A DNA stretch of 47,071 nt from Alphaproteobacteria bacterium (GTDB lineage: Bacteria; Pseudomonadota; Alphaproteobacteria; Caulobacterales; Aquidulcibacteraceae): the NCBI GenBank assembly GCA_030430715.1, contig JAUIJZ010000014.1, positions 1 to 47,071 on the forward strand, written 5' to 3'. The position numbers were made by a program, and so were the translations under genes. The notes beneath the pieces were generated by a model. That model made no database searches. It was not told the origin of the DNA and worked only from the letters and a program-made list of their open reading frames with translations. Within the stretch, counting starts at the first letter, position 1; each line of letters opens with the position of its first letter. Shown here piece by piece: positions 1 to 47,071 of the stretch.

Positions 1-2
1 AG

Positions 3-1358
3 GCGCAAATCGGTTTCGATCTGGCGCCAGTCGATCGCGCGGGCGCCTATTCGTGCGAGCAGGCGGATGCGGCCTTGCGCTTGTGGCGCAAGTTGAAGCC
101 GGAGCTCGCACAGGAACGGCTCATCAATGTCTACGAAACGCTGGAGCGGCCTTTGCCGTCGGTGCTGGCGGCGATGGAGCGCGAGGGCATTAAAGTCGAT
201 CCGCAAATGCTGTCGCAGCTTTCGACCGACTTCGCCCAGCGCATGCAGCAATACGAACAGGACGCCTATGGCATGGCGGGGCGCGAGTTCAACATCGGCT
301 CGCCCAAACAAATCGGGGAAGTGCTGTTCGATGAAATGGGCCTGCAGGGCGGCTCAAAAACCAAGACCGGCGCTTGGTCCACCGATGAAAGCATTCTTTC
401 CGGCTTAGCGGAAGAAGGCCACGACTTGCCGCGCAAGGTCTTAGATTGGCGCCAGCTTTCGAAATTGCGCTCCACCTATACCGAGGCCCTTGGCGCGGCG
501 ATTAATCCGCGCACCAATCGCGTGCACACGTCATACGCTTTAGCTTCGACGACGACCGGACGCCTTTCGTCAAACGATCCCAACTTGCAAAACATTCCGA
601 TCCGGACCGAAGAGGGGCGGCGGATACGTGAAGCGTTCATTCCCGAAAAAGATCATCTCCTGGTTTCGGCGGATTATTCGCAGATCGAATTGCGCTTGCT
701 CGCGCACGTCGCCGACATTCCGCAATTGAAGCAGGCCTTCGCAGATGGCGTCGACATTCATGCGCGCACGGCGTCGGAGATGTTCGGCGTGCCGGTTGAA
801 GGCATGCCGAAGGAAATCCGCAACAATGCCAAGGCGATCAATTTCGGCATCATCTACGGGATCTCCGCGTTTGGCCTTGCGCGCAATCTCGGCATCGAAC
901 GTTCCGAGGCGGACGCTTACATCAAGAAGTATTTTGAGCGCTTTCCAGGCATTCGCGATTACATGGAAGAAGCCAAAACCTTCGCGCGCGCCAATGGCTA
1001 TGTAAAAACGATCTTCGGCCGCCGCATCTGGGTGAAGGGCGTGCAATCCAAAAACCACCAAGAGCGCGCGTTTGGCGAACGCCAAGCGATCAACGCGCCG
1101 CTGCAAGGCGCCGCCGCCGACATCATCCGCCGCGCTATGGTGCGTATGTCCGGCGCCATTCCGGCGGCTGGGCTGAAATCGCGAATGCTTCTGCAAGTGC
1201 ACGACGAATTGGTTTTCGAAGCGCCCAAGGCGGAAGCCGATGCGCTTTGCGCGCTTGCGCGCGACGTGATGGAAGCGGCGCCGATGCCGGCGGTGAATTT
1301 AAGCGTGCCGTTGACGGTCGAAGCGAAAGCCGGCGCGACTTGGGGCGCGGCGCATTAG
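3..1358 (+). CDS. polA: DNA polymerase I, C-terminal part (5' truncated by window edge)
   Basis: This is the polymerase end of DNA polymerase I, which fills gaps in excision repair and removes Okazaki primers. The frame is open from base 3, so the gene enters from outside the window. The visible part holds the family A polymerase motifs in order: motif A (SADYSQIELRLLAH, about 660-710), motif B (RNNAKAINFGIIYG, about 825-860) and motif C (LLQVHDELVFE, about 1190-1220). The palm aspartates and the O-helix lysine and tyrosine are intact. The 5' nuclease domain lies upstream of the window and cannot be judged. The 175 bases from here to chvI show no gene and no clear terminator. Identification is secure. 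Confidence 0.97.
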   Translation, partial: AQIGFDLAPVDRAGAYSCEQADAALRLWRKLKPELAQERLINVYETLERPLPSVLAAMEREGIKVDPQMLSQLSTDFAQRMQQYEQDAYGMAGREFNIGSPKQIGEVLFDEMGLQGGSKTKTGAWSTDESILSGLAEEGHDLPRKVLDWRQLSKLRSTYTEALGAAINPRTNRVHTSYALASTTTGRLSSNDPNLQNIPIRTEEGRRIREAFIPEKDHLLVSADYSQIELRLLAHVADIPQLKQAFADGVDIHARTASEMFGVPVEGMPKEIRNNAKAINFGIIYGISAFGLARNLGIERSEADAYIKKYFERFPGIRDYMEEAKTFARANGYVKTIFGRRIWVKGVQSKNHQERAFGERQAINAPLQGAAADIIRRAMVRMSGAIPAAGLKSRMLLQVHDELVFEAPKAEADALCALARDVMEAAPMPAVNLSVPLTVEAKAGATWGAAH

Positions 1359-1533
1359 TGCTGGCGCCGTTTCGTCCTGTAATCCGCCACGTTCTGAACA
1401 TCATTCGCGCACCGCGCCGCTCAAATTACCGGGAGCGGGCGCGCATGCGTCGAGAACATGTTGGCGGCGCGTCCGTTGACGGCTAAGACTGCCGGACCAA
1501 ATCATTACGGCTAAGTCAGGAACCGCGCCGCCC

Positions 1534-2229
1534 ATGCCCACCATCGCTCTTGTCGATGACGACGAAAACATCCTCGCCTCGCTGAAAATCTTCTTCGAGT
1601 CCGAGGGCTATACCGTGCGCACCTATACCGATGGCGCCGCGGCTTTGACCGCGTTGGCGGAAACGCCGCCCGACGTCGCCATCCTCGACATCAAGATGCC
1701 GCGCATGGACGGTGTCGAAGTGCTGCGCCGGCTGCGGCAAAGCTCAAACCTTCCGGTGATCTTCCTCACCTCGAAGGACGATGAGATGGATGAGGTGGTC
1801 GGCTTCAATGTCGGCGCCGACGATTACATCACCAAGCCTTTCTCGCAGCGGCTCCTCAATGAGCGCGTGAAGGCGCTGCTGCGCCGCACACGGGCCGGTG
1901 CGCCGGGCGCGGTTGAGGGGGACAAAAAGCCGATCGTGCGCGGTGAACTGACTCTCGATCCCAATCGGCACGCTTGCACCTGGAAGGGAGAACCCGTTCG
2001 CCTTACGGTGACTGAGTTCCTTATCCTGCAAGCGCTCGCTCAGCGCCCCGGCTATGTGAAAAGCCGCGATCAATTGATGGACGCGGCCTATGACGATCAG
2101 GTCTATGTCGACGACAGAACCATTGACAGCCACATCAAGCGACTCCGCAAAAAGTTCCGCGACATCGACGGGGACTTCGACGCGATCGAAACGCTCTATG
2201 GCGTCGGCTACCGATACAACGAGAGCTGA
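1534..2229 (+). CDS. chvI: ChvI-type OmpR-family response regulator
   Basis: A 231-residue response regulator with an N-terminal receiver domain (about 1-120) and a C-terminal OmpR winged-helix DNA-binding domain (about 135-228). D52 in [10 protein letters not shown] is the phospho-acceptor, with acidic residues D8-D9 and the conserved lysine in YITKPF. The kinase gene starts inside its 3' end. Kinase plus the following EIIA and HPr genes match the ChvI/ExoR-ChvG envelope and acid-stress locus of alphaproteobacteria, which supports ChvI over a generic OmpR regulator. The ATG at 1534 has only a distant AGG-type ribosome site, but the translation starts exactly where the receiver fold should. 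Confidence 0.93.
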
Positions 2230-3820
2230 CGCGTTCCGAACGGCGCGTTCGCCGATCGGCCGCATCATCTTCATTTGGAATTTCGTCGGCCTCGGCGTGC
2301 TGGTGCTTGGCGTGCTCCTGCTCACGGAGATGCGCGCCAACCTCACGCAGGCGCTCTACAGCAACCTGCGTACGCAGGGCGAGCTGATCACCAACCTGCT
2401 GATCGAAACCGGCACGGTGCAGGGGGATCCGTTCCCCGGCATCAACGAGCCGGCCGTGCGCGAAGTGCTGCGCCGCTTGTTGCCGCCCGTTGCGCAAGGC
2501 GAACGCCCAGGTTCGAGCGGCCCGCGCGTGCGGGTCTATGCCGCCGACGGGCGGATCGTCGCCGATACTGATGTGCTTTACGATCGGCTGGAGGAAACCG
2601 CCCTCGCGCCGCCAGGAGCAGAAAGCAGCATTGGCGATCGGATTGAGAGCGCTGCACGGCGCGCGGAATATTTTCGCCTGACGCCGTGGCGGCCGTCGAT
2701 CACATTGCAGGAAGAACGGGAGCGGGCGTTGCGTGGCGAAATCGCGCGCGGCGAACGCTTGAACGAGTCCGGTGAGCGCGTGGTGTCGCTCACCTTGCCG
2801 GTGCGGCGCGTGCAGCAAGTGCTCGGCACGGTGACGCTCGAAAGCGCCGACGTGGAGCGCATTCTTGTCGCGGAGCGGATCAGCATGATCCCCTTCGTAT
2901 TGGGCGCGACCATCGCCGTTTTTCTCTCATCGCTGCTGCTGGCCTTGTTTATCGCGCGGCCGTTGAGGCGCTTGGCGTGGGCGGCGGACAGTCTGCGGTT
3001 GACCGGAGCGACACGGTTGCAATTGCCTGACGTGTCCAAACGCAAGGATGAGATCGGCGCGCTGGCGCATTCGCTCGAAGCGATGACCGGGGCGCTGGCC
3101 GATCGCATTGACGCTAATGAGCGCTTCGCCGCCGATGTGAGTCACGAGATCAAAAACCCGCTGGCGTCGATCCGATCAGCTGTCGATGCGGCGCGCACGG
3201 TGAACGATCCGGAGCGGCAGACCCAATTGCTAGGCATCGTGGCGCAGGATGTGAAGCGGCTCGACCGGCTCATCACCGATATTGCCCGCGCTAGCCGCAT
3301 TGAGGCGGAGACGGCGCGCGGCGAAACAGGGATCGTCGATCTCGGCGGTTTGTTGTTTGAGCTGACGCAGGCGTATGCGCCCGCGCCGGACCGGACCGGC
3401 GAACCGGAAGTCAGATTCAAAGGCGAGAAGCCGATTGGCGCCCTGGTCTTTGGCCAGCCTGGGCCGCTGGGCCAAGTTTTCCGCAATCTGATCGATAATG
3501 CGCGCTCGTTTAGCCCGCCTGGGGCGCCGGTAACGGTGTCGCTGGAGGTGGAGCGTGGCGCCGATGGCCAAGTGGTGCGCGCGATTGTGGAAGATGAGGG
3601 GCCGGGCATTCCGTCCGAGAACCTCGATACAATCTTCCAACGCTTTTACACTCAGAGGCCCGCTGGGACGGCTTTTGGCGGTAATTCCGGCCTCGGTCTT
3701 TCGATTGCGCGGCAAATCGTTACCGCTCACGAGGGGCGGATCTGGGCCGAAAACCGTCCCGAAGGGCGGGGCGCGCGCCTGATGACCGAGTTGCCGCTTG
3801 CGCAGGCGCAGCGGGCCTAA
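2198..3820 (+). CDS. chvG: ChvG-type membrane sensor histidine kinase
   Basis: Transmembrane sensor kinase paired with the preceding regulator. I chose the ATG at 2198, giving 540 residues and a 32-base overlap with chvI. Longer in-frame readings only translate chvI DNA out of frame. The order is: first membrane helix (about 22-45), periplasmic sensor region, second helix (about 228-250), HAMP, HisKA with H316 in [12 protein letters not shown], then HATPase_c with the N box (NLIDNA), G1 (DEGPGIP) and G2 (GLGLSIA). Overlap with chvI implies translational coupling. ChvG kinases sense acid and envelope stress and are often held in check by periplasmic ExoR; no exoR is visible here. Confidence 0.9.
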
Positions 3821-3936
3821 TCCGGCAAACCGCGAAAAACTGCCACGGACGTGCGACTTAGGCTTTTCTCGCAACCGCGAAAGGATATGGTGGCCGCCCT
3901 TTGACCAAGCCCACCGGCGGGTGGCGGGAGTTTGGG

Positions 3937-4347
3937 ATGATCGGCGTTGTCGTGGTTTCCCACGGCCGGCTAGCGGATGAGTTCGTCGCTGCGGCAGAAC
4001 ACGTTCTTGGCCCTCAGGAGCAGATGCGCGCTGTCGCCATCGGCCCTCATGACGACATGGAAGAACGGCGCGCGGACATCATTGATGCTGTGCGTGCGGT
4101 CGAACGTGGCGATGGCGTTGTCATTTTGACCGATATGTTCGGCGGCACGCCGTCGAACCTTGCCATCTCGGTTATCAATCAGGTTCGCACCGAAGTGATT
4201 GCCGGCGTGAATTTGCCGATGCTGATCAAGCTTGCCGAAGTGCGTGATAAATTGGCCTTGCCCGAAGCGGCGCTTGCCGCGCAGGATGCGGGCCGGCGCT
4301 ACATCCGCGTGGCGTCCGTGGAATTGGCCGTCGGCACAACGAACTAA
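3937..4347 (+). CDS. PTS EIIA component, mannose/ManX-type fold
   Basis: A 136-residue cytoplasmic EIIA domain of the mannose family. H9 in VVVSHGRLADEF is the expected phosphorylation site, and the FGGTPSNLA segment is typical of the family. The ATG at 3937 is preferred because GGGAG lies six bases upstream and homologues begin at MIGVVVVSHG; an upstream TTG in frame adds only a non-conserved tail. No membrane EIIB/C/D genes are nearby, so this is probably a regulatory PTS like those known in alphaproteobacteria rather than a sugar importer. It sits 17 bases before HPr. In relatives an HPr kinase gene commonly lies between chvG and this gene; it is missing here. Confidence 0.9.
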   Translation: MIGVVVVSHGRLADEFVAAAEHVLGPQEQMRAVAIGPHDDMEERRADIIDAVRAVERGDGVVILTDMFGGTPSNLAISVINQVRTEVIAGVNLPMLIKLAEVRDKLALPEAALAAQDAGRRYIRVASVELAVGTTN

Positions 4348-4364
4348 AACCAATAAATATAGGC

Positions 4365-4640
4365 ATGGGGCAGAAGCGTACACTGAAGATCGTCAATGTG
4401 CGCGGCCTGCACGCCCGCGCCTCGCGCAAGCTCGCGGAGCTGGCGCTGAGCTTTGATGATGCAATCATCATGGTGCGGCGCGACGATGAAGAAGCAGACG
4501 CGCGTTCGCTTATGGATTTGATGATGCTTGGCGCCGGGCTTGGATCAGAGATTGAGGTCGAGGCCAATGGGACCGACGCACAGCGCGCGCTCGATGAGAT
4601 CGAGGCGCTGATCGCCGCTAAATTCCACGAAGGCGAGTAG
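4365..4640 (+). CDS. ptsH: HPr phosphocarrier protein (Npr/PtsH family)
   Basis: A 91-residue HPr, slightly longer than the usual 85-90. H16 in RGLHARAS is the phospho-histidine and is intact. S48 in ARSLMDLMMLGA aligns with the regulatory serine (Ser46) phosphorylated by HPr kinase. HPr passes phosphate from Enzyme I to EIIA, here most likely to the adjacent EIIA. Its stop is only five bases from the convergent bioB stop, with no room for a terminator between them. The retained serine without a neighbouring hprK is a point of interest. Confidence 0.93.
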   Translation: MGQKRTLKIVNVRGLHARASRKLAELALSFDDAIIMVRRDDEEADARSLMDLMMLGAGLGSEIEVEANGTDAQRALDEIEALIAAKFHEGE

Positions 4641-4645
4641 CGCGC

Positions 4646-5635
4646 TTAAGGAGCGGTGCTCGCAGCGCCCATTGGTTTCAGGCCCAAATCCGCAAACAGT
4701 TTTGCATCGTGATCGCGATCAGGGTTCGACGTCGTCAACAATTCATCGCCCACGAAAATCGAATTGGCGCCGGCCATGAAGCAGAGCGCCTGCAATTCGC
4801 GGCTCATATTTTCGCGGCCAGCCGAGAGGCGCACTAGGCTCTTGGGGCAAACGATACGCGCGACTGCAATGGTGCGCACGAATTCAATGCCATCGATCTG
4901 CGCTTCTTCGGCGATCACCTTGTCGCCGAGCGGCGTGCCGGTAATCGGCATGAGGGCATTGATCGGCAAGGAATCTGGATGCGCGGGCAGGTTGGCGAGC
5001 GCTTGCAGCAACCCTGCGCGGTCGGTCCGCGTTTCGCCCATGCCGACAATGCCGCCGCAGCAGGTGGACATGCCCGCGTCGCGCACATGCGCCAGCGTGT
5101 CGAGCCGATCCTGATAGGTGCGCGTCGTCACGACGCTCTCATAATATTCCGGCGAGGAATCGAGGTTGTGGTTGTAATAATCCAGCCCCGCATCCTTCAG
5201 TGCGCGCGCTTGATCCGCGTTGAGCATGCCAAGCGTGGCGCATGTCTCCAGACCTTCGGCTTTGACGGCTGCGATCATGGAAGTGAGCTGCGGCATGTCG
5301 CGGTCTTTGATGTCGCGCCAGGCGGCGCCCATGCAGAAACGCTGCGCGCCGCCGGCCTTGGCGCGCCGGGCCGCTTCCAGCACCTCATCGACCGGCATCA
5401 GCTTGGACGCTTTGAGACCGGTATCGAAATGCGCGGACTGGCTGCAATAGCCGCAATTCTCCGCGCATCCGCCGGTCTTTACCGAAAGCAATTGCGAAAG
5501 CTGGACTTCCTCCGGCGCGAAATATTGCCGGTGGGTCTGGGCGGCCCGAAACACCAATTCGGGGAAGGGCAGTTCGAACAGCGCCTCGATCTCGGCGCGG
5601 GTCCAATCGTGGCGGGGGGATAAATCGTAAGCCAT
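4646..5635 (-). CDS. bioB: Biotin synthase
   Basis: Radical-SAM enzyme that inserts sulfur into dethiobiotin, the last step of biotin synthesis. The 329-residue length fits the family. The 4Fe-4S cysteines C57, C61 and C64 lie in [12 protein letters not shown], and the second-cluster residues are suggested by [15 protein letters not shown] and the late [10 protein letters not shown] arginine segment. The ATG at 5635 gives the standard N-terminus leading into the [13 protein letters not shown] helix. No other bio gene is nearby, so it seems to be a solitary biotin gene here. It is divergent from the PHA-type gene, with 75 bases between. Confidence 0.97.
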
Positions 5636-5710
5636 TGACCGCGTTATGCGCGATCCGCAGGGCCGTGACCAGATGCGAAACCGGAGCCTAGCCTTGCTCG
5701 TTCATGCCCT

Positions 5711-6025
5711 ATGGGCGCTCCGATCACCGTCACTATCCCGCACAAGCTCGGTAAGGCCGAGGCGCGGGCGCGCATTATTACCGGCTTTGACAAGCTGACG
5801 GAGCAGATCGGCGGCGCCCATATCGCCAAGTTTCAACAGGCTTGGGCGGGGGACCAGCTCCATTTCAGCGCGCAAGGTTTGGGTCAGACTGTCACCGGAC
5901 GGGTCGATGTCGGTGAAACCGAGTTGCGCATCGAGGTCGATCTGCCCGCCTTCCTGGCCGGGCTCGCCAACAAGATATCCGGCAAGCTGAAGGAGCAGGG
6001 CCGGCTTCTATTGGAGAAGAAATAG
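5711..6025 (+). CDS. Polyhydroxyalkanoic acid system family protein
   Basis: A 104-residue soluble protein whose sequence (ITVTIPHKLGKAEARARI at the start, then HFSAQGLGQTVTGRVDVGE) matches the small PHA-granule-associated family (PHA_gran_rgn). These proteins are found with polyhydroxyalkanoate genes, but their biochemical role is not established. There is no PHA synthase or phasin in the window, so a link to PHA is by family only. No signal peptide or membrane segment is present. It is followed after three bases by the SemiSWEET gene, suggesting co-transcription. Confidence 0.75.
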   Translation: MGAPITVTIPHKLGKAEARARIITGFDKLTEQIGGAHIAKFQQAWAGDQLHFSAQGLGQTVTGRVDVGETELRIEVDLPAFLAGLANKISGKLKEQGRLLLEKK

Positions 6026-6028
6026 CTC

Positions 6029-6301
6029 ATGCTTGAGGCGCCGCTTTGGCTCATCAATGCGTTCGGCGTTGTTGCGGGCCTGTGTTCCATGTCGAGCTTC
6101 GTGCCGCAGATCATCAAGATTATCCGTGAGCGCGATGCCGAAGGTGTCTCATTGCACATGTATGCTGTGACGATTGTCGGCTTTGCATGTTGGACAACAT
6201 ACGGCGTTCTCAGCGGATCGTGGCCGGTGGCTGCCTCAAACGCCGTATGCTTAATGTTGGTCATAATGATATTCGCGCTGCGCCTGCGTTTTGGCGGCTA
6301 A
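6029..6301 (+). CDS. SemiSWEET-type small sugar transporter (PQ-loop)
   Basis: A 90-residue protein with three membrane helices (about 8-27, 43-62 and 68-86), the size of a bacterial SemiSWEET, which dimerises to form one sugar pore. The PQ-loop motif SFVPQ places P26-Q27 at the end of helix 1, and an asparagine in ASNAVCL of helix 3 fits the substrate-binding position. The start is three bases after the preceding stop, with a GGAG inside that gene. The substrate cannot be deduced. Confidence 0.82.
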   Translation: MLEAPLWLINAFGVVAGLCSMSSFVPQIIKIIRERDAEGVSLHMYAVTIVGFACWTTYGVLSGSWPVAASNAVCLMLVIMIFALRLRFGG

Positions 6302-6416
6302 GCCCTTTGCGCGCGCGAAAAGAGAACGGGCATTGCTATACGCGATCAGCGCTCATCTCGCGCATGCAGCACGAGAAACTTACGCTTAACGCGCGCAAAT
6401 CCTTTGAAATAGCGGT

Positions 6417-6435
6417 TCTAATGCCGAACATTAGA
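6417..6435. promoter_or_regulatory. Inverted repeat upstream of the channel gene
   Basis: TCTAAT and ATTAGA form a perfect six-base inverted repeat with a seven-base spacer, about 28 bases before the ATG at 6464. It could be an operator or a small hairpin in the leader. No regulator is identified. Confidence 0.35.
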
Positions 6436-6463
6436 TTGTTCTGACCTGCACAGGAGGCGTGTC

Positions 6464-7708
6464 ATGACGTTCGACTACGACGCGGCGATGGCTTGGCTCA
6501 ATATTTGGGGCCCGAGGATTATCCTTGCTATCGTTATTCTCGTCGTCGCGCACTTTGCGGCGAAAGCGGTGAAATGGGCGATCGCAAAGCTCGTGGACCG
6601 CGTTCCGTTCTTATCCCGGCGCGATAGTTCCGGTCCGGGGGGAGCGAAGCCTGCCGCCGATATCGGTTTGCGTATTGGCGAAGTCGGCTATTGGCTGGTC
6701 TGGCTTCTGGGGCTCATCGCCGCGCTGAACGTGCTGGAAATGGACGATGTGGTCGCGCCGCTCAATGGCATGGTCGCTGGTTTCCTCAATTATCTGCCCA
6801 ACGTTGTCGGCGCGATACTGATCTTCATCATCGGCTATGCGCTCGCAACGATCGCGCGGCGCATGGTTGAAGCTCTGATCGAGGCGGTCGAGCTTGATCG
6901 CCGCCTGGTCGATGTAGGTCTGACGCACACGCCGCGTGGACCAGGTTTGACGCGCCTGCTGGGCCTCCTGGTGTTCACGCTCATCATCATTCCGGTCGCG
7001 ATTGCCGCGCTCGATGCGCTCGACATCGCGGCCATATCGGCGCCCGCGACGTCGATGCTGAATGACATCCTGCTGACCATCCCGCGCGTCATTGGCGCGG
7101 CGCTGATCATTTTCATCGCCTATGTGGTGGGCCGCTGGATCATGACGCTGACCGAAGAGGGGCTGAAATCGATCGGCTTTGACGCGATCATCGGCTCCAT
7201 CGCTAACGCCGAGCCGGTGCGTGTGGGGCGCGAGAAGACGGATCTGACGCCGGGCGTCGATACGGTTGATCTATCGCACTTCCCGCCGTCGCGCATGATT
7301 GGTCTCGCTGTGCTGATTGGCATCGTGCTGTTCGCGAGTGTCGAAGCGGCGCGTCTGCTCGGCTTCGTCGCCGCGGCCGACATGCTGAGCCAGGTGCTGT
7401 CGCTGGCGACGCGGGTGCTGTTCGGCGCCATCATCATCGCGCTGGGCATATTGCTGGCCAATATCCTGGCCGCCGCTTCGGTGAAGCAAGGCAAGCCATC
7501 GACCGAGATCATCTCAACTTTCGTTCGTTGGGGCGTGATCGCTTTGGCGACGGCCGTTGGCCTTCGCTACATGGGGCTGGCCAACGAGATCATCGTGCTC
7601 GCTTTCGGTCTCATCCTGGGCGCGGTCGCGGTTGCTGTGGCGATTGCGTTCGGCATTGGCGGGCGCGACGCCGCGCGCAAAGTGCTGGCGCGCTGGACCG
7701 GGGAATAA
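6464..7708 (+). CDS. CmpX-like mechanosensitive-channel family membrane protein
   Basis: A 414-residue membrane protein with repeated MscS_TM (conserved transmembrane helix) units. Hydrophobic segments lie near residues 16-36, 75-92, 105-128, 160-185, 195-222, 275-300, 320-345 and 355-395. Recurrent motifs include NYLPNVVGAILIFIIGYALA and TIPRVIGAALIIFIAYVVGRW, which look like internal duplications. The family includes Pseudomonas CmpX, but the MscS beta domain is not evident, so channel activity is inferred. A strong AGGAGG lies about eight bases before the ATG. It is single-gene, ending at a strong hairpin. Confidence 0.82.
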   Translation: MTFDYDAAMAWLNIWGPRIILAIVILVVAHFAAKAVKWAIAKLVDRVPFLSRRDSSGPGGAKPAADIGLRIGEVGYWLVWLLGLIAALNVLEMDDVVAPLNGMVAGFLNYLPNVVGAILIFIIGYALATIARRMVEALIEAVELDRRLVDVGLTHTPRGPGLTRLLGLLVFTLIIIPVAIAALDALDIAAISAPATSMLNDILLTIPRVIGAALIIFIAYVVGRWIMTLTEEGLKSIGFDAIIGSIANAEPVRVGREKTDLTPGVDTVDLSHFPPSRMIGLAVLIGIVLFASVEAARLLGFVAAADMLSQVLSLATRVLFGAIIIALGILLANILAAASVKQGKPSTEIISTFVRWGVIALATAVGLRYMGLANEIIVLAFGLILGAVAVAVAIAFGIGGRDAARKVLARWTGE

Positions 7709-7734
7709 CAACAACAACTCAATAAGACTTGCGT

Positions 7735-7761
7735 GGCCGCCGGCGAAAGCTGGCGGCCTTT
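7735..7761 (+). terminator. Rho-independent-like terminator after the channel gene
   Basis: GGCCGCC and GGCGGCC pair, extended by one G-T wobble and two further pairs closing a GAAA tetraloop, then TTTGCTTAT follows. It lies between convergent genes. The T-rich side suits the + strand gene. Confidence 0.75.
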
Positions 7762-7763
7762 GC

Positions 7764-8954
7764 TTATGCGCTGATGTCGATGCGGCCGAGCAGATCTTCG
7801 TCGGTGAATGCAAAAGGCTGGTGCATGTCGCTAGTGGCGAGATCGACTCCAAGCGCGGAAGACATCGCCAGGAAGCCTGCATCCTGAAAGCCGTGCACAA
7901 TCAGGCGCACGCCCTGGCCTGAAAGCGATTTCGACCAGAAGCTGACGCGATCGCATAAGCGCGACACGCGCGGCGGCTGTTGCGCGCCGCCAAAGATCGG
8001 CAGGCTGAAACCCGCGCCCCAGGCGCCGGCGCCGCTTATGCTGCCAATGGCGGTGTCGTTAAGGTGAAAGTCGAGCCACACAGAGGCGGTGAGGGCGCGC
8101 AGCGCGCCGCACCATTCGGACAGAGAGAGCAGCGGCGTGCCGCGCTCGATTTCCGAGATCATCACGAACATCGTGCGACGCAGCGCCGGGTCGGCGCCGG
8201 CGAGCCATTGCAGATACGCTTCGCGGCTGCGTCTTTTCTGCATTGTGCTGGCGTGTACGCTGACGCCGACGAGCGAAGCGTCGCCTTGCGCCTTAAGTTT
8301 GCTGGCCGCGCTGAGCGCGTGGTCGAGCACGGCGATATCGAGTTCAAGAAAATCTTGTTGGCGCTGGTGGCGGCCATCGAGAATGAAATCGGTGTTGTAA
8401 CATATGCGGCGCCCGGAGCGTCCGTGTGAGACCGGCGCCGCCAGCCATGCGCCAATGCGTTCCTCGTGCGTCACGATCACGGGCGCGCAGCCGATCTCCG
8501 CGTGTGGCGCCTTGGCGATCAGGTTGCGCGCCGGCGCTTCGCTTTCATGCGTGTTGCCAACCAGAAGGTCCGTAAGCCCGTCCGGCGTCAGTGTCCGATT
8601 GCCGACTTCCGGGCGCAAAGAGCTCAGCGCTTCATCTCCGAGATAGAAGGCGAGCAATGCGTCACGCATTTCCTGGCAGCGTTTCTGCACCATTCCGGGC
8701 GGGGCTTCCGCCAGCACAACAAGAAAGCCGTCGCCGGCAGGCACCACAACGTCATCGTCGCCGCAATAACGGGAGAGAATGTCGAGCGACCCGGCCCTAA
8801 CCCTGTCACGCATGCGCGGCCAGCGCGGACCGGCGGCCGCGCGGATATCGTCCAGACCAATGACCTTTACCTGCGCTGCTTCGATCGAGCCGCCGTCACG
8901 CGAAAGGGTGCGAAGCCGAGAGGAAAGCTGGTCGACGTTGGGCGACGTCTGCAT
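7764..8954 (-). CDS. Hypothetical protein resembling a degenerate GGDEF-EAL protein
   Basis: A 396-residue soluble protein with no confident family. I use the ATG at 8954, which has AGAGAA about eight bases upstream; an in-frame TTG at 8999 would add 15 residues. Residues about 15-110 resemble a GGDEF fold in layout, with PAGDGFLVVL where GG(D/E)EF would sit. The C-terminal half has EAL-like spacing (VGVSVHAS, then MFVMISEIER, then VRLIVHGFQDAGFLAMSSALGVDLAT), but no EAL or DDFG catalytic motif. If the resemblance is real the protein would be catalytically dead and perhaps a c-di-GMP sensor or scaffold. No membrane segment is seen. It is transcribed alone. Confidence 0.6.
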   Translation of the reverse strand: MQTSPNVDQLSSRLRTLSRDGGSIEAAQVKVIGLDDIRAAAGPRWPRMRDRVRAGSLDILSRYCGDDDVVVPAGDGFLVVLAEAPPGMVQKRCQEMRDALLAFYLGDEALSSLRPEVGNRTLTPDGLTDLLVGNTHESEAPARNLIAKAPHAEIGCAPVIVTHEERIGAWLAAPVSHGRSGRRICYNTDFILDGRHQRQQDFLELDIAVLDHALSAASKLKAQGDASLVGVSVHASTMQKRRSREAYLQWLAGADPALRRTMFVMISEIERGTPLLSLSEWCGALRALTASVWLDFHLNDTAIGSISGAGAWGAGFSLPIFGGAQQPPRVSRLCDRVSFWSKSLSGQGVRLIVHGFQDAGFLAMSSALGVDLATSDMHQPFAFTDEDLLGRIDISA

Positions 8955-9085
8955 CCCGGTGTTCTCTTTGAGGTTCCAAACGAAAGTATGGGCCCGCAAA
9001 GGTTGAGATGAGGATAAATACTCTGGTTATTTGCGTTTACTAGGTCTGAACCGGCCATGGATTTGGGCTGATCGCAGTAACGGGC

Positions 9086-9112
9086 GCCCGCAACCCAGGT
9101 CCGCTTGCGGGC
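9086..9112. other. Inverted repeat (hairpin) upstream of ahcY
   Basis: GCCCGCAA and TTGCGGGC form a perfect eight-base stem with an 11-base loop, just upstream of the ATAAAGATATCTTTAT palindrome. There is no T-run. I cannot match it to a known SAH or SAM riboswitch. Confidence 0.4.
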
Positions 9113-9119
9113 ATGTCAC

Positions 9120-9135
9120 ATAAAGATATCTTTAT
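9120..9135. promoter_or_regulatory. Perfect 16-base palindrome, candidate operator of ahcY
   Basis: ATAAAGATATCTTTAT is a perfect palindrome about 75 bases upstream of the ahcY start. Methionine and SAH-cycle genes in proteobacteria can be controlled by ArsR-family regulators such as SahR through AT-rich palindromes. Assigning this site to SahR is inference; no such regulator gene is in the window. Confidence 0.6.
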
Positions 9136-9210
9136 ATGCGCGTTGCGGGGGCGCGCGCGGCCTGTTAGGGAGGGGCCGATTTTTATCCCTGGACTTTGGA
9201 GAGACGCCCC

Positions 9211-10617
9211 ATGGCCGACAGCGCCAAGCATGATTTCGTTGTGAAGGATCTGTCGCTGGCCGAATGGGGGCGCAAGGAAATCGAGATCGCCGAGACGGAG
9301 ATGCCCGGCCTCATGGCCGTGCGTGAAGAATATGCCGCCAAGCAGCCGCTCAAAGGGGCGCGCATTGCCGGCTCGCTGCACATGACCATCCAGACCGCAG
9401 TTTTGATCGAGACCTTGCAAGCGCTTGGCGCAGAGGTGCGCTGGGCCTCATGCAATATCTTCTCGACGCAAGATCATGCCGCCGCCGCGATTGCCGCCAA
9501 GGGCACGCCGGTCTTCGCCGTGAAGGGCGAAACGCTCGACGATTATTGGGACTACGCACACCGCATCTTCGATTGGGGCAATGGCCAATACGCCAACATG
9601 ATCCTCGACGACGGCGGCGACGCGACGTTGCTGTGCGTGCTCGGCCCCAAGGCGGAGCAAGACCAAAGCTTTCTTGAGCACCACTCCAACGAGGAAGAGC
9701 AATCGCTGTTCAAGAACATCAAAAAATACTGCAAGGAAAAGCCGGGCTTCTATTCGGCTATCCGCGAAAGCGTGAAGGGCGTTTCCGAGGAAACCACGAC
9801 GGGCGTGCATCGCCTTTACGAGATGGCCAAGAAGGGCGAGCTGCCGTTCCCCGCCATCAACGTGAATGACAGCGTCACCAAGTCGAAATTCGACAACCTC
9901 TATGGTTGCCGCGAGTCCCTGGTCGACGCGATCCGTCGCGGCACGGACGTGATGCTGGCGGGCAAGGTCGCGGTGGTTTGCGGTTATGGCGATGTCGGCA
10001 AAGGCTCGGCCGCGTCACTGCGCAATGGCGGCGCGCGCGTCATGGTGACGGAAGTCGATCCGATCTGCGCGCTGCAAGCGGCGATGGAAGGCTATGAGGT
10101 CGTCACGATGGAAGACGCCGCCCCGCAAGCGGATATCTTCTGCACGGCCACCGGCAACAAGGACGTCATCACCGTCGATCACATGCGGGCGATGAAGAAT
10201 AACGCGATTGTCTGCAATATCGGCCACTTCGACGCCGAAATTCAGATTGCCGGCCTCAAGAATTTCAAGTGGGACGAGATCAAGCCGCAAGTGCACCATG
10301 TCGAGTTTCCGGGCGGCAAGAAAATCATTGTGCTGTCCGAAGGGCGTCTCGTGAATCTTGGCAACGCCACCGGTCACCCCAGCTTCGTGATGAGCGCGAG
10401 CTTCACCAATCAGACGCTGGCGCAGATTGAGCTTTGGAGTAACGGCAAGGCTTATAAGAACGAGGTCTACACGCTGCCCAAGCATCTCGATGAGAAGGTG
10501 GCGCGTCTGCATCTCGATAAACTTGGCGTCAAGCTCACCAAGATGAGCAAGGACCAGGCGGAATATATCGGCGTGACGCCGGAAGGTCCGTTTAAGCCGG
10601 ATCACTACCGCTACTAA
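9211..10617 (+). CDS. ahcY: Adenosylhomocysteinase (S-adenosylhomocysteine hydrolase)
   Basis: NAD-dependent enzyme that splits S-adenosylhomocysteine into adenosine and homocysteine, recycling the product of SAM-dependent methylation. It has 468 residues from the ATG at 9211, which has GGAGAG seven bases upstream. Visible hallmarks are [16 protein letters not shown] near the N-terminus, the catalytic-core [17 protein letters not shown], the NAD-binding [16 protein letters not shown], and the C-terminal KPDHYRY. AhcY near DivL is a recurring alphaproteobacterial arrangement. A palindrome and a hairpin lie upstream, and a long hairpin follows the stop. Confidence 0.98.
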
Positions 10618-10623
10618 AACGCG

Positions 10624-10660
10624 CAAGCGCGGACGCTCTTGGGAGAGGCGTTCGCGCTTG
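10624..10660 (+). terminator. Long hairpin after ahcY, probable terminator
   Basis: CAAGCGCG pairs with CGCGCTTG, extended by ACGC/GCGT and TCT/AGA, with one G-T pair and one bulge. It begins seven bases after the ahcY stop. It lacks a T-run, so it may stabilise the 3' end or work with Rho. Confidence 0.55.
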
Positions 10661-10721
10661 ATTGCGCGTGCGCGCGTGAGCGGGCATGTAGTTTCGCATC
10701 TGTTTTTGGAGCTGATGCAGC

Positions 10722-11411
10722 ATGCTGGTTCGGGCCACCCGCAACGCTTCGGCTTTAGCGATGCGGGTTCTCATGCTCGCAGCGCTGTTCGTGGCGGTTG
10801 TCCTGCTGCATCTGGCGGTGACGGGCGCGTTGCGGGAATTTGGCTTGCAGGGCGGGGCCGCGCTGTTCGTTTCCGGCGCAGCGGTTCTGGCGCTGGTGCT
10901 GCTTCTGCTGACATTTTCCGATTGGGCGCGCGAGCGCTATGCCTCCTATGTCGAGGTGCAGCGGATGCGCGCCGGTTTGCCAAGCGGTCCGTGCTGCATC
11001 GTTTGGCGGGCCGCCGAGGCAGAGCCGGACGACGATGATGACGGCATGGATTGGGAGCCAATCGGGCCGCTACGCGCGCGTTACCCGAAATTGGCCCGCC
11101 GCCTTGGCGTCGAAGGCATGGCCATCGCCGAGTTCGAGGTCAACGCGGAGGGCCGGGCCAAGAACATCAATTGCGTCGATGCTTGGCCCTCGGACACATT
11201 CTACGAAGCCGCGCGCGAAGCCCTCGCGCATGCGCGCTTCGAACTGAAGCCGGATCTGCATCCGCGCTTCGGCCAGAGCTACCGCATGCCGTTTGTATTC
11301 CGCATAGCCGGCGCGGCGCGGCTCAAGGAGACGGGGCGCCGGGCCCGAAAGCTGAGGCCGAGGCTGCAAGCGGCCGCGCAGGCTGTGGAAAAGCTAAACC
11401 GGAGCGCCTAG
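10722..11411 (+). CDS. Membrane protein with TonB-C-like domain
   Basis: A 229-residue protein with two N-terminal membrane helices (about 13-34 and 44-64), then an acidic stretch (EPDDDDDG), then a domain at about 95-195 like the TonB C-terminal fold (YPKLARRLGVEGMAIAEFEV, then a late RMPFVFRI strand). No proline-rich spacer is present, and with two helices the domain may face the cytoplasm, so it is unlikely to be a classical TonB energy transducer. The last 30 residues are basic. GGAG lies ten bases before the ATG. It sits between ahcY and divL. Function unknown. Confidence 0.65.
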   Translation: MLVRATRNASALAMRVLMLAALFVAVVLLHLAVTGALREFGLQGGAALFVSGAAVLALVLLLLTFSDWARERYASYVEVQRMRAGLPSGPCCIVWRAAEAEPDDDDDGMDWEPIGPLRARYPKLARRLGVEGMAIAEFEVNAEGRAKNINCVDAWPSDTFYEAAREALAHARFELKPDLHPRFGQSYRMPFVFRIAGAARLKETGRRARKLRPRLQAAAQAVEKLNRSA

Positions 11412-11463
11412 AGCGCGGCGTTAACACATTGAAACGCCTTAACTTAACCAGCCGTTCACCAAT

Positions 11464-11479
11464 TTAAGCACTTCTTAAC
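11464..11479. promoter_or_regulatory. CtrA binding box upstream of divL
   Basis: TTAA, seven bases, then TTAAC matches the full CtrA consensus TTAA-N7-TTAAC exactly. Three further TTAAC half-sites lie at 11421, 11439 and 11444. It is about 105 bases before the divL start. CtrA control of divL would close a loop, because DivL acts upstream of CtrA. Confidence 0.6.
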
Positions 11480-11583
11480 GTCTGCCTTCAGCGTGCGGCG
11501 TTCCCATTGGCCGCGCACTGCGGGAGGATGGGCCTTGGGGCTCGGCGATTCGTTTCGCCTTACGGATGGATTAGGGGTCGGCA

Positions 11584-14031
11584 TTGGACGGCGGATTCGC
11601 AAGCCTGCTGGTCGCGGGCGGATCGGCGGCGATCGCTATCGCGGCTTTGCTTTGGGCGTTGCGCGTCACTGATGGCGCGCGCGGCGGCGTGGACGCTTGG
11701 AAGAAGCGCGCACGAGATCTCGAAGACAAGGTCGCCTGGGCCGACGCCATTTTTGGCGCGCATCCGGGCGTGGTGCTGATCTGGGATGAGCCGCAAGGCC
11801 CGGCCGGTCAGGGAGAATGGGGTACGCCGCGCGTTTATGGTTCGCCGCTTGCGCTGGCCAGTTTGCTGCGCTTCTCCGGCGCCGCCAGCACCGGCGAGCC
11901 GGCCGTGCGTATTCTGCAAGGGCTTTCTATTTTTCAAGCGCAGGATGCGACCGGCGTGGAGACACGTCTCGGCGCGGCGCTCACGCGTTTGCGCCGTGAA
12001 GGCGCGCCGTTTTCGCTGACGATTTCGACACCGGATGGCGTGTTCGTTGAGGTTGACGGGCGCACCGCCGGCGCGCGCGCTGTGGTGTGGATCATGGACG
12101 CCAGCGTGCGCGGCGTTGAAGAAGGCGGCGCGCGTGGACGGATTGATGGCGCGCATCAGGTGATCGCCCGCGATCCCGCCGCGTTCCTTGAAATGTGGAA
12201 CGAGGCCCCGTTCATGGCGTGGCGCGTCAATGGCGCGTGTGAACTCGAATGGGCCAATCCCGATTATCTCACGGCGCTTGAAGCCAAGGCGCTGGATCAG
12301 GCGGTCGCGCGCAATCTGCAGCTCGATTCCGAGGCGGTTGATCTCGCGCGTAAAGCGATCGAGAGCGGCGCGCCGCTGGAAGAAACGCGCTCCTGCGTCG
12401 TTCGCGGCGAATTGCGCACGCTGCGCATCCGCATGAGCCCGGTGGCTGGCGGCGCTGCGGCTGTCGCGATCGACGTGACCGAAGCAGACGCCGCGCGCGA
12501 ATTGGTGGCTAAGCAACAACGCGCGCATGACGAAACGCTCAACCATCTGGCCGAAGGCGTGGCTGTATTCGATGCGCAGAAGCGGCTCGTCTTTCACAAT
12601 CGCGCCTTTGAGCAATTGTGGGGGATCGACCCCGCTTTCCTTCAGGATCGGCCCGCGCATGCCGCTTGGCTCGATCATCTGAAGGAAAAGCGCAAGCTGC
12701 CGGCCACGGCCAATTACGCTGAATGGCGCGCCGGCGAGTTGGCGCTTTATCAGGAAGTGGCGGAACTGCCGGAAGACATGTGGGTGCTGCCGGACGGGCG
12801 CATGCTGCGCATCGCGCGCCAGCGTCATCCGGGCGGCGGGCTGCTGCTCGTCTTCTCCGACATCACCAACGAAGTGTCGCTTAAGAGCTCGTATGATGCG
12901 TTGCTGCAAACGCAGCGCGCCGCGCTCGACAAGCTCCATGAAGCGGTCGTTGTGTTCGGCCTCGACGGGCGCTTGAAGCTGTCCAATGCCGCTTTTGCGA
13001 CGATGTGGAAGCTCGCGCCTGAGCAACTCGAAGCGGATCTGCCGTTCGACAAGGCGGTCGAGGCGTGTCAGCCGCTTTTCCATGATCGCGCGGTGTGGGC
13101 GCAGGTGCGGGCGCGCATCACCGACCCTTCACCGGAAGCGCGCACGGAGTATCGCGGCGAGATGCGCCGTAGCGATGATACAGTGCTGAAATTCCTCACC
13201 CGTCCGCTGCCGGACGGCGCAACCTTGGTTGCTTTCCAGGACATCACCGCGGATCGCCGCGTGGAGGACGCGCTGCGTGAACGCGCCGAAGCGTTCGAGG
13301 ACGCCGATCGCCTCAAGACCCAATTCGTCGAGAACGTCTCCTACCAATTGCGCAATCCGCTCCAGGCCATCCACGGCAATGCGGAAATGCTGCATCATCG
13401 CATTTTTGGCCCGCTCAATGACCGCCAGGTTGAGCAGGTGGCTTCGATCATCGAGGCTTCTGGCAATCTCTCCAAATTGATCGACAATATCCTCGACGTG
13501 GCGATGGTCGAAGCTGGCAATGTGCAACTCGATCTCGGTCCGATGGATGTGTACGAAACCATCTCCGAGAGCGTGCAGATGGCCGCTTCGAAGGCGCGCG
13601 ATACCGAAGTGCCGATCCGCATCAAGTGCGATCCGCAGATCGGCGCGATCGACGCCGACCATAAGCGCATCACGCAAGTGATCGTGAACCTGCTCTCTAA
13701 TGCGCTGCGTCATACTGAGCGCGGCGACACCATTACGGTTTCCGCCGAGCGGCTTGATGGCGTGGTCCGCCTCACTGTACAGGATACGGGCAAGGGCATG
13801 CCGTTCGACGCGCAGACGCACGCCTTTGACAGCTTCCAATCGGGAGATCGTCGTGGCGCGGGGCTTGGTCTCGCGCTCGTGCGCTCCTTCGTGGAAATGC
13901 ATGGCGGTTGGGTTGCGCTGCAAAGCGAGCCGGGCAGTGGCGTCACGGTGACGTGTCACTTGCCTGCAAGTGCGCCGAGCGCGGCGCCGCCGCCGGTGCC
14001 ACCCGGTGAAAAGCGGAGAGATGCTGCTTAA
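11584..14031 (+). CDS. divL: DivL-type PAS sensor pseudokinase (Tyr in place of His)
   Basis: An 815-residue protein with one N-terminal membrane helix (about 7-27), several PAS-like regions (about 200-560), a HisKA-like region and a HATPase domain. The phospho-acceptor position is Tyr587 in VENVSYQLRNPLQ, where kinases have histidine. This is the signature of DivL, which in Caulobacter binds phosphorylated DivK and controls the CckA-ChpT-CtrA relay. The ATP-lid motifs look intact: NLLSNALRH, DTGKGMP, GAGLGLAL. Translation starts at TTG 11584, supported by AGGGG six bases upstream and an in-frame stop just before it. The C-terminus is alanine/proline-rich. Confidence 0.9.
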   Translation: MDGGFASLLVAGGSAAIAIAALLWALRVTDGARGGVDAWKKRARDLEDKVAWADAIFGAHPGVVLIWDEPQGPAGQGEWGTPRVYGSPLALASLLRFSGAASTGEPAVRILQGLSIFQAQDATGVETRLGAALTRLRREGAPFSLTISTPDGVFVEVDGRTAGARAVVWIMDASVRGVEEGGARGRIDGAHQVIARDPAAFLEMWNEAPFMAWRVNGACELEWANPDYLTALEAKALDQAVARNLQLDSEAVDLARKAIESGAPLEETRSCVVRGELRTLRIRMSPVAGGAAAVAIDVTEADAARELVAKQQRAHDETLNHLAEGVAVFDAQKRLVFHNRAFEQLWGIDPAFLQDRPAHAAWLDHLKEKRKLPATANYAEWRAGELALYQEVAELPEDMWVLPDGRMLRIARQRHPGGGLLLVFSDITNEVSLKSSYDALLQTQRAALDKLHEAVVVFGLDGRLKLSNAAFATMWKLAPEQLEADLPFDKAVEACQPLFHDRAVWAQVRARITDPSPEARTEYRGEMRRSDDTVLKFLTRPLPDGATLVAFQDITADRRVEDALRERAEAFEDADRLKTQFVENVSYQLRNPLQAIHGNAEMLHHRIFGPLNDRQVEQVASIIEASGNLSKLIDNILDVAMVEAGNVQLDLGPMDVYETISESVQMAASKARDTEVPIRIKCDPQIGAIDADHKRITQVIVNLLSNALRHTERGDTITVSAERLDGVVRLTVQDTGKGMPFDAQTHAFDSFQSGDRRGAGLGLALVRSFVEMHGGWVALQSEPGSGVTVTCHLPASAPSAAPPPVPPGEKRRDAA

Positions 14032-14115
14032 GCATTTCTGCAGCGGCGCTGATTCGCCTTCGCCACGTTGAGCGCCTAAATTGCTCCGATCCCATGCGGA
14101 GCAAGGAGGCGAACA

Positions 14116-14322
14116 ATGGCGACCATCCTCAAATCCGAACAAATCCTGGCGGATTCAGGAAAGTCCTGGGACGATGCCGTCAAGAACGCGATCGGGCGTT
14201 TTGCGAAGACAGTGCGCAATGTGCGCTCGGCCAATGTCAACAATCTTTCCTGTGTCGTTCAGGACGGAAAGGTCAAAGAATGGCGCGCGAACATTCAAGT
14301 CACATTCGAAGTGGAAGCGTAG
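14116..14322 (+). CDS. Dodecin family protein
   Basis: A 68-residue protein of the dodecin family, which assembles into a hollow 12-mer that stores flavin or CoA. Matching features are SGKSWDDAVKNAIGRFAKTVRNVRSANV and the closing IQVTFEVEA strand. GGAGGCG lies about seven bases before the ATG. The usual flavin-stacking tryptophan is not obvious at the expected place, and the protein resembles the non-canonical dodecins described in proteobacteria. It is monocistronic, followed by a structured intergenic element. Confidence 0.85.
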   Translation: MATILKSEQILADSGKSWDDAVKNAIGRFAKTVRNVRSANVNNLSCVVQDGKVKEWRANIQVTFEVEA

Positions 14323-14332
14323 CTTAAGCGCA

Positions 14333-14397
14333 CGGAATCCGGCTGCCGCATAAGATCGGTTGAGTTTGTGCGGTATCACGCGACAGCCGGTATTCCG
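14333..14397. repeat. Large imperfect inverted repeat after dodecin
   Basis: CGGAATCCGGCTG pairs with CAGCCGGtATTCCG (one bulged T), enclosing a nested CCGCA/TGCGG hairpin. It is about 65 bases in all. No T-run follows. It may be a terminator, an mRNA-stabilising element or a REP-like element. The rest of the 267-base gap to the next gene shows nothing identifiable. Confidence 0.5.
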
Positions 14398-14589
14398 CCA
14401 ATCAATCGCGTATATTTCGTATTATTCGACCCCTTCGCATGAAGGGGGTGCTGTCGCGCGCTAAACTGCGCGGCCTCATTACCGAGGCGCTTCTATATTT
14501 GCGTTTTCAGCGCCGCACTGGCGGCGCTCTTGCAATCGCCGACGTTAGTGGCGCGCGTCGGGCGCGTCCTGACGAAGGGATGTGCCACA

Positions 14590-15680
14590 ATGCGCTTGGT
14601 GGCTATGGACGGCATGCGCGGCCTATTCGCGCTTTGGGTCGTTTTGATACATGCTCCGTTTCTGAGCAGCATCTACAACACGCCGTTCGTGATGTATCCG
14701 GCGCCGATGCTGACGATTTTCTTCGTCTTCTCCGGCTTTGTCGTTGCGATGATGTACGGAGAAAGCATCCAGGACGGCTCCGGGGTCGCACGCTTCCTGC
14801 TCAAGCGGCTGGGGCGGCTTTGGCCGCTGCACCTGGCGATGCTGCTGTTTCTCCTCCTGTTCGAAATGCTTCGCTTGGTCGTTGTGCAGGCGACAGGCAT
14901 GGAAGTGTCGCACGCCCCGTTTACCGAAGGCACCAATATTCCAGCCTTCTTCGAGAACATATTCTTCGTCCAGTCATGGGGTTGGGACAAACCTATGACC
15001 TGGAATTATCCAGCATGGACGATTTCGACCGAGATCGCGGCTTACTTGGTCCTGTGTACAATTTGCCTTCTTGTACGAGCCGCGGGAGCGCGCATTGCGT
15101 TGGGCATCGTTTGCGCCGTGATCGCCGGGATCGTTTACTATTATCAGGCGGATCAATGGACGCGTATCGGTGAATTGGCGAGCGTGCCGAGAGCCATCAT
15201 GGAATTTTTCATGGGCTTCACGGTTTTCTTTATTGCATCTCGTTTGCGTTCATGCTGATGGTGTATGCGTTCGCAAACCAGCGCGGGATCATCTCGCACT
15301 TGGTGAAAGCCAAGCCGCTGGTTTGGCTTGGCGATATTTCATACTCCATCTATCTGACGCACGTTCCGATCATCTTTGTGACCTGTGCGGTTGTCGCGGT
15401 TGCTGCCCGTCAGGTGGGTGTCGAACTCTGGGTGATGACGGAGACGATCGCTGGCCCGCGTGAAGTCATGGATTTCGGCGGGATGTGGGTGATGAACGGC
15501 ATGCTGGTTGCGCTCGTGGTCACCGTGATTGCGGTGTCGGCGGTGACACACCGATTTATCGAACAGCCATGCCGCGCCTGGGTTGCTCGCCTTGCCGACA
15601 AACATTTCGGCAAACGCGCTGGCGCGCCGATTGCGGCGCAGGGCGCGCAATTATCGCCTTCGCAGCCAAAGGTGTCGTAA
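14590..15680 (+). pseudogene. Acyltransferase 3 (OafA/WecH-type), frameshifted
   Basis: Two overlapping frames together encode one membrane acyltransferase of about 360 residues. The first runs from the ATG at 14590 (AAGGGA nine bases upstream) to a stop at 15258 and holds the N-terminal MDGMRGLFALWVVLIHA helix with the catalytic histidine and RLGRLWPLH. The second, read from about 15230 to 15680 in another frame, continues with FAFMLMVYAFANQRG and WLGDISYSIYLTHVP. The shift lies near 15220-15250 and may include a small deletion. Such enzymes acetylate surface glycans. It may be a real inactivation, programmed frameshifting or a sequencing error. Confidence 0.8.
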
Positions 15681-15685
15681 CTCAT

Positions 15686-15720
15686 GTAGGCCGGCGGCGC
15701 TTTTAGCGCAGCCGGTCTAC
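15686..15720. terminator. Bidirectional hairpin between acyltransferase and pgi
   Basis: GTAGGCCGGC pairs with GCCGGTCTAC, then a G-A mismatch, then GCGC/GCGC with loop TTTTA. The loop carries the pgi stop codon (15703-15705). A 14-pair stem with one mismatch between convergent genes makes it a strong candidate. Confidence 0.65.
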
Positions 15721-17235
15721 CCACGCCGCCGTGCTGGGGTCGATATCCTTCGGCAAGGCTTCGCCCTTGAGCGCGGGCAAGAGTTGGTTCGCCATTTCCT
15801 TGCCGAGTTCGACGCCCCATTGGTCGAACGGGTTGACGCCCGAGAGCACGGATTGCGCGAAGGTGCGGTGTTCGTAGAAGGCGAGCAGCGCGCCGAGCGC
15901 TTCCGGCTTCAACGCATCGATCGCCATCAGCGTAGATGCGCGATTGCCGCGGAAGGCGCGGTGCGGCGCGAGGCGTTCGGCGTCTTCAGTGTTCATGCCC
16001 TTAGCGATCATTTCCGCGCGCGCTTGAGCGGCGTTCTTGCCGACCATCAAAGCCTGCGCCTGCGCCAGCGCGTTCGCGAACACCAAGGCGCGGTGCGTGC
16101 GGGGCCCTTCATGCGCGCCTTCATTGACGATGAACTCAACGGGAATCTGGTCGGCGCCCTGGTGCAGCAATTGAAAGAAGGAATGCTGCGCATTGGTGCC
16201 GGCCGCGCCCCATGTCACCGCGCATGCTGAGCGCGTAAGCGGCGCGCCGTCGCGCGTTACGCCTTTGCCGTTGGATTCCATTTCGAGCTGTTGGGCCCAG
16301 GCCGGCAGCAGCCGCAGCCGCTCCATGTAGGGGATCAGCGCATACGAGCCATGGCCGAGCGCTTCGCGATTCCACATCTGCACTACGGCGGAAAGCGCCG
16401 GCAGGTTTTGCGCGAACGGCGTATCGCGGAAGTGCGCATCCATTTCGGCCGCGCCGGCAAGCAGGACGTCGAACGCCCCGTCTTTAAGGGCGATGACGCA
16501 GGAAAGGCTGACGCTGGACCATAACGAATAGCGCCCGCCGACCCAATCCCAGAACGGAAACACGTTTTCTGCTGGCACGCCCCAGGCGACGGCTTTATCC
16601 GGCGCGGCCGTGGCGGCGGCGATATGTTTGGGCTTCCAGGCGCGCACATACTCGGCGTTGGCCAGCGTTTCCTGCGTGGTGAAGGTTTTCGAAACGACGA
16701 TCAGCAGCGTCCTATCGGGATCAAGCCCGGCAATCGCGTCATCGACATCGGCGCCGTCCACATTGGCGGCAAAGCGCAGTTCGATAGGCTTGCTGTGCCG
16801 CGACGAACGCAACGCGTCGGCGATAAGGCGCGGCCCGAGGTCGGAGCCGCCGATGCCGAGGTGCACGATCGCGTCGATCTCGGGGCGGATGCGCTGCGCG
16901 AACGCATTCATTGCCGCGCGCACATCCAGAACTTCCGCAGGAGCGTCGTTCGCGCGCAGCGCCCAATGTTTGGCGGCGCGGCCTTCCGTATTGTTCACCG
17001 TTTCGCCCGCGAACAATTTGCTGCGCCAAGCATCAAAGCCGGCGGTTTCAGCAAGCTTGGCGAATGCCGACAAAACGGCGGCGTCGATGCGCTGTTTGGA
17101 GAAGTCCGCGATCATGTGCGGGGCGCTGAACGTGAGCGCCGAGACGCGGTCGGATTGCGCCGTGAATAGATCCAGCAATTGGGTCTGGCGCAGCCGCGCG
17201 GCGTGCGTTTCGATCGTCGGCCAAGCTTCACTCAT
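15703..17235 (-). CDS. pgi: Glucose-6-phosphate isomerase
   Basis: Interconverts glucose-6-phosphate and fructose-6-phosphate in the cytoplasm. The 510-residue length is a little shorter than the E. coli enzyme but normal for alphaproteobacteria. Seen are the sugar-phosphate-binding HLGIGGSDLGPRL, the second SIS domain with SKTFTTQET, the catalytic loop GTNAQHSFFQLLHQG and the C-terminal VNPFDQWGVELGK. AGAGGT lies seven bases upstream of the ATG at 17235. It is next to other sugar-nucleotide genes, consistent with feeding envelope polysaccharide synthesis as well as central metabolism. Its stop lies inside a terminator loop. Confidence 0.97.
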   Translation of the reverse strand: MSEAWPTIETHAARLRQTQLLDLFTAQSDRVSALTFSAPHMIADFSKQRIDAAVLSAFAKLAETAGFDAWRSKLFAGETVNNTEGRAAKHWALRANDAPAEVLDVRAAMNAFAQRIRPEIDAIVHLGIGGSDLGPRLIADALRSSRHSKPIELRFAANVDGADVDDAIAGLDPDRTLLIVVSKTFTTQETLANAEYVRAWKPKHIAAATAAPDKAVAWGVPAENVFPFWDWVGGRYSLWSSVSLSCVIALKDGAFDVLLAGAAEMDAHFRDTPFAQNLPALSAVVQMWNREALGHGSYALIPYMERLRLLPAWAQQLEMESNGKGVTRDGAPLTRSACAVTWGAAGTNAQHSFFQLLHQGADQIPVEFIVNEGAHEGPRTHRALVFANALAQAQALMVGKNAAQARAEMIAKGMNTEDAERLAPHRAFRGNRASTLMAIDALKPEALGALLAFYEHRTFAQSVLSGVNPFDQWGVELGKEMANQLLPALKGEALPKDIDPSTAAWVDRLR

Positions 17236-17368
17236 GAGCGACCTCTAACAGGGGTGGCAGCGGGCGCCAATTCCCGTGACGCGCGCGGGTGCGGCGTCTC
17301 TTCTATGGACTTCGCGGCGTTGATGCGGGATGCAGCGGGCATCAGAAAGATCAGCGGAGCGGCGAGAA

Positions 17369-18130
17369 ATGAAGCTGGATGGCGTTGGAGCGGTGGTGAC
17401 GGGCGGCGGCTCGGGTCTGGGTGCGGCGACCGCGGAGATGCTGGCGGCGGCAGGGGCCAAGGTCACGATCTTCGACATGAACGAGGAAACCGGCTCGGCG
17501 CATGCGAAAAAGATCGGCGCCCGCTTCGCCAAGGTGAATGTGACCGATACGGCCGCTGTGGCGGAAGCGCTCGATGCGGCGCAAGCGGAAAACGGCGTTG
17601 CGCGCGTCCTGGTGAATTGTGCGGGCATTGTTATCGGCGCCAAGACAGTCGGTCGTGAGAACAAGCCGCATCCGCTCGATCAGTTCCGCAAGGTGATCGA
17701 GGTCAATCTGATCGGCACCTACAATATGATTTCGCAATTCGGCGCGCGCCTGGGCGCGGCCGAGCCGCAGGGCGAAGAGCGCGGCGTGATCGTCAACACC
17801 GCGAGCATCGCCGCTTTCGATGGTCAGATCGGCCAGGCTGCTTATGCGGCGTCGAAGGGCGGCGTCGTCGGCATGACCTTGCCTGTCGCGCGCGACCTCG
17901 CCTCACTTGGGATTCGCGTCGTCACCATTGCGCCCGGCGTATTCTGGACGCCGATGATGGAGAGCCTGCCGCAAGAGGTGCAGGACTCGCTCGGTAAGGC
18001 GACGCCGTTTCCATCGCGCCTCGGCAAGCCCGAGGAATATGCGCAAATGGTTCAGAGCATCATCGCCAATCCGATGCTGAACGGCGAAGTGATCCGTCTC
18101 GATGGCGCCATCCGCATGGGCCCGCGCTAA
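17369..18130 (+). CDS. SDR, 3-hydroxyacyl-CoA dehydrogenase type 2-like
   Basis: A 253-residue classical short-chain dehydrogenase. The cofactor motif TGGGSGLG begins at residue 11 and D36 after strand 2 favours NAD. NCAG lies at 83-86 and the catalytic triad is S146, Y159 and K163 (YAASK). The sequence resembles HSD17B10-type 3-hydroxyacyl-CoA dehydrogenases in having the long N-terminal glycine loop and the [18 protein letters not shown] segment. The start at 17369 has GGAG nine bases upstream; an upstream start would only add a charged tail. It is divergent from pgi (133 bases, nothing identifiable) and convergent with ugd. A role in beta-oxidation or branched-chain degradation is inferred. 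Confidence 0.87.
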
Positions 18131-18134
18131 GCGC

Positions 18135-18152
18135 GCCGCCCTTATGGGCGGC
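18135..18152. terminator. Perfect hairpin between SDR and ugd
   Basis: GCCGCCC, loop TTAT, GGGCGGC. The loop contains the ugd stop codon (18142-18144). It lies between convergent genes and lacks a long T-run. Confidence 0.5.
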
Positions 18153-19446
18153 CGACGCTCACATAGGTGAAGCCCTTCGCGGCCATTTCGGCCGGGCTGT
18201 AAATGTTGCGCAGATCGACGACGACGGGCGACTTCAACGATGCCTTCACGCGATCGAGATCGAGTGCGCGGAATTGATCCCACTCCGTGACGATCACGAC
18301 AGCGTCGGCGTCTTGCAAGCAATCATAAGGTCCGCTTGCGAACGCCACGTCCTTCAGCATGTGCTTGGCTTCGGTCATGCCTTCCGGATCGAATGCACGC
18401 ACGTGCGCGCCTTCAGCTTGTAGCGTGGGCACGATGTCGAGCGCCGGCGCATCGCGCATGTCGTCCGTATTCGGCTTGAAGGTGAGGCCGAGCACGGCGA
18501 CTGTCTTGCCCTTCACATTGCCGCCGAGCGCGTCGACGATCTTCTGCGCCATCTTCTGCTTGCGCGCCGAGTTCACGCGCACGGTGGTTTCGATCAGTTC
18601 GATCGGCGCGCCGGAATCGCGGGCGGTTTTCATCAGCGCCAGCGTGTCCTTCGGGAAGCACGAGCCGCCATAGCCAGGGCCGGCATTGAGGAATTTACGG
18701 CCGATGCGGTTGTCCAGGCCGATGCCCTTGGCGACTTCCTGCACATTGGCGCCGACTTGTTCGCACAGATCGGCGATCTCATTGATGAAGGTGATCTTCA
18801 TCGCCAGGAAGCCGTTGCCGGCATATTTGATCAACTCCGACGTGCGGCGCGCGGTGAAGATGATCGGAGTCTCGTTGAGGAAGAGCGGACGATAGAGCTC
18901 GCGCATCAGATCGCGCGCGCGTTCGCTGTCAGTGCCGACGACGACGCGGTCAGGGCGCTTGAAGTCGTTGATGGCGGCGCCTTCGCGCAGGAATTCTGGG
19001 TTGGACACCACATCGAAATCGGCGTCGGGGCGCGTCTTCTTGATGATGGCCTCGACTTCATCGCCGGTGCCGACTGGAACGGTCGATTTGGTGACGACGA
19101 CCGTATAGCCGTTCATCAGGCCGGCGATCTCTTCGGCGGCGGCATAGACATAGGAGAGGTCGGCGTGACCGTCGCCGCGGCGCGAGGGCGTGCCAACGGC
19201 GATGAACACCGCATCGGCTTCACTGATCGCTTTGGCCGGATCGGTGGTGAAAAAGAGCCGGCCCTGCTCGACATTGTCTTTGACCAATTCGTCGAGGCCG
19301 GGTTCGAAGATCGGGATCTCGCCTTTCAGCAGCCGTGCGATCTTGCTTTCGTCCTTGTCGACGCAAGTCACGATATGGCCGAAATCGGCGAAGCACGCGC
19401 CGGACACAAGGCCCACATAGCCAGTGCCGATCATAGTCACGCGCAT
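18142..19446 (-). CDS. ugd: UDP-glucose 6-dehydrogenase
   Basis: Oxidises UDP-glucose twice to UDP-glucuronate, a precursor of acidic exopolysaccharide, capsule and LPS sugars. The 434-residue protein has the N-terminal NAD fold (MRVTMIGTGYVGLVSGACFAD), the STVPVGT loop, the catalytic Cys263 in GPGYGGSCFPKD and the C-terminal UDP-binding domain (VLGLTFKPNTDDMRDAPALD). The start lies three bases after the stop of the upstream mutase gene, with AGGAG inside that gene eight bases before the ATG, so the two form an operon. Mutase makes glucose-1-phosphate, and Ugd works two steps later. Confidence 0.96.
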   Translation of the reverse strand: MRVTMIGTGYVGLVSGACFADFGHIVTCVDKDESKIARLLKGEIPIFEPGLDELVKDNVEQGRLFFTTDPAKAISEADAVFIAVGTPSRRGDGHADLSYVYAAAEEIAGLMNGYTVVVTKSTVPVGTGDEVEAIIKKTRPDADFDVVSNPEFLREGAAINDFKRPDRVVVGTDSERARDLMRELYRPLFLNETPIIFTARRTSELIKYAGNGFLAMKITFINEIADLCEQVGANVQEVAKGIGLDNRIGRKFLNAGPGYGGSCFPKDTLALMKTARDSGAPIELIETTVRVNSARKQKMAQKIVDALGGNVKGKTVAVLGLTFKPNTDDMRDAPALDIVPTLQAEGAHVRAFDPEGMTEAKHMLKDVAFASGPYDCLQDADAVVIVTEWDQFRALDLDRVKASLKSPVVVDLRNIYSPAEMAAKGFTYVSVGRP

Positions 19447-19449
19447 ATC

Positions 19450-20979
19450 TTAGATCTCCTGATTGTATTTGCCGACTTCGGAGAAGCGGGCGAGACGCGG
19501 CTTAACTTCATTGCGGAAAAGCCCGCGCATATCCTCTTCGCTGGTCATGCTCTCGACGACGACGACGAGCTCCGGCTTGTTTGACGACGCACGCACCAGC
19601 ACCCAGGCGCCGTCTTCCAACGTCACGCGCGCGCCGTTAACGGTGTTCACATCGCGGATGGAACGGCCTGCAATTTTCTCGCCATTTTTGGCCGCCTGCT
19701 GATATTGCGCGACGACCTGATCGACGATGCCGTACTTCTTCTCATCGTCGCAATGCGGACTCATCGTGAGCGAGGTGTAGCTCTTCGGCAGCGCCTTCTT
19801 CAGCTCCGAGAGCTTCTTGTCCGGATTGCGGTCGAGCATGGCCAGCACCGCCGAGGCGGCGACGAGGCCGTCATCGTAGCCATGGCCAAGCGGCGGGCGG
19901 AAAAAGAAGTGGCCGCTCTTTTCGAACCCAGCCAGCGCGTTCAGTTCGGTGGTGCGCCGCTTGATGTAGGAATGGCCGGTCTTCCAATAATCGACCTTGG
20001 CGCCATTGGCTTGCAGCACCGGATCGATGGCGTAGAGCCCGGTGGATTTGACATCGGCGATGAAGGTCGCGTTTTTGTGCTCGGCGGAGAGGTCGCGCGC
20101 CAGCATCAGGCCGACCTTGTCGGCGAAGATTTCCTCGCCCTCATCGTCAACCACGCCGCAACGGTCGCCGTCGCCGTCAAAGCCAAGCGCCACGTCGGCG
20201 CCGTGCTTTTTCACCGCAGCCGCCATGTCGTGCAGCATTTCGCTGTCTTCGGGATTGGCGTTGTAATTGGGGAAGGTCCAGTCGAGCGCGGTGTGCAGAT
20301 CGATCACTTCGGCGCCCATGCGCCGCAGCGCTTCGGGGGCGAACGCGCCTGCTGTGCCATTGCCGCACGCCGCCACCACCTTCAGCTTCTTTTTCAGCTG
20401 AACGCGCTTGGCGACGTCCTCGATATGGCGGTCGCGCATGCCTTCGATGCGCTTATAGGCGCCGCCGTCTCGGGTCTTGAACTTGCCGCCGAGCACGATC
20501 TCCTTGAGGCGGCCCATTTCGTCCGGTCCGAAGGTAAGCGGCCGGTCGGCGCCCATTTTTACGCCGGTCCAGCCATTCTCATTGTGGGAGGCGGTCACCA
20601 TCGCCACGCACGGAATGTCGAGCGCGAACTGGGCGAAATAGGCGGTCGGCGAGAGCGCCAGCCCGATATCGTTCACTTCAAGCCCGGCCTGCATCAGGCC
20701 GAGCATCAGCGCCTGCTTGATCGACAGCGAATAGAAGCGGAAATCGTGTCCAACGACGATGCGCGGGGCGACGCCGAATTCGTGGATTAGCGTGCCGAGC
20801 CCAAGGCCGAGCGCTTGCACGCCCAGAAGGTTTAGTTCGGGCGGTTTGTCTTCGCCTTGAATGCCGAACCACCAGCGCGCGTCATATTCGCGAAAGCCGG
20901 TTGGCTTAACCAAGGGGATCGTCTCGAACTCCGCACTGTTGGGGCTCAAGCTTGCGCGCGGCGCAGGCAGCATGGGCAT
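19450..20979 (-). CDS. Phosphomannomutase/phosphoglucomutase (alpha-D-phosphohexomutase)
   Basis: A 509-residue phosphohexomutase that moves phosphate between C6 and C1 of glucose or mannose. The active serine is S131 in TASHNENGWTGVK, the metal loop is DGDGDR (D268, D270, D272), the sugar-binding loop is EKSGHFFF and the phosphate-binding loop is RASSNKPELVV. The EKSGH reading rather than GEMSGH leaves glucose versus mannose preference open. An N-terminal tail of about 22 residues precedes the fold. It is first in the operon with ugd. The 218-base upstream gap to gpmA holds no gene; it must carry the divergent promoters, but none is clear. Confidence 0.93.
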   Translation of the reverse strand: MPMLPAPRASLSPNSAEFETIPLVKPTGFREYDARWWFGIQGEDKPPELNLLGVQALGLGLGTLIHEFGVAPRIVVGHDFRFYSLSIKQALMLGLMQAGLEVNDIGLALSPTAYFAQFALDIPCVAMVTASHNENGWTGVKMGADRPLTFGPDEMGRLKEIVLGGKFKTRDGGAYKRIEGMRDRHIEDVAKRVQLKKKLKVVAACGNGTAGAFAPEALRRMGAEVIDLHTALDWTFPNYNANPEDSEMLHDMAAAVKKHGADVALGFDGDGDRCGVVDDEGEEIFADKVGLMLARDLSAEHKNATFIADVKSTGLYAIDPVLQANGAKVDYWKTGHSYIKRRTTELNALAGFEKSGHFFFRPPLGHGYDDGLVAASAVLAMLDRNPDKKLSELKKALPKSYTSLTMSPHCDDEKKYGIVDQVVAQYQQAAKNGEKIAGRSIRDVNTVNGARVTLEDGAWVLVRASSNKPELVVVVESMTSEEDMRGLFRNEVKPRLARFSEVGKYNQEI

Positions 20980-21197
20980 AGTTCCGTTAGGGCCTTCGGG
21001 ATGAGTGCGGTTTGCGGGAAAAGCACGAAAACTTCAATCGTCGGCAACGCCTCTGATGTGTGCTCAGCCGTTGATACGCGCGTTACGGCGCTTTCTGCGC
21101 GATTGAGGGACAATTGGTCACGCTGCGTCCTGGTTAACGCTGTGGCGCGGCTCTGCAAACGCTTGACGCCATGTGGCGCCTAGGAGAGTGATCAACC

Positions 21198-21914
21198 ATG
21201 ACTTTTCTTGCACTTTTGCGTCACGGCCAGAGCCAGTGGAATCTGGAAAACCGCTTCACCGGCTGGGTCGATGTGGATTTGACCGCGGAGGGTGAGGCGC
21301 AGGCGCGCTCGTCCGGCGTCAAATTGGCCGAAAGCGCTGTTCCATTCGACAAGCTCTACACCTCGTTGCAGACGCGCGCGATCCGCACCGGCAACATGGC
21401 TTTGGCTGCGGCGAAGCTGTCCTGGCTGCCCGTTGAGCGCGATTGGCGCCTGAATGAGCGTCATTATGGGGCGCTGACGGGGCTGAACAAGGCTGAAACC
21501 GCCAAGCGTCACGGCGAGGATCAGGTCAAGATCTGGCGCCGCTCCTACGATACGCCGCCGCCGCCGCTGGAAGCGGGCGGTGAGTTCGATCTTTCCGGGG
21601 ATCGCCGCTACGCGGGCATCGACGTGCCGGCGACGGAATCTCTGAAGCTCACTTTGGAGCGTGTGCTGCCCTATTGGAACGCGGCCATCGCGCCCGATCT
21701 CAAGGCCGGCAAAAATCTCATCATCGCCGCGCACGGCAATTCGCTGCGCTCGATCGTGAAGCACCTCTTCCAAGTGCCCGACGATGAGATCGTGCATGTC
21801 GAAATGCCGACCGGCAATCCGTTGCTGATCGAACTCGACGCGAACCTGAAGCCGATCGGCGCGCGCTATTTGGATGCGTCGCGTGCGACGGAAATCCCCG
21901 CGCTGCCTGCGTGA
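21198..21914 (+). CDS. gpmA: 2,3-bisphosphoglycerate-dependent phosphoglycerate mutase
   Basis: Glycolytic enzyme converting 3- to 2-phosphoglycerate. The 238-residue length is typical of GpmA. H9 in LRHGQSQWN is the phospho-histidine, E87 lies in LNERHYGALTGLNK, and the second histidine lies in IAAHGNSLR. GGAGAG lies about nine bases before the ATG at 21198. The next gene starts at GTGA overlapping its stop, so the two are translationally coupled. Confidence 0.96.
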   Translation: MTFLALLRHGQSQWNLENRFTGWVDVDLTAEGEAQARSSGVKLAESAVPFDKLYTSLQTRAIRTGNMALAAAKLSWLPVERDWRLNERHYGALTGLNKAETAKRHGEDQVKIWRRSYDTPPPPLEAGGEFDLSGDRRYAGIDVPATESLKLTLERVLPYWNAAIAPDLKAGKNLIIAAHGNSLRSIVKHLFQVPDDEIVHVEMPTGNPLLIELDANLKPIGARYLDASRATEIPALPA

Positions 21915-22348
21915 GCGAGGCCGCTTTCATTCAGCGGGCATTGGCGCTAGCCGCGCCCGGCATTGGCGGCACGGGTGACAATCCGTCTGTGGGATGCGTC
22001 CTGGTCAAGGATGGCGTTGTGATCGGTGCGGCCGCGACCGCGCCTGGCGGGCGTCCGCACGCCGAGCAGCAAGCGCTGCAAAATCTCGATGCGCGCGGCG
22101 CGACGGCCTATGTGACGCTGGAGCCGTGCGCGCAACGCAGCAGCGGTGAAGCCTCCTGCACGGATTTGCTCATTCAAAGCGGCGTGACGCGCGTTGTCAT
22201 CGCCGCGCGCGATCCCCATCCCTTCGCCGCCGGGGCCGGCATCGAGCGCCTCCGCGCCGCGGGCGTAGAGGTTGAGGTGGGGCTGATGGAAGCCGAAGCG
22301 CGCGCGCAAAACGCGGGTTTCTTCGCGAAATGGGATCGCGCTAGCTGA
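21911..22348 (+). CDS. RibD-like cytidine-deaminase-fold protein, stand-alone
   Basis: A 145-residue protein like the N-terminal deaminase domain of RibD. The zinc site is complete: H50 and E52 in RPHAEQQAL, C73 in TLEPCAQRSS and C83 in EASC. RibD normally carries a C-terminal reductase domain, absent here. It could deaminate the riboflavin pyrimidine intermediate or another heterocycle. The GTG start overlaps the gpmA stop by four bases. Its 3' end overlaps the convergent asparagine-synthase-like gene by eight bases. No other rib gene is nearby. Confidence 0.82.
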   Translation: MSEAAFIQRALALAAPGIGGTGDNPSVGCVLVKDGVVIGAAATAPGGRPHAEQQALQNLDARGATAYVTLEPCAQRSSGEASCTDLLIQSGVTRVVIAARDPHPFAAGAGIERLRAAGVEVEVGLMEAEARAQNAGFFAKWDRAS

Positions 22349-24017
22349 TCAGGCTTTTCAGCGCCATGTCCGGCGTTTCGCCATCCATGTGAATGCGCCC
22401 CCAAAGGCCCAGGAACAGCAGCGGCCAGCGGCGCGCAGCCAGCGCTTCATCCTTGAACGCGGTGCGCACAGTCTCTGCATCGCAAGCCGCGCGTACGCTT
22501 TCCACTTGCGCCAAGCTCGTGCCGAGTTCATCGGCGCGCGGCGCGATCCAAGCGCCGACCGGCACGGTGAAGCCGCGCTTCTTGGCCCACGGTTCGGCCG
22601 CCGGACAGTGCCGCTCCAGCCATTTGCGCAGCAGATATTTGCCGAAGCGCCCGTTCACCTTCAGCGCGTCGGGCAGATGAAACGCGAAGCCGGCGACTTC
22701 GGGATCGAGAAAAGGCGTGCGTCCTTCGAGTCCGTGCGCCATCAGGCAACGATCGAGCTTCAGCAACAGATCGTTCGGCAACCAGGTCGCGATATCGGCC
22801 CATTGCGCTTGTTGCAGCGATGAAAGCCCCCTCGGCGCCGCGCCCGCCGCGCGCCATGCGGCCAGCGACGCGGCATCATCGGTTTGCGGTTCAGCGGCGC
22901 GACCGCCCAGCCAGCGCGGACGCAACGCGCGGCGATAGCGGCCATAGCCGGCAAACAATTCGTCGCCGCCTTCGCCGGTGAGCACTACCGTCAGCGCATC
23001 CTTCGCCGCCGCTGCCAGCTTGTACGTCGGCAAGCACGCATAATCCGCGACAGGATCGTCCATAGCCCAGGCGACTTGCGGCGCGATGGCCCAAAAATCC
23101 TCTTCCGTGAACAGCGTCTCGCGCCAATCCAAATTCAACGCGCGCGCCACGCGCTCGGCAGCCGCGCGTTCATCGCGCGCTTCGGGCGCATCGAAACCGC
23201 ACGTATAGGCGATGACGGAGCGCTCATTGAGCCGCGCCATCAGCGTCGCGATCGTTGCGCTGTCGATGCCGCCGGAAAGAAAGAGGCCGTAGGGCACATC
23301 CGAGCGCTGGTGCACGCGCACGCTGTCTTCCAACACGCGGTCGAGCGCATCGAGCGCCGCCGTTTCATCTCTTGGCGGGGGCGCCGCTTTTGGAATCGCG
23401 CTGCGTTTATTGTGTTGGCGCAGCACGCCGTTCTTGAACTCCATCACCGCGCCAGGCGCGATGCGTGTCACACCCGGCCATGCGGTTTGTGCGCCGAGCG
23501 CGTAATTCAGGCTGGCCACCTCGCGCAAGGCATCTGGCGCGGCTTGCGCTGTGCCGAATGCGCGCGGTTCGGAAGCGAAGGCGAGCGCGTCGCCGTCCGC
23601 GCGCACATAAAGCGGCTTGATGCCGAAGGGATCGCGCACCAGCCATGTGCGGCCATCGCCGCCAATCAGGCAAAAGGCATACATGCCGCGCAGGCGCGCG
23701 AACGCGCGCTCACCCTCTTGCGCATAGATGTGCAGGAGCGGTTCGAAATCGGAGCCGGTTTTCAGCTTGTCTTGTAGGCCAAATTCGCGCGCCAGTTCGA
23801 GATAATTATAAATCTCGCCATTGCCGATAATGGTTGAGCCAGCTGCGGAAAGCGGCTGCCAGCCGCTTTCGAGGTCGATGATGGAAAGCCGTGCATGCGC
23901 GAGCGAGGCGTTCTTCGCTTGCGCCACGCGCACGCCGTCCGGCCCGCGATGCGTCAGCGTCGCGATGAGTTCTTCCGCGCCGTTCTCGGCGCCAAGCTTG
24001 CCTGCAATGCCGCACAT
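22341..24017 (-). CDS. Asparagine synthase-like glutamine amidotransferase
   Basis: A 558-residue AsnB-type enzyme. Cys2 in MCGIAGKLG is the glutaminase nucleophile, which fixes the start at 24017. Further motifs are LTHRGPDG, GEIYNY and RDPFGIKPLY in the glutaminase domain, and the ATP-pyrophosphatase loop LFLSGGIDSATIA followed by LTGEGGDELFAGYGRYRR and LEGRTPFLDPE in the synthase domain. It may make asparagine, but its place downstream of a glycosyltransferase and kdsA suggests amidation of a surface sugar or peptide, as in polysaccharide clusters. The ATG overlaps the upstream stop as TAATG, so the two are coupled. Confidence 0.9.
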   Translation of the reverse strand: MCGIAGKLGAENGAEELIATLTHRGPDGVRVAQAKNASLAHARLSIIDLESGWQPLSAAGSTIIGNGEIYNYLELAREFGLQDKLKTGSDFEPLLHIYAQEGERAFARLRGMYAFCLIGGDGRTWLVRDPFGIKPLYVRADGDALAFASEPRAFGTAQAAPDALREVASLNYALGAQTAWPGVTRIAPGAVMEFKNGVLRQHNKRSAIPKAAPPPRDETAALDALDRVLEDSVRVHQRSDVPYGLFLSGGIDSATIATLMARLNERSVIAYTCGFDAPEARDERAAAERVARALNLDWRETLFTEEDFWAIAPQVAWAMDDPVADYACLPTYKLAAAAKDALTVVLTGEGGDELFAGYGRYRRALRPRWLGGRAAEPQTDDAASLAAWRAAGAAPRGLSSLQQAQWADIATWLPNDLLLKLDRCLMAHGLEGRTPFLDPEVAGFAFHLPDALKVNGRFGKYLLRKWLERHCPAAEPWAKKRGFTVPVGAWIAPRADELGTSLAQVESVRAACDAETVRTAFKDEALAARRWPLLFLGLWGRIHMDGETPDMALKSLIS

Positions 24018-25042
24018 TACGCGCCTCCATGACGGGCAAAGAGATCGCGCCATTGGCCGATCACGGCGGCTTCGGAAAAATCACTGGCAACACGCGCGCG
24101 TCCGGCGTTGGCGAAGCGGTCGCGCAAGGCTTCATCTTCCAGCAAGGCTGTGCTTTTGGCTGCGAGCGTTTCTGCGTCTTCCACCTGTGTAAGAAAACCA
24201 TCTTCGCCGTCGTGGATCAGCGATGCCGGTCCTGCCGCCCGCGCCGCGACGACCGGCAAACCATGCGCCCAGGCCTGGATCACGACATTGCCCAGCGGCT
24301 CGAAGCGCGAAGGAAACACGCACACATCCGCCGTGCGATAAAGCGAAGGCGCATCGTCACGCCAGCCCAAAAACCGCACGCGCGAAGCGACGCCCAATTG
24401 TTCGGCCAGGGCTTTCAGTGTGGCGTCTTCCGGGCCGCTGCCGGCGATCCAAAGATAAGCGCCGGGCATTTGCGCCAGCGCGCGCAGCGAAACATCGTGC
24501 GCTTTGCTCTCATGCAGCCGGCCCATGCCGAGCAGCAGCGGCGCATCCGCCGGCGTATCGAACGTAGCGCGATCTAGCGCCGCGCCTTCGCCGGCGCTGG
24601 CGAAATTGGGAATGTAATGCGCGCGTTCTTTTGGCCAGCCTTCGCGCACCATCCAATCGACGATGTCCTGCGTGTTGCCGACCAGCGCATCGAAGCCGCG
24701 ATAATTTTTGAGCTTATAATAGCCGCCGAGCCGGCCAATGCGCGCCCACGATCCCTTCGGCGTGAGGCTCGCCGCGCGGTTCATCCAAGCGAGCACGATC
24801 TTCGCCTCATGCTTGCGCGCGAGCGCGGCGATAGCGGCGCCGGTGCTGAAATCGAAAGGTTTGGAGAACGGCTGCACGCTGCTTTTCACGCCGAGCGCTT
24901 TCAGGGCCGCTTCGCGCCCGGCATGCGCGCGAATGGCCGCTGCTTGATCCAAGCCGCCGCGCGCGAGCGCGCCCACAAGAGCTGTGAAATAGGTCTCGGC
25001 GCCGCCATTGGCGGCGGAGCCGAGCGTGTGCAGCACCCTCAT
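24017..25042 (-). CDS. Glycosyltransferase, GT4 family
   Basis: A 341-residue glycosyltransferase with GT-B organisation. The N-terminal acceptor domain starts at MRVLHTLGSAANGGAETYF. The C-terminal nucleotide-sugar domain holds LLGMGRLHESKAHD, WIAGSGPE and PSRFEPLGNVVIQAWAHGLP, the E-x7-E-like motif of the GT4 family. No membrane segment is visible. Its start overlaps the kdsA stop (ATGA) and its stop overlaps the next start (TAATG), so kdsA, this gene and the asparagine-synthase-like gene form a coupled operon. With Kdo synthesis upstream it probably acts in LPS core or a related glycan. Donor and acceptor are unknown. Confidence 0.9.
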   Translation of the reverse strand: MRVLHTLGSAANGGAETYFTALVGALARGGLDQAAAIRAHAGREAALKALGVKSSVQPFSKPFDFSTGAAIAALARKHEAKIVLAWMNRAASLTPKGSWARIGRLGGYYKLKNYRGFDALVGNTQDIVDWMVREGWPKERAHYIPNFASAGEGAALDRATFDTPADAPLLLGMGRLHESKAHDVSLRALAQMPGAYLWIAGSGPEDATLKALAEQLGVASRVRFLGWRDDAPSLYRTADVCVFPSRFEPLGNVVIQAWAHGLPVVAARAAGPASLIHDGEDGFLTQVEDAETLAAKSTALLEDEALRDRFANAGRARVASDFSEAAVIGQWRDLFARHGGA

Positions 25043-25902
25043 TCGGCGGCGGCGAGCGTGGACTTGGCCAGCCGGTCGAACGCCACCAGATCGCGCACCA
25101 GCATTTCAAGCTCGTCGAACGGCACCATGTTGGGGCCGTCGGAGGGCGCATTGTCAGGGTCGGGGTGAGCTTCGAGAAATACCGCCGCAACGCCGATTGC
25201 GACAGCCGCGCGCGCCAGCACCGGCACGAACTGGCGTTCGCCGCCGGAGCGGTCGCCCTGACCGCCGGGCTGCTGCACGGAATGGGTGGCGTCGAACACA
25301 ACCGGCGCGCCGAGGCTCTTCAGGATAGGCAGCGCGCGCATGTCGGAGACAAGCGTGTTGTAGCCGAAGCTCGCCCCGCGCTCGCACGCCATCACCGCGT
25401 TGTTGCCAGAGCCGGTGATCTTGGCGAGCACGTTCTTCATGTCCCAGGGCGCGAGGAACTGCCCCTTCTTCACATTGATCGGCTTGCCGGTTTCGGCGGC
25501 GGCGATCAGCAGGTCGGTCTGGCGGCAGAGGAAGGCGGGGATTTGCAGCACGTCCACTACCGAGGCGACATCCTCGCAATGATCGGGAAGGTGCACGTCG
25601 GTCAGCACCGGCACGCCGAGCTTTGTGCGGATTTCCTCGAAAATCGGCCCAGCCACTGAAAGGCCCGCGCCACGCTTGGTGTGCAGGCTGGAGCGATTGG
25701 CCTTGTCATAGCTCGACTTGTAAATGAAGCCGGCGCCTGCGCTGCGGAACACGTCGCGCAGGAATTCCGCCGTTTCCAGGGCGTGGGCGCGGCTTTCCAA
25801 TTGGCAGGGCCCGCAAATGAAGGTCAGCGGCAGGTTGTTGCCGATCTCCAGAGGCGAGCTTTTGACGCGCGGAATGTGAACGATGGGCGCGGGCATGCTC
25901 AT
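25039..25902 (-). CDS. kdsA: 3-deoxy-8-phosphooctulonate (Kdo-8-P) synthase
   Basis: Condenses phosphoenolpyruvate with arabinose-5-phosphate to Kdo-8-phosphate for LPS inner core. The 287-residue protein shows TFICGPCQLESRAHALE, YKSSYDKANRSS, DVHLPDHCEDVASVVDVLQIPAFLCRQTDLL, VFDATHSVQQPGGQG and AHPDPDNAPSDGPNMV. Cys33 in GPCQLES sits where metal-dependent (class II) enzymes have their metal cysteine and the E. coli-type enzyme has asparagine, so a metal-dependent enzyme is inferred. It is divergent from kdsD across 94 bases, which must hold both promoters. Confidence 0.95.
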   Translation of the reverse strand: MSMPAPIVHIPRVKSSPLEIGNNLPLTFICGPCQLESRAHALETAEFLRDVFRSAGAGFIYKSSYDKANRSSLHTKRGAGLSVAGPIFEEIRTKLGVPVLTDVHLPDHCEDVASVVDVLQIPAFLCRQTDLLIAAAETGKPINVKKGQFLAPWDMKNVLAKITGSGNNAVMACERGASFGYNTLVSDMRALPILKSLGAPVVFDATHSVQQPGGQGDRSGGERQFVPVLARAAVAIGVAAVFLEAHPDPDNAPSDGPNMVPFDELEMLVRDLVAFDRLAKSTLAAAE

Positions 25903-25996
25903 GAGTGTCTCGGCGATCCTGTGAGGCTCCTGACATAAGCGCCCGCGAAGCCCGGCTCAACCGCCGACCGAGCACGGATGACATCGTCCGCCAGTC

Positions 25997-26989
25997 ATGC
26001 AACAGCGGAGCATGACCCAAATCGACGCCAAGGCCGCCATCGCCGCCGGGCAGGAAACGATACGCTCCGAGGCGCGCGCGCTCGATCAATTGGCCCAGGC
26101 CCTGGCTCAGGAGCTGGCCGGGCCGTTCACCGAGGCGGCCAAGTTGCTGGCGCAAAGTTCGGGACGGGTGATCGTCTCGGGAATGGGTAAATCCGGTCAC
26201 ATCGCGCGCAAGATCGCCGCCACGCTCGCCTCCACGGGCACGCCCGCGCAATTCGTCCATCCGGCCGAGGCCAGCCATGGCGATCTTGGCATGATCGTCG
26301 AGCGCGATTGCGTGCTGGCGATTTCGCGCTCGGGCGAAACCGCCGAGCTCTCGGATTTGCTGCATCATTGCCGCCGGCTGGGCGTGCCCCTGATCGGCAT
26401 GACCTTCAAACAGAATTCCTCGCTCGCGCGCGCCTCGACCGCCGCCTTGGTCTTGCCTGAGTGCGGCGAGGCCAGTGATGACGCGCCGGCGCCGACCATC
26501 TCTACCACGATGTGTCTGGCGATGGGCGATGCGCTGGCCGTCGCTTTGCTTAAGGCGCGCGGTTTCAATAAAGATCAGTTCGGCGCCATCCACCCAGGCG
26601 GCAAGCTTGGCGCGGCGCTGAAACGGGTGCGCGATTTGATGCGTGTGGGAGAGCACGATCCGTTGATCGCGCCGGATCTGCCGGTGCCGAAGGCGTTGGA
26701 GGCGATGAGCCGAGATAGTCTTGGCGCCGCCGGCGTGGTGGAGAACGGCAAGCTGATCGGCATTATCACCGACGGCGATTTGCGCCGCCGTCTGACGCCA
26801 GACATGTTCATGCGTGACGCGCGCGCTTTGATGACGGTCAATCCCATCACGATTGGCGCCGACGCGCCGATCGCCGACGCCATCGCCATTATGAACGCGA
26901 AACGCATTACCATCCTGTTCGCGGTGGAGGATGGGGCGCCGGTCGGGGTGGTGCACATGCACGACTTGCTCGCCGCCGGCGTGCGCTAG
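25997..26989 (+). CDS. kdsD: Arabinose-5-phosphate isomerase (SIS plus two CBS domains)
   Basis: Converts ribulose-5-phosphate to arabinose-5-phosphate, substrate of the divergent kdsA product. The SIS domain (about 35-180) shows SGMGKSGHIARKIAATLASTG and SRSGETAELSDLL; two CBS domains (about 205-325) follow, with IGIITDGDLRRRL and AVEDGAPVGVVHMHDLLAAG. The HPGGKLGAAL linker is typical of KpsF/KdsD. The ATG at 25997 gives 330 residues but has no ribosome site. The ATG at 26012 is a good alternative, although its GGAG is too close for a standard site. Confidence 0.93.
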   Translation: MQQRSMTQIDAKAAIAAGQETIRSEARALDQLAQALAQELAGPFTEAAKLLAQSSGRVIVSGMGKSGHIARKIAATLASTGTPAQFVHPAEASHGDLGMIVERDCVLAISRSGETAELSDLLHHCRRLGVPLIGMTFKQNSSLARASTAALVLPECGEASDDAPAPTISTTMCLAMGDALAVALLKARGFNKDQFGAIHPGGKLGAALKRVRDLMRVGEHDPLIAPDLPVPKALEAMSRDSLGAAGVVENGKLIGIITDGDLRRRLTPDMFMRDARALMTVNPITIGADAPIADAIAIMNAKRITILFAVEDGAPVGVVHMHDLLAAGVR

Positions 26990-27011
26990 CGGGCGCAAAC
27001 GGCCAACCTGC

Positions 27012-27040
27012 TTGACAGGCAACCCGCCCAGGGGCCCTAT
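27012..27040 (+). promoter_or_regulatory. Candidate sigma-70 promoter of the cold-shock gene
   Basis: TTGACA at 27012-27017 with a 17-base spacer to CCCTAT at 27035-27040. This leaves a leader of about 110 bases before the cold-shock ATG, with a GGCC-GAAA-GGCC hairpin at 27047-27058, in keeping with the long leaders of cspA-type genes. Confidence 0.4.
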
Positions 27041-27158
27041 GCGCGCGGCCGAAAGGCCAGCGAACGCCGCGTATTCTGCGCCAGCTTTCGTTCAGTCCAG
27101 CCCCGCCTCTCGTCTGTCGCAGGCGCTTGGCTCGCGGCGATAGAAAAGGGAGGACACG

Positions 27159-27368
27159 ATGGCTACAGGCGTCGTGAAGTGGTTTAACATGGCGAAGGGC
27201 TTCGGCTTTATCGCGCCCGATGAGGGCGGCGCCGACGTTTTCGTGCATGTCAGCGCGGTGGAACGTTCGGGCCTGACCGGCCTGCGCGAGGGGCAAGCGG
27301 TGTCGTTCGACACAGAGGTCGATCCCCGCAAGAACAAGCCGGCGGCGGTGAACATCAAGCCCGTCTGA
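27159..27368 (+). CDS. CspA-family cold-shock protein
   Basis: A 69-residue single OB-fold protein that binds single-stranded RNA and DNA and melts mRNA structure. RNP1 is KGFGFI and RNP2 is VFVHVSAVE; the starting [15 protein letters not shown] is diagnostic. GGGAGG lies seven bases before the ATG. It is transcribed alone. Whether it is cold-induced cannot be told from sequence. Confidence 0.96.
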
Positions 27369-27443
27369 GGCAGCGCCGACGAAAGTTCTGATCGCCGCGC
27401 GGTGCGCCCGTGCGGCGATTTCATTTGGAGTGGACAAAATGAC

Positions 27444-28550
27444 ATGCCCGCTATGACAGCCCCGTTTCGTCTCTATGGCGCAGAGCTTTCGCCCTATGCG
27501 GCGAAGGTGCGGTCTTATCTGCGGTTCAAGGGGCTCGCCTTCGAATGGCTGGAGCGCAGCAATGCGCGCCAGGAGGAATTTTCGCGCTACGCCAAGCTGC
27601 CGCTCGCGCCGATCCTGGTCGATGCGGACGACAACGCGCTGCAGGATTCGACGGCGATGATCGAGGCGCTCGAAGCGCAATCGCCCGAGCCCGGCATCAC
27701 GCCCGACGATCCGGCCTTGGCCTTCATCGCGGCGCTGCTCGAGGATTACGCCGACGAATGGCTCAACCGCGCCATGTTCCATTATCGCTGGTCGCACGAT
27801 GCCGACCGCGCCAGCGCCGCGCGGCGCACGATCGACATGCTGTTCGAAGGCGGTGAAGCGCCGGAAGGTCTGGAAGACGCGATCCAGGCCCGCATGGCCG
27901 GGCGCCTGCACCATGCCGGCTCATCGGAAGCCACCGCGCCGGTGATCGAAGGCTCGTTCACGCGGGTGCTGAATGTGCTCGAACGCCTGCTGGACAACCG
28001 GCCCTATTTGTTCGGCGCGCGCCCAAGCGTGGCCGATTTCGGCCTCGCCGGCCAATTGCGCCAAATGCTCTCCGACCCGACGCCGGGCGCTTTGATCCGC
28101 GCGCAAGCGCCAAAGCTGACGGCATGGATCGAGCGCATGGAGAATCCGAGCGCCGAAGGCGCGTTCGCCTCGCTCGACGACGTGCGCGCGCCGCTCGCCG
28201 AATTGCTGCGCGAAGAGCTGGCCGGCGCCTATTTCGTGTGGATGGCGGCCAATGCGGACGCTGTCGAAAAGGATGCGCTGCACGTCAATGTGGAGATTGC
28301 CGGCGCGCTGTTCTCGCAGCGCCCGCAACGCTACGCGGCCAAAGCGCTTTCGGTATTGCAGGACAAGTGCGCGTCGGTCGAAAGCGAAGCGCTCGCGGCT
28401 CTGCTGTCCGAAACCGGATGCGCCGCGTTCCTGCTGAGGCAGGAAACGAACGAGACCGAAAGCGAAGACGAATCTGAAGACGAAGCCGAAGCGGCGGAAG
28501 ACGCGCAGGCCGGCCAAGTCGACGACAGCGAAGACGATTCCGAGGACTAA
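27444..28550 (+). CDS. Glutathione S-transferase-like protein with acidic tail
   Basis: A 368-residue protein. Residues about 1-85 form a thioredoxin-like GST N-domain (RLYGAELSPYAAKVRSYLRF, then LAPILVDADDNALQDSTAMIEAL), where the cis-proline and DS glutathione-binding segment are recognisable. An all-helical GST C-domain follows, with RPYLFGARPSVADFGL near residue 190. Beyond about 250 there is an extra helical region, and the last 35 residues are strongly acidic (many E, D and S). The usual Cys or Ser of SPY is kept as Ser. The start at 27444 is chosen from MPAMTAPFRLYG. Its stop overlaps the stop of the convergent gene. Confidence 0.75.
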   Translation: MPAMTAPFRLYGAELSPYAAKVRSYLRFKGLAFEWLERSNARQEEFSRYAKLPLAPILVDADDNALQDSTAMIEALEAQSPEPGITPDDPALAFIAALLEDYADEWLNRAMFHYRWSHDADRASAARRTIDMLFEGGEAPEGLEDAIQARMAGRLHHAGSSEATAPVIEGSFTRVLNVLERLLDNRPYLFGARPSVADFGLAGQLRQMLSDPTPGALIRAQAPKLTAWIERMENPSAEGAFASLDDVRAPLAELLREELAGAYFVWMAANADAVEKDALHVNVEIAGALFSQRPQRYAAKALSVLQDKCASVESEALAALLSETGCAAFLLRQETNETESEDESEDEAEAAEDAQAGQVDDSEDDSED

Positions 28551-29128
28551 ACGCGCGGAACCACGCGCACTTCGAGGATGGTCACGCCGAAGGCGATGTC
28601 CGGCGGCGCGGCGATCGCCCGCAAGCCGATGGCGCTGATGGAGGTTTGCGGCGGCAACTCGAATTGCAGCCGGCCGGGTTCCTCCGTAAGCGGCTGCGTC
28701 GCCCAATAGGGCGGCGCGTCTCCTTGCAGACTGACGGCCAGCGCTTCGGCGCCATTGAACGGCAGCGGTTCGTAGGCGACCTCCACCAGGGTCGGCCTAT
28801 TCTCGATGCGCGCGGCGGCGCCTGGCGCAAGAAGGATGCGCACGCCGGTATCCGACGGACCGGGCGAAGGCTGATCGGGCGGCACGGCGATGCTCAGGCT
28901 TTGGGCGCGGCCCAGGAAATCGCGCGTCACATTCATGCTTTGACGGGGCCCAGGCGCGGGGGTGCCGAGCGCGGCGCCGCTCAACATCAAGCCGCTTTCC
29001 GTCGCATCGCCGGAAACGGGCGCTGGCGGGCGCGGCCATCTTTGCGGCTGCACGCCGATGAAGATGATCAGGGCCGCAGCCAGCAGCGCCAGGGGATAGA
29101 ATAGGATCGGGTGCAGAAACCGAAGCAT
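28547..29128 (-). CDS. Hypothetical single-pass membrane or exported protein
   Basis: A 193-residue protein with one N-terminal hydrophobic helix (about 8-26) and a proline-rich segment, then a soluble part rich in beta-like stretches (GVRILLAPGA, LVEVAYEPLPF, VTILEVRVVP). It has no recognised family. The ATG at 29128 replaces a TTG three codons upstream. It lies 40 bases after the O-antigen-ligase-like gene on the same strand, so a shared envelope glycan role is likely. The helix could be a signal anchor placing most of the protein in the periplasm. Confidence 0.6.
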   Translation of the reverse strand: MLRFLHPILFYPLALLAAALIIFIGVQPQRWPRPPAPVSGDATESGLMLSGAALGTPAPGPRQSMNVTRDFLGRAQSLSIAVPPDQPSPGPSDTGVRILLAPGAAARIENRPTLVEVAYEPLPFNGAEALAVSLQGDAPPYWATQPLTEEPGRLQFELPPQTSISAIGLRAIAAPPDIAFGVTILEVRVVPRV

Positions 29129-29168
29129 GGCGCGCAACTTAACCGCGCCGCTTTCGGCGGCAAGCGCT

Positions 29169-30314
29169 TCAAGCGCGCCGGGCCAATCCAGCGACAGCAG
29201 CGGCCGCGATCAGCATGGCGGCATGCCACCAACTTTGCCAAATGCCGAAGCTGACATTGGCGATGATGCCGATCGCCGCCATGGAGCCGCAGGCGGCGGC
29301 GGCGCCGGCGCGATAGCGTCCCCAGGTTCGGGCGAGCGCCCAGCCGCCCGCCATAATCGCGGCGGCTGCGAGGATTGCGCCGACGCCGCCAGTTTCGAGC
29401 CAGATTTGCAGGCTGCCGCTGTGCGGATGCACAGGGATGGCGCTGACGCGTCTGCCAAAGACGATGATGGTTTCTTCATCGGCGCGCGCAGCGCCGAGGC
29501 CCCAGCCGAACAGCGGCCGCTCGAGCACCTGCGCGCTGACATAGCGCCAAATCTCGATGCGGTTGGCCCATGAATAGGGAAGCTCAAGCGCGGCGCGCGT
29601 CGTCACCAGCGGCGATAAGAACGGCGCGAGCAGGAGCCACGCGGCGACACCGCCCGAAGTGGCCCAAATAGCTATGCGTGGGGCGAGCCAGCCGCCCGCG
29701 AACGCCGCAGCGCCTGCCGCGAACGCGAAAATATTCGCCGATTGTCCGAATTGCAGCGCCAGCATGCCGCCGGCAGCCAGCATCGCCACGCAGAAAAGCC
29801 AAGCCCGGCGCGAGGCCAACAGCGCCAGCGCGCCCCACAGCAAACAGAGCAGCACGACAACGCCGCGCCCTGGATTGCCGGCGATTTGCCAATCCTGATT
29901 GCCGGGATTGGCGGCATGATTCATCGGCATGCCCGCCGCGGCTTCGATGGAGAGCAAGATCGCGAGCACGGTCAGCGCCGCCAGCACGCCGGCGCGTGTC
30001 AGGCGCAGCGCGTCCGCGTCGGCATAAGCGGCGCGCACGAACATCAAGCCGCCCGCGGCCGTGACCGCGAGTTGCAGCGCGGCCGGGCGGCCGTTCTCCG
30101 GCCCCCAAAGCATGGTGACGGCCATCCAGACGATGAAGGCGGCGAGCAGAAGCAGATAGAGCGGCGGTTTGCGCAGGGCGGGGAGCGCCAGGCTGGGGCG
30201 CCACGAAAGGAAGCCAAAAAACGGGACCAGCGGCGCCAGCGCCAAGGCCCCGCCTGCCGCGGCCGGCGCCAGCAGGGCAAACATGGTCGCGCGCGCGATC
30301 TCGGCGGTTCTCAT
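29169..30314 (-). CDS. O-antigen ligase (WaaL/Wzy_C)-like membrane protein
   Basis: A 381-residue protein with about ten membrane helices. The Wzy_C hallmark is visible: ANRIEIWRYVSAQVLERPLFGWGLG at about 260-285, followed by the periplasmic loop HPHSGSLQIWLETGGVGAIL, which carries the conserved histidine and glutamate of the family. Such proteins join polymerised O-antigen or similar chains to a lipid acceptor, or polymerise them. Ligase versus polymerase cannot be told apart here. It starts with ATG at 30314, 48 bases beyond the end of the RND pump gene, and is followed by a small membrane protein gene. Confidence 0.82.
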   Translation of the reverse strand: MRTAEIARATMFALLAPAAAGGALALAPLVPFFGFLSWRPSLALPALRKPPLYLLLLAAFIVWMAVTMLWGPENGRPAALQLAVTAAGGLMFVRAAYADADALRLTRAGVLAALTVLAILLSIEAAAGMPMNHAANPGNQDWQIAGNPGRGVVVLLCLLWGALALLASRRAWLFCVAMLAAGGMLALQFGQSANIFAFAAGAAAFAGGWLAPRIAIWATSGGVAAWLLLAPFLSPLVTTRAALELPYSWANRIEIWRYVSAQVLERPLFGWGLGAARADEETIIVFGRRVSAIPVHPHSGSLQIWLETGGVGAILAAAAIMAGGWALARTWGRYRAGAAAACGSMAAIGIIANVSFGIWQSWWHAAMLIAAAAVAGLARRA

Positions 30315-30362
30315 CCGCCGTGCTTAGCAAAGCGTGCGCGCGCCGCCAGGGCCTTTCAGCCC

Positions 30363-33300
30363 TTACTCCGCTGGCGTGTGGAAACTCTGCTCTTCGCGGG
30401 CGGCCCGGTCCGGCAGCATTCTGCGCACCCAGCGTTCAAGCCGGTCGATCAGGACGAACATGGCCGGCACGAAGATCAGGCTGAGCAGTGTGGAGAGCAT
30501 AAGCCCGCCGATCACGGCCGCGCCCATGCCCTGCCGCAGGGTGCCGTCCACGCCCCAGCCTAGCGCCGCCGGCACCATACCGCCGGACATGGCGAAGGTG
30601 GTCATGATGATCGGCCGCGCGCGCTTCATGCCCGCTTCCATCAGCGCCGCATTGCGGCTCATGCCGGCGTGCATGCGCTCGACCGCGAAATCGACCAGCA
30701 GGATGGAGTTCTTGGTGACGAGCCCCATCAGCATCAAAAGCCCGATCAAGGCGAACAGTGAGAGCGGCTGATTGGCGACGATCAGCGCCACGAACGCGCC
30801 GCCAATGGAAAGCGGCAGCGCCGTCATGATGGTGAGCGGCTGGAAGAAGTCGCGGAACAGCAGCACCAGCACGGCGTAGATCAAGATCACGCCCCAAATC
30901 ATGGCGGTGCCGAATTGCTCGAACATCTCTTCGGAATCTTCGGTCTGTCCGCTCACGGCGAGACTTGCGCCCGGCTGATCTTGCGCTTCCGGCATCGCAA
31001 AGACCGCGCTTTGCGCCTGACTGAGAATAATGCCCGGCACCACATTGGCGGTGACAGACACCGATCGCATCCGGTCGCGCCGTTCGAGCGCCGCTTCGCC
31101 TAGCGAAAACTGCACATCGGCGACGCTATCGAGACGCACTGGCGGCCCGTTGTTCGATGGTACCGGCAGCGAGCGAATGGCGTCGAGATCGCTGCGATTA
31201 TCCTGTCTCAGCGCAACGCGAATGGGGATCTGCCGGTCGACGAGATTGAATTTCGGCAGGTTCTGTTCGGCGTCGCCGCTGGTGGCGATGCGCACGGCCG
31301 AGGCAAGGCTGGAAGAGGTGACGCCAAGCCGGGCGAGATCCGCGTCGCGCGGCAAAATCTGAATTTCCGGTCTTCGCAGCGCCGAGCTGATGCGGACATC
31401 CGTCAGCATGTCAGACGCACGCATCGCTTCGGCGAGCCGTTCGCCGGCGCTGTTCACGGCGGCCGGTTCGTTGCCGACGAATTGAACCGTGATGTCGTAG
31501 CCTTGGCCGCCGCCCTGATCCTGAACGAAGGTTGTTCTGTAATCGGGAAACTCAGCCATCAACGGCCGTATCTGCTGTTGCAGCGCGAAGTCGCTGCTGT
31601 CGCGGTCTTCGCGCGACACCAGCGGAACGTACAAATCAGCCGACGTCGCCGTGCCGGCTGTGCCGGTGATGGAGACGAACACGCCATTGACCTCCGGCAT
31701 TTGCCGGATCCTGTCGCTCATGCGTTGCGTGACGCGATCCGCTTCCAGGACGGGCGTGCCGGGCGGAATGTCCACGCGCATCGTCACCATGTTGGGGTCG
31801 TAGCGCGGGATGACGATGAACGGCACCATCATGGCCAGACCAAGCGAGGCGACGAAGACGGCGCCGCCGCCGCCGATGGTCTTCCAGGGATGGCGGATCG
31901 CCCATTGCAGCGCATCCTGGTAGGCGAGGGTCAGCACGCCCGGTTCGCGCTCATGGTCGTGGCCATGATTGGAAAGAATGTGCGCCGACATCAGCGGCGT
32001 AATGAGACGCGCGACCACGAGTGAAAAGAATGCCGCGCACGCGACAGTCAGGCCGAACTCGCGGAAGAACGTGCCCATATTGCCCGACATGAAACTCACG
32101 GGCAGGAAAACGGCGATGATGGTGAAAGTGGTCGCGACGACGGCGAGGCCGATTTCGTCCGCCGCCTCAAGAGAGGCGCGATAGGCCGATTTGCCCTGCC
32201 GCATGTGACGCACGATGTTTTCGATTTCGACGATGGCGTCATCGACAAGAACGCCTGTCACCAGCGCTAGCGCGATCAGCGTCACCATGTTGAGGGTGAA
32301 GCCGAGGATCTCGATCGCGGCGAATGTCGGCAAAATGGACAGCGGAATGGCGGCGGCGGCGATCAGCGTGGCGCGCCAGTCGCGTAGAATGAGGAACACG
32401 ACCAGGCAGGCCAGCAGCGCCCCTTCCAGCAGCGCGTGTATGGAGCCCTCGTGCAGGCCCTTGGTGAAATCGACCGACGTGGCGATGTTCGGTAAAGTCA
32501 CTCCGGGATATTCGTCTTCAAGCTCGTGCAGGCGCTCGACCACGCGCTCATAGACCTGCACTTCCGAACCGTCGCGGGTGCGCATCACCATAAAGCCAAT
32601 AACCGGCTGGCCATTGTAGCGGGACACGGAATCGAGATCGCTGGAGGCGTCCGTCACCGTGGCGATGTCGCCCAAGCGCGCGACACGGCCTTCGGCGCCG
32701 ATGATGCGCGTGTCGGCCAATTCTTCGAGCGAGTGGGCGCCGCCCAGCGTGCGGATGGATTGCGCTTGTCCGCCCACGCGCGCTTGGCCGCCGGGCAGGT
32801 CGGCGTTCAGGGCGCGCAGCTGGTTGCTCACCTGATCGGCCGAGACGCCGTAGGCGAGCATGCGCGCCGGATCGAGATCGACGCGGATTTCACGGTCCAC
32901 GCCGCCCAGCCGCGTGACCTGGCTCACGCCCGGAATGGCGAGCAATTCGCGCTGCAATTCGTTGTCGACGAACCAGGAGATGTCGGCGGGCGTCATGCCC
33001 TCGCCTTCGGCGGCCCAATAGCCGAGCGGGATGCTGGCGGCGTCGATCCGCGCGATCACGGGTTCGGTGATGTCGGCGGGAAGGTCCGAGCGTATGCGGC
33101 CCAATGCATCGCGCGCATCCTCGACGGCGCGGCTGATGTCGGCGTTGCCTTCCAGCTCGACCGTGGTGGTGGAAACGCCGGGCGAGATGTTCGTGGACGT
33201 GCGCCGCACGCCTTCAACGGCCGTCAGCGCGGATTCCACGCGTTGCGCGATCTGCGTTTCCAGCTCGACCGGGGAGGCGCCGGGCTGCGCCACCGTCACG

Positions 33301-33443
33301 GTGAAGACGCCGAAATCGAGATTCGGCATTTGGTTGATCGGCAGGCGGCCGAACGCGGTCACGCCGGCGAAGATCAGCGCCAGCATCAACATGATCGGGC
33401 CGATCGGATTCCGGATCGCCGTCGCCGAGATATTCCAGGCCAT
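30363..33443 (-). CDS. RND efflux permease (AcrB/MexB family)
   Basis: A 1026-residue inner-membrane pump. Membrane helices occur at about 13-30, then a cluster at 335-500 and another at 855-1005, with two large periplasmic domains between. The paired aspartates D401-D402 in TGVLVDDAIVEIENI are the proton-relay residues of helix 4. The late LLMLMGLVTKNSILLVDFAVERM and the duplicated architecture are typical of hydrophobe/drug RND pumps. It lies three bases after the adaptor gene, in the order regulator, adaptor, pump. Substrates cannot be inferred. Confidence 0.94.
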   Translation of the reverse strand: MAWNISATAIRNPIGPIMLMLALIFAGVTAFGRLPINQMPNLDFGVFTVTVAQPGASPVELETQIAQRVESALTAVEGVRRTSTNISPGVSTTTVELEGNADISRAVEDARDALGRIRSDLPADITEPVIARIDAASIPLGYWAAEGEGMTPADISWFVDNELQRELLAIPGVSQVTRLGGVDREIRVDLDPARMLAYGVSADQVSNQLRALNADLPGGQARVGGQAQSIRTLGGAHSLEELADTRIIGAEGRVARLGDIATVTDASSDLDSVSRYNGQPVIGFMVMRTRDGSEVQVYERVVERLHELEDEYPGVTLPNIATSVDFTKGLHEGSIHALLEGALLACLVVFLILRDWRATLIAAAAIPLSILPTFAAIEILGFTLNMVTLIALALVTGVLVDDAIVEIENIVRHMRQGKSAYRASLEAADEIGLAVVATTFTIIAVFLPVSFMSGNMGTFFREFGLTVACAAFFSLVVARLITPLMSAHILSNHGHDHEREPGVLTLAYQDALQWAIRHPWKTIGGGGAVFVASLGLAMMVPFIVIPRYDPNMVTMRVDIPPGTPVLEADRVTQRMSDRIRQMPEVNGVFVSITGTAGTATSADLYVPLVSREDRDSSDFALQQQIRPLMAEFPDYRTTFVQDQGGGQGYDITVQFVGNEPAAVNSAGERLAEAMRASDMLTDVRISSALRRPEIQILPRDADLARLGVTSSSLASAVRIATSGDAEQNLPKFNLVDRQIPIRVALRQDNRSDLDAIRSLPVPSNNGPPVRLDSVADVQFSLGEAALERRDRMRSVSVTANVVPGIILSQAQSAVFAMPEAQDQPGASLAVSGQTEDSEEMFEQFGTAMIWGVILIYAVLVLLFRDFFQPLTIMTALPLSIGGAFVALIVANQPLSLFALIGLLMLMGLVTKNSILLVDFAVERMHAGMSRNAALMEAGMKRARPIIMTTFAMSGGMVPAALGWGVDGTLRQGMGAAVIGGLMLSTLLSLIFVPAMFVLIDRLERWVRRMLPDRAAREEQSFHTPAE

Positions 33444-33446
33444 GTG

Positions 33447-34718
33447 TTAGCCTTTCCGGCCGCGAAGCTCGTTCGGCTGAGCGGCTTCTTCTTCAGGTGC
33501 GGGGCGGGCTTCACCGGCCGGCGCGAGTGGACGCACTTCCTCGCCGTCGCGCAGGAACGCGGCGCCGGAGCCGACAACGCGCAAGCCGGCGTCGAGACCG
33601 GAAACCACCTCGATCATTTCGCCGCTGCGCGCGCCGAGGCTGACGTTTCTGCGGTGCACGACGTTGGTGTCGTCGACGACGAACACATAGGCTTGTCCTT
33701 CATCGTAGAGGACGGAGCTTTGCATCAACGCGATGGACTCGCGCGCTTCCATATGCGCCTGGCCGCGCAGATACATGCCGGCGCGCACGCGGCTGCCGCT
33801 GGGCAGGGCGAACAAGGCTTCGCCGGTGCGCGTCCGGCTGTCGATCGAAGCGGGCGTCCGGCTCAACGTCGCCTGAACGGTTGAACCGTCCACAAGCGTG
33901 AAGGTGGCGCGCTGACCGCGCTCAAGCGCGAGCGCCTCCGCTTCGGAGACTTGCGCGGCCACTTCAAGTTCGTTGCCCGCGGCGATGCGATAGAGCACTT
34001 GCCCATCGACATTGCGGCCAATTTCGGCGCTGCGGTCGATCACGAGCCCGGAATCCGGCGCGCGCACATAGCCGCCGCCCAAGCGCGTATTCACTTCCTG
34101 TAATTGCGCGCGCGTGGCGGCGAGACGCGCATCGGCGGCGAGCGCGGCGGCGCGGCGCTGTTCAATGGCTTCGGTGGAGAGGGCGCCGGAATCGCGGATC
34201 GATTCCGCGCGTTCATACTCGCCGCGCGCACGCACGGCGGCCGATTGCGCTTCCGCGACCGACGCTTGCGCGGCGCGGATTTGCGCCTGCGCCAGAGACG
34301 TATCGAGCCGCGCCATGGGCTGGCCGCGCCGTACGGTGTCGCCTTCGTCCACCAGCAATTCGAGAATGCGCACGCCTGTGGCGGGCGCCGCGACTTGGAT
34401 GTCACGCACGGGGCGCGCTTCGCCGTTCAGCGCGATGACGGGGGCAAAGCTATGGATGCCGACGGCCGTCACAGTCACGGCTTGGGTGGAGGCCACATCG
34501 GCCATGGTGATCCGTTCGCTGCCGAGACGGCTGAGAACGGCCAAGAGGACAACAAAGGCGACGATGCCGGCGCCGAGCATCATTACGATTTTGCGGCGGC
34601 GCGCTGCTTCGTCCGGCGCTTCGGTTGCGCGCGCCCAGGCGCGCCCGCTCGCATTGGCGGCGCGTTTGAACAAGCCTTCGGCGCGCGAAAACAGTTCGGG
34701 GGGGAGGGGCTTATTCAT
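33447..34718 (-). CDS. RND periplasmic adaptor (membrane fusion protein)
   Basis: A 423-residue adaptor linking the permease to an outer membrane channel. After a basic cytoplasmic stretch, one membrane anchor lies at about 42-60 (IVMMLGAGIVAFVVLLAVL). Then come the lipoyl-like halves (VAAPATGVRILELLVDEGDTVRRGQPMARLD and GGYVRAPDSGLVIDRSA), a coiled-coil hairpin (about 135-200), the beta barrel and a proximal domain. There is no lipobox, so it is anchored by a helix. The ATG at 34718 overlaps the tetR stop (ATGA). No Shine-Dalgarno is evident, consistent with coupling to tetR. Confidence 0.92.
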   Translation of the reverse strand: MNKPLPPELFSRAEGLFKRAANASGRAWARATEAPDEAARRRKIVMMLGAGIVAFVVLLAVLSRLGSERITMADVASTQAVTVTAVGIHSFAPVIALNGEARPVRDIQVAAPATGVRILELLVDEGDTVRRGQPMARLDTSLAQAQIRAAQASVAEAQSAAVRARGEYERAESIRDSGALSTEAIEQRRAAALAADARLAATRAQLQEVNTRLGGGYVRAPDSGLVIDRSAEIGRNVDGQVLYRIAAGNELEVAAQVSEAEALALERGQRATFTLVDGSTVQATLSRTPASIDSRTRTGEALFALPSGSRVRAGMYLRGQAHMEARESIALMQSSVLYDEGQAYVFVVDDTNVVHRRNVSLGARSGEMIEVVSGLDAGLRVVGSGAAFLRDGEEVRPLAPAGEARPAPEEEAAQPNELRGRKG

Positions 34719-35314
34719 GAACGGAGGCTCAAATAGCGTTCGAGAAAGGCGCGGAATTGCGCATCGGCGACATCGCCGCTGGCGTCGCCCAGAAAAGCGC
34801 GCCGAAGGCCGATGCCTTCGATCGCGGCCATAATCGTGTGCGCGGCGAGTTCGGGGTCCAGATCCGCGGCGGTCTCGCCGCGCTTCTGCGAGGCGCGCAC
34901 GGCCGAAGCCGTGACGCGGATGCTGTTGGCGTCTGCGCGGCGCATGGTGGCGGAAATCGTCTCGTCGCGGATGGATTCGGCGATGATGTCGGCCATCAGC
35001 GCGCCGTCGCCTTCGGACAGCTTGTGAAAGAAACCGGACGCGCTCTGGCATAGCGCCGCGACAAGCCCGTCCTGCTCGGCCATGCGCAGGAACGCGGCGT
35101 CAGCGCCTTCTCGCGCATCTTCGGCGATGGCGCTGATGATTTCGCTCTTGGACGCAAAGTAGTGGTAAATGGCGCCCGCACTGACGCCGGCCTCGGCACA
35201 GATCTCCGCCATCGTCGTTTGATGGAAACCACGGCGGCGGAAACAGGCTATGGCCGCGTCCATAATCTGGTGGCGGCGGCGTTCTGCCAGGGCGGGGTTA
35301 GCGAGACGGGCCAA
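34715..35314 (-). CDS. TetR-family repressor of the RND operon
   Basis: A 199-residue regulator with the TetR N-terminal HTH (about 12-60: IMDAAIACFRRRGFHQTTMAEICAEAGVSAGAIYHYFASKSEII) and a divergent C-terminal ligand domain. The start is TTG at 35314 with GGAG five bases upstream; no better ATG exists. It heads the operon tetR, adaptor, RND pump, and is divergent from an outer membrane factor gene. A palindrome in the shared region is the probable operator, so the protein likely represses both sides and releases on drug binding. Confidence 0.9.
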   Translation of the reverse strand: MARLANPALAERRRHQIMDAAIACFRRRGFHQTTMAEICAEAGVSAGAIYHYFASKSEIISAIAEDAREGADAAFLRMAEQDGLVAALCQSASGFFHKLSEGDGALMADIIAESIRDETISATMRRADANSIRVTASAVRASQKRGETAADLDPELAAHTIMAAIEGIGLRRAFLGDASGDVADAQFRAFLERYLSLRS

Positions 35315-35367
35315 GCGGACTCCAATAATCTCGGCCTTGCCGAGCTATGCTGCTCTGCATATAAAAC

Positions 35368-35379
35368 GAATGTTCATTC
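35368..35379. promoter_or_regulatory. Candidate TetR operator, GAATG-TT-CATTC
   Basis: Perfect five-base arms around TT, in an AT-rich island of the 180-base gap between the tetR operon and the outer membrane factor gene. A further AAATGTT follows at 35383-35389. Such AATG/CATT palindromes are usual for TetR repressors. Confidence 0.55.
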
Positions 35380-35494
35380 TACAAATGTTAAAAGGGCGAA
35401 GGGTCAAGCCGCAATTTTGCTGGGGAGGCTCCAAAAATTGCGATAGGCGGCCTGCTTGCCGGCCTTGCCCGTGAGATCTTAAAGCAAGGATATC

Positions 35495-36928
35495 ATGAAT
35501 TTAGCCGGACCCGCCTTCCGCACCTGCGCCTGCGCCCTGGCGGCGACGCTCGCCTTATCGGCGTGCTCAACCATGCCACGGGAACGGCCGGAGCCGCCGC
35601 CGCTCGCCTCGGTTTGGCAGGACGCACCTGCGGGCGCCGCCATGCCGGTGACCGATTGGTGGCATGAATTCAACGATCCGGCCTTGGATGCGCTGGTCGC
35701 GGACGCCCTTGTCCGAGGGCCCTCGGTGGAGCTGGCGGTGCTGCGCCTGCGCGAAGCCCGCGCGGTGTCGCAGACCACGGTGACCCGATACCTGCCTGAG
35801 CTGACGGCGACCGGACAGGGCCAATATACCCGTCTCGTTGACGGTCAATCGGCCACCCTGACCCAGCGCGAGCAAATGAGCGGCTCCTACGGCGTGCAAG
35901 TGGGCTGGGAAGTGCCGTTGTTCGCGCGGCTGGAGGCGGCAGTGCGCGGCGCGCGCGCCAATACGTCCAGCGCGGTCGCCGATGTCCGCGCAGCACAGGT
36001 TGCGCTCGCCGCCGACGTGGCGCGCGCCTACGTGGATTTGCGTGCGGCGCAGCAAAGCCGCGTCGCCATCGCCCGCTCAATCGAAACGGCGGATGAATTG
36101 GCGCGCATTCTCGCCATTAGCGCCGAAGCGGGGCTGACCGCAGAAGCCGACGCCGCCGATGCACGCAGGCTTGCTGAAAGCACGCGCGCGCGTTTGCCGG
36201 GACTGGTGATTGAAACACGCCGCGCGGAAAATGTGCTCGCGGCGCTGCGCGGCGTTGCGCCCGGGACGGAAGATGAAGCGGTGCGCGCTTCGCTGGCGGA
36301 GACGGCGCCGGTGCCGCATCCGCAGCTGGCCAGTGCGCCCGCGGCGCCTGCCGATCTTGTGCGCTTGCGCCCTGATGTCGCCCGCGCTGAAGCGCAGGCG
36401 CTGCTAGGGGCGTCGAACTTGGCCAATGCCCGCGCGGATTTGCTGCCGCAATTGAATCTCAGCGGTTCGGTGACGACGACCGAAGCCATTATTGGCGATC
36501 CGCTCGGCGTGGGCGCGACCATCGCCTCGGCCACGCCTGTCATTTCCATTCCGCTGTTCGATTGGGGCCGGCGCTTCGCCGCCATTCGTCAGCGTGATGC
36601 GCAATTCGAGCAATTATTGCTGCAATACCGCCAAACCGTCGTCGAAGCGGTGGGCGAGGCTTCCAACGCATTGGTCGCGCTCGATCAGGGCCGATTGCGT
36701 TTGGACTCGGCGCAGATCGCCGAAACCGCGGCCGAGACAACGGCGCGCGGATCGCGCGCGGCGTATGAAGCAGGCATTCAAAGCCTGACGGATCGTCTGC
36801 GTTCAGAGCAGCAATTGATCGATGCGAGCCTCACGCGCATCGACGCCGAGGCGCAATTGGCGCGCGCGGCGATCTCGACCTATCGCGCTTTTGGCGGCGG
36901 TCCTGCTCTGGAAACCGAGGCGCGCTAA
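35495..36928 (+). CDS. TolC/NodT-type outer membrane efflux lipoprotein
   Basis: A 477-residue outer membrane factor. The signal peptide ends in the lipobox LSAC with Cys24, so it is a lipoprotein of the NodT/OprM class. Two OEP repeats of long alternating helices follow (about 60-245 and 265-465), including DLVRLRPDVARAEAQALLGASNLANARADLLPQLNLSG. AAGGA lies six bases before the ATG. Divergent transcription from the tetR-adaptor-pump operon, with an operator between, argues that it completes the same tripartite pump. Confidence 0.93.
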   Translation: MNLAGPAFRTCACALAATLALSACSTMPRERPEPPPLASVWQDAPAGAAMPVTDWWHEFNDPALDALVADALVRGPSVELAVLRLREARAVSQTTVTRYLPELTATGQGQYTRLVDGQSATLTQREQMSGSYGVQVGWEVPLFARLEAAVRGARANTSSAVADVRAAQVALAADVARAYVDLRAAQQSRVAIARSIETADELARILAISAEAGLTAEADAADARRLAESTRARLPGLVIETRRAENVLAALRGVAPGTEDEAVRASLAETAPVPHPQLASAPAAPADLVRLRPDVARAEAQALLGASNLANARADLLPQLNLSGSVTTTEAIIGDPLGVGATIASATPVISIPLFDWGRRFAAIRQRDAQFEQLLLQYRQTVVEAVGEASNALVALDQGRLRLDSAQIAETAAETTARGSRAAYEAGIQSLTDRLRSEQQLIDASLTRIDAEAQLARAAISTYRAFGGGPALETEAR

Positions 36929-37040
36929 ACCAATGTCCTGTGCTATCGCCAAGGCGATGCGCGACAGGTTCTATTGACGGCTTTTCCCCAGGCGAAGCAT
37001 GTTCGGCGGCGGCGCGCGGAGATTGTCCGCGGCCGCAAAA

Positions 37041-37072
37041 TTGACGCACTAATGAACAACGGTGTTGATTAG
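37041..37072 (+). promoter_or_regulatory. Candidate -35 and 24-base imperfect palindrome before the monooxygenase
   Basis: CTAATGAACAAC (37049-37060) and GGTGTTGATTAG (37061-37072) match at 10 of 12 positions as an inverted repeat, centred 37060/37061. TTGACG at 37041-37046 abuts it as a possible -35 element. It ends 54 bases before the ATG. It looks like an operator for a regulator outside the window. The remainder of the 198-base gap has nothing identifiable. Confidence 0.5.
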
Positions 37073-37126
37073 CCTGCCGCCGTCGCATTAGACGATAAGG
37101 CAAGGTCATAACGGGGTAGGATAAGA

Positions 37127-38956
37127 ATGAAGTGCAATCCCAGCGATACGCCCTCGCCAGAGCAAGTCGATATTCCTGCGCTGCGGGAGCGTTACCGCAA
37201 AGAGCGTGAAAAGCGCATGCGCCGTGAGGGCGAGGGACAGTATTTCCGTCCTGCCGGTCAGGTGGTGGAGGATTTCTCCGCCGATCCGCACACGCCGATC
37301 AAACCGCGCGACCCGGTCAATGAAGACATCGATTGCATCGTCATCGGCGCCGGCTGGGGCGGCATCATGGCCGGCTATTATCTGACCAAAGCCGGCGTCA
37401 CCAATTTCCGCCATGTCGATACCGCGGGCGATTTCGGCGGCGTTTGGTACTGGAACCGGTATCCCGGCATTCAGTGCGATAATGAATCGTATTGCTACCT
37501 GCCGCTGCTCGAAGAGACCGGCTTCATGCCGTCGAAGAAGTTCGCCGACGGCTGGGAGATTTACGAATACGCGAAGTCGATTCCGAAGAAGTTCGGCTTT
37601 GCCGATCAGGCGCTGTTCCACACGCATGTCAAAGGATTGCGCTGGGACGACAACATCAAGCGCTGGCGCGTATCGACCAATCGCGGCGATGATATCCGCG
37701 CGCGCCACATCATTATGGCGTGCGGCGTGCTCAACATGCCGAAGCTGCCGGGCATCGAAGGCATCGATACGTTCAAGGGCAAGCTGTTTCATACCGCGCG
37801 CTGGGACTACGATTATACCGGCGGCAGCTATCGTGAGCCGAAGCTCGACAAGCTCGCCGATAAGCGCGTGGCGCTCGTCGGCACTGGCGCAACGGCGATC
37901 CAGGCCGTGCCGAACCTCGCCAAATACGCCAAGCATCTCTACGTCATCCAGCGCACGCCCTCGTGCGTGGACGCGCGTCCCAATCCGCCGACCGATAAGG
38001 AATGGGCGAAGACGCTGCAGCCCGGTTGGCAGAAAGAGCGTCAGGATAATTTCCATCGCGGCGCGATGGAGGCGTTCAAGCCGGGTGAGCCGGATTTGAT
38101 TTGCGATTTCTGGACCGAGATCAATCGCAACATGGCCGCCAAAATGCAGGCGCAAGGCTGGCCGCAGCTCTCCCTGGAGAAGTTCATGGAGATGCGCGAC
38201 ACCGAGGATTATCTGGTCATGGAGCGTATGCGCAATCGCGTCGATACGTTCGTGAAGGACCCGGCGACGGCCGAGGCGCTCAAGCCGTATTATCGCTTCA
38301 TGTGCAAGCGCCCGCTGTCGAGCGAGGTGTACTATCCCGCCTTCAATCAACCCAATGTCGAATTGCTGGATGTCTCGGAAACCAAAGGTCTCGAGCGCAT
38401 CACCGACAAAGGCTTCATCGTCGACGGCAAGGAATATCCTGTCGATTGCATCATCTTCGCCAGCGGCTTTGAAGTGACCAGCGCGCTGGAGCGGCGCTGG
38501 GGCATCGATGTCGTCGAAGGGCGGGAAGGCGAGTCCATTTACGACCATTGGCGCGAGGGGCCGAAAACGCTGCACGGCACCACGACGCACGGATTCCCGA
38601 ACCAGTATTTCATCGGCTACATCCAGGGCGGCCTGAACGCTTCGGTGACCGAGCAATTCGGCCGTCAGGGCGAGCACATCGCCTACATCATCTCCGAAGC
38701 GCTGAAGCGGGGCGTGCAAGCGGTCGAAACCAGCCAAGAGGCGCAGGACGCTTACGTGCGCCGCTTCGAGGAATTGCTGCCGGATATGTCGGCGTTTCAG
38801 GCCGAATGCCCGCCCAGCTATTTCAACAATGAGGGCGACGCGAAAGCGCCCTGGGCGCTGTTCCGTCAATGGGGCCCGGGCTGGAGTGATTTCCAGAACA
38901 TGTTGCAGGCGTGGCGCGACAAGGGCGACCTGGAGGGCATGGACCTCAGGAAGTGA
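37127..38956 (+). CDS. Baeyer-Villiger-type flavin monooxygenase
   Basis: A 609-residue FAD- and NADPH-dependent class B monooxygenase. The FAD fingerprint IGAGWGG spans residues about 73-79, the NADPH fingerprint VGTGATA spans 251-257, and the Baeyer-Villiger signature F-x-G-x3-H-T-x2-W is complete at 216-226 (FKGKLFHTARW). Such enzymes insert oxygen next to a ketone, giving an ester or lactone. The N-terminal 65 residues are a charged extension before the fold. AGGA lies six bases before the ATG. It begins the catabolic gene row, 30 bases ahead of the Rieske gene. Confidence 0.93.
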   Translation: MKCNPSDTPSPEQVDIPALRERYRKEREKRMRREGEGQYFRPAGQVVEDFSADPHTPIKPRDPVNEDIDCIVIGAGWGGIMAGYYLTKAGVTNFRHVDTAGDFGGVWYWNRYPGIQCDNESYCYLPLLEETGFMPSKKFADGWEIYEYAKSIPKKFGFADQALFHTHVKGLRWDDNIKRWRVSTNRGDDIRARHIIMACGVLNMPKLPGIEGIDTFKGKLFHTARWDYDYTGGSYREPKLDKLADKRVALVGTGATAIQAVPNLAKYAKHLYVIQRTPSCVDARPNPPTDKEWAKTLQPGWQKERQDNFHRGAMEAFKPGEPDLICDFWTEINRNMAAKMQAQGWPQLSLEKFMEMRDTEDYLVMERMRNRVDTFVKDPATAEALKPYYRFMCKRPLSSEVYYPAFNQPNVELLDVSETKGLERITDKGFIVDGKEYPVDCIIFASGFEVTSALERRWGIDVVEGREGESIYDHWREGPKTLHGTTTHGFPNQYFIGYIQGGLNASVTEQFGRQGEHIAYIISEALKRGVQAVETSQEAQDAYVRRFEELLPDMSAFQAECPPSYFNNEGDAKAPWALFRQWGPGWSDFQNMLQAWRDKGDLEGMDLRK

Positions 38957-38986
38957 AACGCGAACGCCGAAGGGAAGGAGAACGTC

Positions 38987-40372
38987 ATGGATAGTGCGGG
39001 CAGCATCAAGAACGTCAGCGTCGAAGAACTGGCTGAAGCCGTCACGTTTCCGGTGGAAGCTTACGTCTCGCCGGAATACGCGCGGGCGGAAGATGAAAAA
39101 TTGTGGGGCCGGGTGTGGCAGCATGCCCGGCGCGTCGAGGAAATCCCGAATGTCGGCGATTTCATCACCTATAATGTCGGGCGCGAGTCCATCATCATCA
39201 TCCGCACGGCCAAGGATAAGATCAAAGGCCTCTACAATGTTTGCTCGCACCGTGCGCGTCAGCTGATCGACACGCCGCCGGACCAGCACAGCGCCAGCGG
39301 CTTCCGCAGCGGCTTCACCTGCGGCTTCCACGGCTGGCGTTACGATCTGAACGGCAAGTGCACGTTCAAGCTCGACGAGCCCGATTGGAAAGGCGCGCTG
39401 GACAGCGAAGAGCGCACGCGTCTCACCGAGGTGAAAGTCGACACCTGGGGCGGCTGGATCTACATCAACATGGATCCGGACAGCGTTTCGCTGAAGGATT
39501 ATCTCGGCGACGCGGGCCGTATTCTCAGCCCGTTCGAGTTCGAGAAGATGCGCTACAAATGGCGCCAATGGGTGATCTTCGACTGCAATTGGAAAACCGC
39601 GATCGAAGCCTTCATGGAGCCGTACCATGTCGAAGGCACGCACACGCAGATGCTCGAGCACGGCCAATACTATGCTTACAGCAAGGCCTATGATCTGCAT
39701 GGCGTGAGCGGTTTCGACGAGCGCGATCCATCCTTGAAGATGAAGCAGAGCGGCACGATTACGCGCGCCGGCAAAGGCGCCGATCCGCGCGCCTCCACCT
39801 ACAATCTGCAAAACGAGATCTACACCACGGTCAATAAGGCCAGCACGACCGAGACGCTGGTGAACGCCGCCAAGCGTCTGATCGATGAATTGCCCGAAGG
39901 CACGCCGGCCCCGGATGTGATCAAGCATTGGCTTGCTTCGGCGCGTGAAGACGATGCGCGCCGCGGCGTGATCTGGCCGACGCTCACGCCGGATCAGCAA
40001 GCGGAAGCAGGGCTCGCCTGGAGCGTATTCCCGAATATGTCGATCCTGCAGGGGATCACGTTCGCGCTTTGCTATCGCGCGCGTCCGTATGGCGACGATC
40101 CGAACAAATGCATCTTCGAATCCTACGCGATCGAACGCTTCCCTGAAGGCCAAGAGCCCAAGACCGAATGGGTCTATGCCGAGCCGACGGCCGATAGATG
40201 GGGGCTGGTGCTCAGCCAGGATTTCTCGAACATGGCGGCGGTTCAGCGCGGCATGCATTCACGCGGTTTCCGCGGCACGCTGCCCAACCCGCACCAAGAG
40301 CGCAAGGTCACGAACTTCCACCGTAACCTCGCCAACTTCATGGGTACGGGCGGTCTGAGCCTGTTGAAGTAA
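38987..40372 (+). CDS. Rieske non-heme iron oxygenase, alpha-subunit type
   Basis: A 461-residue oxygenase. The Rieske ligands are C86-x-H88 (CSHRARQL) and C112-x2-H115 (CGFHGWRY). The spacing of 23 residues between the pairs is longer than the usual 15-17. The mononuclear iron site shows H214 and H219 in EPYHVEGTH; the carboxylate ligand is in the C-terminal part and I could not place it. No beta subunit, ferredoxin or reductase gene is present in the window, so electrons must come from elsewhere. AAGGAG lies eight bases before the ATG. It probably hydroxylates or demethylates a cyclic substrate. Confidence 0.93.
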   Translation: MDSAGSIKNVSVEELAEAVTFPVEAYVSPEYARAEDEKLWGRVWQHARRVEEIPNVGDFITYNVGRESIIIIRTAKDKIKGLYNVCSHRARQLIDTPPDQHSASGFRSGFTCGFHGWRYDLNGKCTFKLDEPDWKGALDSEERTRLTEVKVDTWGGWIYINMDPDSVSLKDYLGDAGRILSPFEFEKMRYKWRQWVIFDCNWKTAIEAFMEPYHVEGTHTQMLEHGQYYAYSKAYDLHGVSGFDERDPSLKMKQSGTITRAGKGADPRASTYNLQNEIYTTVNKASTTETLVNAAKRLIDELPEGTPAPDVIKHWLASAREDDARRGVIWPTLTPDQQAEAGLAWSVFPNMSILQGITFALCYRARPYGDDPNKCIFESYAIERFPEGQEPKTEWVYAEPTADRWGLVLSQDFSNMAAVQRGMHSRGFRGTLPNPHQERKVTNFHRNLANFMGTGGLSLLK

Positions 40373-40399
40373 AGCCGTCCGGCGGCATCGCGACGGCTT
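40372..40399. other. Hairpin in the gap between Rieske and ThDP genes
   Basis: AAGCCGTC pairs with GACGGCTT over a 12-base loop, starting at the last base of the Rieske stop codon. There is no T-run. Further on, CTGACG at 40474-40479 and TATAGT at 40490-40495 look like a weak promoter for the next gene. The rest of the 155-base gap shows nothing. Confidence 0.35.
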
Positions 40400-40527
40400 A
40401 CGCTGGAGCGATACCGTCCCGGGCAAACCTCATTACCCGTTGCGACGTACCGGAAAGTTGGGCAAATCCCGCCCTGACGAAAAGCGCGGTATAGTCGCGG
40501 CGAACGCGGAAAATTCGGAGTAGATCA

Positions 40528-42291
40528 GTGTCCTATGATGATGCGGCGCCTGCGAAGGCCAACCCCAAAGGCGTGAAAGTTTATCAGCGCATCCTTGAGC
40601 TGTTCGAGGCCGAAGGCGTCAAAACCATGTTCGGCATTCCCGATCCGAACTTCGTCCACCTGTTTGTTGAGGCGGAAAAGCGCGGCTGGGATATCGTCAC
40701 GCCACACCACGAATTGTCCGTCGGCATGATGGCCGAAGGGTATGCGCGCATGACCGGCAAGCCGGGCCTCGCCATCGCTACGCTCGGTCCGGGCATCGCC
40801 AATGCGGCCGGCGCGATGATGTGCGCGAAAGTCGAAAATACGCCTGTGATCTTCATTGGCGGTCAGCGCGGGCGCGTGACCGAGCGGCGCGTGCGCCGCG
40901 GCCGTATCCAATTCATCCAGCAGGAAGACCTGTTCAAAAATTCGGTGAAGTGGAGCACCAGCATCGAATACGGCGATCAGGTGGATGAAATTTTCCGCCA
41001 GGCTTTCCGAGTCTGCCAGTCCGGCACGCCAGGCCCGGTCTATATCGAGTATCCGTCGCATGTCATTCAGGACGATCTCGATGTGCCGCCGGTGCTGCCG
41101 CCGGAAAAATATCGTCTGGTCGAGCCAGGCGCCGATGGCGAGATGATCAAGAAGGCGGTCGAGCTGGTCAAAGCCGCCAAGAATCCGATCCTGTTCGTCG
41201 GCCATGCCGTGCAGTGCGCGCGCGGCGGCGAGAAGGTGAAGGCGCTGGCCGATCTGATGCAGTGCCCGGTGATTCAAACCTCGGGCGGCACGGCCTTCAT
41301 CAAGGGGCTGGAAGATCGCACCTTCCCGTATGGCTTCTCGACGGTTGCGAACGAAGCGGTGCGCAATTCCGATCTTTGCATCGCCATCGGCACCGAACTC
41401 GGCGAGCCGTGCCATTACGGCAAGTGGCGCCATTGGGCGGAAAAGAACGCCGAGCGTAAATGGATTTATGTCGAGCTCGACCCGACCGCGATCGGCGTGA
41501 ACCGTCCGATCGATGTGCCGCTCGTCGGCGATCTGCGCACTGTGGTGCCGCAGCTCACCGAAGCGCTCAAGGACAGCCCGCGCAAAGCGTCGCCCGATCT
41601 GGCCAAATATATTGAGGCCGACAAGAAGCGGCTCAAGGATCTCGCGGAAAGTGCGCCGAACCTGAACGGTCCGATGCACACCGCGCGTTGGGTTGTGGAA
41701 GCGACCAAGGCGTTCCCGGAAAACGGCATCCATGTGCGCGATGGCGGCGGCACGGTGATCTTCACCTGGACCTACCTGCAGTGCAAACCGCATGACGTGA
41801 TCTGGAATCAGAATTTCGGTCACCTTGGCACGGGCTTGCCGTATGCGATCGGCGCGTCGGTTGCCGATGGCGGCAAGCGCCCGGTGCTGTTCACCACCAG
41901 CGACAGCGCGTTCCTGTTCCATATCGGCGAACTGGAGACGGCTGCGCGTCTTAATCTGCCCATCGTCACGGTTGTCGGCGTCGACAATCAATGGGGCCTC
42001 GAAGTCGGCGTCTATAAGCGCACGTTCGGGCACGGCAAAACCAATGAGCCGGGCGTGCATTGGAGCAAGGATGTCCGCTTCGACAAGATCGCCGAAGGCT
42101 TGGGCTGCAAAGGCATGTATGTCGAAAAGGCCGAAGAGCTTGGCCCCGCGATCAAGGAAGCGTTCGCCAGCGGCAAGCCCACTGTCATCCACGTGCCGAT
42201 CGATCCGGTCGCCAACCATGGCGGCCTCGAAAACAAGGATACGCCGAACTACGACGAATTCCGCACTTGGTATGCCGAAGGCAGCCAATAA
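40528..42291 (+). CDS. Thiamine diphosphate enzyme, acetolactate synthase-like
   Basis: A 587-residue ThDP enzyme of the large acetolactate synthase/benzoylformate decarboxylase/2-hydroxyacyl-CoA lyase superfamily. The N-terminal PYR domain carries the activating glutamate E62 in HHELSVGMMAEGYAR. A central TPP-binding domain follows, then the PP domain with metal ligands D459 and N487. The usual GDG motif reads SDS here. The start is GTG at 40528 with GGAG about eight bases upstream. In this gene row a C-C bond lyase or carboligase making or using an aldehyde is plausible, because an aldehyde dehydrogenase follows. It is not clearly an amino-acid biosynthetic acetolactate synthase: no small subunit is adjacent. 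Confidence 0.9.
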   Translation: MSYDDAAPAKANPKGVKVYQRILELFEAEGVKTMFGIPDPNFVHLFVEAEKRGWDIVTPHHELSVGMMAEGYARMTGKPGLAIATLGPGIANAAGAMMCAKVENTPVIFIGGQRGRVTERRVRRGRIQFIQQEDLFKNSVKWSTSIEYGDQVDEIFRQAFRVCQSGTPGPVYIEYPSHVIQDDLDVPPVLPPEKYRLVEPGADGEMIKKAVELVKAAKNPILFVGHAVQCARGGEKVKALADLMQCPVIQTSGGTAFIKGLEDRTFPYGFSTVANEAVRNSDLCIAIGTELGEPCHYGKWRHWAEKNAERKWIYVELDPTAIGVNRPIDVPLVGDLRTVVPQLTEALKDSPRKASPDLAKYIEADKKRLKDLAESAPNLNGPMHTARWVVEATKAFPENGIHVRDGGGTVIFTWTYLQCKPHDVIWNQNFGHLGTGLPYAIGASVADGGKRPVLFTTSDSAFLFHIGELETAARLNLPIVTVVGVDNQWGLEVGVYKRTFGHGKTNEPGVHWSKDVRFDKIAEGLGCKGMYVEKAEELGPAIKEAFASGKPTVIHVPIDPVANHGGLENKDTPNYDEFRTWYAEGSQ

Positions 42292-42390
42292 GCGGACGCG
42301 GACGTGTTCGGGCTGTTCAAAAAACGGCGCGGGGCGCCAAAGATTGACCAACACGGCGCCAAGCGCGCCGCAGGGACGGAAGAGCGAGCT

Positions 42391-43830
42391 ATGCGCGAAT
42401 ATCTGAAGTTCTATATCGACGGCCAATGGGTCGATCCGATCGAACACACGACGGCGACGACGACAAATCCCGCCACGGAACAACCCTCGGGCAAGATCGC
42501 GCTCGGCACGTCCGCTGACGTGGATCGCGCGGTGAAAGCCGCGCGCAAAGCGTTCGAAACCTGGTCGCAGACCTCGCGCGAAGAACGCGTGGCCGTGCTG
42601 GAGCGCATCCTGGAAGAGTTCGGCAAACGCGCTGCCGATCTCGGCAAAGCCGTCACCGAAGAAATGGGCGCTCCGGCCTTCTTGGCCAACGGATTCCATA
42701 TTGGCCTTGGACAAGGGCATCTCAGCACCGCGATCGAAGTGCTGAAGACGTACGAGTTCGAGGAAGAAAAGGGCCTCACGCGCTTCGTGAAAGAGCCGAT
42801 CGGCGTTGTCGGCATGATCACGCCGTGGAATTGGCCGATCAATCAGGTGACGGTGAAAGTGTTTCCCGCCATCGCGTGCGGCTGCACCGTCGTGCTGAAG
42901 CCCTCGCAGGAATCGCATTTCTCGGCGCAGATCCTCGCCGAGATTTTCGACGCCGCCAAAGTGCCGCCCGGCGTGTTCAACATGGTGCAGGGCAAGGGCT
43001 CGGTGGTGGGCGATGCGATCGCGCGCCATCCGGGCGTCGACATGGTGTCGATCACCGGTTCGGAAACGGCGGGCGTGCAGGTCGCCAAGGCCGCAGCCGA
43101 TACGGTGAAGCGCGTGACGCAGGAACTCGGCGGCAAGGGCGCGAACATCATTCTCGACGATGAGGATTTCGCTGTGAACGTCGGCAAAGGCGTCGGCGGC
43201 GTGATGATGAATTCCGGTCAGACCTGCAGCGCCAGCACGCGCATGCTGGTGCCAAAATCACGCATGAACGATGCGATCGCCGCCGCTAAGGACGCCGTGG
43301 CGCAAGTCAAAGTCGGCGATCCGACCGGCGCGGATGTCACGATGGGGCCCGTGGTGTCGAAGGCGCAATTCGTCTCGATCCAGGATTACATCCAGAAGGG
43401 CATCGATGCGGGCGCAACGCTCGCCGCCGGCGGTCCGGGACGGCCCGACGGCATCGAGAAGGGCTATTATGTAAAGCCGACCGTGTTCGCCAATGTCACC
43501 AACGATATGGTGATCGCGCGCGAGGAAATCTTCGGTCCGGTGCTGTGCATCATTGGCTATGACGATCTCGACGACGCCGTGCGCATCGCCAACGATTCCG
43601 ATTTCGGGCTTGGCGGCAATGTCGCGGGCAAGGATTTGGAGAAGGTCCGCGCTGTTGCGCGCCGGATGCGCGCGGGCGCGATCTTCATCAATGACGGCTT
43701 CGACTTCAACATGGCCTTTGGTGGATACAAAAAGTCCGGCAATGGACGTGAATGGGGCGAGCACGGCTTCCAGGAATATGTTGAAGTGAAGTCGCTGGTC
43801 GGCTGGACGCCGCCGCCGGCAGCCGAATAG
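42391..43830 (+). CDS. NAD(P)-dependent aldehyde dehydrogenase
   Basis: A 479-residue ALDH superfamily enzyme. Catalytic C279 lies in NSGQTCSAST, the general base E245 in QELGGKGANI, and the nucleotide-binding ITPWNWPI and SITGSETAG motifs are intact. The ATG at 42391 has GGAAGAG six bases upstream and gives the standard start MREYLKFYIDGQWV. An in-frame GTG at 42304 would add 29 basic residues. It probably oxidises the aldehyde released by the ThDP enzyme; this is inferred from adjacency. Confidence 0.93.
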   Translation: MREYLKFYIDGQWVDPIEHTTATTTNPATEQPSGKIALGTSADVDRAVKAARKAFETWSQTSREERVAVLERILEEFGKRAADLGKAVTEEMGAPAFLANGFHIGLGQGHLSTAIEVLKTYEFEEEKGLTRFVKEPIGVVGMITPWNWPINQVTVKVFPAIACGCTVVLKPSQESHFSAQILAEIFDAAKVPPGVFNMVQGKGSVVGDAIARHPGVDMVSITGSETAGVQVAKAAADTVKRVTQELGGKGANIILDDEDFAVNVGKGVGGVMMNSGQTCSASTRMLVPKSRMNDAIAAAKDAVAQVKVGDPTGADVTMGPVVSKAQFVSIQDYIQKGIDAGATLAAGGPGRPDGIEKGYYVKPTVFANVTNDMVIAREEIFGPVLCIIGYDDLDDAVRIANDSDFGLGGNVAGKDLEKVRAVARRMRAGAIFINDGFDFNMAFGGYKKSGNGREWGEHGFQEYVEVKSLVGWTPPPAAE

Positions 43831-43851
43831 GAGTCAGCAACGGGAGGCGAC

Positions 43852-44385
43852 ATGCACGCGCCTGACAACAGGCTGCAAGTGCTGCTCGACCGCGATGATA
43901 TTCGCGATTGCATTGCCCGCTTGGCGCGCGGCGAGGATAGGCGCGATCCGGATATCATCAAGGCTTGCTTCTGGCCCGACGCCTCCTGCGATTTCGGCAT
44001 ATTCGCCGGCGCTTTCGATGAATATCTGGCCTGGGTCACGCCGGGCTCGCCGGCGATCCCGGTGACGCAGCATGTGCTGGGGCAGAGCGTGATCGCTTTG
44101 AATGGCGACGCTGCTTCGGCGGAAACGCACGTCACGGCGTATCATCGCATCAATATGGGCGCCGAAGAGCGCGATATTGTTTTGGGCGGTCGTTATCTCG
44201 ACACGCTGCAAAGGCGCGACGGCGCCTGGCGCATCGCGCAGCGCACCATGCTTTACGATTGGAGCCAGAATTTCGGCAAATCCGTCGATTGGTCGCAAGG
44301 CCTGATGGGCGCCCCGTTCAGCGCCGAACATTTCACCGGCCGCGCCAACGGCGATTTCAGCGAACGCTTTTTCGGTAAGGGCTGA
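43852..44385 (+). CDS. SnoaL-like (NTF2-fold) protein, first copy
   Basis: A 177-residue protein of the SnoaL-like domain 4 group, an NTF2-like cone fold. The N-terminal helix DRDDIRDCIARLARGEDRRDPD, then FWPDASCDFG, and the late YLDTLQRRDGAWRIAQRTMLYDW strand pair are characteristic. Members include isomerases, hydrolases and dehydratases of cyclic compounds, as well as ligand-binding proteins. The start has GGGAGGCG eight bases upstream. It sits 14 bases before the SDR gene and has a relative just beyond the SDR. Confidence 0.87.
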   Translation: MHAPDNRLQVLLDRDDIRDCIARLARGEDRRDPDIIKACFWPDASCDFGIFAGAFDEYLAWVTPGSPAIPVTQHVLGQSVIALNGDAASAETHVTAYHRINMGAEERDIVLGGRYLDTLQRRDGAWRIAQRTMLYDWSQNFGKSVDWSQGLMGAPFSAEHFTGRANGDFSERFFGKG

Positions 44386-44399
44386 AGCGGAGGCGGGGC

Positions 44400-45284
44400 A
44401 TGGGTTCGCTGACAGGGAAGGTCGCGATCGTCACCGGCGCCAGCCGCGGCATTGGCAAGGGCATGGCGCTCGCGCTCGGGCAGGAAGGCGCGAGGGTGTA
44501 TGTCACCGGCCGCACGCTGACGCCCGGCGCGCATGATTTGCCGGGTACGATTGGTGAAACAGCGGCGCAAGTCGATAAGCGCGGCGGCAAGGGCGTTGCC
44601 GTCAAGGTCGATCACAGCAAAGATGTTGAAGTCGCGGCGCTGTTCGACCAGGTGCGGCGCGAGTGCGGACGGCTCGACATCCTCGTCAATAATGCCTTTT
44701 CGCTGCCGGACGATCTGACCGACAAGAATCCGTTCTGGACTAAGCCGCTTTCCAATTGGGAGATGGTCGATGTCGGCGTGCGTTCTAACTTCACGGCGGC
44801 ATGGCACGCGGCCAAGATCATGGCGCCGCAAAAATCGGGATTGATCGTCGCCATCTCCGGCTATGTCGGCGTGTCGTACACCTATGGCGTCGTGTTCGGC
44901 ACCTGCAAATCGGCGGTGGACCGCATGGCGCGCGACATGGCGATCGAACTTGAGCCCTACAATGTCGCATCGGTTTCGCTGTGGCAGGGGCTGACGCTGA
45001 CCGAGCGGGCCGAGCGTAATCTTGCCAGCATACCGGGGCTCAAAGGCGCATCGGCGACACGGCCGGAGGATGCGTGCACGCCCGAATTTCCGGGCCGCGT
45101 CATCGCGGCGATGGCCAACGATCCGGAGATCATGAAGCGCTCGGGCGGCACCTTCATCACCGCCGAACTTGCGCAGGAATATGGCGTGACCGATGTGGAC
45201 GGAAAAACCGTTCCCTCCCTGCGTCATCGCCGCGGCGCGCCGATCTGGCGCCCGATCGCGGAGGTTTCCGGTCATGGAGCCTGA
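44400..45284 (+). CDS. Short-chain dehydrogenase (DHRS1-like), catalytic Tyr replaced by Phe
   Basis: A 294-residue SDR. The cofactor loop TGASRGIG begins at about 13, with R38 after strand 2 suggesting NADP, and NNAFSLPD replaces the common NNAG. The catalytic region reads VFGTCKSAVDRMA: Lys170 is kept, but Phe166 stands where the Tyr of YxxxK should be, and Ser lies in VAISGYVG. The overall sequence resembles DHRS1-type SDRs. If the base call is right, normal hydride-transfer acid/base chemistry is impaired. It overlaps the next gene by 11 bases. Confidence 0.88.
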   Translation: MGSLTGKVAIVTGASRGIGKGMALALGQEGARVYVTGRTLTPGAHDLPGTIGETAAQVDKRGGKGVAVKVDHSKDVEVAALFDQVRRECGRLDILVNNAFSLPDDLTDKNPFWTKPLSNWEMVDVGVRSNFTAAWHAAKIMAPQKSGLIVAISGYVGVSYTYGVVFGTCKSAVDRMARDMAIELEPYNVASVSLWQGLTLTERAERNLASIPGLKGASATRPEDACTPEFPGRVIAAMANDPEIMKRSGGTFITAELAQEYGVTDVDGKTVPSLRHRRGAPIWRPIAEVSGHGA

Positions 45285-45825
45285 AAAGCTGGCGCGCTTG
45301 GAGGCGCTTCTGGAACGGCAGGAGATCGCCGATTGCCTGACGCGGTTCAGCCGCGGCATGGATCGCTTTGATCGCGCGTTGTTTCTTTCGGCGTTTCACG
45401 AGGACGCCGTGATCGCCGCGGGGTCTTTCGTCGGCAGCGCGGCGGATTGCTACGATTGGGCGATGCCCATGCACGAGGCGGGGCAGGTGGCCACGCAGCA
45501 CAATCTGCTCAATCTGACCTGCGAGATTGACGGCGCAACAGCGCATACGGAAACCTATTATCTGTTCGCCGGGCGCAATCGCGACGAAAGCAATTGGCTC
45601 GCCGGCGGCCGCTATCTCGACAGGCTGGAAAAGCGCGATGGCGCGTGGCGCATCGCATTCAGAACCAATGTGATCGAATGGTCCGGACTGGCGCCGACCA
45701 TGCCGATCCCGTTCGCGGACATCCCAGACATCACCGGCAATGGCGCGGCCGCGCGCAGCAAAGACGATCCATCCTATCGCCGTCCGTTACAGAACCGGCG
45801 GAAAAAGCAGACCCCGCCAGCTTAA
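45274..45825 (+). CDS. SnoaL-like (NTF2-fold) protein, second copy
   Basis: A 183-residue SnoaL_4 protein with the same layout as the one before the SDR: LLERQEIADCLTRFSRGMDRFDRALFLSAFHEDAV, then YLDRLEKRDGAWRIAFRTNVIEW. GGAGG lies nine bases before the ATG at 45274, inside the SDR gene, so translation is coupled. The C-terminus is basic (RRPLQNRRKKQ). It resembles the first copy in motif order rather than being a near-identical duplicate. Its TAA stop shares the palindrome TTAA with the IclR stop on the other strand. Confidence 0.87.
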   Translation: MEPEKLARLEALLERQEIADCLTRFSRGMDRFDRALFLSAFHEDAVIAAGSFVGSAADCYDWAMPMHEAGQVATQHNLLNLTCEIDGATAHTETYYLFAGRNRDESNWLAGGRYLDRLEKRDGAWRIAFRTNVIEWSGLAPTMPIPFADIPDITGNGAAARSKDDPSYRRPLQNRRKKQTPPA

Positions 45826-46637
45826 GCGGCTTCGCTGCTGAGCTGATTGGAGAGTGCTTGCGCCGATTGCAGCATCGCCTTTTGCAGCGAGGGCAGGCCC
45901 GCCCTTTTCATGCTGCTGGTAATGCCCATCGCCACCAAGGCGTGGCTTAGCTTGTCGCGGGTTTTCCAAACCGGCGCTGCTAGGACTGTGATGCCGGAAA
46001 TGTAATTGCCCTCATCGACGGCGAAGCCTTGCGTGCGTGTTTCGGCGATCTGCTTTTTCCATTGCTCGAAGCTTGGCGGATCGTCCCAGCGCAGCGTCTT
46101 GAAGCGCGCCTCCAATTCGTCCTGGGCGTGGCCGCCGAACGCGGCGATGCAGCGCCCGGTCGCGCTGATCAGCGCCGGAAACCGGCTGCCGACCTGAGCG
46201 CTCAATTGCAGATTTTGGCCCACCTGTGAGGCCGCCACGACGACAATATGATCCAGGCCGACGATGTGCACGCCGAGCATGGTGACATCGAAGCGCTGAC
46301 TGATGCGGTCGAGCACGGGCTGAGCCAGATCGTTGAAGCGGTCGCGCCGTAGCCAGTGGCGCGCGAGCGTTAGCACGCCTGCTTCCAGGGAATAGCGCTT
46401 GGTTTCAGGATCGAACGCGACGAATTCCTCCGCCACCAGCGCGCGCAGCACGTAGAGACAGGTGCTCGGCACCAATCCCAATTCACGCGCGATCGGCTGT
46501 AAGCCCATCGGCGCGTCGCTCTTGCCTAAAAGGCGCAGCACCGCTGCCGCGCGCGAGATCGCCGGCGCTTTGCTGGTTTCCATCGCCTTGGCGAGGTCCC
46601 GGTCGGGGCGGGCGGTTCGTTTTGCGGGCGCTGCCAT
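45822..46637 (-). CDS. IclR-family transcriptional regulator
   Basis: A 271-residue regulator. The winged HTH spans about 25-85 (ISRAAAVLRLLGKSDAPMGLQPIARELGLVPSTCLYVLRALVAEEF), followed by the IclR effector domain (about 95-265) with SATGRCIAAFGG and VDEGNYISGITVLAAPVW. The ATG at 46637 has AGGGAC upstream; longer readings run through the promoter region. It is divergent from an acyl-CoA-synthetase-type gene, and a palindrome lies between them. IclR proteins commonly control catabolic operons in response to an aromatic acid or another pathway intermediate, so this is the likely local regulator. Confidence 0.92.
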   Translation of the reverse strand: MAAPAKRTARPDRDLAKAMETSKAPAISRAAAVLRLLGKSDAPMGLQPIARELGLVPSTCLYVLRALVAEEFVAFDPETKRYSLEAGVLTLARHWLRRDRFNDLAQPVLDRISQRFDVTMLGVHIVGLDHIVVVAASQVGQNLQLSAQVGSRFPALISATGRCIAAFGGHAQDELEARFKTLRWDDPPSFEQWKKQIAETRTQGFAVDEGNYISGITVLAAPVWKTRDKLSHALVAMGITSSMKRAGLPSLQKAMLQSAQALSNQLSSEAA

Positions 46638-46662
46638 AATGTCCCTGGGCTGAGTATTCAAT

Positions 46663-46683
46663 ATATAGAACACCATTCTATAT
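46663..46683. promoter_or_regulatory. Candidate IclR operator, ATATAGAA-N5-TTCTATAT
   Basis: Perfect eight-base arms with a five-base spacer, 25 bases upstream of the IclR start and about 92 bases before the acyl-CoA-synthetase-type ATG. The GAA-N5-TTC core is a usual layout for IclR-type operators. It would allow autoregulation and control of the divergent gene. Confidence 0.6.
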
Positions 46684-46775
46684 TTGCAACAGTCGATATT
46701 TGTGGCATTGACGCCCCGACGGAATGCGCGCGTTCTTCCTGGATCGTCGCGACATAACAAAAAGCGTTGGGAGCG

Positions 46776-47071
46776 ATGGCTAAGCTGACCGAATATTCGA
46801 GTTACGCGGACGCGCAGGCGCACGCGAACTCCGAGGCGCTGTGGGAGCTGTTCGACGGCGACCGCGAGCATCTGAACATCGCGCACGAGTGCATCGTGCG
46901 CCACGCCGGCTCGGGCCGCACGGCCGTGCGCATCGCCCATGCCGATGGCTCAGACGAAATCTTGAGCTTCGACCAGATTGCCGCCGGCGCCGCGCGCTTT
47001 GCGCACTGGTTGAAGGAGAAGGGCATTCAGCCCGGCGACCGCATCGCCTTCATGCTTGAGCCGTCGCTGCC
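46776..47071 (+). CDS. AMP-forming acyl-CoA synthetase-type protein, N-terminal part (3' truncated by window edge)
   Basis: An open frame starts at ATG 46776 and runs off the end at about 98 residues. The segment LSFDQIAAGAARFAHWLKE, then KGIQPGDRIAFMLEPSLP, is the characteristic N-terminal part of AMP-binding ligases. The catalytic motifs lie beyond the window. The GGGAG ribosome site is unusually close to the ATG (two bases). Divergent from iclR, it may supply CoA activation for the pathway encoded upstream. Acyl substrate unknown. Confidence 0.8.
   Translation, partial: MAKLTEYSSYADAQAHANSEALWELFDGDREHLNIAHECIVRHAGSGRTAVRIAHADGSDEILSFDQIAAGAARFAHWLKEKGIQPGDRIAFMLEPSL

Follow-up and report, generated by a model that had tools for sequence, protein, structure and literature searches.

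A Baeyer-Villiger-type flavin monooxygenase (BVMO), a Rieske oxygenase, a ThDP-dependent lyase-like enzyme and an aldehyde dehydrogenase (ALDH) are encoded together in the region studied here, and these four core genes, which are conserved across Actinomycetota and Pseudomonadota, very probably constitute a conserved catabolic unit. The preferred reading, to which we assign a rough probability of one half (0.48), is that they form a module within a larger catabolic system that has spread horizontally and acts by the steps proposed below. The pathway would probably oxidise and shorten a natural compound that is bulky and either fatty or ring-shaped.

Gene layout and recurrence of the core

The window (the whole stretch of 47,071 nucleotides analysed) is an entire contig, and the region of interest, 37127-47071, ends at the contig end. 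Open reading frame analysis with Pfam and NCBIfam searches recovered every gene named in the original prediction at its predicted position. On the plus strand, the BVMO gene (37127-38956, 609 aa; Pfam Pyr_redox_2/FMO-like) is followed by those for the Rieske oxygenase alpha subunit (38987-40372, 461 aa; Pfam Rieske and Ring_hydroxyl_A), the ThDP enzyme (40528-42291, 587 aa, with Glu62, Gln128 and Glu492) and the ALDH (42304-43830, 508 aa, with an alternative ATG start at 42391; Pfam Aldedh, E 1.1e-148). Two SnoaL_4 NTF2-fold proteins, SnoaL1 (43852-44385) and SnoaL2 (about 45274-45825, the frame being readable from 45193), flank a short-chain dehydrogenase/reductase (SDR, 44400-45284), all three plus-strand genes being assigned by Pfam. 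The short or negative spacing originally described holds, for example, where the SnoaL2 start overlaps the SDR end by 11 nt, but fails at the Rieske-ThDP junction because the gap there is 155 bp. Two antisense open frames (1050 and 834 aa) were discarded because conservation sits on the plus-strand frames. A 16S search of this genome gave no match.

The IclR regulator and acyl-CoA synthetase (ACS) genes expected after these seven do exist, but the IclR-family gene (45822-46637, 271 aa, ATG start at 46637; NCBIfam PcaR/PcaU subfamily and BhcR, below cut-off) lies on the minus strand, convergent with SnoaL2 and divergent from ACS, and the plus-strand ACS gene (46776-47071; Pfam AMP-binding) is cut by the contig end after its first 98 codons. 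The ACS fragment is 80-81% identical to a Sphingobium ACS, and an IclR ortholog adjoins ACS in two Sphingobium plasmids. When eight upstream regions were aligned, a box at 46657-46689, between the divergent IclR and ACS genes, proved conserved, most clearly in seven of them.

Eighty loci were selected by the ThDP gene alone and then scored for the other families. BVMO was present in 65/80, Rieske in 68/80, ALDH in 67/80 and all four core genes in 59/80 (53 of the 67 loci with full flanks), although these counts are not independent because many carriers are related mycobacteria or nocardiae. Of the 67 loci with an ALDH gene, 66 have it next to the ThDP gene (within 400 bp), and BVMO shares the ThDP strand in 64 of its 65. 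Accessory genes were scarcer among the 80 loci (SnoaL1 in 6, SDR in 10, SnoaL2 in 8, IclR in 5 and ACS in 3), with the SnoaL1, SDR and SnoaL2 trio in five. The order ThDP-ALDH-SnoaL1-SDR-SnoaL2 seen here recurs in five loci, one from Mycolicibacterium and four from Nocardia; a Steroidobacter locus carries the trio in a different order.

Lack of conservation in related genomes had been named in advance as evidence against a pathway, and this is what was found among close kin, while the neighbourhood does persist in distant kin. A ThDP match at E 1e-100 was obtained in only one of 200 relatives besides this genome, at about 50% identity. A genome of the same genus has a ThDP-ALDH pair (50% and 68%) without BVMO or Rieske, accompanied by MaoC-type, CoA-lyase and SMP-30 genes. 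Since the core is rare in close kin and recurs in distant kin, sequence comparison points to horizontal gain of the module.

Further partners recur in other carriers, namely an SMP-30-type protein, two SDRs, a second Rieske type, TauD, CaiB and an itaconate-type CoA-lyase module, and all except TauD are present on other contigs of this genome. One contig holds homologs of CaiB (73%), ACAD (76%), CoA lyase (65%), CoA-transferase (69%) and hydratase (80%), and a second those of MaoC (83%) and SMP-30 (50%). The examined contigs of this genome contained no apparent TauD ortholog, the best match being about 28%.

A 22-bp palindrome, TAATGAACA-N4-TGTTGATTA, at 37050-37071, 55 bp upstream of the BVMO start, is a putative operator of the system and the sole such site in this genome at up to 3 mismatches. 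Palindromes of equal spacing precede BVMO, SDR1 or RieskeII genes in several related carriers, a recurrence by which the reach of the pathway can be tested. The Solimonas cluster contig lacks the palindrome, which also occurs at places other than this system. A TetR homolog was considered as its reader. A site in Sphingobium V4 lies 132 bp upstream of the gene for this homolog; in Steroidobacter C9 the site near it lies beyond its 3' end, and the homolog therefore stays a candidate only.

Properties of the oxygenases and the ThDP enzyme

Type I Baeyer-Villiger monooxygenases are defined by the motif FxGxxxHxxxW[PD] between two Rossmann motifs. The BVMO conforms to this definition, with FKGKLFHTARWD at residue 216 fitting the motif and GAGWGG at 74 and GTGATA at 252 flanking it. 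Against the NCBIfam equivalog for neopentalenolactone D synthase (PtlE) it scored 621 bits, short of the cut-off of 1100, and its best PDB match was 5mq6. In the Rieske enzyme, C86/H88/C112/H115 and E207/E211/H214/H219 are invariant among six aligned sequences, this one included. No Ring_hydroxyl_B beta subunit was found beside it by Pfam at E 0.001, where both NTF2-fold partners matched SnoaL_4; in the PDB, SnoaL1 weakly matched a putative beta subunit (E 0.0023).

The ThDP enzyme was placed first with an ancestral acetolactate synthase by sequence search, and in the fold search the lyase, HKA synthase and acetolactate synthase structures scored nearly equally. These searches do not discriminate lyase from synthase. 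Curated acetolactate synthase models were rejected, the best scoring 270 bits against an NCBIfam cut-off of 509, as was oxalyl-CoA decarboxylase, which needs Glu where Gln128 stands.

Glu62, Gln128 and Glu492 are each invariant in all 87 rows (84 distinct) of the ThDP alignment. Glu62 is the counterpart of the cofactor-activating E65 of the actinobacterial 2-hydroxyacyl-CoA lyase AcHACL, and Gln128 is the active-site Gln (Q128 in AcHACL), in a column common to the lyase/synthase structure 8vzc. In a family-profile alignment, Glu492 falls without a gap on a Val of an acetolactate synthase, which we take to be V484. The accessible text of PMC13327070 equates V484 with AcHACL Glu493, the C2alpha-protonating Glu. 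When the same synthase was aligned, in an additional PDB search, with the C-terminal part alone as a single sequence, the gap fell exactly at Glu492. The putative homology of Glu492 thus depends on the alignment, which weakens the argument. A TWY motif at 580-582 is near-invariant among the ThDP rows, in a part of the protein near the C terminus where the structure model is weak. The residue set as a whole resembles that of the actinobacterial 2-hydroxyacyl-CoA lyase, with Glu492 unplaced in one of two alignments.

The tight ThDP-ALDH pairing and, less firmly, the active-site residues speak for the proposal that the ThDP enzyme cleaves its substrate to an aldehyde, which the ALDH then oxidises; it is likely that the ThDP enzyme hands a carbonyl product to the ALDH. 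A 2-hydroxyacyl-CoA is put forward more tentatively as its substrate. It is possible, if somewhat doubtful, that the pathway is the same but that the ThDP enzyme yields the carbonyl product with no 2-hydroxyacyl-CoA chemistry, by splitting an acyloin or 1,2-diketone, by decarboxylating a 2-oxoacid, or by a reaction like that of sulfoacetaldehyde acetyltransferase. The benzaldehyde lyase fold is also a good match, hydroxyketones could come from BVMO and SDR chemistry, and the gap at Glu492 favours this reading too. In the published residue table, the Gln also occurs in benzaldehyde lyase and in cyclohexane-1,2-dione hydrolase, and sulfoacetaldehyde acetyltransferase has both the Glu and the Gln. 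However, by the same table and the profile alignment on which the comparison rests, the Glu position is Thr in benzaldehyde lyase, Asn in cyclohexanedione hydrolase and Leu in benzoylformate decarboxylase, and decarboxylases with the Glu carry His, not Gln, at the second position.

A proposed route and its alternatives

In the preferred reading, the Rieske enzyme, with the second Rieske type (and TauD in other hosts), would hydroxylate a bulky substrate, taken as probably polycyclic or branched and isoprenoid-like. An SDR would make a ketone, which the BVMO would convert to a lactone or ester, and the SMP-30-type protein may hydrolyse this product. The acid could then be CoA-activated by ACS or CaiB and hydroxylated at C2, whereupon the ThDP enzyme, acting like an actinobacterial 2-hydroxyacyl-CoA lyase, would release formyl-CoA and an aldehyde for oxidation by the ALDH. 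Short branched acids may exit via the acyl-CoA dehydrogenase, hydratase and RipC-like lyase module. The ThDP-ALDH pair of the same-genus genome, the KstD-like flavoprotein genes mentioned below and the absence of a TIGR03213-type extradiol dioxygenase match in this genome are also counted in favour of this reading. That the substrate is both polycyclic and isoprenoid-like is considered somewhat less likely than not, and a steroid- or terpenoid-like compound is a guess. A bolder version, which we consider rather unlikely as a whole, is a phylum-crossing bacterial counterpart of peroxisomal alpha-oxidation, under one palindromic operator in some hosts. Here the substrate would be an isoprenoid, polycyclic or branched and resembling a steroid, triterpenoid or terpenoid, and it would be degraded without extradiol cleavage, Rieske/TauD and BVMO opening the rings and a formyl-CoA-releasing ThDP lyase with ALDH shortening chains blocked to beta-oxidation.

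It is improbable that the cluster serves a variant of the 9,10-seco steroid pathway in which the BVMO attacks a side chain or the D ring. Several cluster hosts are presumably steroid degraders, which we count in its favour. Mce-type import genes lie close to a Rieske I gene in M. branderi, and the wider islands contain KstD-like and pimC- or IpdE2-like acyl-CoA dehydrogenase genes, all below NCBIfam cut-offs. Among the former are a flavoprotein gene downstream of a palindrome site in Sinimarinibacterium and one on another contig of this genome (497 bits against 789). However, when extradiol dioxygenases of the TIGR03213 (HsaC/TesB) type were searched for at E 1e-10, none turned up in this genome (98.8% complete), in Steroidobacter G202 or on the M. 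branderi plasmid; matches in four further genomes (G200, G201, G203 and G204) sit on contigs other than the cluster's, and the RAC03 plasmid has one weak partial match.

Degradation of norisoprenoids (abscisic acid, ionones), with the BVMO acting on a methyl-ketone side chain, is less probable again. In Rhodococcus, the conversion of dehydrovomifoliol to rhodococcal acid has been proposed to involve a BVMO (PMC9599779), and a CoA lyase could conceivably remove the resulting beta-hydroxy acid unit. However, the portions of that paper at hand name no genes for the proposed steps, which need neither two Rieske types nor a ThDP lyase, and the BVMO here resembles enzymes for bulky ketones. Chance neighbours without joint function are highly improbable: the families are each large and the ThDP match is rare in relatives, but this reading is contradicted by the conservation of the full core among loci picked by one gene, and the paralogous ThDP gene of this genome has none of the BVMO, Rieske and ALDH partners around it.

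Comparison with known systems

A literature search for a BVMO-Rieske-ThDP-ALDH system found no account of one, and together with conservation of the core across phyla this supports the suggestion of a possibly undescribed catabolic pathway. The available text of a bile-acid review (PMC8399759) and a steroid-genomics paper (PMC4810484) contains no occurrence of Baeyer-Villiger or a thiamine enzyme. Lumichrome degradation, which combines Rieske and ThDP enzymes, was rejected as a match, since the consulted part of PMC12752717 describes a heterodimeric ThDP enzyme, a molybdoprotein and an extradiol dioxygenase. If the preferred reading is correct, a catabolic system of many mycobacteria, nocardiae, some sphingomonads and several gammaproteobacteria awaits substrate assignment. 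Its oxygenases, BVMO and lyase would then be a natural enzyme set for bulky molecules; the lyase would be a candidate for formyl-CoA release in one-carbon biotechnology, and the system could mark the turnover of persistent natural compounds.

The wider islands resemble the 9,10-seco steroid pathway in their KstD-like flavoproteins, CoA-transferases and paired acyl-CoA dehydrogenases, but no TIGR03213-type ring-cleavage enzyme was found in this genome at E 1e-10. Cyclic-ketone BVMO operons, such as those for cyclohexanone and cyclododecanone, follow a dehydrogenase-BVMO-hydrolase-ALDH logic; the system here shares it but adds Rieske enzymes and a ThDP lyase, and its BVMO is closest to the PtlE model and 5mq6. 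Itaconate degradation (CoA-transferase, hydratase and RipC lyase) is echoed in a second module with a RipC/CitE-like lyase, a CaiB transferase and hydratases, all matching below NCBIfam cut-offs; unlike the itaconate route, this module adds an acyl-CoA dehydrogenase and accompanies Rieske, BVMO and ThDP genes.

AcHACL, as described in the accessible parts of PMC8760513 and PMC13327070, is likewise a POX-type ThDP enzyme with the cofactor Glu and the active-site Gln; its carbanion-protonating Glu has a counterpart here in one of two alignments. However, overall similarity is low (175 bits by profile), CoA binding and a C-terminal lid are only putative here, and the present enzyme is encoded in an oxygenase-rich cluster beside an ALDH. 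Peroxisomal alpha-oxidation, comprising a hydroxylase, HACL1, an ALDH and an acyl-CoA synthetase, has the same order of chemistry as that proposed; the system described here is bacterial, and its hydroxylase would be a Rieske enzyme or TauD.

A conserved four-gene core in the cluster

The gene list of the original prediction was borne out by ORF calling and by Pfam and NCBIfam searches. Seven + strand genes at 37127-45825 encode a BVMO, a Rieske protein, a ThDP-dependent lyase-like enzyme of 587 aa (ThDP), an ALDH, SnoaL1, an SDR and SnoaL2. Their successive gaps measure 30, 155, 12, 21 and 14 bases, and at the last junction SDR and SnoaL2 share 11 bases. They are followed by an IclR gene (45822-46637, - strand) that is divergent from an acyl-CoA synthetase gene (ACS), of which the contig holds the first 296 bases. 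The window corresponds to the entire contig C126 of the host genome, which comprises 3.24 Mb in 172 contigs at 98.8% completeness. The window BVMO contains the motif of its class, the window Rieske has the ligands of the Rieske cluster, and Rieske Glu211 was unchanged across six aligned sequences, the window's among them; a bridging Glu at this position is typical of the carnitine/glycine-betaine type. The top NCBIfam model for the window Rieske was GbcA, which at 108 bits fell far short of the cut-off of 670.

Two long open frames lie on the minus strand, one of 1050 aa (37106-40258) antisense to BVMO-Rieske and one of 834 aa (40525-43029) antisense to ThDP-ALDH; both are probably a by-product of codon bias. 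Directly upstream of the cluster, 30363-36928 carries HlyD-type and outer-membrane efflux genes, for which a long minus-strand ORF (30363-33443) may encode the pump.

The conservation of the cluster was studied in 80 loci, the best of 358 confirmed candidates, with named genomes being scanned by ThDP alignment. These loci were picked by ThDP alone, and the remaining genes are therefore an independent readout. At thresholds of 45% identity and 40% coverage, ThDP was present in 80 of these loci, Rieske in 68, ALDH in 67 and BVMO in 65, and 59 contained all four. These counts are limited by the richness of the set in mutually related mycobacteria and nocardiae. All four genes were present in 53 of the 67 loci with full flanks, ALDH lay no more than 400 bp from ThDP in 66 of the 67 loci that have an ALDH, and BVMO and ThDP shared a strand in 64 of the 65 with a BVMO, again within the best 80 of 358. 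Seven of the 80 loci were without both BVMO and Rieske, five of them being shorter than 16 kb. Plasmid searches located BVMO, Rieske and ThDP together on plasmids of Sphingobium sp. RAC03 and V4, Mycobacterium branderi and Rhodococcus sp. USK13. The catabolic core is real, conserved and mobile. Its enzyme families are known, and its chemistry and substrate are what we infer; no account of the combination was found in titles and abstracts of an open-access library with few subscription papers and no preprints. A tandem ThDP arrangement was observed in two loci (L012 at 8232 and L014 at 8236), with a 53-54% copy directly before the main gene and CaiB and Rieske inside the locus.

Among 200 relatives, a ThDP match at E 1e-100 was obtained only in the host and in G022, a genome of the same genus (about 50% identity). 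A BVMO match at E 1e-180 was obtained in five of 299 genomes of the order, the host included, the other four being 46-49% identical. By its RpoB, the host is probably an alphaproteobacterium: the nearest solved structure is 7ye1, a Caulobacter entry, at 2373 bits, with 1808 for the next. For the window ThDP, identity reaches 86% with the protein of a MAG labelled Nevskia and 63-65% with the Sphingobium proteins. This closeness, together with the rarity in the order, suggests that the cluster may have been gained horizontally. In G022, the ThDP-ALDH pair lies near MaoC-type, HpcH/HpaI CoA-lyase, SMP-30, GST and TonB genes (L113, 7754-19588), and BVMO and Rieske were not found in the surrounding 20 kb, which fits a lyase and ALDH that would form a separable unit.

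Accessory genes and a wider gene set

The remaining window genes were less frequent in the best 80 of 358 loci (SnoaL1 6, SDR 10, SnoaL2 8, IclR 5, ACS 3). The SnoaL1-SDR-SnoaL2 trio was present in five of the 80 (one Mycolicibacterium and four Nocardia), each time behind ThDP-ALDH and in the order of the window. On two Sphingobium plasmids an SMP-30-type gene replaces the trio, and IclR and ACS then follow as in the window. In RAC03 (L004, 21926-24949), the ALDH and SMP-30 matches are each split over two or more frames in a region without a listed CDS, and both genes may therefore be damaged; in V4 (L007), unlike RAC03, each gave one single match.

To compile a wider gene set, genes in the 80 loci were called with a home-made caller and clustered at 45% identity; this method recovered ThDP in 79. 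The partners recurring in these best 80 of 358 loci were two SDRs (SDR2 63, SDR1 45), a CaiB CoA-transferase (48), an SMP-30-type protein (36) and TauD (24). For the SMP-30-type protein, which matched SGL and ScyE-like models, lactonase activity would be a guess. A second module, comprising CaiB, an acyl-CoA dehydrogenase, a RipC/CitE-like lyase, a member of the acetyl-CoA hydrolase/transferase family, an enoyl-CoA hydratase and a second Rieske type (RieskeII), recurs whole or in part in Steroidobacter, Sinimarinibacterium, Nevskia, Zhongshania and RAC03. The host genome carries this module on contig C110, its Rieske gene being apparently divided between C110 and C118.

Elsewhere in the host genome, C133 carries a second Rieske of the window type (68%) ahead of a P450, C3 carries a second BVMO (59-62%), and C34 has the gene order IclR (partial)-ACS-MaoC-CaiB-SMP-30. 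The start of C34 (L140, 1-512), a second IclR/ACS start, is 84% identical in DNA to the window end over about 511-514 bases, which makes C34 either a paralog or a strain variant and not simply the continuation. Among the host contigs examined, none had a TauD ortholog (best about 28%). A Rieske-TauD-Rieske array was observed on a plasmid of Sphingobium yanoikuyae A3 (L111, 14989-18810), with a Tn3 transposase a few kb away; the first Rieske of the array is 51% identical to that of the window.

A putative operator shared between genomes

The palindrome TAATGAACA-N4-TGTTGATTA, located before BVMO at 37050-37071, is a putative operator. With up to three mismatches it occurs at a single place in the host genome. 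Counted in the same way as distinct places across nine genomes, it occurs at 10 places in Steroidobacter (nine on the module-bearing contigs C7 and C9), seven in Sinimarinibacterium (five on C4), four in the Nevskia MAG (all on C28), 14 in Zhongshania (five on C10) and four in genome G206 (two on C178). RAC03 has two and V4 three, one in each strain preceding BVMO, while the four in Solimonas include none on the cluster contig C25 and none on C14. As a control, the reversed pattern gave three matches in the nine genomes versus 77 strand-matches for the pattern itself.

With up to two mismatches and the centre left free, 23 sites were found in 34 stretches, 12 of which had been picked around sites already located, so that site placement in these is not independent. 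None of the 23 lies within a called gene, and shuffled sequence gave an average of 0 sites. The genes beside them include RieskeII-ThDP-CaiB, SDR1/IclR, ACS/IclR, KstD-like, CaiB-like and E1-like genes, as well as transporters and regulators. A conserved TetR homolog is a candidate regulator of the palindrome. A conserved AT-rich box at 46657-46689, in the divergent IclR/ACS promoter, is distinct from the palindrome.

Substrate and relation to known enzymes

KstD-like flavoproteins and acyl-CoA dehydrogenases of pimeloyl-CoA-dehydrogenase and IpdE2-like type are present, every match being below cut-off, and M. branderi has an mce-type operon near a Rieske gene of the window type. Together these suggest a lipid-like cyclic substrate. 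At E 1e-10, neither the host genome nor Steroidobacter nor the M. branderi plasmid gave a match to a TIGR03213-type extradiol dioxygenase; matches in four other genomes lie on contigs other than the cluster's, and the RAC03 plasmid gave one weak, partial match. As far as dioxygenases of this type are concerned, the result for the host would argue against an ordinary 9,10-seco route there. A BVMO step is proposed for abscisic acid degradation in the accessible part of PMC9599779, without named genes.

The ThDP family profile ranked an ancestral acetolactate synthase first, followed by 2-hydroxyacyl-CoA lyases/synthases and oxalyl-CoA decarboxylases. A fold search with the AlphaFold model (mean pLDDT 77.6, residues 493-505 below 50) matched lyases, synthases and decarboxylases nearly equally. 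Glu62, Gln128 and Glu492 were invariant in 87 of 87 ThDP rows (84 distinct), drawn from 78 of the 80 loci, the window and the plasmid copies. In the profile alignment Glu492 falls, gap-free, on a Val of acetolactate synthase, whereas a two-residue gap opened at Glu492 when the C-terminal part of the window protein was used alone, so that the homology of Glu492 depends on the alignment. We take this Val to be V484 of the Bacillus enzyme. Oxalyl-CoA decarboxylase has Glu (PMC8760513) where the window ThDP and the actinobacterial 2-hydroxyacyl-CoA lyase AcHACL have Gln. V484 of the Bacillus synthase is equated with Glu493 of AcHACL in the accessible part of PMC13327070, where a table gives the Glu and Gln pair only for AcHACL, a putative mycobacterial HACL and sulfoacetaldehyde acetyltransferase.
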